A stretch of DNA of 64,000 bases, taken from Cordylochernes scorpioides (lineage: Eukaryota; Arthropoda; Arachnida; Pseudoscorpiones; Chernetidae). The position numbers and the translations under genes are program-made. Where the stretch lies: the NCBI GenBank assembly GCA_030710605.1, contig CP092877.1, forward strand, positions 5,691,730 through 5,755,729. The letters run 5' to 3'. Positions within the stretch are counted from its first letter, which is position 1, and every line of letters starts with the position of its first letter. Under the pieces are notes generated by a model that was given only the letters and a program-made list of their open reading frames with translations, ran no database searches and was not told the origin of the DNA. This document shows positions 1 to 64,000 of the stretch, piece after piece.

Positions 1-1029
1 AATAAAACAAGTATATGATGCCCGTTTCCTCTAATATTTATTTATTTATTAACTTCCTATGTAGTCACCTATCAATAATAAAACACCATTTATCATATGA
101 GTACACATAAACACTTACCTTCAATATAGGAGATATTTAAAAAACTCTAACTGGCCGAACTGTCTATTTTTGAATGCCGGCCAGGTAACCTCAATCTTCA
201 GGATTATTATTTTTAGTTATATATTTCATTTCAAGGTGAAAACATCGGATTCCTGCGAAGAGTTTATTTTTGATATATTTTATATAAATTTCTGGATTTC
301 GGGCCTGAAATATTTTAGAAGGAACATATCCCGTGAACCTCATGTTTTCACCTTTATTAAATACAGAATATTAATTAATTTAATGCCCTCATTTATAAAT
401 TCATAGAATCTAATAGCAAACAATTATTATATTGATATTATTTTACTCGAAGATGTTTTTTCCATTGAATTTAACTGAAAATATTTGTCCATAATTTTCA
501 CTCTCAATATTTTGCCTCTACATCAAAGGTCTCTTCGACTGAAAATAATTTATGCATTGAAGAGAAAATTTAAAAATTTATTCAGAAAAAGGAAGAGAAT
601 TTAGACAACATAAATTGTACACACACTTATATACAATCTAAAGAATATATTCATGTTGTTACACGCCATGGCGTATGCTTCGAGGTTGGGGAAATAAGTC
701 AAATTATATCTTATCGTGTTTAAGTTTAGTTGAAATAACAAACAAGATAATCCTGTTCCTCAGAATAAACTATTATATGGTAACATTTAATTTATTCATC
801 GCGTGCCTCGGCGCGCTGGTTGCAGGAAAATAACTCTTGTATATTTTGTTTTGGTAAATGAATGTGATCAGCCTTTCTTTCAGATTTTGATCTTTAGATT
901 TATAAATAAAATATTTTATCATATTAATAAATTTGTCTGATTAATTACCTTACAATATTAAAGGCGTTTTCTCCTCTAGTAAATGTTAACCGCACCGCAC
1001 CTAGGGAGGACAGTAAATGTTTTGTGGTT
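1..1029. other. AT-rich spacer, no gene seen
   Basis: Only short open frames of AT-rich composition occur here, none resembling a known protein. No repeat ends were recognised. Confidence 0.5.
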
Positions 1030-2250
1030 GTGGGGTGTGTATTATGTCTGTGTTGTGTGTGAGGGATGTGGTGGTAAGACCTGATTTATGAACCTTTCAT
1101 AGACTTGTGGGGCCGTACAAATATCAAAGGACAGCCGTTTAAATTGATATAACCTTCGAAGGTAACGAAGAATAGTAGGTGTATGGAATCGGGTGTTATT
1201 TACCTGCCAGAACTCAAATAACACGCCCAGTGTTTTGTGTTATTTGGCGTCGGCAAAAGCCAATCTAATATGCTTTCTATTAATGTGAGGATGAATTTTG
1301 AAGCTGTTGATTTATTTTTCCTTCGTAAAGTTAATACAGCACCTTTGGTTTTGTTTCGTTTAGTATAACAAAGGTGAGTGGACTAGAGTAGGGTGAGAAC
1401 GAAAGTTCGATGATGTAGTTATTCAGCATTTGCTAGACCTGGGAGCGGATTACCTGCTGGTCGCTAATCGGAACTCGATATGGACGCAAGGCTATTATTG
1501 TATCGGATATAGTAGAGGTTTTACAGGGGGGGTATTGAGGCTGGTGACTGCGAACTTGTTTTGTGAAAATATGTATTTGTACCGTTGTAGGAGTGTTGAA
1601 TTTGTGGTGGAAAGTATGGACTTCGATCATAGAGTGTACGTGTACCTGAAATTGTTTCTGCGGATTTTTATAGTGATAATATTTTTCAGGAGGTGCAGGC
1701 ATGCGAGTAAGTGTGTGTAAATGTGTTGTTATGCTTGTATGAGGTATGTACATGGAGATTTTATGTTTATAATGATGGACATTGTGGGGGGAGGATTGTT
1801 CGTATTTAGCGTCACCAACATAGCATGGAACAAGGATCTGAGTTGTATATGGAGTATGGTGAATAGTGGTACATGGTACATGATTGGGGATATACATGTG
1901 GCATGGCGAATGGTCGTACGTGGTACACGAGTTTGGTGTGTACCATGGGTATGATGAAAAATGCCTCTGGTTGCCTGTATGACACATGGCAGTGATACAC
2001 CTCGAGTACGAGGTTGGAAAAATGCATAAAGTGGGTGCGTGACAAAGGTTGGTGACACAATAGGTGAAAATTTACATCTGACGAATATGCACATTGGCTG
2101 CCCTGTGCGGTAGGCATAGATGTGGTGCGGGGTCTTAGAATTGACCGCTTGGCATTGCCAATATTCGCCAGATATACGTGTGATATGATAGTTGGACATG
2201 ACAAGAGAGTGTGAAGTGCCTTTTTAGAAATCAATTTGAATATTTTAACT
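1030..2250 (-). pseudogene. Ty3/gypsy-type pol relic (reverse transcriptase part)
   Basis: On the minus strand, two pieces of a gypsy reverse transcriptase can be read in the expected order. Around 1510-1440 the text RPYRVPISDQQVIRSQV matches the fingers region just before the RT palm. Around 1165-1085 the text LSFDICTAPQVYERFINQVL matches the gypsy LPFGL-x-AP-x-F-x-R block. The pieces lie in different frames with stops between them, and the YxDD box was not found. The stretch 1430-2200 is G/T-rich on the plus strand, so its minus-strand translations are unusually rich in His, Thr, Cys and Pro and probably meaningless. No LTRs were found. It is a dead fragment, probably minus-strand in origin. 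Confidence 0.6.
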
Positions 2251-3930
2251 TTCAAGGTGTTTTAAGGAGAATATTTCAGACAGCAGAAAGGCATCAAATA
2301 CATATATGGAAATGCTCTGGCGTAGTTACTTGTCCTAGGCTTATTGGGGATAAAATCGGAATTATAGGGGGGAAATTTATATATTTTATATTTATAGATT
2401 TTAATAGAAATATTGCTTAGCACTGTTTAGGCTCGCTCCCGTGTGAACAAGAAATGGCAAAGACATGTATGAATAAAAGGAAAGTTTAGTAATTAACATA
2501 GGAATCAAGTTTTGCATTATTTGGAGTAAAACCTAGAATCTTCCTGTTCGTATTTAATATGACCTAACTCATTTATATCAGATTGAGTGTTTTATATACT
2601 TTGAATAAAACTATAAAATTTCTCCCTTTGTATCTAATGTTTTGTGTGTGTTTTGTATCTAAATGATTGTGTAATTTATTTCCTTGATTATATATATATA
2701 TTTATTTATATAGTATTATATGTAGAATATTAAAGCGGGAGTTTATTTGTAGCCTGTATAAATGAAACTTGACGAGATTTCAAAAAGAAAGCATATAACC
2801 ATATTTGAGAATTTCATATTCTGTATAATATATAATTTCATTAGTTCGCTTGAGGGAAATACGATGGTAACATCAACGTAGAAATATAAAACAGCTTGTT
2901 AAAATATAGTGTTAAATTTTAAAACGAATCTTCTAACTTGTTGTCGAACAAGGTATTTGAGCTAATTGGCAGCACGCGGGGCAATTAATAAAGGTGAGTT
3001 TGCCATAAACTAAACACCAGCCATTAATTTCTGGAAAGTGTTTAAATATTGCAGGGGCTGATTTATGGCGGGATTACACCTCAGGATAGCCTCGATAACT
3101 CTTCACGGGGATATTTTCTATCCTTCTCTATATTATTATATGTACAACCGAAGTATGTACGAAATAAATAACTCTTTATAGAGAAAATATAAAAATATCC
3201 CACAAGATATTGAAATAAGCTTGAGTCCTTTCATGTTTGTGAATATATTAAATATTCCAGATTTTTATAAAAAATAGTTCAATCAATTAGGTAGATATTT
3301 AAGATTAGATAGAGAGAGAGGTAGGGTTGAAAGATAGGCATGGATTTGTGTTAGTGTCTTTATTGTTGCATGATTCGATATTTACGGAAATAGAAAAAAA
3401 TATCGCTGTAAAATCAGATATTTTAAAATATAAATTGATATTGTTACGGAGAGTAATTGAGCTGGTGAAGAGATAGATTATTGCAAGTGTGTTGATGTCC
3501 AGCTAGAAGGCCAAATTGTTAGCTTGAAATGATATACGAGAGGATATAGATTGATCTCGATAAATAAGTTAGACACAAATAGTCTTCTTTCTTTACTGAT
3601 ACACATGAACTGGCTATTTTGCATTCTGAAAGTAACAAATCTGTAAAAAAATCTCTGCGGGTTACACCCTATATACTCGAGGTAAAAAGCTGATGATTAT
3701 CTAACCATATTACATATATGTATACTGTATATGATTTTGATCATTGTATATATATGTCGTGATGCAAATGATCCTGTCGACTGATTCTTGTGATACGTTT
3801 TTCCTATCGGAGGACTGTAGTGTGGTATGATTTCCTGTCTAATGACTATAGTGATATGAGTAGGTAGATGCAGTCGTGGTGGCCACAATGGTCAGAGTGG
3901 TTTCAGGCGTGAATGGGATAACACAAAAGG
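2251..3930. other. AT-rich spacer with a small complex island
   Basis: No gene is seen. The stretch 2960-3110 is less AT-rich and more complex, with TAAT/ATTA-type sites and a palindromic-looking GC patch, unlike its surroundings. It is a possible conserved non-coding element, but this is inference only. Confidence 0.4.
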
Positions 3931-4210
3931 ACGAGGCATGTTGAATGTCACCTCAGAGAGACCGGCTAGCGCCGGTCGAGGGGGTCTGATCTATTCTAGA
4001 GCCAGAGGGGAACTGATAGTAATCCGACATGTTTTTCGGACCGACTGTGTAATCGGAGATATTTCTTCTGTCTGGGCGCCGACTTTCTCTCAAACTTTAT
4101 TATTCCGTTTTGTGTTACATGATGGCCAAACTGGCGAGTTGGATTGTGTTTACAATTTTGGCTATTGCACTATAACTATATTACATATGGATATATCAAG
4201 TATATTTTGA
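3931..4210. other. Unidentified higher-GC patch with a hairpin
   Basis: A higher-GC patch inside AT-rich DNA. A 7-bp hairpin, GACCGGC/GCCGGTC with loop TAGC, lies at 3960-3977. An open frame of 90 codons (3938-4210) crosses the patch but resembles nothing I know. It could be a fragment of an LTR or other repeat. Confidence 0.3.
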
Positions 4211-4985
4211 AATATATATTACAACATATATACAATTACTGTTTATAATTTATATCATAGGCTAATTTATAATCTATGGAAAGTTTAAAGCAGATAATAG
4301 CCATCAAAACTGTATCTGCCAATGATAATGCGAGGATTAGAAGGGATCTTAATATCTCCAAGGAATATGAAAGCATGTTGTAACGATATTTTAGGTGGAT
4401 TAAAGCATGAATTGCGCAAATTAAAAGGAAATGTCGTTTTACCAATGTAACAAACGATATAATCTCTATAAATTATTTTGAATATTATATAGAATATATA
4501 TATATTTGTGCTATTTGTTGTACTATATTTATGCAGTTATTAATTTGAGTGATTTTGATTTTTATAAGTATAAATGATAGTCAAATTTCTCGAGAAAGGC
4601 TAATTGTTCCAATGCTATGATAGATTTCGTTTAATTGTCTTTTTATTTCCAATTTTGTTGAGTCTACTCTCGTGTTTTTTAATTAATATATTCATATCTA
4701 TATAGATAATAGGCTAACAAAGTTTCCAGTTGTAAAGTTTGAAGCTATCTCCTCCAAAGATACTTAACTATCTATATACTTAATAATCTATACACCAAAA
4801 TGTTCGTTATTTTTTGCTTCACATGACCGTTTTATTTTTATTTCCAAATATTAATAGATTTATTTATTTTTAATTTATTCGATTTTGCAATAGTAGATTT
4901 TTTGCTTTCAAAAGTTACTTATCTTATCTTATTTGTTATTCATCATAATCGAATTGTTTGTTTTTAAAGCACGTTCTTTTTGTAT
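4211..4985. other. AT-rich spacer, no gene seen
   Basis: Low-complexity AT-rich DNA up to the TA target site of the Tigger element. Nothing else is recognised. Confidence 0.5.
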
Positions 4986-4987
4986 TA

Positions 4988-7115
4988 CAGTCTACTCTCG
5001 TTATAACGCCACCATCCGGATTTTGCAAAAAAGCGGCGTAAGGCGAGGGTGGCGTTGTATCGAACACGTTTAAAATGTGAAATTTAAAGATACAATAAAT
5101 TATTTATAACAATTACTAATAAAAACTTATACTTTAAGTCAATATATAGAATGCAAAACCGGCATTAATTAATTAATATGATAAATTGAAAGCATTAATT
5201 TATAATTTATTCATAAAAAAGTAATTACATTTTCTTGAAGAAGTCTGTGATCACAACTTGTCTTTTCTCTCCCTCACTTATGGCATAGACACGGCGTAAC
5301 AAATCCGCAGATAGATTGACGTCGTCAGATGTTGCTCTCTTGGAGTGCTCAAGAAACAACAAAACTGTCTCAGCAGCTGTTCTGGCTTCCCTTAACGATG
5401 GTAGGCGCTGGGTCACTGTTGTATCATCATCCTCGCCAAGTTCTTCTTTCGCTGTAACAGTGGACACTAGCAAATTGTCATCTGTTAGCTTCATTTCCGC
5501 CTCCTGGGAATCATCAACCAGTTGAAACTCCCTTTCAGTCATCAAATTCTCTGGTGTAATAGCGAAGATGTCGCGAATGCGATCAAGCAGATTTCCATAA
5601 TTAAGAGGCTCAACTGCAGCAGTAGAAGTGAAGCGAATGCCTGTGTGATTCCAGCAGTTGCTGATGGAATCAGGGCTCACAGAACCCCAAGCCATTTTAC
5701 AATAGCGCACAGCGTAATCCAGACGTAATTCTGTGGGTAGATGGGCATCCGCCAATTCCACCATTTTCTGGAGTTGAAGCTTGCGATATTGAGCCTTGAA
5801 ACTTTTGATGATGTCACTATCCAGTGGTTGCAGACTAGCAGTCATATTTGGTGGAAGGAAGTGTACCTTTATGTTGCTGAGACCATCATTAGGGACGCAG
5901 TGAGACGTAGCGTTATCTAGCAACAGTAGGATACGACGTCCTTCAGAGACAAGCTGCTTGTTGAACTGCAGTAGCCATTCTTGAAAGATGCTAGAGGTCA
6001 TCCATGCTTTGCTGTTAGATGTGTAAGTGCAGTAGAAGTGTGGACTAAAGTTTCTGAAGCATCGAGGCTTTGCCGATTTTCCAATAATCAGCAATCGCCG
6101 CTTGTCTGTTCCAGTAGAGTTGCAGCACAGTAGAACAGTGATTCGCTGCTTCATCTTTTTGACACCACGGCAGTTTTCATGTTTGTGAGCAAGTGTTCGG
6201 TCAGGAATGAGCTGAAAAAATAATCCTTTTTCGTCTGCATTGTATATTTTGGCTGGGTCATATCCGGAGTTCGCCAGCATACTGTTCAAATTTGTAAGGT
6301 GTTCATCAATGATAGCTGGAGAAATCGATGCGCCTTCCCCACAGAGCCGTCGATGCGAAATATGGAATCTCCCTTTAAATCGCTGCAGCCAACCACTGCT
6401 GTACGCGAAATTTTCTGGTACGGCCAACTGCTCGCCAAGTTTTTTTGCCTTTTCTCTTAGGAGGTCATCAGTAATAATAATATTATTGGCACGCTTTTGA
6501 GTAAACCAGTTGAAGAGAGCGTCTTCCAAGTCACTAAATTTTCCGACTCTTTGTCTCTTTGAAGAACCAACAGTATAATTTTCCTACTTCTCAGCCTGAG
6601 TGAGAATATCACGGACAGTTGTTCGTGGAAGTGAGAAACGCTCTCCAATCTCATTCTTCGACATCGTAGGGTTATTTCTTGCCAACTGGCATATCTCCTT
6701 CTTCTTTTCAATGGTGATCGACTCACGTTTACGCTTTTGGGAACTCATGATACGACAATAAAGTTGTTGTGTTGACGTTAGCAAAGGATTAAACGACTGT
6801 GTATGTCCCAGGCACAAGCAGGAAAAAGGTCTGCTGACTGTTTACACAATCTGTTATCTGTTGTGTCAATAGCAAACAAAGTCCGGCGCCGTAGGCGTAA
6901 AAAATGCAGACAGGAAAGAGGGGGGGACGTTGTGAGAGGCGTTATAACGAGTGGTTTTTGCTACTTGGGACACAAAAATCAGCGGCGGAAGGCGAACAGC
7001 GAGGGAGTGGCGTTATATCGAGAAAAATACATTGATGTCGATTGGGACAAAACGAAAAAGCGGCGTAAGGCGAGGGTGGCGTTATATCGAGTGGCGTTAT
7101 AACGAGAGTAGACTG
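4988..7115 (-). mobile_element. Tigger/pogo-type DNA transposon, near complete
   Basis: The element begins CAGTCTACTCTCGTTATAAC at 4988 and ends with its inverse at 7115, flanked by TA on both sides (4986-4987 and 7116-7117), as expected for Tc1/mariner/pogo insertions. The ends carry a second layer of repeats: a GCGGCGTAAGGCGAGGGTGG motif lies near both termini (about 5031-5050 and 7060-7079), and a diverged copy lies near 6979-7005. A long transposase frame lies on the minus strand inside. At about 2.1 kb it is close to full length for a Tigger element. It looks recently active apart from one stop codon in the transposase. Confidence 0.92.
5225..6748 (-). pseudogene. Tigger/pogo transposase with a single in-frame stop
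   Basis: The protein would cut and paste the surrounding transposon in the nucleus. From the ATG at 6748 the frame runs 54 codons to a TAG at 6584-6586, then continues in the same frame to 5225, about 506 residues plus the stop. Residues 5-54 form a pogo-like helix-turn-helix; about 74-130 form a CENP-B/Tc5-type DNA-binding domain ending in SSGWLQRFKGR. The DDE core follows: first Asp in NADEKG (about residue 172), second in LLLLDNATSH (about 278), third in LQPLDSD (about 310), 31 residues after the second. All three catalytic residues are present. The C-terminal 120 residues are acidic, as in Tigger proteins. No frameshift was found, so the TAG is the only lesion seen. Confidence 0.9.
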
Positions 7116-7117
7116 TA

Positions 7118-9160
7118 TTTGTTCTTCTTTGGCTCCTTCTGATAACAGCCTTCCCTTCATTCTAAAGAGGCATCAGTTTCCACTAAGGTTGGGTTTTGCT
7201 ATGACTATAAACAAAGGCTCAAGGCCAAACATTTGCTAGAGTGGGTCTCTTGCTACAAGAGCCTGTGTTTACATATGGACAGCGCTATTTGGCTTTTTAT
7301 CAAGTGCGAATTTTTGATAGCATACATGTAAAGTTGAACCCAGATATATAAAAAACTAAAATTGAAATTTTTTCTTCTTTTTTTCTACTGTGTATGTGTA
7401 TGTTTAAACATTTCACCAATGGCTATAGTTCTTCACCAGAAATAGCTTACCAAACATGAGATGTGGAGAAACAAAATAACTACTACTTTTTTTTCATTTT
7501 GAATATATTTATATAAATTTAACCAATGCCTTTAGTTTATCAACTGAAAGGATTTTTTTTGTATTATTTGTTTGTTAAGAAACTATTTATTTTCAATTAT
7601 TTCGATTTAGTCTTCTCTTTATTTACTTTTTTTCCACTGCTTCATACATATATTTTGTACATTTTCAGTTGCCACCGTCGCCTCTGTAATACCTTTTTTA
7701 GCGTTAAAGTTGTATTTAAACAACAATAAACTGTCTAAATTTGAATTTTAAAATGGTCGAATTATCGGAAGAGTCGGATAATCGAGTGTCGAATTACAGT
7801 TTGTTATATGATAGTCCGTAGGTCGGGATATCCAAACATGGTCGAAATATCATGTGTCGAATTAACAAGGTTATACTGTATATATAAAAAACTATAAAGG
7901 TTATTTTTATGAGGTCCTTTAAATTAATTCATTCCTTTTATATGTTGTCTTCAATATAGTTGTGTTGTTTGAAACTTTATTTTATGATTTGTTAAAAAAT
8001 ATATTTGCTTCATTTTAAATAATTTTTAGGCATAAGCACCAATGCCTATAGTTTCTCACCTGAAAGGCATTTTTCTGTATTAACTTTCGTAATAAAATTT
8101 TGTATTCACTAATAAACTATTTATTATCAATTATTTTGATTATCGGTCTTCTCTTTATTTACCTATTTCCCCCACTGCTCTATACATTAATTTTCTACAT
8201 TTTTGCACTGTGCTGTCTAATATGTTGTTAATGATAAGGTCTGTTATGGATGATTCCATTCTCATTTTGATATATAAATATATAAGATCAAACCGAATGT
8301 AATATATACTTAGAAAGTATTTTTACTCACCCTTATATTTGAAATGATGCTTCTTGGAAATAAGATTACACCCATTGCAATTTTTAAGCCACTATCTCTA
8401 CTCCTAATGTCTCTGCGGGCCATTCGGATAGTATTTATATGTTACCCCAGCGAATTTGTTTATTTATTTATAACTAATTTTGTAAAATTGGTCTAACACA
8501 TTTGCATTATGGTAAATAGAATAATGCCTGGACCATCTATGGACAAAATTTTATAATTTATTCATTTTTGCATATAAAGTTTATATACACACCAATATTA
8601 AAAATAAAGAAGGCATCTCCTGACCACGAGCACATGTGCTTTTTTTCTATTGTTTTTTTCATACACCAATATATATAGAAAATATCAAAAAGAAATCCAG
8701 TCTTATGAGTATATGGGAATTTAACCTTTTAGTGCGAATTATACTTCTGTAAACATTTGGAAATTGTTTTATTAATGTACAAAAAGTATGATAAATAGGT
8801 TCAATTTTGAATATAGGAACAAATAGCTTGATTCTTCTTTGAAATCGAATTTGAAAGAGGATCAAAAGAGTTTATAATAATAAAATAATATCAATACCTT
8901 ATGATAGGAAGTGCTATTATCATTGTGTGAATACGTGCAGAAATATATATGTAGTATATTTTACTTGTATTATAATAACATTGTTAGTATATATAGTTCA
9001 CATATCTTCTAATTAGTTAAGTTATAGTCAATAGTTTAAGATGATACCCTTCTATTAAAATGTACACTGCTCCTATTTGATACCACCCCCCATATTGTGT
9101 ATGAGATGATATATCTTTATTAATATAACCTGTATCATCCTTATTTGTATTTAAACTCAA
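7118..9160. other. AT-rich spacer with diverged repeats
   Basis: No gene is seen. Besides the direct repeat listed separately, 7793-7879 ends in GGTTATACTG next to TA and carries GTCGAATT blocks, resembling a decayed Tigger-type MITE, but a matching left end is not clear. At 8606-8665 there is an end fragment of the GGCATCTCC repeat family found at 44790. Confidence 0.4.
7522..8205 (+). repeat. Diverged direct repeat, two copies of about 165 bp
   Basis: The segment 7522-7672 (beginning CAATGCCTTTAGTTT) and the segment 8040-8205 (beginning CAATGCCTATAGTTT) align along most of their length, both including CTTCTCTTTATTTAC and a CCACTGCT block. A third partial copy starts near 7418. They may be pieces of one unrecognised dispersed repeat. 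Confidence 0.6.
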
Positions 9161-9564
9161 AATGATGACGTCAAAATAAAAACAGCAAAAGAGTGGGATG
9201 GAGACAGCTACGAGGCAAAGCTTCAAAGGAAATGACCGCCGCCCACACAGGGCCCCTCCCGGGGTTTCATAGGCAAATAAAATGAGACCCGCCCGGGGTC
9301 AACAGCAGGGTCAGCTCAGAGAGTGTGATACAGTGTGTCCATCTAAGCAGGCCGCTTCTGGCTCTCTTTCCATGTCTCGGTGTTAGGCATCCAGGTTTGT
9401 GTCATGGCCTCACCTCTATCCAGTGGGTTGTCTCCGACCCGCTTGGTGCTAACATTTAGCCCTGCCTCAGCTTCTTGCTGTCCACATGCGAAAAGAAGTA
9501 ACCACTTTCGCCCTACGACTGCCAGTATATTCACACGTCGGCTTACTCGGGGTTACAGCATATA
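9161..9564. other. GC-richer island with a CRE-type palindrome
   Basis: This stretch is clearly more GC-rich than its flanks and contains TGACGTCA (9166-9173), the consensus cAMP-response/ATF site, followed by GC-rich blocks near 9240-9300. Short open frames on both strands do not resemble known proteins. It could be a regulatory element or an old repeat; no promoter was identified. Confidence 0.3.
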
Positions 9565-10389
9565 TGTCATAATTTGTATATAATTGTATGCCCCCCGACC
9601 CACTATGCATGTACAATGTATGATTTTCAAAGATTTAATAAAGAATAAGGTAACTGGAGGAAAGGAAGTGGCAACAAGACATAGGAAGCAGGCTAAAAGC
9701 GGGCACAAGTATAAATAACTTGTACAGTCAATACTTCCTGGCAAGCCCGGACGTATCTGGTATCCGCAGAAGTTATATTAGTATAGAGACGCCCAATATT
9801 TCCGGACAGGACCGGACGTATTTGATAACGCGGAAGTAAATAGAGTCGAACACACCCGATACTTCCTGACCAGGCCGGGCGTAACTAACACCAAAGAAAG
9901 CCGCCGGTCCAATTAGAAAGCCTCCCCTAAATAGGTCAACCAATAGAAAAACGGACACGTTCCATCCTTCGACCAATGGGAAGGAAGACAACTCGTGGTG
10001 TTAAATCGAAAGGCAAGAATTGTCAGTAGTGATTTCGCTTCCAACAAGGTGACATCGGCTCTGGACCTCTCTCCCTCTGCTCATCCCGTAGCTAAGTACA
10101 ATCACCACCATGTGATCAGATAATTGACAATCAAAACTCGCTCCGCCTTCTCAAGCTTTCTTTCCTCCAACCCAGTTGCCTTTATTTTCAACCCCATCAC
10201 GTGTCCTGATTATTCCTAACTGTGTGCTTCACTTGCCACTCAACGACTGCGTTTCAACCAATCCTCACCATTCAAATCGAACAACAAGAAATTCCGCAAC
10301 GATATTGTCACAGAACGGTTAAGTCGACAGGATTCTACAACAGTGTAATACATCAAATATTGCAGTGTAATAACTTCGGATATATTACA
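9565..10389 (+). repeat. 5' LTR of the gypsy element
   Basis: Begins TGTCATAATT and ends ATATTACA. It matches 14373-15198 with about two differences noticed by eye: a C/T change in AAAACTCGCT versus AAAACTTGCT, and a one-base indel near TTTTCAACCCC. Such similarity implies recent insertion. Confidence 0.92.
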
Positions 10390-10410
10390 TAGAGTCGACA
10401 GGATAAAGAG

Positions 10411-10935
10411 ATGGAATTTAATCAGGATCCCATAGGCGTAAAAACGGACAACCCTACGAAAGAAAGAGGGAAGAAACTGGCAACGAGCGAAGCGACAAAA
10501 CACACCCTGGCGACAATAATTTTGCAGCTGACCGCCGCACTTCAAGGAGCAAGGTCCACTCAACTACAAACGACGTTCCGTAGCGCCACCCCCGGAGCAG
10601 CCCACACCCCCCGCCGACCGAAAGGCGAGATGAGCGCGGCAGCCGACGCACGTGCCACCACCCCAGGCAAGTGTCACCGAGACCGGACACCGACCACCGA
10701 GGAGTCATCCACCGCCATGCCGTACCCGTATCACAGCACACCCCGACGCCCAGGTGCATGGAATGCACCTCTTCCGCCGTCCAACTGCAAGTTCTGCGGC
10801 GCGAGGCACTGGCACAACGAATGCCGACATCGACCAGTCCCGACGGCCCACGAAAAAGTGCGGACAGTGCAAACAGTCCCACAACAACCAAGTCAAGCCA
10901 GAGACCCCCCAGCCGAGCAGCCCTTTCGAGACTAA
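10411..10935 (+). CDS. gag: Gag-like protein of the gypsy element
   Basis: An open frame of 174 codons begins 21 bases after the 5' LTR, the usual place for gag. Gag forms the cytoplasmic particle that packages the element RNA. The N-terminal half is basic and rich in Thr and Ala. Near residues 129-141 is a zinc knuckle of the form C-x2-C-x3-H-x4-C (CKFCGARHWHNEC), as in some arthropod retrotransposon gags. It is short for a full gag, so the capsid part may be lost. No frameshift occurs within it. Overlapping open frames in the other phases reflect the GC-rich composition here and are not genes. Confidence 0.65.
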   Translation: MEFNQDPIGVKTDNPTKERGKKLATSEATKHTLATIILQLTAALQGARSTQLQTTFRSATPGAAHTPRRPKGEMSAAADARATTPGKCHRDRTPTTEESSTAMPYPYHSTPRRPGAWNAPLPPSNCKFCGARHWHNECRHRPVPTAHEKVRTVQTVPQQPSQARDPPAEQPFRD

Positions 10936-11483
10936 GGTAGGCACCCCCCTATGGCGTCAAGAATTGACTTTGAACTCTTATCTAACCCTACCTACCCCTT
11001 TACCATGTATCTAAACATGTACCAAATGAATGCAAGCACGGGCTAGACCAAAACCTTTCCCAAAGGGCTCGTACAGCACACAAAGCTTTCACACATGGAA
11101 ACCCTTGCCTGCATTCATTGCCCAAACCCCAAATATTTACATGCCACCATTCTAATCTCACACCACGCAACTTTTCATGCCCACAACATATAAAGCCACC
11201 ACGACTTCAACCTACAATTCCAATAATGCCCAAAAAAGTGTCCGTACACCGACACAGCTCACCCACTTACCACGCAAATGTACCTCACAACATACACGCA
11301 CCCATACGTCACCACGCAACAAACACGTACAACCCGCACAACAAACGCAACACGCGCGCCAAAAGACAACAACAACAAACAAGCGCATGCACAACCGTTA
11401 AGAATAATACAATCATCCCGTCTACACAAAACATAGAAAAAATTCACGCCACCAAACAACCACACAATCGAAAAACATTGCGA
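10936..11483 (+). other. A/C-rich filler between gag and RNase H
   Basis: Protease and most of the reverse transcriptase are expected here, but the stretch is poor in G on the plus strand and its translations are low-complexity (His, Thr, Asn, Pro, Lys). No DSG protease motif or YxDD box is seen. It may be biased degenerate sequence or inserted DNA. Confidence 0.55.
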
Positions 11484-12871
11484 TCTTTCCTAAAAGCTGT
11501 GAACGCCTATAAAGAGTTCATTCCGGACCACGCCCGCTTGCGGACGCCACTTGTCAACCTTCTAAAAAGGATGTCGTGTGGGTCTGGAGTGACGAATGCC
11601 AGAAAGCGTTCACTAACCTGAAAGAAAGCCTTACCACACACCCCACATTATACCTTTACCAAGAAGGTCTGCCATGCCAGGTGTACTGTAACACCTCAAC
11701 ATTCGGCATTGCAGGCATTCTTAAACAAGTCTACCCTGATGGGAAGACATACCCAGTTCAACATTTCAGCCGCTCTCTGCGTGGTCACGAGCGAAATTAT
11801 TCAGACTTGGAACTACAATGCCTAGCCATTGTGGAAAGTGTGGATAACTTCCGCGCCTGTCTAATGGGCAGAAAGTTTACAATACTTTCTGACCATCCTG
11901 CATTGCAGTGGTTGAAAGAGATCAAAGCCCCGTCAGGCAGATTGTTTCGATGGAGGTTAAGACTGTCAAGATACGAATATGAGGTCCGTAGCATAAATGG
12001 AGTACAACAATATGAAACGGGCGTTGTAACTCGTATCCCATTTTGTGGCTTTCTATATGCGCCACTCATAAAGAGCCAACAGGCTTCTCCACCGGGAAAA
12101 TCTCGCGTGACTATGGATCACAATAAACTGCGCACCGTCTCCCGAAAAGGAGTACTTAAAACTATAGTCCCAAGTTCACTTACAACCAGACTTCTTAAGT
12201 CTGTACACACACAACACCACCACCCAAACATCTCCAAGATGACGAGACTCATCTCGTCACAATATTATTGGCAGAACATGACACAAGACATCGCAAAACA
12301 GGTAAAAACCTGCCCCACCTGCCGATTCGCTAGAAGAATCGATGAATACAACCAACCTTCACGTAAAAATACCGACACAGGCCCCAAAGCAAAACAAAAT
12401 TCGTACATAAAGCACAGCGTACACACAACACAAACAATGCCAAAATTACACCACCCACGTCAGAGAAACGACCACACATCTCAACCTAAATCAATTACCA
12501 CCGACATATCGCTAATAAAACCATTAACGATCAAACAGGAGAACTGCGAACCTACCAATCATTTAAATTCTACAATTAATAAGATTCGAACAAATATTTC
12601 AGAGTCCCCATTTACAAAAATATGGGAGAATATGGGGCAATACCCTATCTTTCATCTGATTTTCATCCTTTGTTTGTTAGTTCTACCATACAAATGTATC
12701 CCAATTTTATTCATTAATTATTTGTTTATCTATACCATGCCCGCTCATAAAATTTTCGAACTACAAGAGGCAGTTTTTAATTTTGGACAGGCATTTATAA
12801 AACTTCTCATAATTTTAGGAACCATTTTTGCAGAAAATCTAAATAAACTCCGAGGAGATAGAAGTAACTGA
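11484..12871 (+). pseudogene. pol: Broken pol: RT tail, RNase H and integrase zinc finger
   Basis: The frame starts with the end of the RT thumb (LRSFLKAVNAYKEF), shifts frame at an A-run near 11563-11570, then continues as an open frame at 11576-12871. RNase H follows: the first catalytic Asp is replaced by Asn (VYCNTS), while Glu in DLELQ and Asp in LSDHPAL remain. An integrase-type HHCC zinc finger follows, with YYWQNM and CPTC at residues 246-249. The integrase DDE core is absent; A/C-rich low-complexity sequence takes its place, and the last 100 residues contain two strongly hydrophobic segments of unknown origin. RNase H and integrase cannot be active. Confidence 0.85.
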
Positions 12872-13554
12872 AAGATGACCAACCAATGTCGGAGAAGTCA
12901 CACTCCAAAAACAAGATGCAAATAGCACACAAAATCAATTAGGCGGACAGGAAACGTAGTTCCCCCCACTTCCGGATCCAATTACGTGCAAATAGAGAGG
13001 AAGTCTTGCTGCCCCCACGTTCCATGTCCGGTTTCTAATTACCATCCCTCGACCAGCAGCTAAATTGAGGTCAACTGGGAACCTCTCTATGCCACCGATT
13101 TTGGATTCCAATTCAAGCCTGCGCATCGACTTTTACAATGTCAATCAAATCGACTGTCATTCGAAAATCAAACAAGGTACACGCACACACATTTCTTACA
13201 CAACAGACTTCTAACATTTTCCACAACACACACAAAGACAAAAAAATTATAGGGCATAATTGAGCAATTAAAACATTTATAGGGCATGTAGATATACAAA
13301 AGGGTCCAAACCAATACACCTTATTTTTCATATTAATCATTTTCATTATTTTCTCTCAATTAAAATTTAAATATATAATCAATTTATCAATTTATTCAAC
13401 TTATTATCACTTTTAATCATTAATTATCATTTTTTTTTACCAATTAGTTTATATTATCATAATTTCAAATCAACGAGAACTCATTGGTTTTCTTTTAAAA
13501 TTGGATATTATATTTTATTTTGATTTACAAAAACATTCTTTTTTTTTTATTTCT
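12872..13554. other. Non-coding 3' part of the gypsy element
   Basis: No gene is seen between the end of pol and the tandem repeats. The sequence passes from mixed composition to T-rich. Confidence 0.5.
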
Positions 13555-14125
13555 TTTTTCCACCATGCAACAAAACATTTTTCCTTTTTCTCACCATGCA
13601 ACCAAACATTTACTTTGATGTCTTCCAACTTTTATATTATTTTTTGATTTCTTCCAACTTTTTATTTTACTTTGATTTCTTCAAAAGACCTAATAAAAAT
13701 CCCTCGATTTCCATTCCCAATTTCGAGCAAGAATATGGTTAGGCATTTTTCCTTTTTTTTTTCACCATGCATCAAAGCATTTTTTTTTTCCAACATGCAA
13801 CCAAGCATTCACTTTGATTTCTTCCAACTTTTTATTTTTATTTTTATTTTTTGATTTCTCAAAAGACCTAATAAAAATCCCTCGATTTCCATTCCCAATT
13901 TCGAGCAGAAATATAATTAGGCATTTCTTTTTACCATGCAACAAGCACTTTTCTTTTTCACCATGCAACAAAACATTTTTTTTCCTCACCATGCAACCAA
14001 ACCTTTACTTTGATTTCGTCCAACTTTTTATTTTTATATTATTTTTGATTTCTCAAAAGCCCTAATAGAACTCCCTCGATTTTTTTTCCAATTTCGAGTA
14101 GAAATTAGTTAGGCGCATTTTCTTT
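13555..14125 (+). repeat. Three tandem copies of a 170-195 bp T-rich unit
   Basis: Each unit runs CACCATGCA..., TTTGATTTCTTCCAACTTTT, then CCCTCGATTT, then CAATTTCGAG and a GTTAGGCATTT-like end. Copies begin near 13560, 13761 and 13935 and are diverged by indels in T-runs. They lie inside the gypsy element just before the 3' LTR. Confidence 0.8.
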
Positions 14126-14372
14126 TCTTTTTAATCCACTATGTACCATAGCATTCATTTTGATTTCTTACAATTAAAAAATTTTTTGATTTCTATTAAT
14201 TATACTCAACCTATATCATCAACCCCATTCTATTTTACTTCTTATATCGCCACCAATGCTTGTATATAGACTCTCAATACCCACAACTAATTTTCCCACA
14301 AAATTATTTTTCACCTTACAGAATTCTCTCAGGCTAACCCCTTCTTGAATTCTTCACATGTAGGGGCGCATC

Positions 14373-15198
14373 TGTCATAATTTGTATATAATTGTATGCC
14401 CCCCGACCCACTATGCATGTACAATGTATGATTTTCAAAGATTTAATAAAGAATAAGGTAACTGGAGGAAAGGAAGTGGCAACAAGACATAGGAAGCAGG
14501 CTAAAAGCGGGCACAAGTATAAATAACTTGTACAGTCAATACTTCCTGGCAAGCCCGGACGTATCTGGTATCCGCAGAAGTTATATTAGTATAGAGACGC
14601 CCAATATTTCCGGACAGGACCGGACGTATTTGATAACGCGGAAGTAAATAGAGTCGAACACACCCGATACTTCCTGACCAGGCCGGGCGTAACTAACACC
14701 AAAGAAAGCCGCCGGTCCAATTAGAAAGCCTCCCCTAAATAGGTCAACCAATAGAAAAACGGACACGTTCCATCCTTCGACCAATGGGAAGGAAGACAAC
14801 TCGTGGTGTTAAATCGAAAGGCAAGAATTGTCAGTAGTGATTTCGCTTCCAACAAGGTGACATCGGCTCTGGACCTCTCTCCCTCTGCTCATCCCGTAGC
14901 TAAGTACAATCACCACCATGTGATCAGATAATTGACAATCAAAACTTGCTCCGCCTTCTCAAGCTTTCTTTCCTCCAACCCAGTTGCCTTTATTTTCAAA
15001 CCCCATCACGTGTCCTGATTATTCCTAACTGTGTGCTTCACTTGCCACTCAACGACTGCGTTTCAACCAATCCTCACCATTCAAATCGAACAACAAGAAA
15101 TTCCGCAACGATATTGTCACAGAACGGTTAAGTCGACAGGATTCTACAACAGTGTAATACATCAAATATTGCAGTGTAATAACTTCGGATATATTACA
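14373..15198 (+). repeat. 3' LTR of the gypsy element
   Basis: Begins TGTCATAATT, ends ATATTACA, and is nearly identical to 9565-10389. Just before it the sequence AGGGGCG is only a weak polypurine tract. Confidence 0.92.
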
Positions 15199-16519
15199 TA
15201 TATACATATGTATATATGTATATTACGTTTCGCATATCAGAGTATCCAAGCGTTATGAACGAGATCTATCAAAATAGTATAGAGTAATCTGCTAGAGAGA
15301 TCCCACTATAATGTTGATATAATTTTGACTTATACAAAATAATGGACATTCCAAATAAGGGTGTCGTTAGTTGAATAATTGTTTTATGCCTGGTGATTCA
15401 ATAATAAAGTATATTAACGGTTCTTTCCAATATTTATTGCATTCAATTATGATCTGAACAATATTTTCTAAATTAAAAAAAATTGATGTTGATTTTTCAG
15501 AAAGAAATTTAAACGAAATATTTAAGTGAAATTAATGGTGTAAGTGCATATCATATCGATAAATATCAGACGAATGAAACCACTTAATGTCTGGAATATT
15601 CTATGCGGATAATTTTAAATAACTATTTCCTGTTCCATTTAGTAATGATAGTTTTGCAGGAGATTTAGTGGAATGTTTTCATATAAATTATAAGACAAAC
15701 GCGAGTTATACTTATTTAAAATTCGAAATAATTTAACCTTTTTTTTTCTTTTTAAAAACAAAGTTAATTGCTACTGTCTTTGCTGCAAGGCGAAATATAT
15801 TGGAAACCACTGGTGATCCAGACCCTCTATTAGACATTATCATATAATGGAGAGAATAGAAGAAACAAAATTTTGAAAGAGAATTAATAAAAACGGTAAA
15901 TTGTTTTTTGTTTAAACTTTGAATAATGTTTTTTTGCGCTGCTCGACGTAAGTCAGGTTTTATAAAATTATTCTACAAACGCAGTTTAAAAATAAGGTTG
16001 AGTAAAATATAGTGACATCCTAAATAAATATATTTTTTAATTAAGATATTCCTCATCAATATATAGAGACACATTTCTCTTATTATAATATGGCTAATGA
16101 GATTTCAATATGATAAATATTCATTATACTAATGTAGAATATTTTGGAGTTACACCAGTGATTTTATTAGGGTGAATTGTGGTATCAACAATATATCATA
16201 GTGCATTAAAGGAAATATTCACTTTAGTGAAATATTTTAAAAGAAAGACAAGTTCCTATTTACAATGTTCTATACGTGAACCAAAGCCTAAATCCTACCA
16301 GCAATCACTAGAATTGATGATAAAATCTACAGTTACGTTTGTAACTAACTATCTCTAAAAATAGCGATCAGACCTTTTAACGATTTAATAATAAAAAGAA
16401 TGATGTTAAATGTGTGGGATAATGGTATCAATAGTTATCACCTCATAATAAATTACTCCGCAATAAGCATCGTTAGAATCCGTCTAGCTCTGTAGTCCTC
16501 TATGTAGCGTTAGACAAGG
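15199..16519. other. AT-rich spacer, no gene seen
   Basis: Only short AT-rich open frames. No repeat boundaries were recognised. Confidence 0.5.
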
Positions 16520-16840
16520 GCTTCTGTATTCCGAGTGTAGTAAGGAGGATTGAGCCAGTGCTGGCAGGTGTCATCTGGGAGGCGAACAGGTCGGCTCGAT
16601 ACAGGACAATTAGGGCCCCCACCTGAATTATTGAGGCCACTGGCGGACATTGCAGGGCCCCATTGCCTAGAGGGGCCCTAGGGGCCGGTTACCTGGGGGC
16701 GGTGGAGCCCTAATGGAAAAGAATGGGATGCATTAGTTGGTCAGCCATCCATCACCCAGCCGCTCATTTAGAATAATTAATGCTGACGTGGGATGGACCA
16801 CCTCACATGGGGTAGTGCTGACCGTGTGGAACTAGCTTTC
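16520..16840. other. GC-rich complex island, possible conserved non-coding DNA
   Basis: A sharply GC-richer stretch with several GGGCCC/GGGGCC blocks, followed by TAGAATAATTAATGC-type homeodomain-like sites. It shows no long open frame, repeat structure or transposon end. A regulatory element or CpG-island-like region is possible. Confidence 0.3.
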
Positions 16841-17072
16841 CTACAGAAATCAATATATTCTGAGATTGAAGACCCTTCAATATAAAAGCTACACAATACT
16901 CTCAAAATTAGAAATTTTGAGATATATTTCAAATCACTGCTAGAAAATTACCACCTGGTTTATATGAATTCGTTGATGAGTCGTTTTAGATTTATTGAAT
17001 CTTCATTGAATTTTTCTTCTTTACCATAATTTCGGATGCCTTTTCTTGCGGATTCTACGAACAGCACTATAT

Positions 17073-17265
17073 TATACGACAAGACGAAACAAAAGAAGAA
17101 GAGTTTCTTCAATAGACATATATCGAAGCAAGCTTTCGGGCGAAAAACCCTTCTACAGGCGTGATTATAGCAACAAAAAAGGGTAGAAGGGGTTTTCGCC
17201 CGAAAGCTTGCTTCGATATATGTCTATTAAAGAAACTCTTCTTCTTTTATTTCGTCTTGTCGTCT
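17073..17265. repeat. Foldback repeat with hammerhead-like arms
   Basis: Arms 17085-17156 and 17183-17255 are near-perfect inverses, both carrying GAAGCAAGCTTTCGGGCG and a GAAGAAGAGTTTCTT block. Read on the minus strand, the left arm gives CCTGTAGAAGGG, a loop, then CCCGAAAGCTTGC. This resembles a type I hammerhead core (CTGANGA, stem II, GAAA, palindromic stem III AGCT) but with U instead of A at position 6. A related single arm is at 46210-46310. The family may derive from Penelope-like element ends. Confidence 0.8.
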
Positions 17266-17543
17266 AAATCTTACCAAGAAGAATATTATAGTCGTTATCA
17301 CTATATTATACGATCGCCAAAAGTTACGAGATTTTATATTTAAGTGAGAAATCACACCCTGGCAACACTGGAGCAGCGGCCAATATGACGATCCCAACGA
17401 ATGCGAGGATTATGTAAGTGGCACGAGAGAACGACTATGCTTTTCCTAAATAACATATCCTTAGTTCCTTTTTTAAGAAAGTGCGTTGTGTTCTCGTCAC
17501 TTCCATTTGGAACCCACAACCTTTGGGAACTGGTCCAGGATAG

Positions 17544-17647
17544 GTCAAACGACAAGCTACAAGGGATATGTCCAACGACGAGCTACGAGGGATATGTCCA
17601 AAGACAAGCTACAAGGATTAAGTCCAACGACGAGCTACAATAGACGC
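17544..17647 (+). repeat. 26-bp minisatellite, four copies
   Basis: Units start at 17544, 17570, 17596 and 17622, each of the form GTCCAACGACGAGCTACAAGG with small changes. They lie just upstream of a gag relic and may belong to the leader of that retrotransposon. Confidence 0.85.
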
Positions 17648-17746
17648 GAGTTTCTGTGACAAGGCGAAAAGCGCTCAAGCGCTGAAGAGATCTGAAGGTT
17701 TTGAGAATTTTCCCTTCTATTATTTCCCTATCAAGAAGCCTATTTG

Positions 17747-19010
17747 ATGAATGGGAATAAAGAGGACTTGCTAATGCTAGCGACCGAAATAAAGGAGTCG
17801 GTACCAGTCGACTCTAGAGTGTTTGATTTGAAAGAGATCATCCTGAAATCCAAACGTTATGAGGAGCCAACTGTAGTCAGCATTGGAAACGTTTATTGAG
17901 TAAAGCAAGGAAAAGTCCAGAGCTGAAAAAGAAACAAGAGAGGCTGAATCGCGAAGAGAAGATAAGCGCCTCGTAAACAACGAAGCGGGTGGCAGCCATG
18001 TTTTTCTAAGTAGGCTTATGCAGAAATACGATACCAAGGACAGAGATATCAGTTTTCATTTGATTTTGTTTGAACGACAGGCCAAACGTCTCGGTTTGGA
18101 CAATGATGCCCTGGTGTCACACCTACTAGGCTTACTACCATATGAGATGACACAGCTAATTGAGCGCGAATCTGAAGGGAAATGGAACGATTATAACCAC
18201 ATTTAGAGAATATTGTTTGAACTCTATAAGTCCCCAAAGTTTCAAACAAAAGTTCTTAGAAATTGGTAAGACTGAAAGATGTTCGTGAAATAAAAAATGT
18301 ATTTGAATTAAGAACTTATCTCAACAAGTGAATTAATTGACTCAACATTGACAACATGAAGCAATATAAAGAGTTAGCTATTATTGGGAAAATGAGAGGA
18401 AAAGTGCCTTCTAAATTCGAGACCGCTATGTTGAAATTTGGTTAGGCTTTGATAATCCGGAACTCTTGGCGGATAAGCTAGATTCTAGTGATCACACGCT
18501 CACTTTCATAAATCACCTCCAAGATTGAAAATACCCAAGAGTCCGATGATCATATATAAGTCTTGAAGACCTTAGTTGAAATCGGCAGGAAAAGCAACTA
18601 GCTAGTCTAGAGTGGAGTTTTATACGGATAAACGAGGGTGGAACTAATGGTAATTCCTCGAACAATGGAGGTAGAGATCATCAAAGGAATACACCAGAAA
18701 ATACATTATGAGAGAGAATTATATATTGATTGAGAGAGAAATTTCAATGCCTTAGGCCAAAATGGGAGTAGAAGAATATATTTCCAATTGTATCGAGTAC
18801 ATCCAACACCACAAAATACTATACAAGATCGGTTATATGGTACCGAATCAGTGTAAACAATTCGGAATCGGCCTGAAGTCCAAGTTTAACGAACCTTACA
18901 AAGTGATAGACTTAAACGAACGTTATGAAGTGGGAAAAATTTTGACATTACGAAGGACCTCACCTCTACGGTAGCAGAACACAAGAAACCCTGGGCTCGC
19001 GTCCTCGGAT
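17747..19010 (+). pseudogene. Decayed gypsy relic with gag start and integrase tail
   Basis: From the ATG at 17747 the frame reads KEDLLMLATEIKESVPVDSR and then VFDLKEIILKSKRYEE, the typical N-terminus of arthropod gypsy gags. After stops and shifts, 18018-18206 reads DISFHLILFERQAKR then ALVSHLLGLLP, the conserved gag core. Near 18870-18940 the text KSKFNEPYKVIDLNERYEV matches the C-terminal GPY-type end of a gypsy integrase. Everything between is deleted or unreadable, so the element is a short dead remnant. LTRs were not found. Confidence 0.7.
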
Positions 19011-20834
19011 AGCTGTTACGAACCTTCACTGTAAATAGAATTTGTTGCTTTTATGTTGCTGTTTGTTTACAGAAATTCTGGCGAGGTCACCAAGTGAAGT
19101 CAGAAATGGCTGTCTTCTCGTAACCTTCATTGGAAACTCACATTCATACTCTAAACACTGCTTTGATGGAAGAAATGTAACCAATACGATTAGGTGATAT
19201 TCGCTGGTCTTACCAGTTTAAACGAAATTTGGGTATAACTGCTTAAAGTTGCCCGTCATGTGAGGTCGGCTTTGTGTCTAGGCTTGATTGATCAATGACT
19301 ATATTGTAAACAATCCCAGAGCAGATAAAACAATTTAATTGTTCTTATAAGATACCTACTTTAAACATATTCCCTCACAAATCAAGACAGACTAAGACCA
19401 TTCAAATATCCATAAAAAATATATTAACTTCGCGTGTTTTATGATGATACGTTGAGTAGACACCATAAATTATTATGTGCCAAAATACAATAAAAAATTT
19501 ATATATATTATTTTATAAAATATATCAGGATGATATAAGGTAAGGGAACTTTCTGATCGTCCCTTTGAATGTTGCTGATGGATCACTGCCATCTTTAGTA
19601 AACATAACTATAAACTTGTTTTCTCCAGAGATTGGCCAAGCGCAGTTTTTGAATTGTCATTAAAAGCCAACCATGTACGCGTTTTGGGCTGTTAACTATC
19701 ATCAGACTGGTGCATGCAGTACGCATATAACTCTCCAAGTCAGATAAAGAATTCGAAAGGGAAGAAGTGCCTTCACACTATTTGACCTTGTATGTGAGTC
19801 TACTTTAACGGGTATTAAAATGAAGTTCATATCTCATGCCGCTTGGATGAACAAAGAGTATAATCTATTGGAATAAATAAAAAATTAACGTTGATTTTGA
19901 ATATTTCACCTGTTTGTTTAGAAACTTTCTACATGAAGATAGAGGTGTGAGCGTCGTGTAACTACCAGGATTTTTCTACGTCTTCAGAATAGAGAGAAAC
20001 CAGCAGAATCAAACCTGAATAGCCTCGCCAATTTCATGAAAACTCCAGAAAACAATATCACTAAATGGCAATAATATGTGCCATATAATCGAAATAAGTG
20101 TTCAGGTGTAACGGGAGATTTGTTTTGCATAAAACATAAATGACGAGGTACCTAATCTGGTAATTAATAACCCTAAACAATGCTGATTAAAGTGACCCCC
20201 GAGAAAAAAGTCGAATGTTTACATTTAATTATTGAAGACAGATAATAGGGGTAAGGCAATCTAAATTAATTGAGAGCTATTTGGCGCCAAAAAGCCGTCC
20301 ATTAATTAACTTTAAGCTGCTTAAAACCCGGAGCGCGGTCCTCCGAATGTTCTAATTTGATTGTAAACTCTAAGATTCCAGAGCTGGACATCTCTACTTA
20401 CACACATGTGTGTAGCCCTACTGTCACATAGTTCACTGTGTGGACTCAGTATGATCTACTGGAAACTCATTAATAGTTTGTCTATCAATTTTTACAACAG
20501 ATTCTTAAGTGTTCGCTACGTTGAGAGCGAGATATGCGAAGGGCTTTGCTCATCAGTAGAGATCCCTCCAGTAGTGATTGCTCCATCGAAGTCTCTACTA
20601 CCGAATGTGATTATTTGGTGTTTCTATAAAATTTTATAGACACTCTAAAGGCACACATGGCGCTTTATAAATATTTACGTTATGTGTTTGTGAAGGAATA
20701 CACCGGAGTTGTTTTTACACAAAGAAACCACAAAGACTATTAGGCAACGGTTAGCATATTATACCTACCTTCAAAGTCATTTTCTAAGCATCCCTTTTTA
20801 ATCGCAATAAGAACGAACTATAGATATTTATCTA
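19011..20834. other. AT-rich spacer with one repeat relic and one complex island
   Basis: No gene is seen. 20250-20350 is more complex than its surroundings, with TTAATTAACTTTAAGC and GGAGCGCGGTCC; it could be conserved non-coding DNA. 20527-20590 carries a GGGCTTTGCTCATCAGTAG block related to copies at 29395 and 32930. Confidence 0.4.
19541..19712 (+). repeat. Diverged copy of the hammerhead-bearing repeat of 34252
   Basis: Shares the AACTTTCTGATCG...GTTGCTGATGG start of the GGCATCTCC families, an ATTGGCCAA block, and AAGCCAACCATGTACGCGTTT before CATCAGAC. On the minus strand the last part reads CTGATGA and later CAAAACGCG, a decayed version of the hammerhead at 34390-34431 whose stems no longer pair. 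Confidence 0.55.
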
Positions 20835-22079
20835 TCTATATATATATAAAATTGAATGTCTGTCTGTCTCTGTGTGTGTGTGTGTCCTCTATGGATTCAA
20901 AAACCATACATCCAATCGCCGTGAAAATTTGGGATATTATTAGGTGTATCCCCGGAAAGGTTTACGAAAAATAATTTCTTGAATATCTTGAATATCCTTA
21001 GAGTTATTTGCAGATTTGTATATTTAACTCGCAAGCAGCGCCGCCATTGAGACGGAGATAGGCTTAGTTTGCTGCTTCTGATGACCTTGGGTCATCGTGT
21101 GAGTCACAGCATGATGCTACAAAAACACTCTCTCTGGGGATTTTACAGCGTCGACAACCTGTAAGATTGCCTCTCTCATCTACTTATATATTTGCCTTAT
21201 TCTGTCTGTTTGTTTGTCTGTTTGTCTGTTTGTCTGTTTATCTGTTTGTCTGAAGCTCACGGATAGAATGCGCGCTCATTGGCTGACAGGGAACACGTGT
21301 CCTCCCTGCCCCCCTCTAGACAACCCTGTTATTCAAAAACCATACATCCAATCGCCATGAAATTCTGGGATATTATTAGGTATATCCCCGGAAAGGTTTT
21401 CGAAAAATAATTCCTTGAATATCCTTATAGTTATTTGCAGAATTGTAGATATAACTCGCAAGCAGCGCCGCCAGACGGTGATGAAAGCAATGGGGAGGTA
21501 ACGCCATCTATGTTTGATTTTTTAAACTGTTTATATATTAAATAATATTAAAATAATTATTATTAAAATATTTATTATATAATATATATAAATATATATA
21601 ATAATTATTATTACAATAAAAATTAATATTAAATAATAATAATATTAAAAAATATATTATATAACATTTTTCTCTTTTTTACCCCCAAAAACACCAACAG
21701 GGATGGTATAGTTGCATAAATGATACAAGTTTTATAACAGGTTTAAATATGGTCAAATATAATTGGAAATTTTAGTATAATATGTAAATTAATAGATCAC
21801 ACGCTCTCTATTTATAACACTATCATCCCTGTTTGTTGAGAGGGGTGAGAAAACTTTGACACTGTGTATCAAATACAGTTAAACCTGTCTAAGCGCTCCC
21901 TCTTGGGACTCACCAAAATAGGGTGTTATAGAGAGGGGCTGCTATAGACAGGTTACTTTTAATGTAAATAGCATCGTAATACGTATTTAAAATCGGGCGC
22001 TATGACCACCCAAGTCAACGTTTTTAAAATATATTCGCACTCGGGTAAACCCCGGGCGTTGCCCGGGCCATTCGTCTAG
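20835..22079 (+). mobile_element. Non-autonomous Helitron with nested 5' segment
   Basis: The 5' end reads TCTATATATATATAAAATTG followed by a TGTCTGTC run, and the 3' end has the hairpin CCCGGGCGTTGCCCGGG (22051-22067), then CTAG (22076-22079) before a T. These are the Helitron hallmarks, with insertion between A and T. The first 340 bp are repeated inside: ATACATCCAATCGCC and GCAAGCAGCGCCGCC blocks occur near 20910-21045 and again near 21343-21475, so one Helitron probably sits in another. No Rep-helicase is encoded. Confidence 0.85.
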
Positions 22080-22637
22080 TATATTATACTTTAAACATCT
22101 GCTTAATTAAAGCATTTTTCATTTGAAAGAGACTGCTCTCTTAACCCCCTTTAGACAACATTAAATGATATCCCGTGTCGATGATTTTGTAATGTATAGA
22201 ATTAGGAAAGACAAAATTCACGATGACACGGCTCACAGGGAACGGTAAAAAATGTTCACTTTATCGAGGAAATACAAAATTCGGGATGACACGGCACACA
22301 GGGACCGGGAAAAAATGATCACTTTATCGAGAGATATACGACCATGATTTTATTCAACTTATCGATTATTTATCAAGGGACCGGGAAAATATGTTCACTA
22401 GATAAAACGATGATTTTGTAATGTAGAAATTTATGAAAGACAAAATTCAGGATGACACGGCACACAGGGACCGGGAAAAAATGTTCACTTTATCGAGAGA
22501 TTCACATTTACGAGTTTCAAATTATCAAAATATATCTCTTTTTTTTTATAAGTTTATAGAGAATTGTTTTAACAAATGTTCGTTAGACAAACCTTTACTC
22601 GGGTAAAACCTCGGGCGAAGCCGGGTACGTGCGCTAG
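22080..22637 (+). mobile_element. Second Helitron 3' end directly downstream
   Basis: Ends with a hairpin-like TCGGGCGAAGCCGGG, then GTGCG and CTAG at 22634-22637 followed by T. Its left limit is unclear, but it may begin right at the end of the preceding Helitron, since tandem Helitron insertion is common. It contains internal repeats listed separately. Confidence 0.65.
22205..22503 (+). repeat. Internal imperfect repeats of a GACACGG-CACAGGGACCGGG unit
   Basis: Three good copies start near 22210, 22265 and 22440, each running GACAAAATTC, GATGACACGGC, CACAGGGACCGGG, then TTCACTTTATCGAG. A partial fourth lies near 22375. They lie inside the Helitron ending at 22637. Confidence 0.75.
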
Positions 22638-23503
22638 TTTTCTAATAAAACGAACAGAACTGAAAATTGTAATTTTGGTCAATAGACGAAGCGCTATTTA
22701 TAAGACCACTAGAAAGTGACTTCAGTCATAATTTGGACTGTCATAATTTGAACATAATTGAACAGACTAACTTCCAACATGAGACACCCAAGCGAATGGT
22801 ACTGTTCATTATTGATTATTACAGCATGAATCATTTTGGGGTTTAAAAGTGGTCATTCATAAATACTTGATTGTTCTTCAGATAGGTTCTCATGAGAGGT
22901 TTTAGCGCATTAAGTCCTATCATTCCGATAAATCTTAACTGTACCTCTGAAATCTTATATTTATGTGAAGTGTTGGAATCCATTGCATCAGAATAATTTT
23001 TAACGTCGTGGTATCCTCACCTATTTTAGTTAAAGCGAAAACCGTAACAATTATGAAATGATGTCAACCACATATTTTATATCAAAATATAAGTAATATA
23101 GCAAATATTTACTGTTTATAAGAAGAAACCAATATTTTAATACGAAAAAAAAAAAAAACAAATTTCATTTCACTACCCTTGGGTCCAAACTAAAGAAAAT
23201 CAGAACAGAATGTGACAATCAAAACATCCTATATATTTTAGAATGAAAAGTCTTTAACGATTGCTAGATATAATATAGTGGTGCATTTTACCCGAATTAC
23301 TGAGAGATAAAATAGTAATTATTCTTTATTAAAATTCAATTTTATTTCAATGCTGGTACAATAATCAGAGTAATAGAGCGCCATTAGCTGGAGAAGTAGA
23401 GAACATAATATCCTAACCTTTTTCTTACCTTGCTCCGACTTCTGGCGAATGTGAATAATTAACCTCCCTATATAATTAGAATAATCCCACAATAGGTCTA
23501 GAC
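22638..23503. other. AT-rich spacer, no gene seen
   Basis: No recognisable gene or repeat. The minus-strand open frame at 23319-23621 overlaps the hAT element and is not credible. Confidence 0.5.
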
Positions 23504-23709
23504 CAGGGGTCGGAAAATTGCCTTCGCGAGTCACATGCGGCTTTTTGAATGTGAAGCTGCGGCTCTTTATATAGTTCCATACGTAAATATTATTTATGTG
23601 AGTGCTATTTATTGTTGGCAAGAAAACATTTTGTTTGTCTTTAAAAACTTTTAAAATTTGTAAATTGTAATTTTTATCTCTTCCGACTCAAAGGTTTGCC
23701 GACCCCCTG
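23504..23709. mobile_element. hAT-type MITE
   Basis: Left end CAGGGGTCGG and right end CCGACCCCCTG are inverted repeats of the common hAT type. The flanking 8-mers GTCTAGAC and GTTTAGGA match at six of eight positions, consistent with a decayed 8-bp target duplication. 206 bp long, no coding capacity. Confidence 0.85.
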
Positions 23710-23914
23710 GTTTAGGATATAGTGATTATTTTCTTATATAGGTTCTTGAATTTGATACAGCGAGAGAACATTTTACGTCATTTTGACAAGATAAATTTGT
23801 TTGGATGATGATATAAATGAGTATAATAGAATATTATATTCAATGATTTACAGAATACATTTTATATGAGGATCATCATATTACGTCCTCTCTTAGTTTA
23901 AACCTTTCAATATT

Positions 23915-24125
23915 GCCACGTGGAAAATTAGGGAAGACAAAAACTTCAGGAGGAGACAACAATTTATTCAGAGAAGGACAAACTATGAATTGTAAACAAA
24001 AGATAAGCCACGAGGGAAATTTACAGAGTCGCAAGATCTAAACATAAAAATAACCACTCTGTTAATAAAAAACAATAAAATTAATAAATACTATGTTACA
24101 ATATAATACGATATTCAGGCCTTGA
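23915..24125 (+). repeat. Dispersed repeat, copy 1
   Basis: Aligns with the reverse complement of 41140-41345 along about 200 bp, including TGCCACGTGGAAAATTAGG, CAAACTATGAAT and CTCTGTTAATAAAA. No terminal structure was identified; the family is unrecognised. Confidence 0.75.
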
Positions 24126-24399
24126 ATATATTATTGTCTTGTGGCTCACTCTGTTTCATCCAAGTTGCCGTTATATACCTTTCTTATTGAATAGCCATAT
24201 TTAATTTGATGTGTGATCGACAGAATGCTATTAAATATCAATATCCAACTTTATAACACACAGCAAGAGGACTTACTGAGATTGAAAACGGGAACTATGT
24301 TGATAGGACATGCCTCATTGAGAATGAACCCTCCCAGCGGTTTCGTTAGTTTAATATCAACTTATTAAGATATATCGACTCAAATTCCTTCTACAATTA

Positions 24400-24735
24400 T
24401 TAGAAAAATAAAAATAAAATCACCAAGGATGAGTATATTACATTTATTGCTTTACGTTTCAAGCTTTCGGGTATTAACGACCCTTTTGCAGGAATAAAAA
24501 CCAAAGAATGAATCTATAGAGATCAACCGGTTATATACAAACACATATAATATTTTATATGTGTAATTTTGAAAACATGTATGTAAATATTATATGTGTT
24601 TGTATATAACCGGTTGATCCATCTAGTTTCATTCTTTGGTTTTTATTCCTGTAGAAGTGTCTTTTATACCCGAGAGCTTGAAACGTAAAACATTAAATAT
24701 AAGGAACTCATCCTTGGTGATTTTATTTTTATTTT
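24400..24735. repeat. Foldback element with hammerhead-like cores
   Basis: Long inverted arms, about 24405-24545 and 24590-24730, share ATCACCAAGGATGAG, the AAGCTTTCGGG/CCCGAGAGCTTG block and TATAACCGGTTGAT. The arms read CCTGTAGAAG...CCCGAGAGCTTGAAACG on one strand, resembling the decayed hammerhead core of the 17073 foldback. This inverted layout is like the inverted terminal repeats of Penelope-like elements, but no reverse transcriptase is present. Confidence 0.75.
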
Positions 24736-25179
24736 TTTATTATAAACTAATGTTTACCATCAGGCTGTGTGGTTAAATAACAATAAAGCAATTATTGTAG
24801 AAAACAATAGACTGCTGCATAAATTTATTTTTAAACTTGGTTTATTGTTGGCCTGACGCTTCAGAATATTGCTGCCACCTATGCCAAGGTAATTTCCCTT
24901 GGTAAAAGGTGGCTATTAGTCATTAAAACGTCAGATCTAAAATAAACAAGTTGAGATTAGTTGTTGTAGCTGGTTATTCTTTTATACAATAAAATCTTCA
25001 AACATCAAATAATATTTACAAGAAATATCATATCCCTGATATATAATAAAAGTACGTACAACCGATATATATTTTTAATTCTAACGAAATTCATATTTCC
25101 TGGTAATTGCATTTTGTAATGCTCTTAAGCAAATAAATACCAACTACAACCACTAGGCAACATTTGAAATATAAATATA
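24736..25179. other. AT-rich spacer, no gene seen
   Basis: Nothing recognised except a short inverted pair around 24870-24915 (GCCACCT...TACC...GGTAAAAGGTGGC). Confidence 0.45.
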
Positions 25180-25350
25180 CAGTCGAACTTGGATAATTCG
25201 AACCCCAAGGGACCATAAAAAAATTCGAATTATCCAAAAATTCGAATTAAAAACGGAAATTATAATTATAGGAAATTCTGGGGACTAAGATAAATATTCG
25301 AATTAAAGAGGTTTTCGAATTAAAGAATTCGAATTATCCAAGTTCTACTG
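25180..25350. mobile_element. Tigger/pogo-type MITE, 171 bp
   Basis: Begins CAGTCGAACTTGGATAATTC and ends GAATTATCCAAGTTCTACTG, inverted, flanked by TA on both sides. ATTCGAATTA motifs recur inside. Non-coding; it would depend on a pogo-type transposase of matching ends, which differ from those of the Tigger at 4988. Confidence 0.9.
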
Positions 25351-26379
25351 TATAATGGAGTATTCTTATACTTAAATAGAATGAAAAATTTGAGAGCACA
25401 AACTAATCAAATGTTTATAATTAACACTGGTTATATAGTCATTACGACATGCGAGGATTGTGAAGCTACGTGAAATGTAAAGAAACCTCCGTGTTATCTG
25501 GAATTCAGCACGTGAGGCGGGATAAGGCCGTTAAGCTCCAATTTAACAACGCGATTTACATTCTCCGACAGAAGAAGTAATCGCCATTTTTTAACTTTAC
25601 CTTTTTGTGTGTCTGATAAAGCCCCCGGTTTAATCCGTGTCCAGTCATCTATAATTCAGTCCCCGCCAGTTAATTAGATTCCAATAAAATATACACCCAC
25701 CAGCACAGCTAATAAAAACAAATAGAAAGTTTTGACTCTAGACCCTTCTTAATTTTTAACAAAATTTATTTTATTGGTTTTTGTTTTATGGGGAGCTCAT
25801 AAAGAATTCATCACGGGGGGCTTTTTAAAAGGGCAATAAAATTATAATTATAAATTTTGTTGTGCTGTGTGTTTTGCATGTTATATTGTGAAGTTTAATT
25901 TGGAATCACACAAGGTCATACAGGAGCAATGCATAAAGATCATTGTTTCTGATTTAAGCATTATTTAAAATTCTGGTTAGAACAATATTCAGTTGATTCA
26001 GACAATTCCATAATTCAGGAGTTTTGAAAAATCAAACTCTGTGTATATTTTCATTAGGTAATGTAATGTTTGATAGATTGTGAATTATCTATTTATTCCA
26101 ATGGTTAGGAGTGTGCATGCTGGTTTTATAATTATAAGTGTATAATTAAATCTTATATTTTTTTCTATTATTAATGACTCATAGAAAGTCATATAATTTA
26201 AAACGATATATCTATTCTCTCATCTTAGTGCTACGTATGGTTTATTTATATTTATAGTTCTCTAGGTTCTTGAATCGTCCTGCGTCCAATAGTTGAACCT
26301 AAAACTTAAATCGGCTAGTGGTATAAGAGTAGGACGAAATATTACATAGAGAATCGAAGATGTAATAGTTCATAATCTG
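25351..26379. other. Spacer with a complex island
   Basis: No gene. 25490-25690 is denser in GC and complex (CACGTGAGGCGGGATAAGG, later GCCAGTTAATTAGATTCC) and could be a conserved non-coding element. Confidence 0.4.
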
Positions 26380-26820
26380 TTAAAGATATATCAATTTGGG
26401 TTCTATTATTTTATTTTATAAATATATATTGCGTGCTTATTTCAACCGAATTTTACTATTACATTAATAGTGCTTAAAATGAGTGCAATATGAAAAACGA
26501 TAAAATAAAGATGTATCAATGTGATAAAATAGTACAAATGTGATATTGTACTGGGAAACGGTTCTTAAATTAAGAAAAAAGGCATCTCCTTATCGTGCAA
26601 CTGAAAGTTGCTGATGGCTACTGAAGGCTACGGATCAGCAACTTTCAGTTGTCAGATAAGGAGATGCCTTTTTAATTTTTTTAAAGATATATCATTTTTA
26701 GAGATTACTTATTTCTAATTTTATAAATATATTGTGGGCTTATTCCAAACGAATGTTTCAAATGTATTACAGTAATATTGTGTTGAAACACTGCAATATT
26801 GAAAAATGATATAATGAATA
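26380..26820. repeat. Palindrome of the GGCATCTCC family between direct repeats
   Basis: The palindrome at 26581-26669 has arms GGCATCTCCTTATCG...CAACTGAAAGTTGCTGAT and their inverse. It lies between two diverged direct repeats of about 130 bp (26380-26510 and 26683-26820; both with AAAGATATATCA and a TTATTcCAA-CGAA block). The upstream 60 bp, including AATGTGATATTGTACTGGG, recur at 38090-38150, so they belong to the repeat. Confidence 0.7.
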
Positions 26821-28614
26821 TTATAATAATTCAGATGAAATTGAAATGAAAGTGTTGTTCATGATCCCCCTTCTTCCCACTACAATATTTGCATTGAGAC
26901 CTAATACTGGAATTCTTGATTTAAGACTTGGATGTATTGAGTAAATATATCAGACTTCCAAGGAAAAGTATCTTTTCAAAATATTATTATACCATGTTTT
27001 TTCCTGTAGAAGGGCGTTCGTGCTCGAAAGCTAGATAATTCTTTTTTTTTTTTTGAAGACACTTTTCCCTGGAGATATTTTTACTTAATATTGATACAAA
27101 GAATTATTTTATTGACTTGGATGTATGATAATAAACTTAATGTTTACATTTCCTTACTAATGCAAAGATCATAAACTTTCTACTTCTATCTACTGGTTCC
27201 CATCACAGCTTCCTTATAGAGGAGTCAGATCCACAACCAGGGCTACTGGAGTTGCAGCGTGCCGCGATTATACAGATTATATAGATACATTATATCCTAT
27301 AGGATAGCACGACGAGGAAGGGGCGATTTCTAAGGTAGAGAACGGATCATTTCTCGGAATCAGAGAAATCCTTGATGTGTAAACTTAGCACCAAGTTGTC
27401 ATTACCGTAGAACCTCATATCAAATTTCATTGGATTTTTTTATTTCCAAATAAAAGATTTCCTAAATGTCAATGTACATTTATATATTTCCTAAAACAAG
27501 AACACCTATTTTTGAAATATATATATTTAACTTTAATTAAAAAATACAACAGATTTCTGGAGATGTTTTCCTTTATTCTATATTCATGAATAAACCCATT
27601 TCCAGAAACCAGTAGCATTTGTTTGATTAATATCCAGGAGATTTAAATCAATCGATATGTAATTAACATAATCAACCCTACAATAAACGTCTTCTAGAGA
27701 CTTGAAATCATCACATCAACTTTATAAAAGGAATAGTTAACGTTGAACTACTTTCCATATAGGGAGTTGGTATACTATTTCCTTATAGATAAAAACATCT
27801 GAATTTAATCAAATAAATGCCTCAAGTAATGTTGAATCAACACTAACATTTCCGAAACTGTCCATAGATGTCGTAATATAATAGAAATGGAGAAACATTT
27901 CTCCTTTATTATAATCTATAATTTATAATAAAATAAAGATTCTTTCCTGCTTTTACCCTTTGAAAAGATCAATAAGAAACCTAGGACTTGGTTTCTTTTT
28001 ACAATTCTCTAATTTCTCGAGCTCTCAGGCCAACATCCCATCAACACTGAGACCTAGCAGTATTACTTCTAGCCAATTATAACACGCTGAATTTAAATGC
28101 AATTTTTGATATATATATTAAAATCTATTTTACATATTTTAAAAACGTATATATGTTATAAAGAAAACTAGGTCTAGATTCCTTATTGATTTTATCGAAA
28201 TTTATAATATGTATACCAGAGAGGACTTGAATTCCCTAAACATGAATTAACTAGTATATAAAATAAGGTATTTTTTATGAACTTCATATATTTTGTTATT
28301 TTGCTTATTGGATCAATCAGGTTTGTAGTTTCTACGGTGTTTCGTAGTCCCTCGAGCGATTCAAACATTTTACATAATCAACAATGGAAAAATGACGCGT
28401 ACATGGTTGATTTCTAAATACTGTATATCAACAAAGAGTATTTGGCCAATATAGAAAAATCATTTTATTCGCGATCGAACGTTGTGGCCCACTGTACGTA
28501 TTACATCCCAAACACGATGCGACCTCAGCTATCTCTGTCTTGAGCCCATGTACCATCTTGGCGAACGTTAAGCCAGTTAGTTCCTTTAATTGTTCCACGA
28601 AAGACCAATATACT
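26821..28614. other. AT-rich spacer, no gene seen
   Basis: No gene. At 27004-27035 a lone CCTGTAGAAGGGCGTTCGTG-CTCGAAAGCT block matches the hammerhead-like core of the foldbacks at 17073 and 24400. Confidence 0.45.
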
Positions 28615-28920
28615 ATAATAATTTATTTTAAAATATTATAACACAAGGTAATAAGACCAAATCCAAATATATAAATAGTGTGTGACGTTTCGGTAACAGC
28701 GCTGTTACCATCTTCAGACAAAAGTACTGAATGTAATAAATAGTGTGTGACGTTTCGGTAACAGCGTTGTTACCATCTTTTCAGACAAAAGTACTGAATC
28801 TCATTCATTTAAAGTAATTTTGTTTGAAGATGGTAACAACGCTGTTACCGAAATATCACACACTAATTATTTATTTGGATTTGGTCTTATTACCCTGTGT
28901 TTATAATCTATAATCCAAAT
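28615..28920. repeat. Foldback repeat with three hammerhead-like cores
   Basis: Outer arms share AATAAGACCAAATCCAAAT and its inverse. Inside are two direct copies of GTGTGACGTTTCGGTAACAG... (28676 and 28744) and one inverted copy (28821-28862). Each has an 18-nt palindromic stem and carries a hammerhead-like core, intact only in the first. A further decayed copy lies at 33870-33965. Confidence 0.85.
28681..28720 (-). ncRNA. Minimal hammerhead ribozyme candidate
   Basis: On the minus strand: TGT (stem I), CTGAAGA (fits CTGANGA), an unpaired T, the hairpin GGTAACA-GCGC-TGTTACC (stem II), GAAA, CG, TC, ACA (stem I). Every conserved core base of a type I hammerhead is present. Stem III is only the palindrome ACGU without loop, so cleavage would need two molecules pairing there. 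Stem I has three pairs before a mismatch. Penelope-like elements carry comparable minimal hammerheads; activity is uncertain. Confidence 0.45.
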
Positions 28921-30107
28921 TGTGCTTTATCAATTTAAATATTATAGTTGATATTTATTTCTATAGATGACGAAAACGATCAGCAACTTTCAGGTACACC
29001 ATCAGTGGCTACCTTGTTCTTAATTAGGATATAGATTGAAGTTGTTTTTCACAAATTTGGAGTTTCATGTAGTCGTATCCTCACACTCAGCTTTGGTATC
29101 CTCCATGCTATGGGATTCATTCAAACAATTCAACACTTTTAGTAATTGGATAAGTTTGTAGATTATCTATATATAACAAATTTCCTAAATGTATTGAATG
29201 GTTACTTGTTGGGAATAAAAATATCCACAAATACAGAAAGAGTTCAACTTATATGGTAACATTTAAACACACTTTACTCGAAAACATTTTTAGAAAAGTA
29301 AAAATATTCGATAGTTAAAGCTATTCAAAGCGAATTTTCATGTTTACAAATAAAACGAATTCCTACATTCCTAATGAGTTAGGAGAATATTGTGAGGGCT
29401 TGGCTCATCAGTGGTGGAATCTCGGTTCGTAAATACCTAAATCATAATCTCTTTTCTAATCTTCAAATATGAGATAGAAATCTACATCATTAGCCGTCTG
29501 TATTGTAAGGTGTAATAAACAAATTTTATATTTTTCTGACAAAAATATTTATATCTTTTCGATTTAAATATATAACAATATTTTATTCTATGTTCAAAGG
29601 CGACACTTCTACATTTATAAGCCGAAACGATTTGATGTTGGAATAGTTCGAAAAAATTATAAAATTATAAAAATAACTTCGATTTTTACCATCTGGCTTG
29701 TAGTGAACATGCCTTTCGACTCTATTGAAGCTATAAAAGAAATACCTGGGCATACACATTATATAATTTACATGTGAAAAAAGGAGGTTTTTGATTAGAG
29801 TGGTGTGTCTTCTTAGTATATATAATTATGATACTTTCTTATGGAATGAGCCAATTGAATATTCTCTTTTAAATAGCAGAATATTGCCGAAAATCAACAT
29901 TTTGCTAATCATGAAAAGTTAAACACGTATTGGTTCTTGTTGCAAGTTGTTCCTCAAAAACCTATACATAGAGGGTCCTTGAGAAATAAAGGAAAGTGTA
30001 TAATGTGGAAAATCAACATCCAGTTTATATTTATCAACATAGTCGAGGTAACGTTCAGTTGGAAGAGATAACCTCATACAGAGGGATGACATTTTTATTT
30101 TAATATG
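28921..30107. other. AT-rich spacer, no gene seen
   Basis: Nothing coding. 28975-29015 carries AGCAACTTTCAGG...CCATCAGTGG, a fragment of the GGCATCTCC families, and 29395-29430 a GGGCTTGGCTCATCAGTGG block like that at 32930. Confidence 0.45.
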
Positions 30108-30975
30108 TAATATATATATAAAAGTCAGTGTATGTATGTATTTATGTATGTGGGTATCTATGTCGGCTATACACGTCCACAATACTTAACTAATCTGACT
30201 GAAATTTTAACAGTATATTGAGTAAAATCCGGAAAAACTTATAGTGAAATTTTCAGGTCTCTATCCCGCATATTCTTCGAGTTATTTGCAAATTGCGTTG
30301 CAAATTTGCCTTTTCGCTCGCAAGCAGCGCCTCTAGCGGTGAAGATGGGAGTTAATATCAGCTGACCTAATGTACATGTAAAACGTGTTTTGACAGGACA
30401 TAGAGAAAAATCTGGAAAAGATATTTATCGGATTTTTAGCCAATAAAAAATAAAATTGACAGGTTCTGGGCAAAAATAGTTGTTTTTTTTTTTAGTCAGA
30501 AAATGATGATGACAATATTGTTGTATCATGTTTGATTACCAGATACAAAATTATATCGGGAAAAATTCCAAAAAGCAGAGACCACGGGTGAAACCAGTTA
30601 ATTTTTTTGTACGCAGGAACAAAATTCTAACAGAAAAACTTTCATTCGAGCAGCAAACAAAAGCCAGATCATCTTTCTATAAAATATCGCTTCTCAGACA
30701 CAAAGTTTGGAGCGGGACGTTTCACAAGAGTGACATCCACGGCGCCAATTTATAATTGTAACGAATAGTATTTGAAAATCAAAATAATATAATTTTCAAA
30801 TATCATTGTGAAAATTTACATTTTTATTTTTATATATTAAAAACACACAAAGTTTGGAGCGGGACGTTTCACAAAAGTGACATCCACGGTGCCAATTTAT
30901 AATTGTAACGAATAGTATTTGAATAAAAACATTTAATCGGATAAAACCCGGGCGTTGCCCGGGTCATTCGGCTAG
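30108..30975 (+). mobile_element. Non-autonomous Helitron
   Basis: The 3' end has the hairpin CCCGGGCGTTGCCCGGG (30947-30963) and CTAG at 30972-30975 before T, the same as the Helitron ending at 22079. The 5' side starts near TATATATATAAAAGTCAGTG, and shares the CTCGCAAGCAGCGCC block with that Helitron. Inside, a 74-bp segment starting AAGTTTGGAGCGGGACG is repeated (30700-30772 and 30850-30922). A 75-codon open frame at 30528-30755 is basic and unrecognised. Confidence 0.8.
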
Positions 30976-32590
30976 TATGTAATATATCAAATATAATTGG
31001 GAAAAATATAAATTTATGATGAGATATAGTGCAATATGATAAATAACATATACGAAATTTTCTCATATAAAGAGAGAATAAATATTCGGTATTTGTGTTT
31101 TATAATTTATGTATTGGTAAATGTTTATTTGAGTTGAGGAATTTAAAGAACACAATTAAAGAGAATGATAACCAGGATAAATGATCGAAGAGACAGTTCT
31201 GGGAATCCCATGGTTTGCTATCGATTCGCTTGCAATTAACTCATGTCAGAAGATAAACAGCAAGGCTAGGATGTATTAGGTAGATTTATAGCTCTGTTGG
31301 GACATAAACCTGGCAGGCCTTCTTGTCGGCCTTGACATCTTGTGTTTGGGAGAAATAGGAATATTTGCTGTAGCAGAATATTATACCTGGTATATGCTCA
31401 TAAACCGGATAACCTATTTAGACAATTTAGAAATAAGGACCTAGCTGGCCTTTTCTTTTTATTTTAATTATAACTATTTAACGCGATTCCCTTCACGAAT
31501 AAACAATTACTGTTTTTCCTTCGATTTAAAATATTAATAGTGTATTGTTCATTAATGAAGAACCCTTCCAAAGTGTTCGCCAGTTTAATTTACCATACTG
31601 CTCTAATATTGCACATTTAGCATCATTTATTATATATTTAAAGCTTTTGAACATAAATTATTGGAGAAGATATCTAAGAACATATACAGATTATCTGTAA
31701 ATATAGTGTGTGGAAATTCTCACAAATATCCACGCATTGAGCGCTGAACTTTGGAAAACAATACATAAACGGCCGGTTAAGTATGAAAAATAAATTAAAG
31801 GATTAAACAGGCGAATTCTCCGGGAAACTTGCCACATTGTTCAACTTATTAATAAAGGAATTTTCTGTTAATTGGTGTCACAATGATGAACACAAATTCA
31901 CTTCCCAGTACTATTCACATTTAATAGATTGTGCACACAAATGATTTGGTTGTTTACTTTTCTCTTTTCGAAATCGCCTTAAAATCTCTTTCAGAATTTT
32001 GATTCTCTACAATCTACACTCTTCAATGATTTTTATAAATAATACAAGAGATTTAAATCAATTAAACAATTTATTTATATATCCAATACAAGAAAACTGA
32101 TGATTCAAACTTATGTGGAGCACATATATCGTATTGGTTTCACACTTCGAGATATTCGGCGACTTGTTGAGTTTGACGGATGAATCCACCAGGAATTTAC
32201 AATTGGAACAACTTTAAACAATTCACTTTGACATCACCATTTCAATTGATCATCTATGTGTGTAAACTATTCAGTTGTGGTTTCAAGAGGTAGAATTATA
32301 TATTTACTAAATAGGGATGTTTTAGTTATGGAAAGTTTGCACAATATGTGGAATAACACTTATCTCAATATATTCATTTGTATACCTTAGTAAATATTTG
32401 TTATATAACCTATTCTCACTTATCTCTAAGGGTCTTAAGAAACTATTAAATGAAACTGAAGAAAATGTATTATTCCTTTACGGAAAACATACTCAGTTTC
32501 CCATATCCTAAAGAGAGAGTTGATGAAGAACTAATTAAAAAGGTATACACCGATAAAAATAATTGCAAAAAAAATATTTATTTTAAATAA
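30976..32590. other. AT-rich spacer with a weak complex island
   Basis: No gene. 31760-31875 (ACGGCCGGTTAAG, TTAATTGGTGTCAC) is more complex. 31555-31650 is a diverged copy of the 32930 repeat (GTGTTCGCCAGTTTAAT). Confidence 0.4.
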
Positions 32591-32601
32591 AAAATATAAA
32601 A

Positions 32602-32637
32602 CGGCAAGCTTTCAAGCGTTAGCTCATCATCAGGCCA
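32602..32637 (-). ncRNA. Hammerhead ribozyme candidate, small type I
   Basis: On the minus strand: stem I UGGC, CTGATGA, unpaired T, stem II GAGC-TAAC-GCTT (with a G-U pair), GAAA, then GCTT, then stem I GCCG (GGC/GCC plus a U-G wobble). The catalytic core is fully canonical, and the cleavage triplet is CUU (H17 = U). Stem III is the palindrome AGCU, so it would act as a dimer. It lies next to AT-rich DNA and a (TA)n tract, with the AAGCTTTC block shared with the other foldback families. Confidence 0.6.
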
Positions 32638-32737
32638 ATTATTCCGCAAATTTCAACAATATATATAGAGGTGTGGTAGGTGTTTTTGCATATTTACACT
32701 TTTAAAAAAAGTGTTTAAATTCTCTCTGAGGAATGCT

Positions 32738-32738
32738 T

Positions 32739-32771
<33 letters not shown>
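32738..32771. repeat. (TA)n microsatellite
   Basis: A run of about 15 TA dinucleotides. Confidence 0.9.
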
Positions 32772-32773
<2 letters not shown>

Positions 32774-32929
32774 TAAAGAAGAGAACTAATTGCTAATATT
32801 CTACTAAACTAATATTCGAAAAAAATGTGAATCATATTTTTAATGAATTCAAATTATTATTGACACGCATTTTTTTTCTAAATAAAATTATTTTCTACTG
32901 ATCTTTCTGCAATGCTATAATAATGGGAG

Positions 32930-33075
32930 GGCCTGGCTCATCAGTGTTGAGTCCTCCAAGTGGTTTCGCCAGTTTAATCTGCCATACCGCTGTAATATTA
33001 CATTTGGCTGTTTTATTTTATATCGATACTGAATCTAGACTCTTGGTAAGCTTTTGAAAGGACACCCAGTAAAAA
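32930..33075. repeat. Dispersed repeat with GCGAAACC...CTGATGAGCC motif
   Basis: The minus strand reads CTGGCGAAACC, about 20 bases, then CTGATGAGCCAG. Related blocks occur at 20540, 24325, 29400 and 31570, and downstream text (TAATATTACATTTGGC, AAGCTTTTGAAAGG) recurs near 31605. It has both hammerhead core boxes in permuted order, but no UH cleavage site in the right place. Confidence 0.5.
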
Positions 33076-33095
33076 TAAATATGATTCTAAATATA

Positions 33096-33720
33096 CTAGA
33101 AGAACGACCCGGCTTCGCCCGAGAAATCCTCCGAGTGAAGTATCCTTCATACTGAAAGTACATCAATAATAAATAGTAGAAGTGCCATAGAATAGCAATA
33201 CAGAAGAAACACATAAACTACAGGGAAAAAAGTGTGTAATGGCAAAAATTGTATTATATTAGTGTTTAGGTATTTGATTTAATTATTTTTTGCAATCCAT
33301 TTAGTTGTGTCAAAATTAATATAGTTTAAATAGACGGCAGCTTTTCCACCAAACCTCCATTAACCTTTGAAATTGCCTGAGTTGAGTGACTGACTGTAAA
33401 GAATCCTGACTGCGATGCCCATCTTCTCAGTAAGAATAAAAAAAAAGGTTTATAAAAAAAATTAATCCAAAATACTGGCATGTAAATATTTTTCTGTAAA
33501 AATATAAAAGAGCATATGGAAATATTAGGCAAACATATGTGTTCGCTAATGATTGCGATTGCATTTTAAGCGAATTTTAAAAATAGATTTAAACAAATAA
33601 AGCCAGAACAAAAATTAATAAAAAATATGAAAATCCATTATTTACATACATTCACAAAAGCAAACGATGACAGAATTGATTACTCTGATTATAAATATAT
33701 ATTTGCTAAAACCTAATGCT
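33096..33720 (-). mobile_element. Helitron, minus orientation, 3' part
   Basis: The plus-strand text ACTAG at 33095 then CGACCCGGCTTCGCCCGAG is the inverse of a Helitron 3' end. The body aligns with the reverse complement of 53400-54039, including CATCTTCTCAGTAAGAATAA, the GCCAGAACAAAAATTAATA block and GGCAGCTTTTCCACC. The 5' limit could not be placed. Confidence 0.75.
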
Positions 33721-34251
33721 CATAACATGTTATATATTGATAATTAAACGTATATATAATGTCCTCTATGTTTATAGTTTTTTTAAATACTTTTTCCAAG
33801 AGTAAAATACTTTTATAAAAATTATTACATCGCAGATAAAAGGTAATATGACCCAATTAAAATGAATAAATAGTGTGTGACGTTCCTGAAACAACGCTGC
33901 TACCTAAAACATCACACAATATTAATTAATTTAGAATTGGTCTTTTTACGCTCTATTTCTAATCTATAATCCAAATTTTACCTTATCATATTAAATCACA
34001 AAAAAATAATACATCCTCTTGTATATTATATTTGATAACAAAACAATGCATTATATATGTTAGAAATAATATGTTTTGTTGTAAAGATAAAGAATTGAAG
34101 GTGCAGTGTCGTTATTATAGAAACGTTGAAAAAATAATTATTTACTATCAAGTAGTTTTTATTATTAAATACTTGAAGAAAATCACAATTAGTGAATTTA
34201 AGAAAATGGGTAAAAGTTATATAACTATACATATTTATTAGAAATAAAAAT
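33721..34251. other. AT-rich spacer with a foldback relic
   Basis: No gene. 33840-33975 is a decayed copy of the 28615 foldback (AATAGTGTGTGACGTT, CATCACACAATATT). Confidence 0.5.
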
Positions 34252-34520
34252 GGCATATCCTGACCAGGAGAACATGTGATTTACAGAAGGCAGAGCGTCA
34301 TCTGGTGGAACAGAAATCAACTAAGCATTGATTTAGCCTGTTCCCTGATATTTGGCCAACCCAATTTCTTGACAAATCAAGAAAAGCCATCCACGAACGC
34401 GTTTCGCGCTTTTGGCGCTCGTCAGCGTGGAGTAGACTGTACCATTGCGACCAAAAATATTTTTAGTCCCAGAGGCTTCTTGAAAAACCAAGAAATAGGT
34501 ATTTAAGGCCAAACTTGCGT
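34252..34520. repeat. GGCATCTCC-family element carrying a hammerhead
   Basis: Starts GGCATATCCTGACCAGGAG and shares GGAACAGAAATC...TTGATTTAGCCTGTT, TATTTGGCCAACCCAATTTC and CCAAGAAATAGGTATTTAAGG with 44790-44939 and 52103-52280. Only this copy keeps the stretch 34385-34450 with the hammerhead intact. The family has inverted ends in the 44790 copy, so it resembles a MITE that has acquired or lost a ribozyme segment. Confidence 0.7.
34390..34431 (-). ncRNA. Type I hammerhead ribozyme
   Basis: On the minus strand: stem I TCCACG, CTGACGA, stem II GCGC-CAAAA-GCGC, GAAA, stem III palindrome CGCG, TT, stem I CGTGGA. All six stem I pairs and four stem II pairs are Watson-Crick, and every core base fits. 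The cleavage site is GUU (H17 = U), which is allowed but usually slower than GUC. The sequence is unrelated to the array hammerhead at 47465 outside the core, so it is an independent ribozyme family. A decayed copy is at 19650-19712; the copies at 44790 and 52103 lack it. Confidence 0.85.
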
Positions 34521-36684
34521 AAATATTATGATGCATCCACGCGCCATCTGTTATGAATATTCGAAACTATCATAGACGCGTATGATTCTTTTGAAAATTA
34601 AACAATTTCGAATGTCCTTATATATTACGCGTCTATAATTGTTTCTAATATTCACACATATTTATAACAAACTTAAAAGTTGAATATTCTAAAACTATGA
34701 TCCAAATGGTCAAAAATAAGGTAGTGTGCATGCTGCTGTACTCAAACAGTACTGAGGTCAAATTTGAGGTTCAAACTTTATCAACACATCGTAGGAGAAT
34801 TCTGAATGACCACAGAATGTGATCAATAAAACTCAGCAATTTCTATTACTATAGAGAGCAATTTATCAAATAAATATATTGTTGGATCGGTGGTTCAATC
34901 AGATGCAGAATAGATTGAAATATATAAGTTTTAATATATCTCTCTCTCACGACATAGCAAGCAGCCAGAACAAGGGAAGACATAACAGGAAGTGAAGGGA
35001 AAGGTACAGCGCCTCTAGTGGTAGTGGTTGGAAGCTCCTAAATACCACGTCGTCCCGTGACGTATGCGCGCTGGATTTGAAGGAAGCACACAGTTCAGAA
35101 TATATATCGTATCAATTTCTGTGTCTTTCATGGAGAATATATCGCAAACTTTCAAACAAAGGCGAGCGTTTTCCTTTATCCAGTAGGAATGTAGGAAAAT
35201 TGAGCTATTTATAACGTATATGATTAATTTAAATGAAACAAATTTAGCATTTTTGGCGATAGAACATTTTTTTTTTATTATTTAAGTTTTCTACAAAGGA
35301 TGGCGCGCTTTTACACCGTGTATATAGGAATAGCATTGTGCTGAGGAAAGCTTGCAATTGATGTTCTAAAAAGACACATTTTACCCAACAATCTCTACTC
35401 TCTTTATTTAAGAAATATGGGGAGATTATTCGTCATAAAAAGATCAATTTATAGTTTCAATTAAATATTATATATTTTGAGGAAACTCTCTGGATCAAGT
35501 AAAATGAAGAATGGTTCTCCCATTGTTTGATCAGCCATTGCTAGCTTTGAATCAAATCAGAAGCTTGTTTTCAAACAGCTGATTCCATTATAAATTTCCA
35601 ATTTGTTTAGCTATAATAAAATTGCTTCATACGTAGTGTTCAACATACACATTTCGCTAAATTACTTCGCAAAAAAGCATTCAGATTATAGAATGTATTT
35701 GTTCTATATATTTACACTACTGGCCGAGATTTATATCTGGATTCGGTAAACAAGCTCTCTCAAAACAGCGTACTATATCTCAAAAACAATAAGAGCTTGA
35801 GAAGGCATTTAGTAAAATTAATATCATATTTTTCCTTTTTCAATCATGAGGGGGTATAATAGTTGTTACTAGTATAGAAGACATAAATACATTAATTACT
35901 TAATATATATTTCATCAACGTTTGAATAACTTAGTTTAAACACCCTCTGAGTAAGAAAATCGATGCCTGCAAATTCAGCTCCAAAGATTTGTCGCTTTCT
36001 AGTTTAAAGCGAATGTTGGGATTTAAATAGAGCAAAGAATAATAGCAGAATTAATGTGCAGATAATAATCAATATACAAAACCAAATATCAACAATATAT
36101 AGACAATATATAGGCAGGGTAATTCAATTCTATCGCGACTGCCTGATTCTATATATTCAACCTATGGTGGCCATAACATCTTCCCCGGGATCCTTTCAAT
36201 CCTTTCTAATTATATCCTCAAATTCTGTCTCCCTTATTAAATGAAAAAACTGTAAACATTTCTCGTTGTTCTTGCTATGATAAGCTGTATATTAAATTTA
36301 CTTGTGAATGGAAATAAATCTAAATACATTAATACCACATCTACCATCAAGGCTGAAGAGAGGCTTCAAATTTTCAGCAACAATAGTTCCAACTCAATTT
36401 CAGTATTCAATATAGAATTTCATAAAGTTTTTACTGTTAATATTTGCAGGAATATTTATTCTTTTTATACATTATCACAAAGGGCATGCCTCTAGTGTTT
36501 GAAATTGCCTATTCATTCCAATGATTGCTCCAAATCGAGACGAAGCTTCTTCAATAAAACGTTTGAAGACTATATAATGAATGATATAACTGGTCAAGCA
36601 TATTAAAATTTTGTGTGCATCATTTCAAATAATAACATAGGTATCCATACACGCTATTATATATTGTCATTATAAACACATCGT
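34521..36684. other. AT-rich spacer, no gene seen
   Basis: No gene. 34960-35100 is less AT-rich (CAGCGCCTCTAGTGGTAG, then ACGTCGTCCCGTGACG) and may be a repeat fragment of unknown family. Confidence 0.45.
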
Positions 36685-36890
36685 GTTGGCTTAAGGCGAG
36701 TAGAATAAGGAAAACAAAAGATTATTTACATAATGTACAAAAGTTTAGAGCCGGCCATTGGGATACAACAACAATGAGTTTTTATTGGGGAAGAGTGACC
36801 TCTGCGGTCGATTTAACAGAGAATTTGGATATATGAAATATAATTTTAAATAGAAAAATATTTTAATATAACATATATATTCTGGTCCTA
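36685..36890 (+). repeat. Dispersed repeat matching the left flank of the 320-bp array
   Basis: Aligns with 46903-47327: both share CTTAAGGCGAGTAGAAT, GAGCCGGCCA, a CAACAACAAT block, GGCGGTCGATTT-type text and ATATAACATATATAT at the end. Here no array follows, so this copy shows what the site may look like without it. Confidence 0.7.
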
Positions 36891-38084
36891 AATTTATTTG
36901 AAATTCATTTAACACAAACATACATACATATAAATCATATCAATTGATAAAAGGAAGAAATGAGATTTGGAAGCTAAGTCAACGACCAATGATAATATTC
37001 AAAGTGTGAATGTGTGAGCATACTCTACATTGACCAAGTTGTACGGGATGTAGGGCAGGTAAAGATGAGTATTTCAATCTAGCACCCGAGTAGGAAGAAC
37101 AACTAGTTATAAAATATAGGCTGGGTGACATGTCCATGGAGATGGATTACCCTGCCGCTGTGGAGACATCCACTTCCTCTCAAGAGAATATTTAAACCTT
37201 GGAATATTTCTCAGTGTTCTTGTAGTTTCTTATAGTATGCATGTTTTTGGTACTTCTGCTATAGAAATAATTCATTTTCATATTTTCACCATTGTCTTTA
37301 TTATTACTAAAACGACCAGAAGATGTCCAATATACATTTCGACTTACAGGTATGCCTCGCTTAAAGACGGGGATGGGGCAGAGATCGTTGAATCACTCTT
37401 CGTTAAGCGAACATATAATTGCATATTTAATCAAAGAGTTTGATATATTTAAATGTGGTATATACATATACACTGTGTATTTATCGTATAAACATTTTGT
37501 AATGTGGTGATAATTTTTGATATTCTTATTTTTGTCTTATTTCCTGTCGATGATATTTTTACGAGTATGTCCGAAATTGAATAGAAGCCGAAACTTCTTA
37601 TATCCAAATCAAAGTGATAAATATATATTTTATATGCAAAGGTTTTATTTTTAAGAATTTAAATATTCAAAACTATTTCGACACCAAATATTTCTTTATA
37701 TAGAAACGCTTTCTTAAGGCCTTAGTAATTTCAAATAAGACAATCTTAAGACTAGGAATGCCACCGGAATCATGCTTCTCTATCGATCCATGAACAAGTT
37801 TTTAGTCGTAAGACGTTTTTTATCTTTCTAACTTCTCTAAAATATTGCTTATAGATCAATATGGAACATATACATTTAGGGCCCTCTGAAAGAATAAAAC
37901 CCTCGAATTTAAACAATAAATATCGACATAAATAATAAAAACTCTCGTAAAAAAACTTTAACAACCCGTAGAATTATAAGACACTTGAAATGTTGACCTG
38001 GACACAATGGAAATAAACAGCAAACACTAATTCCAACAATGTAGACATCCAGAGAAGATAAGAATTTGATATCAATAATTATAG
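36891..38084. other. AT-rich spacer; one possible micro-ORF
   Basis: No clear gene. An ATG frame at 37130-37195 encodes 21 residues (MSMEMDYPAAVETSTSSQEN plus I), with codon-like composition unlike its surroundings; it could be an exon end or chance. Confidence 0.3.
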
Positions 38085-38335
38085 ATGTGAAAAAATAGTA
38101 TAAATGTGATATTCTACTGGGATAAGGTTCATAAATTGAGAAAAGAAAAAAAAAAGCATCTTCTAATCGGGCAACTGAAAGTTGCTGATGGCTTGTGCTA
38201 TCTATCGAAATAAATATAAACTGAAATTGAGTTGAATTGATATTTTGAAATTGGAGTTGATATTTACTCCAATAGATGGTGCAAGCCATAAGCAACTTTC
38301 AGTTGACCGATAATTTTTAATTATTATAAAGCCTT
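38085..38335. repeat. GGCATCTCC-family foldback
   Basis: Arms 38156-38198 and 38275-38315 share GCAACTGAAAGTTGCTGATGGCTTG-type text and its inverse. The upstream 60 bp match 26518-26580. It is a diverged relative of 26581-26669. Confidence 0.7.
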
Positions 38336-41139
38336 AACTATATTTAAAACACCAGGAATATGTAGAAGACCTCCGAATTATTAAAAAAATTCCTGTAGAT
38401 ATGCAAATTTTCGTCAGTTTTGCAAGTAAATTTCCAAGGGTCAGTAGAAGGATGAGATATTTGAATTGTTCCCAACCACTATGTAATCAGATCACCAATA
38501 CGGTTAAAGAGTTTTAGATAGGATTATGATAAATATATTATTTTTTCTCTAGGTAACAATATCGAACTCGTAGAAGAGCATGATAGATGCATAAGTTTTT
38601 AAAAATAATATGCATATAAAAGTATACTTTCTTAAAACTCTTTTACTTATAGAAAACGATACTCTTGATTTGCTACAAATGAAAACAGGCCACAAATATC
38701 GACAATATTTCTGTAAACATCCAGAGACCTGTGGATTATTGATAAGCTCGAATTGTTAGAAAGTAGTATGTAAATAAGAGAGAAACAACAACTAAAGTTT
38801 TTCTTCGTAAATTTCCAAGACACTCGACATTTTTCAACAATTGACCATTAATATTCAAATAGTCAACAAATACCTAATTCTTTCTTACTGAACTTCCAGA
38901 AACATCTAGAAAAAAAGAAGATAGTTGCCTCTTCTGAAAAATTTATAAAATATACACTAATTCATTGGTAACACAGCTCTTTTGAACTTAATATTAACTG
39001 CAATTGTAATATAACATAATTCCACACATATTTCCAAAGCCCAAATGCATCATTGGTTGAAGAGATATGAAATAATATTTTAAAAAGGTCTATATTTATT
39101 TAAATAAGCAGGAGAAATCTTTAACATTTTTCACTTGCAAAACTATTCTGCTATTCTACTGTTGAATTTAAGAGAGAATACGTGCATTCTCAGTATGTAC
39201 GCACCCATAAAGAATATGTTAATATCGAATAAATACCACTTTACTCAGAACTCTAGAGAATTCTGCACTTCCCTACCACATCATGTTGAATGCCGTGATA
39301 TGGAGAAGGTGATAACTGATCTTGTCTAACGGTAGGGCCTGTCGGGTATTCCCCATGAACTTAAAGGGCTTTACCTTCATTTAAGAACTATCGCTAAATA
39401 ACTAATCAGATTTATAAAACAAGGATTGTATAAATTTGACGGTAGGTAAAATCCTGCATAGATACGAGGACCTTCACAAACCCTTTTCTTTTTAAAACTT
39501 CCTTCATTTTCTTTATGATCGCTCCATACAGAAAAGCAAAACTGTTTAAAGTGACAATTCTGGGATATTTTTATGATATAATACTATTGTGTTTTGTGTA
39601 TTGTTGTAATATTGTCTGTGCTAATTTGCACATCTGCCTATGTATCTCAGATATGTTAAATTGTTGTATCGGCTAGCGGTTCTTGGATAGGTCAGGCTGC
39701 TGATAGACGTGAGCTGCTGGTGTACATATAATTTTATCGAATTTAATTTCTTTAATCTCTTGTCCTTCCTTATTGTTTATGAATATCATTAAGTAATAAA
39801 GAATATTCGTAATTATCAGCCTTCTTTCTCTTCTACGTTTATATAATTTATTTTCCCAACAAAAACTTGCCGTGGACCTGATGTAGGCGGCTTTTCGGCC
39901 ATCTCTGTTTAGTACGATTCTAACAGACTAAGCATGCGGTAACAACGTTTCTACGTTAGTTTATTTATATCCATTCGTACCTACTTTAATGATTCTATCA
40001 AATTGAATGCGAAATATACATGTTGATTATAAAAGGCTTACATTGGATAAATTGAAGATTCTTTAAAATATTTTCATTATTTCGACAGTTTGTCGCCAGA
40101 GCCAGTAGAACCTTACTATCTAGTCTTGTCCAACAATGTCGAGAAATAATGGAAGATAACAATGAAGAATTTTACATTGATCCATTGTGTAAGTGTGTTT
40201 CAAATTTAATGCATATACCTCATTGATTGGTCCATATCTTTTTTTGGTAAAATATATATACTAACACATAAATACATTTCGCATTTTAAAAATGAATCGA
40301 TTTGAAAAATTCATATAGAGAATATCTTACCTGCTTAAAAAAGCATATTTCCATTTAGGGTTTTGTTATTAAAGATTTTATAAAATTCTCTAATAAATGA
40401 CAGCTGCGTGAAACAGTGTTATCATCCGGGCCTCGAATGGCCGACTTGTCTCAAGTCTCATGTCTTTCATCATGTCTTCTCATGTATAAGATTTAATTAC
40501 ACAAATATATATTTGTAAATAGAAGTTAATTATTTAAACAAATGTTCGACAGTAGGATAATCCAGGGAGTGTTGGTGTGAGGAGTCAATTAAACGCAACA
40601 AAGATAAAATAATCCAGACACAAACTCTATGTATATGTCGAAAGAAAATTATTTAATTCCGATTGTCCGCCAGTGTAACTTAATTAAAGCTAGGCAGCAG
40701 TGTTTGTTTAAATTCCTGGCCCAGCTTAGGGCGCTATTATCCTAGGAGAGGATGCCGGAATTAAATTCATTTTGAGGAAATTACCAGACCGACACTTTGT
40801 ACTTTTTATTTCAAGTCTAGAAAATAAATATTTTGCTGGGGAAATTATATTTTTACTCATTTAAACCATTCTTGTCAGTTTAATCTGCGGCAAGATGCAA
40901 AAATGGCCATTGATTTTCCTGAATCGATATAGACGGCGGTGGTTGGCGTGTGAATGAATTCCCCTTGTGTTTATTAATGTTTGGTTGTGTAATTGGGCGG
41001 TGATCGCTGATTGGAGCTTCGATTATTTCCTCCCGCATTCTCAAATCATTCCTATCATGGCTATTGATGCCTGAGTATGTACGTTATTCTATTTCTGTCT
41101 TGAGAAGCCAGTGCGAGAATTTACAAATATTGACACTTT
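38336..41139. other. Long AT-rich spacer with complex islands
   Basis: No gene. 40660-40780 and 40900-41070 are complex, with CCTGGCCCAGCTTAGGG, GAATGAATTCCCCTTGTG and ATTGGGCGGTGATCGCTGAT, and look more like conserved non-coding DNA than repeats. 39640-39900 contains AATAAAG and TTCTCTTCTACG text that could be part of an LTR, but no partner was found. Confidence 0.4.
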
Positions 41140-41345
41140 TATTTTGGCCCTTGAATATATTATAACAAAGTATTTATTATTTTATTAACAGAGTATCATT
41201 TTTGTTTATATTTTGCTACTCTGTAAACTTCCCTCATTGCTTATCTTTTTTTATTATTCATAGTTTGTGCTTGCCTTAAATAAATTTCTGTGCCTTCCTG
41301 AAGTTTGTCTTTCCTAATTTTCCACGTGGCAATTTTTATTTGAAA
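41140..41345 (-). repeat. Dispersed repeat, copy 2 (inverse of 23915-24125)
   Basis: Its reverse complement begins with TGCCACGTGGAAAATTAGG and follows 23915-24125 to the TAATAAATACT block. Family unrecognised. Confidence 0.75.
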
Positions 41346-42017
41346 TGTGTTCGTTCTCTTTATTAATTTGATATGAAACTTGAAGAAAATTATATATATA
41401 TATATATATAGGAATATATTATAAAGATATCTTTCTCTATTCTTTCAGATTCTCATCAGATCTATTGCCACACATTTCATTAATATTCACGTTTTTATTA
41501 TAAAAACAACTAAAAATGTACCAAAAAAATAAACCACATTAAAATTTCAAATATTTGAAGATACAATCGCCAAAATGTTATCCATCTAAAGCATCACTAT
41601 GTCACTTAAGATATCTGTGTCGTTAACTCTTTCAATATACAGAATATCCTATCCATGTTTCCACAGTCGTATGCTATGATCTGGTAGTNNNNNNNNNNNN
41701 NNNNNNNNNNNNNNNNNNNNNNNNNNNNNNNNNNNNNNNNNNNNNNNNNNNNNNNNNNNNNNNNNNNNNNNNNNNNNNNNNNNNNNNNGGTGATGGAAAT
41801 GGCTCAAATAGAAAAAATAAACTGTAAAGTAGTGCCCATATTTTGTTAACGTGGAGTGGAATTCTAGCAAGATACAATAAACACCATATAGAAGGGAAAT
41901 ATCCATTATAAAAGAGACTTTGACATGGAAATAATTACAATAGAGAAGTAGAAGGATCCTCAGAACCAGTTCGACGAATTAAAAGAAGCCATGGATCATT
42001 AGCTGAAAATATACATA
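41346..42017. other. AT-rich spacer including the gap
   Basis: No gene; a (TA)n run lies at 41391-41410. The gap is listed separately. Confidence 0.5.
41689..41788. other. Assembly gap of exactly 100 N
   Basis: The fixed length of 100 suggests a scaffold gap of unknown true size. Distances and orientation across it are not guaranteed. Confidence 0.99.
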
Positions 42018-43306
42018 GGTTGTTCCAAAAGTAATACCTGTTTGGCCATAACTTGAAAGGTGATAAATATTTTATATTAAAAATTTGTACACATATAAAT
42101 TTAATATTTGGGAATAGAATGTTTCAATTCAAATTATTCTCCAGAGGAGTCTATACATTTCCTCCAGCTTTGAATTCACGCTATAAATCCGCTCTGGAAA
42201 TATGCTGGGTGTTGTTTTGTCAAACATGTCTTTATGGGCCGTTTTACTTCCTTAAGGTCTTCAAATCTTTGTCTCTTCAAACTCCTTTTCGATGCGGAGA
42301 TTAAATAGAAGTCACAAGCTTCCAATTCAAGGCTGTATGGGGGTTGTGGAACCAGTGACCAGACCATTTGTCCAATAGCTTCTGAAGTTTGAAAGGGGGT
42401 GTGCGACCGTGCATTGTCATAGTGTAACTTTACGGATTTAAGAGGAATCTCTAGTTTTTGTTTCGAATAACTTCCCCTAAACTTTCTTAATGTTAGAACT
42501 TAGCGAGAACTGTTCACAGTGTTACCTTCTTCTAGAAATTCACTCACTATTACACTTCGCATATCCTAAAAGACAGTGGCCATCACCTTTTTGGATGACC
42601 AATGCACTTACAATTAGGTGAGCTGGGATAATACCATTCTAATGACTTAGTTGGTTTAGTTTCTGGGTCTTGAATGTATGCCCAGGTATAGCCACTATAT
42701 TTGAAACAAAAGTATCCTTTTGGGTCTCATAGAGATCCAGTAGCTCTTGGCATAGTTGAACCCGTTGATCACGATGATCAGAGGTTAGTTTCCTAGGAAC
42801 CCATTTTAAAAAGGTATTTCTATAACAAAATCATCAATCATTGTTTCGATTATATTAGATCCAACATTTAGTATATTACACAACTCCCTGATAGTTATTC
42901 TTCGATCATGACGGAAAAGGTCATCAACCTTGTCTCCATTTTCAGGGTTGGTTGCTGTTGGCCTCCCACCTCCTAGTTTTGTCATCCAAAGAAGTCTCAC
43001 CACTTCGAAATATATTCATCCATCTTATTACATTGCTTACAATAATGTGGATTTTTTTGTATGCATTTTTCAATCTCTGACGAATTTCTGAAGCTAAAAA
43101 TCCCTCTATTTCCAAAAATTCAAAAATGGCTCTTTGTTTTTATCTTGATTCCATAATTTTACTCAGGTATCTGATGGTTAATTATCAGATAAGGCTTTAC
43201 TCAACAACATACAAGTTGTATTAAAATTGTATTGTATTAAAATTAGAATAAAAAGGTCAAATATTATTTGAGTTATGGGCAAACAGGCATTGCCTTTGGA
43301 ACGTCC
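42018..43306 (-). mobile_element. Mariner element, decayed
   Basis: Left end GGTTGTTCCAAAAGTAATAC and right end (inverse) GGACGTTCCAAAGGCAATGC are imperfect inverted repeats with TA next to each. The length of about 1.29 kb is normal for mariner, and the inside encodes a broken minus-strand transposase. Confidence 0.85.
42140..43154 (-). pseudogene. Mariner transposase pseudogene
   Basis: Translation begins near 43154 with MESR, followed after a stop by KQRAIFEFLEIEGF, EIRQRL and, in another frame, GGRPTATNPENGDKVDDL and DRRITIRELC, the paired helix-turn-helix region. Near 42330-42260 the text PQPPYSLELEACDFYL matches the HPPYSPDLAPCDF block that holds the third catalytic Asp, and KRQRFEDLKEVK follows it. 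Several frameshifts and stops separate the parts, so it is inactive. Confidence 0.8.
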
Positions 43307-44242
43307 ATAGTATATAAAGAACTGGTATGTGAAGACGAGGAAGGTGAACATGGAGCACCGAAGATAAACATGGATCACCGGGCTACGATGACCATAGAAA
43401 ATATCCAGAAGAAAGACCTACCAAGATGACAGGAGCCCTGACAGCAGATACAGCAGAAGGACTGCTGGAGAGCTGCAGGGCCTTTATAAAAGAACCATAT
43501 CTGCGAGGGCCAGGAGCACCTCGGTAAAAAAAAGGGGAAAAAAAACAGGAGTCAAGATTTCTATTATAAATATCTAAATTTTCCTTTTATGTTAATATTT
43601 CGATGTTGTGAAAAATAAGATATAAATAGAATATAATTTACAACGTTTAGAGGAAAAATTGTAATAATTTTGAAAATGATATAATATTTATTTACTATAG
43701 TTTTGAAGTGATTTTAAAGGCAAAATATAAATATGTTAGTTTTAAAATTTTCGATTTCCTTTCAAATATTTCAAACAATTATAAATTTTCTAAACGTGAG
43801 AGTATCAACACCACAGCTTTCAACCGGAAAAAAAAAAGACTGAAAAGAGATTTACAATGTTTGGAACCTCAATAAATAGTTCCACTTATATCCCGTTTTC
43901 ACTATATTTTACCTTGTTCGGAGTTCAAATTTGTCATCGTTTTTAATTATTTCATGAACAACTATCACCACTTATTATGTACTTCTGTCCAATTCTTCGG
44001 AATAACGTTTTGACGAATTCTTGCTCTTCTTGTTTGAAGAAGCCTGGCATGTAGAGAGTTACATAGCGTGCATCAAAAATAAACTGCGTATCCCTCGCAA
44101 TATATTGTTGCGTTGTTGGTTGACAAAGAATTACTTCCGTGGGTACAAAGGATCTTTAGGACTTTATTTAAGCCCAATCTATAAAATAATCACTGAAGAG
44201 TGCAAAAAAAAAAAACAACAATAAATAAAACAGCAGTTACAA
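43307..44242. other. Spacer with an unidentified purine-rich patch
   Basis: 43320-43530 is richer in G and A, with open but unrecognised frames, and ends in an A-rich run (about 43524-43547), which hints at a retro-copied sequence. The remainder is AT-rich. No gene is called. Confidence 0.35.
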
Positions 44243-44602
44243 ACTCACCAACTGCAGCACGGTCAGGGAAATCGGGAGCAGAAAAGGAGACAGAAGTTCG
44301 TAGAACCTTCTATAATCTTCAAAGAAGTACACCGGCATCGGCGGTAAGCAGCAGTCCGACCTTTGAGACAGCAGCTTGCTTTGCTTGGAGTTCACCAGGT
44401 AGCTTCGTTCTTCTACTTGCTTGCATGAGTTCCTCATCCCTATATATCCTGGAGTAGATATTTCCAGAACGGGAATGGTTGGTCAGCCAATCAGAAAGCC
44501 GCCAGCTCTGAGCCTTGCGCAATCGCTTTAGATTGGCCAATCAGTTGTTCTCCCGATTTTTCTACATTTTTCTTGAACGTTCTAAAACATTCTATTCTGG
44601 AA
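44243..44602 (-). promoter_or_regulatory. Heat-shock-type promoter and possible first exon
   Basis: Read on the minus strand: 44602-44570 holds seven 5-bp-phased units of GAA/TTC, six exact, including GAAcgTTCaaGAA, a strong heat-shock element. Then come CCAAT boxes in both orientations (44532-44541 and 44487-44491), a proximal heat-shock element TTCccGTTCTGGAA-like at 44474-44462, and a TATATA box at 44446-44441. Transcription would start near 44412. The following leader contains CCAAGCAAAGCAAGC, and a good splice donor, GTGAGT, lies at 44248-44243. HSF trimers bind such arrays in known heat-shock genes. The exon frame is unrecognised; the unit could also be an LTR promoter. Confidence 0.5.
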
Positions 44603-44789
44603 TGCGCCATTTATTTTTCTACGTAGCAATATAATAAGTGATACAATAAACCTGTTCGTAACAAGACCTAGAAGTTAGTGTTATAAGAATGTCCTAAAAG
44701 TTCGTGTTTTTCTTAAAACGTTGCTTTTCTTATCACTAAGCGATTAACATTATTACGGCGAATACATAATAATGCATAAAAATAAATAA

Positions 44790-44939
44790 GGCATCTCCTG
44801 ACCACGAGCACATGTGCTTTTAGATGGCAGAACGCCATCTAGTGGAGCAAAAATAAACTAAACGTTTATTTAGCTTGTTCCGTGATATTTGGCCAACCCA
44901 ATTTCTTGATAAATCAAGTGCTCGTGGTCAGGAGATGCC
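44790..44939. mobile_element. GGCATCTCC-family MITE, 150 bp
   Basis: Perfect 22-bp inverted ends (44790-44811, GGCATCTCCTGACCACGAGC..., and 44918-44939); the similarity continues outward into AAATAAAG-type text. The interior has AACGCCATCTAGTGG and TATTTGGCCAACCCAATTTC, shared with 34252 and 52103. It is non-coding and lacks the hammerhead. A TTTTTTTTCTATTGTTTTTT tail follows at about 44975, also seen next to the 8606 fragment. Confidence 0.75.
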
Positions 44940-45000
44940 TTCTTTATTTTTAATATCAACACCTGACCCATCTATTTTTTTTCTATTGTTTTTTCATAAT

Positions 45001-46195
45001 AATACATAATACAAAGACACTATACATAACGGTGAATATAATTATTTTAAATAAATGTCTTAAATTAATATTTGAAATAATTTTTTGCAAATGTTTACGA
45101 TTTTTTGGGACAACCTTGTACTTGCAATAGGTGTGTTCATGTTCTTTGTTTGTGCGCGCTATATGATTTTCCTGGAAATTTATTTCCGAAAATTCTTCAA
45201 CAAAGAAACAATATTTGGCAGGTATATGGCTCTTAGAATTTATCTTTATGTAATATTTCCTTTCAAAAATAAAGTTGTAGAAATAAATTATGAACTTAAA
45301 TATTGTCTTATCTATCTCTTTTTTCAAACTGTTTGATATAGTGATATAATGTCAACTGGAAAACTCCTTAACAGCGTAAATTTACTCTGTTTGACCAAAT
45401 ATCAGACATATAATGCCAAGTTATGATCCAATCTCCCGATCTCAGTTTGTTCGTCAGACAAAAAGTAAGTATTTGACAGTATAAATCCATACGTGCTCAT
45501 TGATTTCACAAACTTATGTTTTCAATACATCGATATAACTGTAAAATAAATATTTATAATAATTTCGGAATAATTTTCTATAATATAACAAAAAAAAAAG
45601 AAAAGGACGTGCTTGTTGCGTCTTTTTGGCTAAGAAAAATATTTCTTTTATTTCTGCGATAAACTTTTATAGCGTTATCTGGGTGGACATTACAGTAACA
45701 TAAACTAACACCACTTCTATCTGCGCCGAGAAAAAAATCGTTTAATGACCCTCGTTTTTTTTTCACCAGCGGTTTGTTTGTTACTTTGGAGATGAGAAAG
45801 GAAGTGTGGACTTGTTGATGTTTTTTTCATTTATTGCGTTCTTCAGATAAAATGTTCGGACGCCCTTCGCAAATGTATCGCGACCTGATTATATATTTCT
45901 ATCATTGTTTATATACAATATTTGGTCATATTTCATATTTTAAATAAGATTTCCGGGAATACATTCATTGAATAAAGCTACTTAGTCAAAATATTGGTTT
46001 TGTACCGAGCCAATTTCCGTGTGATGTGGCAAATTGAGTGACTGAAAAATTTGGATGGAACTGTGTAATGTAAATACTTACAGCGGTGTCGCTTCAAAAT
46101 TAACAAAATTTCTGGGAGTATTGACAGCAGATGAGCTCGCCCCTACCAATGGTTTTTCAACGCTGTTGGAAAATGTCTTGTATATACAAATAAAT
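45001..46195. other. AT-rich spacer, no gene seen
   Basis: Overlapping open frames on both strands at 44983-45336 reflect AT composition. 45830-45880 contains a CTGAAGAACGCAATAAATG block on the minus strand, perhaps a decayed foldback end. Confidence 0.45.
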
Positions 46196-46310
46196 TCAGA
46201 CGAAAAAACGAAATAAAAGAAGAAGAGTTTCTTTTAATAGAAATATATCAAAGCAAGCTTTCGGGCAAAAACCCCTTCTACAGGCGTGATTACAGCATCA
46301 AACTTGGTAC
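46196..46310. repeat. Single arm of the 17073 foldback family
   Basis: AAAGAAGAAGAGTTTCTT, GCAAGCTTTCGGGC and CCTTCTACAGGCGTGATTA match the arms at 17085-17160. The second arm is absent. Confidence 0.75.
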
Positions 46311-46902
46311 TATAATACAGGTACAATGGCTAAAAAGAATATATGCAAATAACTATTTACATATTTGCGGAATAAATTATGAAAATGAGATATAAAAATA
46401 AATAACCTTATATTCTTTCAAATATTGGGGAAAATGGTGTTTAATCTAACTACTGAAGTATGGGTTTCAATGGACAACACATATCAGCTTGTTTAGGTAA
46501 CATTATTTGATCATAGCGCATTTTATCTTTTAAATAAAATAAATCACAGCTAATAGGAAACAAAGCGGGCTAGCTCCTGATACGAACACAGCTTCACAAA
46601 TGTGGAACACGTTAATTATTGAAAATTCGACTTCCTTCTTGATGTAAATAGGGATAATCAATCGATTTATATCGCAATGGTATTTTTAAAAACACAGCAG
46701 GTCGATCATAGAGAGAAAATATTTTAGAATATTATTGAGATATAGAATTATTACTTGCTGACGCTGATTGATTTGAGTTCGTAAGCATTTTGGTGTTGGT
46801 TTGTAGTCATTATATTCATAAAATATAATTAACACAGTTTTATTTACTTTTCTTTAATTGTGCTAAGAAGTATAGAATATATATTTCGAGAAAGTACTAC
46901 TT
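46311..46902. other. AT-rich spacer, no gene seen
   Basis: Nothing recognised. Confidence 0.45.
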
Positions 46903-47327
46903 GACTTAAGGCGAGTAGAATATTAAAAAAATAAAATACGTATTTACATAATTACAAAATATTTGAGCCGGCCAACTGGAAACGGAAATATATTTACGGG
47001 GCTGCTAACCAAAATAGATGATTTTTGAGCCCGCATAAATCGGAATATAAACAAAGCACTATGACCAGGCTGGGGAGGCTAGGGATCTCCGTCAGGGAAG
47101 AGGCAGGTTAGGCCGGATTGGGTCCGCGGAGGTCAGGAGGCAGGAAGAGGGCGGGAGACCAACTGGAACGTTCCAATTTTTGTATATGTACCGCCGAACA
47201 AGCGAAACAACAACAATAGGTTTATATAGGGAAAGACGCGACTTCTGGCGGTCGATTTTACAGAGTAGTTTGTTCTGGAAATTATAATTTTGAAATAAAA
47301 TATAATTTTTATATAACATATATATAT
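46903..47327 (+). repeat. Dispersed repeat abutting the 320-bp array
   Basis: Matches 36685-36890 at both ends; about 190 bp of GC-rich sequence (47040-47180) is extra here. The last shared text, ATATAACATATATAT, is where the array begins. Confidence 0.7.
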
Positions 47328-47464
47328 ATAAGAGACAAGGGTCGCCTCTCCCGTCAAAATAGACGTCTAAAACCAGACGCCATCTATTGACCGTCGCCGC
47401 AACTAGCGGCCTCGGGTCGGTGACAAAGCCACAACACCAGCTTTGGCAAACTGAAAAGCGTCCA

Positions 47465-47508
47465 CCTAGAGACCATGGTTTCGGGCTAATGGCCCTCGTC
47501 AGTCTAGG
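47465..47508 (-). ncRNA. Type I hammerhead ribozyme, array copy 1
   Basis: Minus strand, 5' to 3': stem I CCTAGA; core CTGACGA; stem II GGGC-CATTA-GCCC; GAAA; stem III palindrome CCATGG; UC; stem I TCTAGG. Six stem I and four stem II pairs are perfect. Cleavage is expected 3' of GUC, between 47471 and 47470. With only two or three stem III pairs in one molecule, dimer formation through CCATGG is likely. Confidence 0.92.
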
Positions 47509-47784
47509 GCGGACTTTATTCCATGAGATCCACACGGGATCTAATGGAATCTTGACAATCTGCCAAAGAGGTGTTTAGCTGGCAAAGTGGCTGGGCCATA
47601 TCTATGGCTAAAATATAGATGGAAATTTTGCCGGGAGGAAATTGATCTTAAGAGACAAGGGTCGCCTCTCCCGTCAAAATAGACGTCTAAAACCAGACGC
47701 CATCTATTGACCGTCGCCGCAACTAGCGGCCTCGGGTCGGTGACAAAGCCACAACACCAGCTTTGGCAAACTGAAAAGCGTCCA

Positions 47785-47828
47785 CCTAGAGACCATGGTT
47801 TCGGGCTAATGGCCCTCGTCAGTCTAGG
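47785..47828 (-). ncRNA. Hammerhead ribozyme, array copy 2
   Basis: Same bases as copy 1, 320 bp further on. Confidence 0.92.
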
Positions 47829-48104
47829 GCGGACTTTATTCCATGAGATCCACACGGGATCTAATGGAATCTTGACAATCTGCCAAAGAGGTGTTTAGCT
47901 GGCAAAGTGGCTGGGCCATATCTATGGCTAAAATATAGATGGAAATTTTGCCGGGAGGAAATTGATCTTAAGAGACAAGGGTCGCCTCTCCCGTCAAAAT
48001 AGACGTCTAAAACCAGACGCCATCTATTGACCGTCGCCGCAACTAGCGGCCTCGGGTCGGTGACAAAGCCACAACACCAGCTTTGGCAAACTGAAAAGCG
48101 TCCA

Positions 48105-48148
48105 CCTAGAGACCATGGTTTCGGGCTAATGGCCCTCGTCAGTCTAGG
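48105..48148 (-). ncRNA. Hammerhead ribozyme, array copy 3
   Basis: Same bases as copy 1. Confidence 0.92.
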
Positions 48149-48424
48149 GCGGACTTTATTCCATGAGATCCACACGGGATCTAATGGAATCTTGACAATC
48201 TGCCAAAGAGGTGTTTAGCTGGCAAAGTGGCTGGGCCATATCTATGGCTAAAATATAGATGGAAATTTTGCCGGGAGGAAATTGATCTTAAGAGACAAGG
48301 GTCGCCTCTCCCGTCAAAATAGACGTCTAAAACCAGACGCCATCTATTGACCGTCGCCGCAACTAGCGGCCTCGGGTCGGTGACAAAGCCACAACACCAG
48401 CTTTGGCAAACTGAAAAGCGTCCA

Positions 48425-48468
48425 CCTAGAGACCATGGTTTCGGGCTAATGGCCCTCGTCAGTCTAGG
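48425..48468 (-). ncRNA. Hammerhead ribozyme, array copy 4
   Basis: Same bases as copy 1. Confidence 0.92.
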
Positions 48469-48744
48469 GCGGACTTTATTCCATGAGATCCACACGGGAT
48501 CTAATGGAATCTTGACAATCTGCCAAAGAGGTGTTTAGCTGGCAAAGTGGCTGGGCCATATCTATGGCTAAAATATAGATGGAAATTTTGCCGGGAGGAA
48601 ATTGATCTTAAGAGACAAGGGTCGCCTCTCCCGTCAAAATAGACGTCTAAAACCAGACGCCATCTATTGACCGTCGCCGCAACTAGCGGCCTCGGGTCGG
48701 TGACAAAGCCACAACACCAGCTTTGGCAAACTGAAAAGCGTCCA

Positions 48745-48788
48745 CCTAGAGACCATGGTTTCGGGCTAATGGCCCTCGTCAGTCTAGG
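48745..48788 (-). ncRNA. Hammerhead ribozyme, array copy 5
   Basis: Same bases as copy 1. Confidence 0.92.
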
Positions 48789-49065
48789 GCGGACTTTATT
48801 CCATGAGATCCACACGGGATCTAATGGAATCTTGACAATCTGCCAAAGAGGTGTTTAGCTGGCAAAGTGGCTGGGCCATATCTATGGCTAAAATATAGAT
48901 GGAAATTTTGCCGGGAGGAAATTGATCTTAAGAGACAAGGGTCGCCTCTCCCGTCAAAAATAGACGTCTAAAACCAGACGCCATCTATTGACCGTCGCCG
49001 CAACTAGCGGCCTCGGGTCGGTGACAAAGCCACAACACCAGCTTTGGCAAACTGAAAAGCGTCCA

Positions 49066-49109
49066 CCTAGAGACCATGGTTTCGGGCTAATGGCCCTCGT
49101 CAGTCTAGG
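49066..49109 (-). ncRNA. Hammerhead ribozyme, array copy 6
   Basis: Same bases as copy 1; spaced 321 bp from copy 5 because of the extra A near 48956. Confidence 0.92.
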
Positions 49110-49385
49110 GCGGACTTTATTCCATGAGATCCACACGGGATCTAATGGAATCTTGACAATCTGCCAAAGAGGTGTTTAGCTGGCAAAGTGGCTGGGCCAT
49201 ATCTATGGCTAAAATATAGATGGAAATTTTGCCGGGAGGAAATTGATCTTAAGAGACAAGGGTCGCCTCTCCCGTCAAAATAGACGTCTAAAACCAGACG
49301 CCATCTATTGACCGTCGCCGCAACTAGCGGCCTCGGGTCGGTGACAAAGCCACAACACCAGCTTTGGCAAACTGAAAAGCGTCCA

Positions 49386-49429
49386 CCTAGAGACCATGGT
49401 TTCGGGCTAATGGCCCTCGTCAGTCTAGG
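49386..49429 (-). ncRNA. Hammerhead ribozyme, array copy 7
   Basis: Same bases as copy 1. Confidence 0.92.
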
Positions 49430-49705
49430 GCGGACTTTATTCCATGAGATCCACACGGGATCTAATGGAATCTTGACAATCTGCCAAAGAGGTGTTTAGC
49501 TGGCAAAGTGGCTGGGCCATATCTATGGCTAAAATATAGATGGAAATTTTGCCGGGAGGAAATTGATCTTAAGAGACAAGGGTCGCCTCTCCCGTCAAAA
49601 TAGACGTCTAAAACCAGACGCCATCTATTGACCGTCGCCGCAACTAGCGGCCTCGGGTCGGTGACAAAGCCACAACACCAGCTTTGGCAAACTGAAAAGC
49701 GTCCA

Positions 49706-49749
49706 CCTAGAGACCATGGTTTCGGGCTAATGGCCCTCGTCAGTCTAGG
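49706..49749 (-). ncRNA. Hammerhead ribozyme, array copy 8
   Basis: Last minus-strand copy, 67 bp before the inversion point. Confidence 0.92.
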
Positions 49750-49951
49750 GCGGACTTTATTCCATGAGATCCACACGGGATCTAATGGAATCTTGACAAT
49801 CTGCCAAAGAGGTGTTAATTTCCTCCCGGCAAAATTTCCATCTATATTTTAGCCATAGATATGGCCCAGCCACTTTGCCAGCTAAACACCTCTTTGGCAG
49901 ATTGTCAAGATTCCATTAGATCCCGTGTGGATCTCATGGAATAAAGTCCGC

Positions 49952-49995
49952 CCTAGACTGACGAGGGCCATTAGCCCGAAACCATGGTCTCTAGG
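49952..49995 (+). ncRNA. Hammerhead ribozyme, array copy 9
   Basis: First plus-strand copy after the inversion: CCTAGA, CTGACGA, GGGCCATTAGCCC, GAAA, CCATGG, TC, TCTAGG. Cleavage expected between 49989 and 49990. Confidence 0.92.
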
Positions 49996-50270
49996 TGGAC
50001 GCTTTTCAGTTTGCCAAAGCTGGTGTTGTGGCTTTGTCACCGACCCGAGGCCGCTAGTTGCGGCGACGGTCAATAGATGGCGTCTGGTTTTAGACGTCTA
50101 TTTTGACGGGAGAGGCGACCCTTGTCTCTTAAGATCAATTTCCTCCCGGCAAAATTTCCATCTATATTTTAGCCATAGATATGGCCCAGCCACTTTGCCA
50201 GCTAAACACCTCTTTGGCAGATTGTCAAGATTCCATTAGATCCCGTGTGGATCTCATGAATAAAGTCCGC

Positions 50271-50314
50271 CCTAGACTGACGAGGGCCATTAGCCCGAAA
50301 CCATGGTCTCTAGG
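50271..50314 (+). ncRNA. Hammerhead ribozyme, array copy 10
   Basis: Same bases as copy 9; 319 bp away because of one missing G near 50259, which lies outside the ribozyme. Confidence 0.92.
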
Positions 50315-50590
50315 TGGACGCTTTTCAGTTTGCCAAAGCTGGTGTTGTGGCTTTGTCACCGACCCGAGGCCGCTAGTTGCGGCGACGGTCAATAGATGGC
50401 GTCTGGTTTTAGACGTCTATTTTGACGGGAGAGGCGACCCTTGTCTCTTAAGATCAATTTCCTCCCGGCAAAATTTCCATCTATATTTTAGCCATAGATA
50501 TGGCCCAGCCACTTTGCCAGCTAAACACCTCTTTGGCAGATTGTCAAGATTCCATTAGATCCCGTGTGGATCTCATGGAATAAAGTCCGC

Positions 50591-50634
50591 CCTAGACTGA
50601 CGAGGGCCATTAGCCCGAAACCATGGTCTCTAGG
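50591..50634 (+). ncRNA. Hammerhead ribozyme, array copy 11
   Basis: Same bases as copy 9. Confidence 0.92.
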
Positions 50635-50910
50635 TGGACGCTTTTCAGTTTGCCAAAGCTGGTGTTGTGGCTTTGTCACCGACCCGAGGCCGCTAGTTGC
50701 GGCGACGGTCAATAGATGGCGTCTGGTTTTAGACGTCTATTTTGACGGGAGAGGCGACCCTTGTCTCTTAAGATCAATTTCCTCCCGGCAAAATTTCCAT
50801 CTATATTTTAGCCATAGATATGGCCCAGCCACTTTGCCAGCTAAACACCTCTTTGGCAGATTGTCAAGATTCCATTAGATCCCGTGTGGATCTCATGGAA
50901 TAAAGTCCGC

Positions 50911-50954
50911 CCTAGACTGACGAGGGCCATTAGCCCGAAACCATGGTCTCTAGG
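50911..50954 (+). ncRNA. Hammerhead ribozyme, array copy 12
   Basis: Same bases as copy 9. Confidence 0.92.
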
Positions 50955-51230
50955 TGGACGCTTTTCAGTTTGCCAAAGCTGGTGTTGTGGCTTTGTCACC
51001 GACCCGAGGCCGCTAGTTGCGGCGACGGTCAATAGATGGCGTCTGGTTTTAGACGTCTATTTTGACGGGAGAGGCGACCCTTGTCTCTTAAGATCAATTT
51101 CCTCCCGGCAAAATTTCCATCTATATTTTAGCCATAGATATGGCCCAGCCACTTTGCCAGCTAAACACCTCTTTGGCAGATTGTCAAGATTCCATTAGAT
51201 CCCGTGTGGATCTCATGGAATAAAGTCCGC

Positions 51231-51274
51231 CCTAGACTGACGAGGGCCATTAGCCCGAAACCATGGTCTCTAGG
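51231..51274 (+). ncRNA. Hammerhead ribozyme, array copy 13
   Basis: Same bases as copy 9. Confidence 0.92.
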
Positions 51275-51550
51275 TGGACGCTTTTCAGTTTGCCAAAGCT
51301 GGTGTTGTGGCTTTGTCACCGACCCGAGGCCGCTAGTTGCGGCGACGGTCAATAGATGGCGTCTGGTTTTAGACGTCTATTTTGACGGGAGAGGCGACCC
51401 TTGTCTCTTAAGATCAATTTCCTCCCGGCAAAATTTCCATCTATATTTTAGCCATAGATATGGCCCAGCCACTTTGCCAGCTAAACACCTCTTTGGCAGA
51501 TTGTCAAGATTCCATTAGATCCCGTGTGGATCTCATGGAATAAAGTCCGC

Positions 51551-51594
51551 CCTAGACTGACGAGGGCCATTAGCCCGAAACCATGGTCTCTAGG
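51551..51594 (+). ncRNA. Hammerhead ribozyme, array copy 14
   Basis: Same bases as copy 9. Confidence 0.92.
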
Positions 51595-51870
51595 TGGACG
51601 CTTTTCAGTTTGCCAAAGCTGGTGTTGTGGCTTTGTCACCGACCCGAGGCCGCTAGTTGCGGCGACGGTCAATAGATGGCGTCTGGTTTTAGACGTCTAT
51701 TTTGACGGGAGAGGCGACCCTTGTCTCTTAAGATCAATTTCCTCCCGGCAAAATTTCCATCTATATTTTAGCCATAGATATGGCCCAGCCACTTTGCCAG
51801 CTAAACACCTCTTTGGCAGATTGTCAAGATTCCATTAGATCCCGTGTGGATCTCATGGAATAAAGTCCGC

Positions 51871-51914
51871 CCTAGACTGACGAGGGCCATTAGCCCGAAA
51901 CCATGGTCTCTAGG
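51871..51914 (+). ncRNA. Hammerhead ribozyme, array copy 15
   Basis: Last plus-strand copy; its unit is cut off at the (TA)n tract at about 52087. Confidence 0.92.
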
Positions 51915-52102
51915 TGGACGCTTTTCAGTTTGCCAAAGCTGGTGTTGTGGCTTTGTCACCGACCCGAGGCCGCTAGTTGCGGCGACGGTCAATAGATGGC
52001 GTCTGGTTTTAGACGTCTATTTTGACGGGAGAGGCGACCCTTGTCTCTTAAGATCAATTTCCTCCCGGCAAAATTTCCATCTATATATATATATATATAT
52101 AT

Positions 52103-52312
52103 TAAAAATGGTGGAACAGAAATCCACTATTCATTGATTTAATCTGTTACCTGATATTTGGCCAACCCAATTTCTTGATAGATCAAGAAATATTTTAGAC
52201 AAATATTTTTTGATCCCAGTGGTTTCCCGAAAAACCAAGAAATAGGTATTTAAGGCCAAACTTGCGTAAATACGCTTAACACATGGAAAAAAACAATAGA
52301 AAAAAAATATAT
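52103..52312. repeat. GGCATCTCC-family relic without hammerhead
   Basis: GGTGGAACAGAAATC, TATTTGGCCAACCCAATTTC and CCAAGAAATAGGTATTTAAGG match 34252-34520, but the ribozyme stretch is replaced by CAAATATTTTTTGATCCC. GGAAAAAAACAATAG at 52284 is the inverse of the tail seen at 44975. A (TA)(GA) microsatellite follows. Confidence 0.65.
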
Positions 52313-53106
52313 ATATAGAGAGAGAGAGAGATCAGAAGAGATGGTTGAATAAACGTCTAGAAATAATTCGTCTAATGGCACCAATAATAATGTCAAAGTT
52401 GAAGTGTCACACATCTGTTTTAAAACTAGATAAGTTCAACATGCTCTTTGATCATTTATCATGGTGATTGTGTGATAATACAGTGATCGCCACACCTTGG
52501 CATCTAGCGGATGTAAATTACATCCAGCTCACTCTCTGATATATATATATATAGCTTTCATAATTCATATTATTCACGGATATATTTCCCTCTATATGGC
52601 TTAATACATATTTGAAGATATAAATTTCTGACACTTTATTTAGTTGAAGATGCTATTAATGTTTCAAAGATGTCAACATTTTAATCAATAACGCGAAGTA
52701 TTACATTTTAATTATACAAAAGATATATCCCCATATTTAGCTAAATTTGTAGATGAGAGAATATCTATATTCTCTAGAAAGCTTACCTCACTGTGGAGAT
52801 CTTTCTCATTAGCTACAACTTTGTCTATTCTGCTTATATGATCTAATCTTTTTTTATTGAGCGAGGAACTGGCGTTAGGGTTAACAATAGAGGGGTATGT
52901 TATATGGGGTTTGAAGTTATAGACAATTTTATCTTCAGGATTTCATCTTCAGCCTAAAATGAAATGCCTTTTAGACTTTGAGAAACATTTTTGATACTCG
53001 TAGTATTACTCGATTTTTAGAATAATATTCCTAACCTTTATTTAAAAAGTGATGCATAAATTCATATTTTCCATATTAGTGTTTAATATTTGAGCATTAG
53101 TGCTTA
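52313..53106. other. AT-rich spacer, no gene seen
   Basis: Nothing coding; short (TA)n and (GA)n runs at 52312-52330 and 52538-52552. Confidence 0.45.
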
Positions 53107-54039
53107 TCTTCTTATATATAAGTCAATGTCTGTTTCGCGATAAAATCAAAAACTACTGAACCAATTGGTACCAAATTTTGCATGTCGCTTTTTATAAACC
53201 TGAAGAATATTTTCGGCTACATTTTGATTAGTATTTTTGGCTATTTATCTTTTTCATTTAAAAAACTTTTTTACACGGAGTAAATACGAGGCGAAGTAAC
53301 AACACCAGTCCAATTAAGCACCAATGAACGTTCTGCATTTTTTTTTTCAAAATGCTGGCGTACATTTTCTTAAATATCTTTTTATACGAGTGTTACTTTT
53401 TTTACAAAAGTATTGAGAGATAAATTTTTATTACTAAATAAGTTATGGCAAGTGCACACAATGCAATTAAAAAAATAACTTTACAAAATTAGCGTTAATG
53501 TATGTAAAAATGGCTTTAGTATATTTTATTAATTTTTGTTCTGGCCTTCATTTTTTTATATCTTTTTAAAAAAAATCGTTTAAAAAGCAGTCGCGAGTTT
53601 TTCGCAGTAATTTTCATGTGCTCTTTTATTTTTTACAGAAAAATATTTAAATGCCAGTATTTTGGATTATTTTTTATAAATCTATTTTTTCTTATTCTTA
53701 CTGAGAAGAAGGGCATCGCAGTCACTCATTCAACTCAGGCAATTGCAAGGGTTAATGCGCTGGGGCGGGTACCTCGGGGTTTAGGTGGAAAAGCTGCCAT
53801 CTATTTAAACTATATTGATTTTGAAACAACTAAATAGATTGCAAAAAATAATTATATCAAATACCTAAACACTAATATAATACAATTTTTGCCATCACAC
53901 ACACTATTTGCCTGTGGTTTATGTGTTTCTTCTGTATTGCTATTCTATGGCACATCTACTATTTATTATTGATGTACTTTCAGTCTGAAGGAAATTGCAC
54001 TCGGGGGAATTCTCGGGCGAAGCCCGATCTTTCGTCTAT
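53107..54039 (+). mobile_element. Non-autonomous Helitron
   Basis: Begins TCTTCTTATATATAAGTCAATGT-type text (TC start after A at 53106), followed by TACTGAACCAATTGGTACC, common in Helitron 5' ends. Ends with TCTCGGGCGAAGCCCGA and then CTAT, a changed CTAG. The 3' 640 bp match 33096-33720 in inverse. A 73-codon frame (53616-53837) contains GGKAAIYLNYIDFETTK; its counterpart in the other copy is partly kept. Confidence 0.75.
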
Positions 54040-54564
54040 AATTTTTATAGATTGTATTTCTATGAGGAATATTTATTCACAGCTGAATACAAAAGAATAA
54101 ACTATCATGACAATGTGTTAAAGGTGAGATAGAGAAACATGTGTTCGCCCTGTGTTACCATATCCAATTCGGTATATTTTCAAAAATTTATACGCTATCC
54201 ATTTTCTAAATTTATTAGGGCAATTTGTCCTTTAGTCTGGAAAACCGTTTATTTTCAAATAAAGATAGCCAGAATCTTTATGTTATGAGACAGTGTGTGA
54301 ATGTGTAAATATTGATAACTGCAGTTAAAAAGAAGGAAATATATACAACATGAATTATGTTTTATAAAGTTGCATACATTCACTAGGGTGATGAACAAAA
54401 CGCATCATTCTTATGTATATTTGAAGGGGGAGATGCTCATCTAGGTACACGAATATCTTTCTAAAACAACATTACGTGTTGTATACTTATTACTAAAATT
54501 TGCGGAAATATGTTATTCATGTACCAAATATGGCACCTTTCCCTTCAAAATACATAAAAACAAT
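54040..54564. other. AT-rich spacer, no gene seen
   Basis: Nothing recognised. Confidence 0.45.
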
Positions 54565-55082
54565 ACATTTAGGGAATACTCGGGTATTCCACTTAGATAC
54601 ACCCCAACCAACCAGAGAGATTACTCGAATACTACATCGCCAACCAACCGGGTAGAAATACTCGGGTATTCCACGGAGCTGTAACCAACAAACCTGACAT
54701 AATACTCGAGTATTCCATCTCGACACACCCAATCAATCAGACAGTATACCCGTATATACCATGTACTACACACATTCAACTAGACAGAATACCCGGGTAT
54801 TCCACGGAGCTGCATCCAACAACCAGACAGAATACCCGGCTATTCCACGAAGCTGCATCCAACAACCAGACAGAATACCCGGGTATTCCATGGAGCTGCA
54901 TCCAACAACCAGACAGAATACCCGGGTATTCCATGGAGCTGCATCCAACAACCAGACAGAATACCCGGGTATTCCATGGAGCTGCATCCAACAACCAGAC
55001 AGAATACCCGGGTATTCCACGGAGCTGCATCCAACAACCAGACAGAATACCCGGGTATTCCACGGCGTTATGCCCAAGCAAT
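54565..55082. repeat. 43-bp minisatellite
   Basis: Seven regular units start at 54782, 54825, 54868, 54911, 54954, 54997 and 55040, each AGACAGAATACCCGGGTATT followed by CCATGGAGCTGCATCCAACA-type text. The 14-nt palindrome AATACCCGGGTATT lies in most units. From 54565 to 54780 are irregular, older copies. Since 43 is not a multiple of three, all frames are open; the 60-137 codon frames are not genes. Confidence 0.95.
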
Positions 55083-55450
55083 TCCCAGCAGCCACAAACT
55101 AAACTAATTATTATAGCTAGAGAGAAACCTAATTGGAATAAATTAGAATCAAAACAATTTGAGCATTTGATATTTATAATTTCTATCAAATTCCATTTTA
55201 ATTAATTGAGCAACCTCCCCCCCATCACTTCATTGTAACAACCTACCTATTGTGAATATGTGTGTGGATTAATTATTCGAACAAAAATATAAATAAAGTG
55301 CCGCACAACGATGGAAGTTAGGCAAATATGGACATCTGCTCTTTAAAATCAGGTAATTCACTCCAATTTACAAATAAATAAGACACCTGAAAAAGGGTAT
55401 TTTCGAGTTCCTGCTAGGAAAAAATACGCACACACAAACATATATATATA
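55083..55450. other. AT-rich spacer, no gene seen
   Basis: Ends in the TATATATATA target region of the next element. Confidence 0.45.
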
Positions 55451-55625
55451 TGATACATTTTGAATGATAGAATGTATTTTTTGTTTTGTTTTTACTGAAG
55501 ATTTAACTAAATGGAGTATGTAATTTTTTTTTGTTTAAAAAGATTTGAAAAATAAAGAGATGATGATTGAGGTGGAGACAGCCACAAACGACTGCTAATT
55601 TTTTTTTTACAGTAGAATTACATCA
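55451..55625 (+). repeat. 5' LTR, 175 bp
   Basis: Begins TGATACATTTTGAATG, ends GAATTACATCA. It contains AATAAAG (about 55552) as a possible poly(A) signal. Differs from the 3' LTR at a handful of positions, mostly in T-runs. Confidence 0.92.
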
Positions 55626-55743
55626 GCTAGCCGACAGGATCGCTGCCTACGGGAAGATCCCAAGAATATCTCATATTTTATCAATATCAAAGCAAGGTTC
55701 CTGCCAGGAATATTTAAAGAAAAGAAAAAAACATAAATTCGAA

Positions 55744-56478
55744 ATGACATCGAAGAAAGACTTGAAAACTTTACAGAAAGAAGAGGTTGTTACCGGAGCG
55801 AAAATAGACATTTTAATTAAAGAAATTTGCCGATTTTCAACCCTGATACAGGCCTAACGTATCAAGAATGGCGAAATCTTTTTGAAAGGATAGTCACGCT
55901 TCAAAGTATTTCAGAAAAGGATGCTCTATCAATGATCCCGAGCATTTTGAAAGGAAAAGCGTTAGAGATATACGCCTCGATGTGCCAGGACGTGTTTACG
56001 TTGGGTGAACTTCACCAAGCTATGAATACATTTTTCCCGGTATCGACAAGTGGATTGATGAAGCAATTTTGGACTGAAAAGAAGCTACCATCGCAACCCC
56101 TTATGGACTACTATTTTAATAAACTGAAGTTGGCAAAAAAAATTGAATATAAGTTCAGAGCAGACCTTGGAAGCGCTTTCTTCGAATATAAACGCAAAGC
56201 TGTGACCATTTTTGATCGCTGCCAATCCAGCTAATCTGGATATGTGGATAAAAATTGCATCTTCCCTGGAAGAAGGATTTCGACATGAAGAGACATCTTC
56301 ACCATTTAATGGCCCCAGATATCGACGGGACTTTCAAAATATTGACTCAAGAAATGCAACGCCTTCACAGGATTCTCTTCCTTCAGGTGCCCGCCCCGGC
56401 AGAGAGGTTGGCGACCGACAAGAAACCCGGCGAAAGCAGTTTTACCAAGACTTTCGAGGTAATGTAAGGCAACAATAG
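55744..56478 (+). pseudogene. gag: Gag pseudogene
   Basis: The likely start is the ATG at 55744 (MTSKKDLKTLQKEEVVTGAK). The frame shifts near 55838, then runs as GLTYQEWRNLFERIVTLQS to about 56234 with the gypsy gag core (LKGKALEIYASM, LPSQPLMDYYFNKLKLAKKI), and shifts again near 56220 to continue to 56478. No CCHC zinc knuckle is seen. Two frameshifts leave it non-functional. Confidence 0.75.
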
Positions 56479-56534
56479 TGGTGCCCAGGAGTGATGAGTG
56501 ACGTTGGGGTAGATTCATTACTCTTGGGAACCTA

Positions 56535-59500
56535 TTTAGTACTTTTGATTCCGGCAGTGACATTAATATTATTTCCGTACACCTATTACCTGAATGCCTT
56601 TTAGATAAATAACTCTAGCCAACAACACACAAACACACCTAATATGATTAGCACTGTATCTAACCGTATTGGAATATTTGGACAAATTTGTTTAACGATC
56701 AGAATGGAGATATAACTAACAATATGTTGTTCTATATTATTGATAATCCAAATTTGAATTTTCTGATAATATCCACTAAGTACCTGAAATATTTTAACCT
56801 AAAGATTGATTTTGATGAGAATGTTATTATGCAAAATGATGTGTTTTTATCCAAATTTCAATATACATTTTCTAAAGATGAACTCAATGCTTTGCAATAT
56901 TGTGATAACTGAAAAAAATATTTTGGTGTTTTTAATAATGTTAAATATTGTAAAAAACATAATTATTGTTTAAAACTTTCAGGAAAATGTAATCATATAA
57001 AAAGGGTTACCTCTTTTAGATAGAACTATTGATTAATATAACATAAATGTCCCCTCTTGTTTTAAATCTAAACTCGTTTACCAACCAAACTTTCGACCCT
57101 TACCCTTGCCAAATCTAGAAGACAGCTATCTAAATAATGATGACAAACTTAAGAATAATTTCTACATTTTATTAAGTCGCTATAATGATATGTTGGTGAA
57201 AACAAATATAATATTAGACCATTAAAAGTAGATCCCCCCAGGTTAAGACTCGAAGATAAAACTCCTGTTTGTCTCAGACCTTATCGACATAATCCCAGGG
57301 ACACCGAAATAATTAAGGAACAAATTAGGCAATTATTAAAATATGGGATTATTAGGCATGCTTCTTCTCCATATAGTTCGCCAGTAACTTTAGGCACATG
57401 AAAAGTGAGAAAATGATAAATCTAGACTATGTATCGACTTTAGGAAATTGAATTCAAAACTGATAGGAGATAGTTTCCCAATTCCTTTAGTTGAAAATAT
57501 CATCCAAAAGGTGCAAGGCTCAAAAGTATTCTCGTGCCTTGTTATTCTAAGTGCATACTGGACTATTGGTTTACATGAAAAAGATCAACCTATTACTTGC
57601 TTTACCACCACAGAAGGTTCTTACCAATGGTGCAGATTACCATTCGGATTGCGGACAGCTCCTGCTATTTTAACAGGATCCTCACTTCCATATTGCAGAA
57701 ATATGAACTTAAAAATATAATATCTTACTTTGACGATATATATATATTGGTTTTCTCAAAAGATACCGAATCCCATTTAGAACACCTTGGGAAATATTTG
57801 CAATCCTACAAGAGGAAGGTATCCAACTTAGGAAAGATAAATGTTTGTTTTTTATGCAAAGGATAAATTATTTGGGTTACGAAATTTTTGGAGATCAAAT
57901 CTCTCCTTCAAGTACTAATGTTGGTATAATTAAATCTTTGCCCCCTCCTCGTGATGTTAGATGCTTAAGGTCATTTTTGGGCAGCGTTTACGCATTATGC
58001 AAAATTTATAAATAATTTTAATAAGTTGAGAGCGCCTTTAAATGATCTATTGAAAAAAGATGTAAAATTTACGTGGAGTGAAGAGTGTCAGAGGAGTTTT
58101 GAAGCCCTTAAAGAAGCATTAGTTTCGAAACCAATACTCCAAATTTATAATCCATTATTAGCTACACATATCTTTTGCGACGCTAGTATTGCAGGTTTAG
58201 GAGGCGTACTTGAACAGGAGTATCCTGATGGCACCTTAAGACCCATAGCGTTTTATAGTAGGGCTTTAAGGGGAGCAGAATCCAAGTATACAATAACAGA
58301 ACTTGAATTATTGGCGATAATAGAAACATGTAAAAGATATCATCCCTATATTTCAGGTCAACATGTGATAGTTCATACCAACCATAAGGCATTAATTTGT
58401 TAAATAATTTCAAACATACTAACGGTAGATTATTCCGATGGGCGCTAAAATTATCAGAATATGATTTGGAATTTAAATATAATAAGGGATGTGAGAATCA
58501 TGAAGCCGACATGTTGTCTCGACTGCCATATACCTGCTTCTTAACTGTTCAAAATATAGAACAAGAACAAAAATCATTACTTAAGCCTTCATCTAAACTA
58601 TATGTTCATTAAAAACGGTATTACTTGTATTAGGCTAAAAAATAGAGATAGGATTATCGTACCACCCTCCTTACAACAACAATTGATTTAAACGAAAGTT
58701 TAGGACACCCAGGCATAAGTTCAATGGCTAGAGTTATCTCAACACGATATTATTTCAAAGGAATGATAGGACAAATAAAAAAATATATTCTGAAATGTAA
58801 AATATGTCAGTCTGTAAAGAAGCCAACTACACCTTCGTATGGACTCATGGGTAATTTACTACTAGCTGAGAAACCATTTGATGTAGTTGCCCCTGACAGT
58901 ATTTTAGGATTAGGGGGATTATAATAGTACAAAGAATTGTCTTCATGTGATAGTTGATCATCACTCAAGATACATCTGGGCTTATCCTTCTAAGAGTACG
59001 TCTATAGAAACGTCATCAATATAATAAATCAGTTATTAAATGTAGGTAAACCAAAAATTATCGTAACTGATAGGCACCCCTCATTTGTGTCCAAAAGGTT
59101 TAACAAATTTATACAAGAAAAGGGCATAAAACACATAATGACATCCCCTTCGCACCCACAATGTAATGGGCTTGTAGAAAGGGCGAATGCGACAAATATC
59201 TCAAAACTTAGACTTCACCATCAACAAAATCCCAGAATACCATGGCCAAAATTATTACAAAAGGCCTTAGAAGAATATCGGAGTATTCCTCATTCCATAA
59301 CTAAAATGACTCCCGTTTATTTGCTTTTGGCATAACGCCATCATATATCATAATTTAACAAGAGCATATCCACCCATAGAAGAGGCTAGGAGAATTGCAA
59401 ATGAAAATACAGAAAAATTACATCTTAAATTGGTAAAAAGATATAATGAATCCCATAAAACGCCTAATCTAAAAATAGGGGATAAGGTCCTTTATAAGAT

Positions 59501-59860
59501 CCCTTACCAATCAGGTCAAGGTAAGCTTATGCCAGCCTTTTACCCAGAACCATACACCATAATTTCCATACCCTCACCACAAACCACAGAAATAGATAAG
59601 CCATGCCAACCCGAAATAAGCATGCAACAATAGTTAATATTTCTAAAGTAAAGCTCTGGGATCCGGTAACTGAAGATAATACTGAACCACCATTCCCATT
59701 TCAGGAAGAAGAGGATTGGAAGGATGCTTGGGTGTCGAACCTAACAAGCAAGCTTCCACCGATAGTCCTCAGGTTTTATTCTCTTCCATTAAAAAAAAAA
59801 AAGATCCAGATCACCCCACAGAGCCCCTGGAGAAACTACTTCTGGTTTCGGTAGACACCC
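56535..59860 (+). pseudogene. pol: Pol pseudogene: protease, RT, RNase H, integrase
   Basis: Protease: DSGSDINIIS at 56547 onward. RT: LRPYRHNPRDTEIIKEQIRQ (about 57275), LPFGLRTAP (about 57640) and the YFDDIY catalytic box (about 57727-57744). RNase H at 58026-58403: Asp in FCDAS and Glu in TELELL are kept, but HTNHKAL has Asn for the third Asp. Integrase: GHPGISSM with C-x2-C (KCKICQS) zinc finger, then Asp in IVTDRHPSF and Glu in NGLVERANA; the C-terminal tail KIGDKVLYKIPY lies at 59478. The domain order fits Ty3/gypsy. At least eight stops or frameshifts break it. Confidence 0.88.
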
Positions 59861-60289
59861 AAACTGAATCGGAACCAGTTGTATCCTGTAAGGTTTACCA
59901 AAGGTGGAGGAGGTCATATAAATTCCAAGAACTGGGGTGCGGTTCATTGGGAAAATAACAAAAAGTTGCCCTGGAATGGGATTCTACATGGAGAGTGTCT
60001 CCATAGACATGTAATGTCCAAATTTTAAAATATCATTTTTTTTTCTTCCTGCCTATTGTTAGTTAGGTTTTGTAGGGCCACCTTTTCCTGTGATTTTCCC
60101 CAACTAACAGGCTTTGGTCGCCTTTTACCTCTAACAATATGGTTTCTTGTGTAAATACAATTACTTGTGTAATATAAATTTTGCATTTTTTTTCTCTTTC
60201 GAAATGTATCTTATCCTTTACCTTCCATCCCCTCCCAACCTTCGTTGAGAAAAAAATTAATACAATTTTTTTTTTGTGTGGGGGGGTAG

Positions 60290-60465
60290 TGATACATTTT
60301 GAATGATAGAATGTAATATTTTTTTTTGTTTTTACTGAAGATTTAACTAAATGAAGTATGTAATTTTTTTTTGTTTAAAAAGATTTGAAAAATAAAGAGA
60401 TGATGATTGAGGTGGAGACAGCCACAAACGACTGCTAATTTTTTTTTCACAGTAGAATTACATCA
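60290..60465 (+). repeat. 3' LTR, 176 bp
   Basis: Begins TGATACATTTTGAATG and ends GAATTACATCA; matches 55451-55625. Confidence 0.92.
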
Positions 60466-61162
60466 TATATATGTGGTAATTTGAACCAACAACCCCATAA
60501 TGGTGTATAATATAACAAGATTGTCGTGTTGTATAATAGAAACACCTCTGTAAATAATTATACACATTATTGACATGTGTCATTAATAACCATATGTAAT
60601 GTACTTTGTAAAAACTGAGGATAATAAAAAATAGTTCTGTAATAAAATGAAAGTTGAGCTAAATAGCAAAGATTGAGATATAGAAGTCCATCAACGTTTA
60701 AGAATGAGGCTTAAAGATGTCAGGAAGTTGCCAGGAGGTCGTTAAGAGTGTACAATGGAATCTCTTTCGTAATCCACGACCTTATTTCATCCGCTGAAGG
60801 CCCAGTATTTCCTCATCGGAACGATATATAAACCTCCGCCAAGCCGGAAATGTATAGTCACTTCATCATCCGCGGAAGCCCTCGTCAGTTGTCTCCAAGA
60901 TCCACGCATCGACCATGTAGACCAGTAAAAACTCTTCTTGAATCTCCATCCTTTGCTGCTAGCTCGACTCTATCAGTTCACGGAACTTTCTTAGTACAAC
61001 TGTGTTCCTTCGTATTTTGTGAGGAAATTCCCAAATCTTTCATTCTGCCTTGACCACGTCTCTGTGAGAATTGTTAAAAGTCATCCAAGATGCAGAGAGG
61101 TACTGGAAAACTCTCCACACCCTGACTGTCCCTTTCGGCTACCACACACACACCTATATATA
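60466..61162. other. Spacer with a weak promoter-like block
   Basis: No gene. 60720-61020 is less AT-rich; TATATAA at 60825-60831 is followed by complex sequence, so an unrecognised promoter or LTR is possible. TGACGAGGGC on the minus strand at about 60884-60893 resembles half a hammerhead but lacks the GAAA half. Confidence 0.3.
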
Positions 61163-62407
61163 CAAGGTATAATAAAAAAGTTCGGGGAATTAGTCAAATA
61201 AAATTTCTGAGAGAGGTTTCGAAAAATAAAAATTATCATCATAATCACGAGACCTCGTTCTCTCTCTACTAGAAAATATTTATATCTTTTGGATATCTCA
61301 AATAATAAGAATTTTATAAGCATTCTTAGAGAAAGAAACAAAGGCGCGGCATTTTTCGCAATGGATCTTAAAAGTTAACAAATGGTATGCATAAAGTTTT
61401 TGTCAAAAATTAATAAAAAACGGCGTCAGAAACGTTTCAAATGTTGAAATTGGCGTTCGGGGAGGCAGCCTTATCACAATCAAAAACCTTTAAGTGGTTT
61501 GCCCGTTTCAAATCTGGTAGAGAATCAACCCAAGATGACGCACGCCAGGGAAGACCTCCTTGGAATATCATAAAGAACTGACCCAAAAATTGGTGTTTTA
61601 ATAAGGGAAAGCACTAGAACAACGATCAGAGAACTAGTAGAAGAAACATGGGTTTCTTATGGAACGTGTCAAAAAATATAGACCGAGGATCATGGACTTG
61701 AAATAAGGTTTTCGGAATTTGTTCCAAAAATTCTGTCCGAGGCACAAAAGGAGGAAGGGTAATGCCTGCGAAGATTGGCTATTGAACATCCATTAAGATT
61801 CAAACTTCCTCACAAAGGTGATTACTGGTGATGAAACCTGGGTCTATGGCTATGACCCTGAGACCAAACGACAATCGACCTTTTTTCGATCACCAAGACA
61901 TTGTGCATTATGAATTCCTCCCACAAGGGCAAACTATTAATAAACACGTGTATATAGCGATTTACGCCGTTTACGTGAATCAATACGGAAGAAACGACCG
62001 GAAAAGTGGATCTCGGGCGAATGGATGCTTCATCACGATAACGCCCCGGACACACAGAGCTTTTTCCGTGGGTACTTTTTTGACAAAAAATAGCATGTTG
62101 ACAATGCTTCATGCCCCGTATTCGCCTGATTCAGCACCAAATTACTTTTTCTCTTTCCTAGAATTAAGTCAGTTCTAAAAGGACATAGATTTGATACCGT
62201 TAATGCCATAAAAGAAAAATCCCTGAGCGTTTTGAGTGGCATTATTTCTGACGAATTTTCTAGGTGCTTCTGGAACTGGGAAAAAAGAATGAAGCGCTGT
62301 AAATATTCCCTCGGACAGTATTTTGAGGAATATTAACCATTTTCTGTATATATCAATCTAATAAATATTTTATGACCCAATTCCCCGAATTTTACGATCA
62401 TACCTTG
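61163..62407 (+). mobile_element. Mariner element, decayed
   Basis: Left end CAAGGTATAATAAAAAAGTT and right end (inverse) CAAGGTATGATCGTAAAATT, both followed by CGGGGAATT-type text, with TA on both sides (61161-61162, 62408-62409). Length 1245 bp is typical of mariner. Transposase lies on the plus strand. Confidence 0.9.
61361..62336 (+). pseudogene. Mariner transposase pseudogene
   Basis: Reads ETFQMLKLAFGEAALSQSKT and KWFARFKSGREST in the N-terminal DNA-binding part, then VITGDETWVYGYDPETKRQS with the first catalytic Asp (about 61827-61886), then LHHDNAPDTQ with the second. The third block is SPDSAPNYFF, where the usual CDF/CDY Asp is Asn, so catalysis is lost. It ends YSLGQYFEEY at a TAA (62334-62336). 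Several frameshifts and stops are present. Confidence 0.85.
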
Positions 62408-62423
62408 TATATATACAAGTATA

Positions 62424-63840
62424 CACTGCGTGACATTGAAAATGGAACACCAAGAAATAGTGGCCAGAAAGTGATGAAACTCGGCAGACAGAGAGAGACA
62501 GGGACGAACAATAAGTGATCTTTATTTCAAAATGATAGTCATAATACAGAGCGAGAACGGCGTCGGCTTAGTTGCAAGTAGGACCACCGCGGACGGCGAT
62601 GCACGCAGCAACACGTCTAGGTAGAGAGTCAATCAGAGTACGGATGGCGTCCTGAGGGATGGCTCTCCATTCCCTCTCAACCATTTGCCACAGTTCGTCT
62701 TCTGAACGCGGCTGTGGCAAGGCATGCAAACGGCGTCCAATGATGTCCCAGACGTGCTCGATTGGTGAGAGATCAGGAGAGTACGGTGGCCAGGGAAGCA
62801 TCTGTACATCTTGCAGAGCTTGTTGGCTAATGCGAGCAGTGTGCGGTCGGGCGTTATCCTGCTGATAAAGGGCATTGGGTACCCCCTGAAGGTAGGGGAG
62901 TGTCACCGGTCGCAGCAATCATCAACGTATCGTTGGGCCGTCATAGTGCCCTGAATACGAAGTAAAGGTGACCTGGAATCATACGCGATTGCGCCCCAAA
63001 CCATGATTCCACGTTGTCGCGCGGTGGGGCGTTCCACAATTGCTGCCGGATTGGACCTTTCTCCACGTCGACGCCACACGCGTACACGGCGACTATCACT
63101 GGACAAGCAGAAACGCGAATCATCTGAGAACACGACCCTGTGCCATTCCGTCATCCACGTCGATCTAGCCCGGCACCATTCCAAACGTTGGCGCCTATTC
63201 AGTGGGGTCAATGGCAGTCTTCTTAGCGGACGACATGAGTGCAAGCCATTAGCAACCAATCGACGGGAAATGGTTCTGGTCGAGATGGAATGATCTAGGG
63301 TGTCTTGCACATTTTGCAGGATGGCGGTACAAGTGGCTTGTGGGGCCGCCACTGCTTGTCGAAGGATACGCCGATCCACACGTGCTGACGTCACTCTGGT
63401 TGCACCGACATTCCTATAAATTGCCACATTTCCTTGTTCCAACCATCTTCTCCACAGTCGGTGCACCGTGGACGCACCAAGGTGTGTATCAGCTGCGATT
63501 TGACGTATGGACCAACCTGCCCTTTTCAGTCCGATCACCATGCCCCTCGTAAAAGCGTCTGTCTGCTTGAACTGCCTCCGTTTACGATGACCTGGCATTC
63601 TTTGTTATTACACGTGTCTTTTGACACAAGAACAAAATTTCTACAAACATTTTCCTTGAAGAAATAACGACACGAATACTGTCCTTTCTGCAAGTTCCTT
63701 CCCTTACATCTTACTCCATGTGCGCACGAGAGCTGCGCATTTTACATCATTTGCATAACTCGGTTAGGCGCGTCTACCCTGAAATTTGCATAATTTTCTG
63801 GCCACTATTTCTTGGTGTTCCATTTTCAATGTCACGCAGT
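62424..63840 (-). mobile_element. Tc1-like element, nearly intact
   Basis: Inverted ends begin CACTGCGTGACATTGAAAAT and are identical for about 47 bp (62424-62470 and 63794-63840), flanked by TA. The 1417-bp element holds a nearly whole transposase on the minus strand. Perfect ends suggest recent movement. It starts 16 bp after the end of the preceding mariner. Confidence 0.93.
62568..63598 (-). pseudogene. Tc1-family transposase with one frameshift
   Basis: Starts at the ATG at 63598 (MPGHRKRRQFKQTDAFTRGM). Residues 20-60 form a paired helix-turn-helix (WSIRQIAADTHLGASTVHRL), a second lies near 75-120, and VVFSDDSRF holds the first catalytic Asp (residue 159). The frame ends at 62903; the rest continues in another frame from about 62915 (LRPVTLPYLQ), with QQDNARPHTA (second Asp) and SPDLSPIEHVWD (catalytic Glu). 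A single-base loss near 62913-62918 explains the break. Only 32 residues separate the second Asp and the Glu; Tc1 has 34. Total about 345 residues, the family norm. Confidence 0.9.
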
Positions 63841-63848
63841 GTATATAT

Positions 63849-64000
63849 ACAGGGTGATCCAAAAGTCCCGCACAACTTTAAAAATTAATAACTCCGCGAA
63901 TATTTGCGTTAGAGCAATGCGGTAAACACCATTGTGTTCAGGATGCAATGGGATTTTTTATGGCAAATAATGAAAAATTCGAAATTGATTTTAGTTACAA
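63849..64000. mobile_element. Terminal part of a further mariner-type element
   Basis: After TA at 63847-63848, CAGGGTGATCCAAAAGTCCC begins, the common form of mariner-type inverted ends. The element continues past the window end. Confidence 0.65.

Follow-up and report, generated by a model that had tools for sequence, protein, structure and literature searches.

Retrozymes of the metazoan non-LTR class consist of tandem repeats of ~150–450 bp that lack LTRs, PBS and PPT, with a GC content below 50 % and, where one is present, a target site duplication of more than 4 bp. Those described in PMC7229834 have units of 170–400 nt, carry type I hammerheads with a very short stem III, occur as dispersed copies, and have self-paired predicted circles, in most of which the ribozyme is left free. 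The discussion of that paper proposes, without direct evidence, that the circles are reverse-transcribed by LINE or Penelope-like enzymes, and the words inverted, head-to-head, orientation and microsatellite do not occur in its main text.

The element considered here, from the pseudoscorpion Cordylochernes scorpioides, resembles these retrozymes in unit length (320 bp), tandem units, a type I hammerhead with a tiny stem III, a GC content just below 50 % (49.7 %), a self-paired predicted circle and dispersal. A sequence-only reading had filed it as a metazoan retrozyme, rightly so on these features, and it is, as judged from its sequence, a non-autonomous retrozyme of metazoan type. An arachnid is thereby added to the retrozyme hosts; literature searches, at the level of listings, returned no arachnid example. 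The element differs from the retrozymes of PMC7229834 in that its insertions have two head-to-head arms and fixed start sites, and in that its predicted circle, as we read the structure, keeps the ribozyme in the inactive monomer fold. Neither the inverted layout, nor the fixed start sites, nor a likely mechanism figured in the sequence-only reading.

The satellite hammerheads of newt and axolotl (PMC7229834) are similar in unit length (~330 bp) and in dimeric action, which is reported for the amphibians and predicted for the pseudoscorpion, but the pseudoscorpion element has an arachnid host and a stem III of two pairs with a palindromic tetraloop, the form described for invertebrates. Penelope-like insertions, in the available portions of PMC11167929 and PMC3846280, share with the retrozyme loci the head-to-head arms, the simple AT-rich targets and a one-sided tail, or offset, of ~30–40 nt. 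Unlike Penelope-like elements, the retrozyme unit carries no RT or endonuclease gene, several laps are copied from a 320-nt template, and of two start sites (A and B, below) each arm uses a different one in 31 of 32 cases.

The 320-bp unit and its hammerhead

Within the window (the whole 64,000-nt stretch that was analysed), positions 47329–52086 hold 4758 bp built from the 320-bp unit. Both the repeat and its near-identity had been claimed beforehand and are borne out, with no substitutions and only two one-base indels, an insertion in the unit at 48924–49244 and a deletion in that at 50137–50455. What does not hold is a plain tandem array in one head-to-tail order: hammerheads lie on the minus strand from 47465 to 49706 (8 copies) and on the plus strand from 49952 to 51871 (7 copies), in two opposite arms that meet head to head at 49816/49817. 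The features are as follows.

47318..47330, no strand: left TA tract, 2 nt common to tract and unit
47329..49816, minus: left arm, 7.77 laps, RNA sense on the minus strand, start at RNA nt 142 (site A)
47465..47508, minus: hammerhead copy 1, exact motif
47785..47828, minus: hammerhead copy 2, exact motif
48105..48148, minus: hammerhead copy 3, exact motif
48425..48468, minus: hammerhead copy 4, exact motif
48745..48788, minus: hammerhead copy 5, exact motif
49066..49109, minus: hammerhead copy 6, exact motif
49386..49429, minus: hammerhead copy 7, exact motif
49706..49749, minus: hammerhead copy 8, exact motif
49816..49817, no strand: head-to-head junction, no microhomology, palindrome arms of only 4 bp (not notable)
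49817..52086, plus: right arm, 7.10 laps, RNA sense on the plus strand, start at RNA nt 178 (site B)
49952..49995, plus: hammerhead copy 9, exact motif, predicted cleavage 49989/49990
50271..50314, plus: hammerhead copy 10, exact motif
50591..50634, plus: hammerhead copy 11, exact motif
50911..50954, plus: hammerhead copy 12, exact motif
51231..51274, plus: hammerhead copy 13, exact motif
51551..51594, plus: hammerhead copy 14, exact motif
51871..51914, plus: hammerhead copy 15, exact motif
52082..52102, no strand: right TA tract, 5 nt common to tract and unit

The exact 44-nt type I motif is present in 15 identical copies, so that the claim of a perfect hammerhead once per unit, 15 times, stands; the cleavage step proposed at 49989/49990 agrees with the motif coordinates as a predicted site. 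A strict descriptor applied to the 64-kb window returned only these copies and one other hammerhead, whilst any hammerhead arose in 1 of 300 shuffles of the remaining window sequence and in 0 of 3000 shuffles of the unit; a relaxed scan of the window revealed no third type. A chance origin of the motif is very unlikely, the 15 copies counting as a single piece of evidence because they are identical by descent. The covariance-model check of the type I hammerhead turned out negatively: no Rfam hammerhead family matches the unit at its gathering score, and no hammerhead match arises at E-values up to 10 (1701 bases) or on 91 bases, so Rfam was dropped as proof of the array hammerhead. Stem III is shorter still in the second hammerhead of the window, which nevertheless reaches 26.8 bits in Rfam, below its gathering score. 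Also set aside were matches to MIR8007, MIR8675 and mir-3688, which are below gathering score, lie over the inverted junction and reflect the long hairpin, and six c4-a1b1 matches of 12.2 bits, far under the gathering score of 46.7.

In folding predictions, two copies cofold into a double hammerhead that is favoured by 7.2 kcal/mol over two separate monomers; in the same computation the active fold of the monomer is less favourable than its optimal fold by 7.3. The hammerheads probably work in pairs via their common palindrome, ACCAUGGU; against this dimer reading, it is reported that the majority of type I hammerheads from invertebrates cleave well on their own, as monomers. We infer that the unit may give rise to a 320-nt circular RNA, the sense form of which is predicted to be strongly self-paired. 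The antisense circle folds equally strongly (z −6.3), which counts against the explanation preferred below.

No ORF with RT and GIY-YIG is found in the unit. The longest ORF of a perfect tandem is 117 aa, on which ground a coding function was rejected, and one of 141 aa appears in the array where one base is missing. The 117-aa ORF has six relatives, all of them predicted proteins of C. scorpioides with the appearance of gene models placed on copies of the repeat. Contigs of IMG/VR and of GTDB each gave 0 matches to a 27-mer from the unit.

Start sites and targets across the genome

Copies of the unit proved to be dispersed when searched for across the C. scorpioides genome, as the sequence-only reading had recommended; the best-scoring 40 of 303 first-look candidate loci were scored and read, a selection that favours young copies, and 37 of the 40 are independent. 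Two arms are present at 32 of the 37, lying head to head in all 32, and five loci are one-armed (L015, L017, L034, L041 and L042). In 31 of the two-arm insertions one arm begins within nt 141–152 (site A) and the other within nt 174–181 (site B), a split with a probability of 7.7e-9 under free choice at 1/2 per arm; the remaining insertion has site B in both arms. The outer ends are clustered, at nt 146 (22 ends), 142 (5) and 178 (31), and the inner ends are scattered without clustering (Rayleigh p 0.15). The cut site is traversed by 56 of 64 arms, and inner ends fall within 3 nt of it in 2 of 64, with 1.2 expected; arms that cross the ligated cut site fit a circular or multimeric template.

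In the 21 of 32 insertions whose arms were judged long enough, the two arms share variants. Paired arms show 19 differences in total, whereas re-pairing gives 31 on average, and the observed level was reached by 0 of 5000 re-pairings. Arms comprise several laps at some loci and about one or fewer at others; many loci are short, and many arms are below 500 bp, yet the same head-to-head layout is seen. Duplicates included, the 40 loci hold 114 hammerhead copies at up to 3 mismatches, of which 104 are exact.

TA tracts of at least 6 nt lie on both sides of 28 of the 40 loci, on one side of 7 and on neither side of 5. The exact start in TA loci is blurred by nucleotides common to both, up to 5 nt at site B and 2 at site A; an overlap of at least 2 nt occurs at 14.5 % of random breakpoints. 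Loci without TA tracts begin near the same points (L013 at 149/181, L045 at 148/174, L015 at 148). A 7-bp target duplication is present at L045, such duplications being unreadable within TA tracts, and comparison of the window sequence found no direct repeat directly flanking the window array. L012 lies in a dispersed repeat that served as its target, and 21 empty copies of this repeat were seen in which the TA tract is intact.

Integration and its alternatives

Mirror-image arms with the same two starts suggest enzymatic copying of a small circular RNA into the chromosome, from both DNA strands at once. We consider it likely overall that a non-autonomous retrozyme is inserted by two-strand priming at fixed sites on circular or multimeric RNA, probably by a Penelope-like enzyme. 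Tandem-unit transcripts would be cleaved by the hammerheads they carry, probably paired via ACCAUGGU, and the 320-nt monomers closed by a host ligase. In a single insertion event the target, usually a TA tract, would be opened, and both DNA strands would prime reverse transcription (target-primed) on a sense RNA that is circular or multimeric. One of the strands would start at site A and its counterpart at site B, 26–37 nt away. Each cDNA would extend a variable distance, 7–8 laps in the window array, before joining of the cDNA ends leaves two head-to-head arms. The identity of the window copies, previously put down to recent amplification, is better explained if all of them were copied from one template in such a single event than if they had been amplified step by step.

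A more specific reading, to which we would give an even chance, takes the insertions as a genome-wide record of retrozyme mobilisation by a Penelope-like enzyme that opens AT-rich DNA, uses both strands as primers, each with its own fixed start, and copies one circle made by the ribozyme lap after lap. Under this reading the ribozyme needs a partner copy, so that the single-unit circle would be protected and multimeric transcripts cut. The A/B head-to-head rule supplies the geometry of priming on a retrozyme template, and with it a test of the helper needs no more than a single purified protein and one 320-nt RNA. Self-priming by fold-back was rejected for the junction in the window, as only 4-bp inverted arms straddle it and longer ones are found at 149 of 300 random positions. 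Inverted copies are explained in the available part of PMC3846280 by self-priming on an antisense template, which counts against two-strand priming.

The helper is moderately likely to be the enzyme of a Penelope-like element. Genes of such elements are present in the C. scorpioides genome, which holds 146 GIY-YIG matches, neighbouring pairs of which are head to head in 11 of 11 cases, and one 539-aa ORF carries both RT and GIY-YIG. As far as the accessible text of PMC11167929 goes, a Penelope-like protein from a lizard cleaves both strands and extends them, has a preference for AT-rich DNA and begins at two internal sites, the spacing of which equals the 30–40 bp tail; against a parallel, it starts without RNA–target homology and its start sites are alike on both strands. 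Rotifer copies, in the part of PMC3846280 available, mostly lie head to head, one of their ends bears a 31-bp tail, and simple AT-rich sequences are their preferred targets. Two Penelope-like loci of C. scorpioides that were read closely, L083 and L084, have head-to-head arms with neither an outer-end offset nor TA tracts. L083 forms a near-perfect palindrome, in which it departs from the arms of the retrozyme.

The same two-strand priming might instead be performed by a LINE-type enzyme, a tentative option that we regard as rather unlikely. Twin priming produces the same arm orientation. The lack of offset and TA tracts at L083 and L084 is in favour of this option, and the discussion of PMC7229834 leaves LINEs possible as helpers. 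Against it, the flanks examined show no evident poly-A tail at arm starts, the arms begin inside the unit, and one arm is offset by ~32 nt, which is the tail pattern given for Penelope-like insertions in the source portions available. It is more doubtful still that the template is an uncut multimeric linear RNA rather than a circle: arms running through the cut site fit either, but arms of more than 7 laps would require RNAs of at least 8 sense units, and whilst at least 2 exact hammerheads lie on one strand in 14 of the 40 loci, at least 7 do so only in 2 (the window array and L022).

An ordinary satellite, made uniform and inverted through DNA rearrangement, would account for the identical tandem units of the window array, but is already largely refuted by a layout repeated at all 32 independent two-arm sites with fixed outer and scattered inner ends, and by the empty sites of L012. 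Misassembly of the inverted junction is just as improbable, for although identical repeats assemble poorly and one 100-N gap lies at 41689–41788, the two flanks of the window array share only matches of 77 bp and 25 bp, ~2.3–2.4 kb left of the array, and the same layout recurs in many short loci, with many arms of less than 500 bp.

The array and its two arms

The 320-bp unit fills 4758 bp of the window (47329-52086) in two oppositely oriented arms, 2488 and 2270 bp in length, which join at 49816/49817 with their RNA 5′ sides facing the middle. The sequence-only reading of this region as a 320-bp tandem array was correct in its coordinates, motif and cleavage step, and its 15 hammerhead copies stand, but it overlooked the inversion: of these 44-nt hammerheads, eight are on the minus strand and seven on the plus strand. 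Measured against the tandem unit, the arms display no substitutions, one insertion and one deletion. The array and its flanks are arranged as follows.

46901-47325, left flank: dispersed repeat, also present at 36686-36880, in pieces 79-83 % identical
47329-49816 (−), left arm: starts at RNA nt 142
49817-52086 (+), right arm: starts at RNA nt 178
52109-52272, right flank: copy of the repeat family of a solitary hammerhead, itself without a hammerhead

Each copy of the motif contains a 6-bp stem I, CUGACGA, a 4-bp stem II with a 5-nt loop, GAAA and the palindrome ACCAUGGU, with cleavage predicted after GUC. A strict descriptor applied to all 64 kb recovers the 15 array copies and one other site; in shuffled controls it matched 1 of 300 for the background and 0 of 3000 for the unit. 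A covariance-model check for type I hammerheads, the class proposed from sequence alone, was negative for the array motif in Rfam. Monomer folding has its optimum at −23.6, which is not the active fold; the latter is predicted at −16.3. Unconstrained cofolding of two copies yields a double hammerhead, 7.2 kcal/mol better than two monomers, with an 8-bp stem III, an outer stem I in slightly shifted register, and the core, GAA and the nucleotide preceding the cut unpaired. Dimeric action is reported for axolotl hammerheads in PMC7229834, but that paper and PMC7761336 describe cutting by single copies for the majority of invertebrate motifs, so that the dimer is a candidate active form here. Folding predictions give the 320-nt circle −122 kcal/mol, against a mean of −87.4 for shuffles (z −6.4), and its antisense −120.1 (z −6.3), values reached by 0 of 100 shuffles in either case; the predicted optimum of the circle holds the ribozyme in the inactive monomer fold.

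Layout of insertions across the genome

A genome-wide count of the unit, suggested alongside the retrozyme reading, gave at least 182 matches (best 40 of 303 candidates) in the pseudoscorpion Cordylochernes scorpioides (2.62 Gb, 24 contigs; the window being C15:5691730-5755729). The matches listed were grouped by hand into 40 loci, all of which were read: 39 with approximately 1 kb of flank, and the window. Flanks identified L029/L030, L034/L039 and L037/L038 as duplicates, leaving 37 loci. Two young arms are present in 32 of these and one arm in the other five, the latter starting either at RNA nt 141-152 (site A) or at nt 174-181 (site B), where numbering begins just after the cut.

Single-arm loci
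L015: starts at site A
L017, L034, L041, L042: start at site B

All 32 two-arm loci are head to head, and in 31 of them one outer end falls at site A and the other at site B, the exception being L009, in which both arms start at B. Automatic pairing with older remnants counted gave 39 head-to-head pairs and one tail-to-tail among 40, the latter being the older remnant of L047; this locus and L040 were regrouped by hand because an older remnant and an internal jump had confused the pairing. Inner ends, at the head-to-head junction, are dispersed round the circle (Rayleigh p 0.15), with 2 of 64 falling no more than 3 nt from the cut, against an expectation of 1.2. As 56 of the 64 arms are longer than the distance to the cut, they cross the ligated junction. 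In 21 two-arm insertions, selected from the 32 by arm length, the arms of one insertion have variants in common; when arms were re-paired, 0 of 5000 trials gave so few differences. Translated copies of the unit are contained in six predicted C. scorpioides proteins, with BLASTP identities of 51-100 % across 30-81 % of the query. At L011, L017, L025, L027, L036, L044 and L047 the young insertion has older, diverged retrozyme pieces nearby, as if DNA next to an old copy had been hit again.

Targets and start sites

Of the 40 loci, 28 have a TA tract of 6 nt or longer on both sides, seven on a single side and five on neither. The window has ten TA tracts of at least 12 nt; the array ends fall in two, and the other eight make up 0.2 %. 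The flank of L012 is part of a repeat with dispersed copies (scores for 40 of 625 candidates); in 20 copies among the matches listed, together with L009, 21 empty sites have the TA tract uninterrupted; of the 20 copies, one is L012 itself and two have other sequence at the site. The L021 insertion is independent of that at L012: it interrupts the same tract in another copy of the repeat and has different inner ends. Since the non-TA loci L013, L015 and L045, the last with a 7-bp duplication (TAATGTC), start within a few nucleotides of other loci, start sites seem to be set by the RNA rather than by a TA match. Both nt 142 (0.93) and nt 178 (0.98) are predicted to be unpaired, but nt 173, adjoining the shared stretch, is predicted to be paired (0.02).

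A Penelope-like candidate helper and neighbouring elements

Retrozymes may rely on Penelope-like elements, according to PMC8969392. A GIY-YIG search of the genome gave at least 146 matches (150 of 17015 candidates scored), and among the matches listed 11 pairs are neighbours within 10 kb, all 11 head to head. RVT_1, GIY-YIG or both were matched by seven of ten ORFs scanned; L083 combines the two domains, as Penelope-like elements do, in a single 539-aa ORF, and L084 has them in separate ORFs. The arms of both loci are head to head (identity 99.7 % for L083 and 98.7 % for L084), and the element at L083:1051-4821 is a near-perfect 3.8-kb palindrome (99.7 %). Neither locus has an outer offset or a TA tract, and the link from Penelope-like element to retrozyme is therefore not closed.

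PMC11167929 describes a lizard Penelope-like protein that prefers AT-rich DNA, cuts and extends both strands, and has two internal start sites; these are as far apart as the 30-40 bp tail is long and do not differ between strands. Inverted pLTRs with a 31-bp tail at one end, most commonly head to head and at simple AT-rich targets, are attributed to self-priming in PMC3846280. Metazoan retrozymes are defined, and reverse transcription of circles proposed, in PMC7229834. The present element is a new family within this known class. No head-to-head retrozymes were found in the literature searched, which included passages of PMC7229834, PMC7761336, PMC8490949, PMC11722881, PMC8969392, PMC11167929 and PMC3846280; as far as this search extends the retrozyme insertion rule is unreported, an earlier mention being possible.

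A second, solitary hammerhead (34390-34431, minus strand), with the stem III palindrome ACGCGU, scores 26.8 bits for Rfam Hammerhead_HH9, under the gathering threshold of 52, and its two-copy cofold gave no double hammerhead. It sits within a dispersed repeat whose relatives at 52109-52272 and 44762-44994 are without a hammerhead; a further relative, L080:2262-2501 (85 % over 240 bp), has its own and adjoins a GIY-YIG gene piece. Short tandem and inverted hairpins at 28671-28940, with CTGAAGA and GAAACGTC, resemble a hammerhead by eye but do not pass the descriptor. Other elements of the window are as follows.

5225-6583: Tigger-type transposase, with a 96 % match to a C. scorpioides protein along the full query
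9562-15200: LTR element, direct repeats 99.6 % identical (831 aligned bases), enclosing RNase H and integrase zinc-binding domains
44777-44952: fold-back repeat whose inverted ends match at 94.7 % across 38 bp
54657-55065: 43-bp tandem repeat, 9.5 copies
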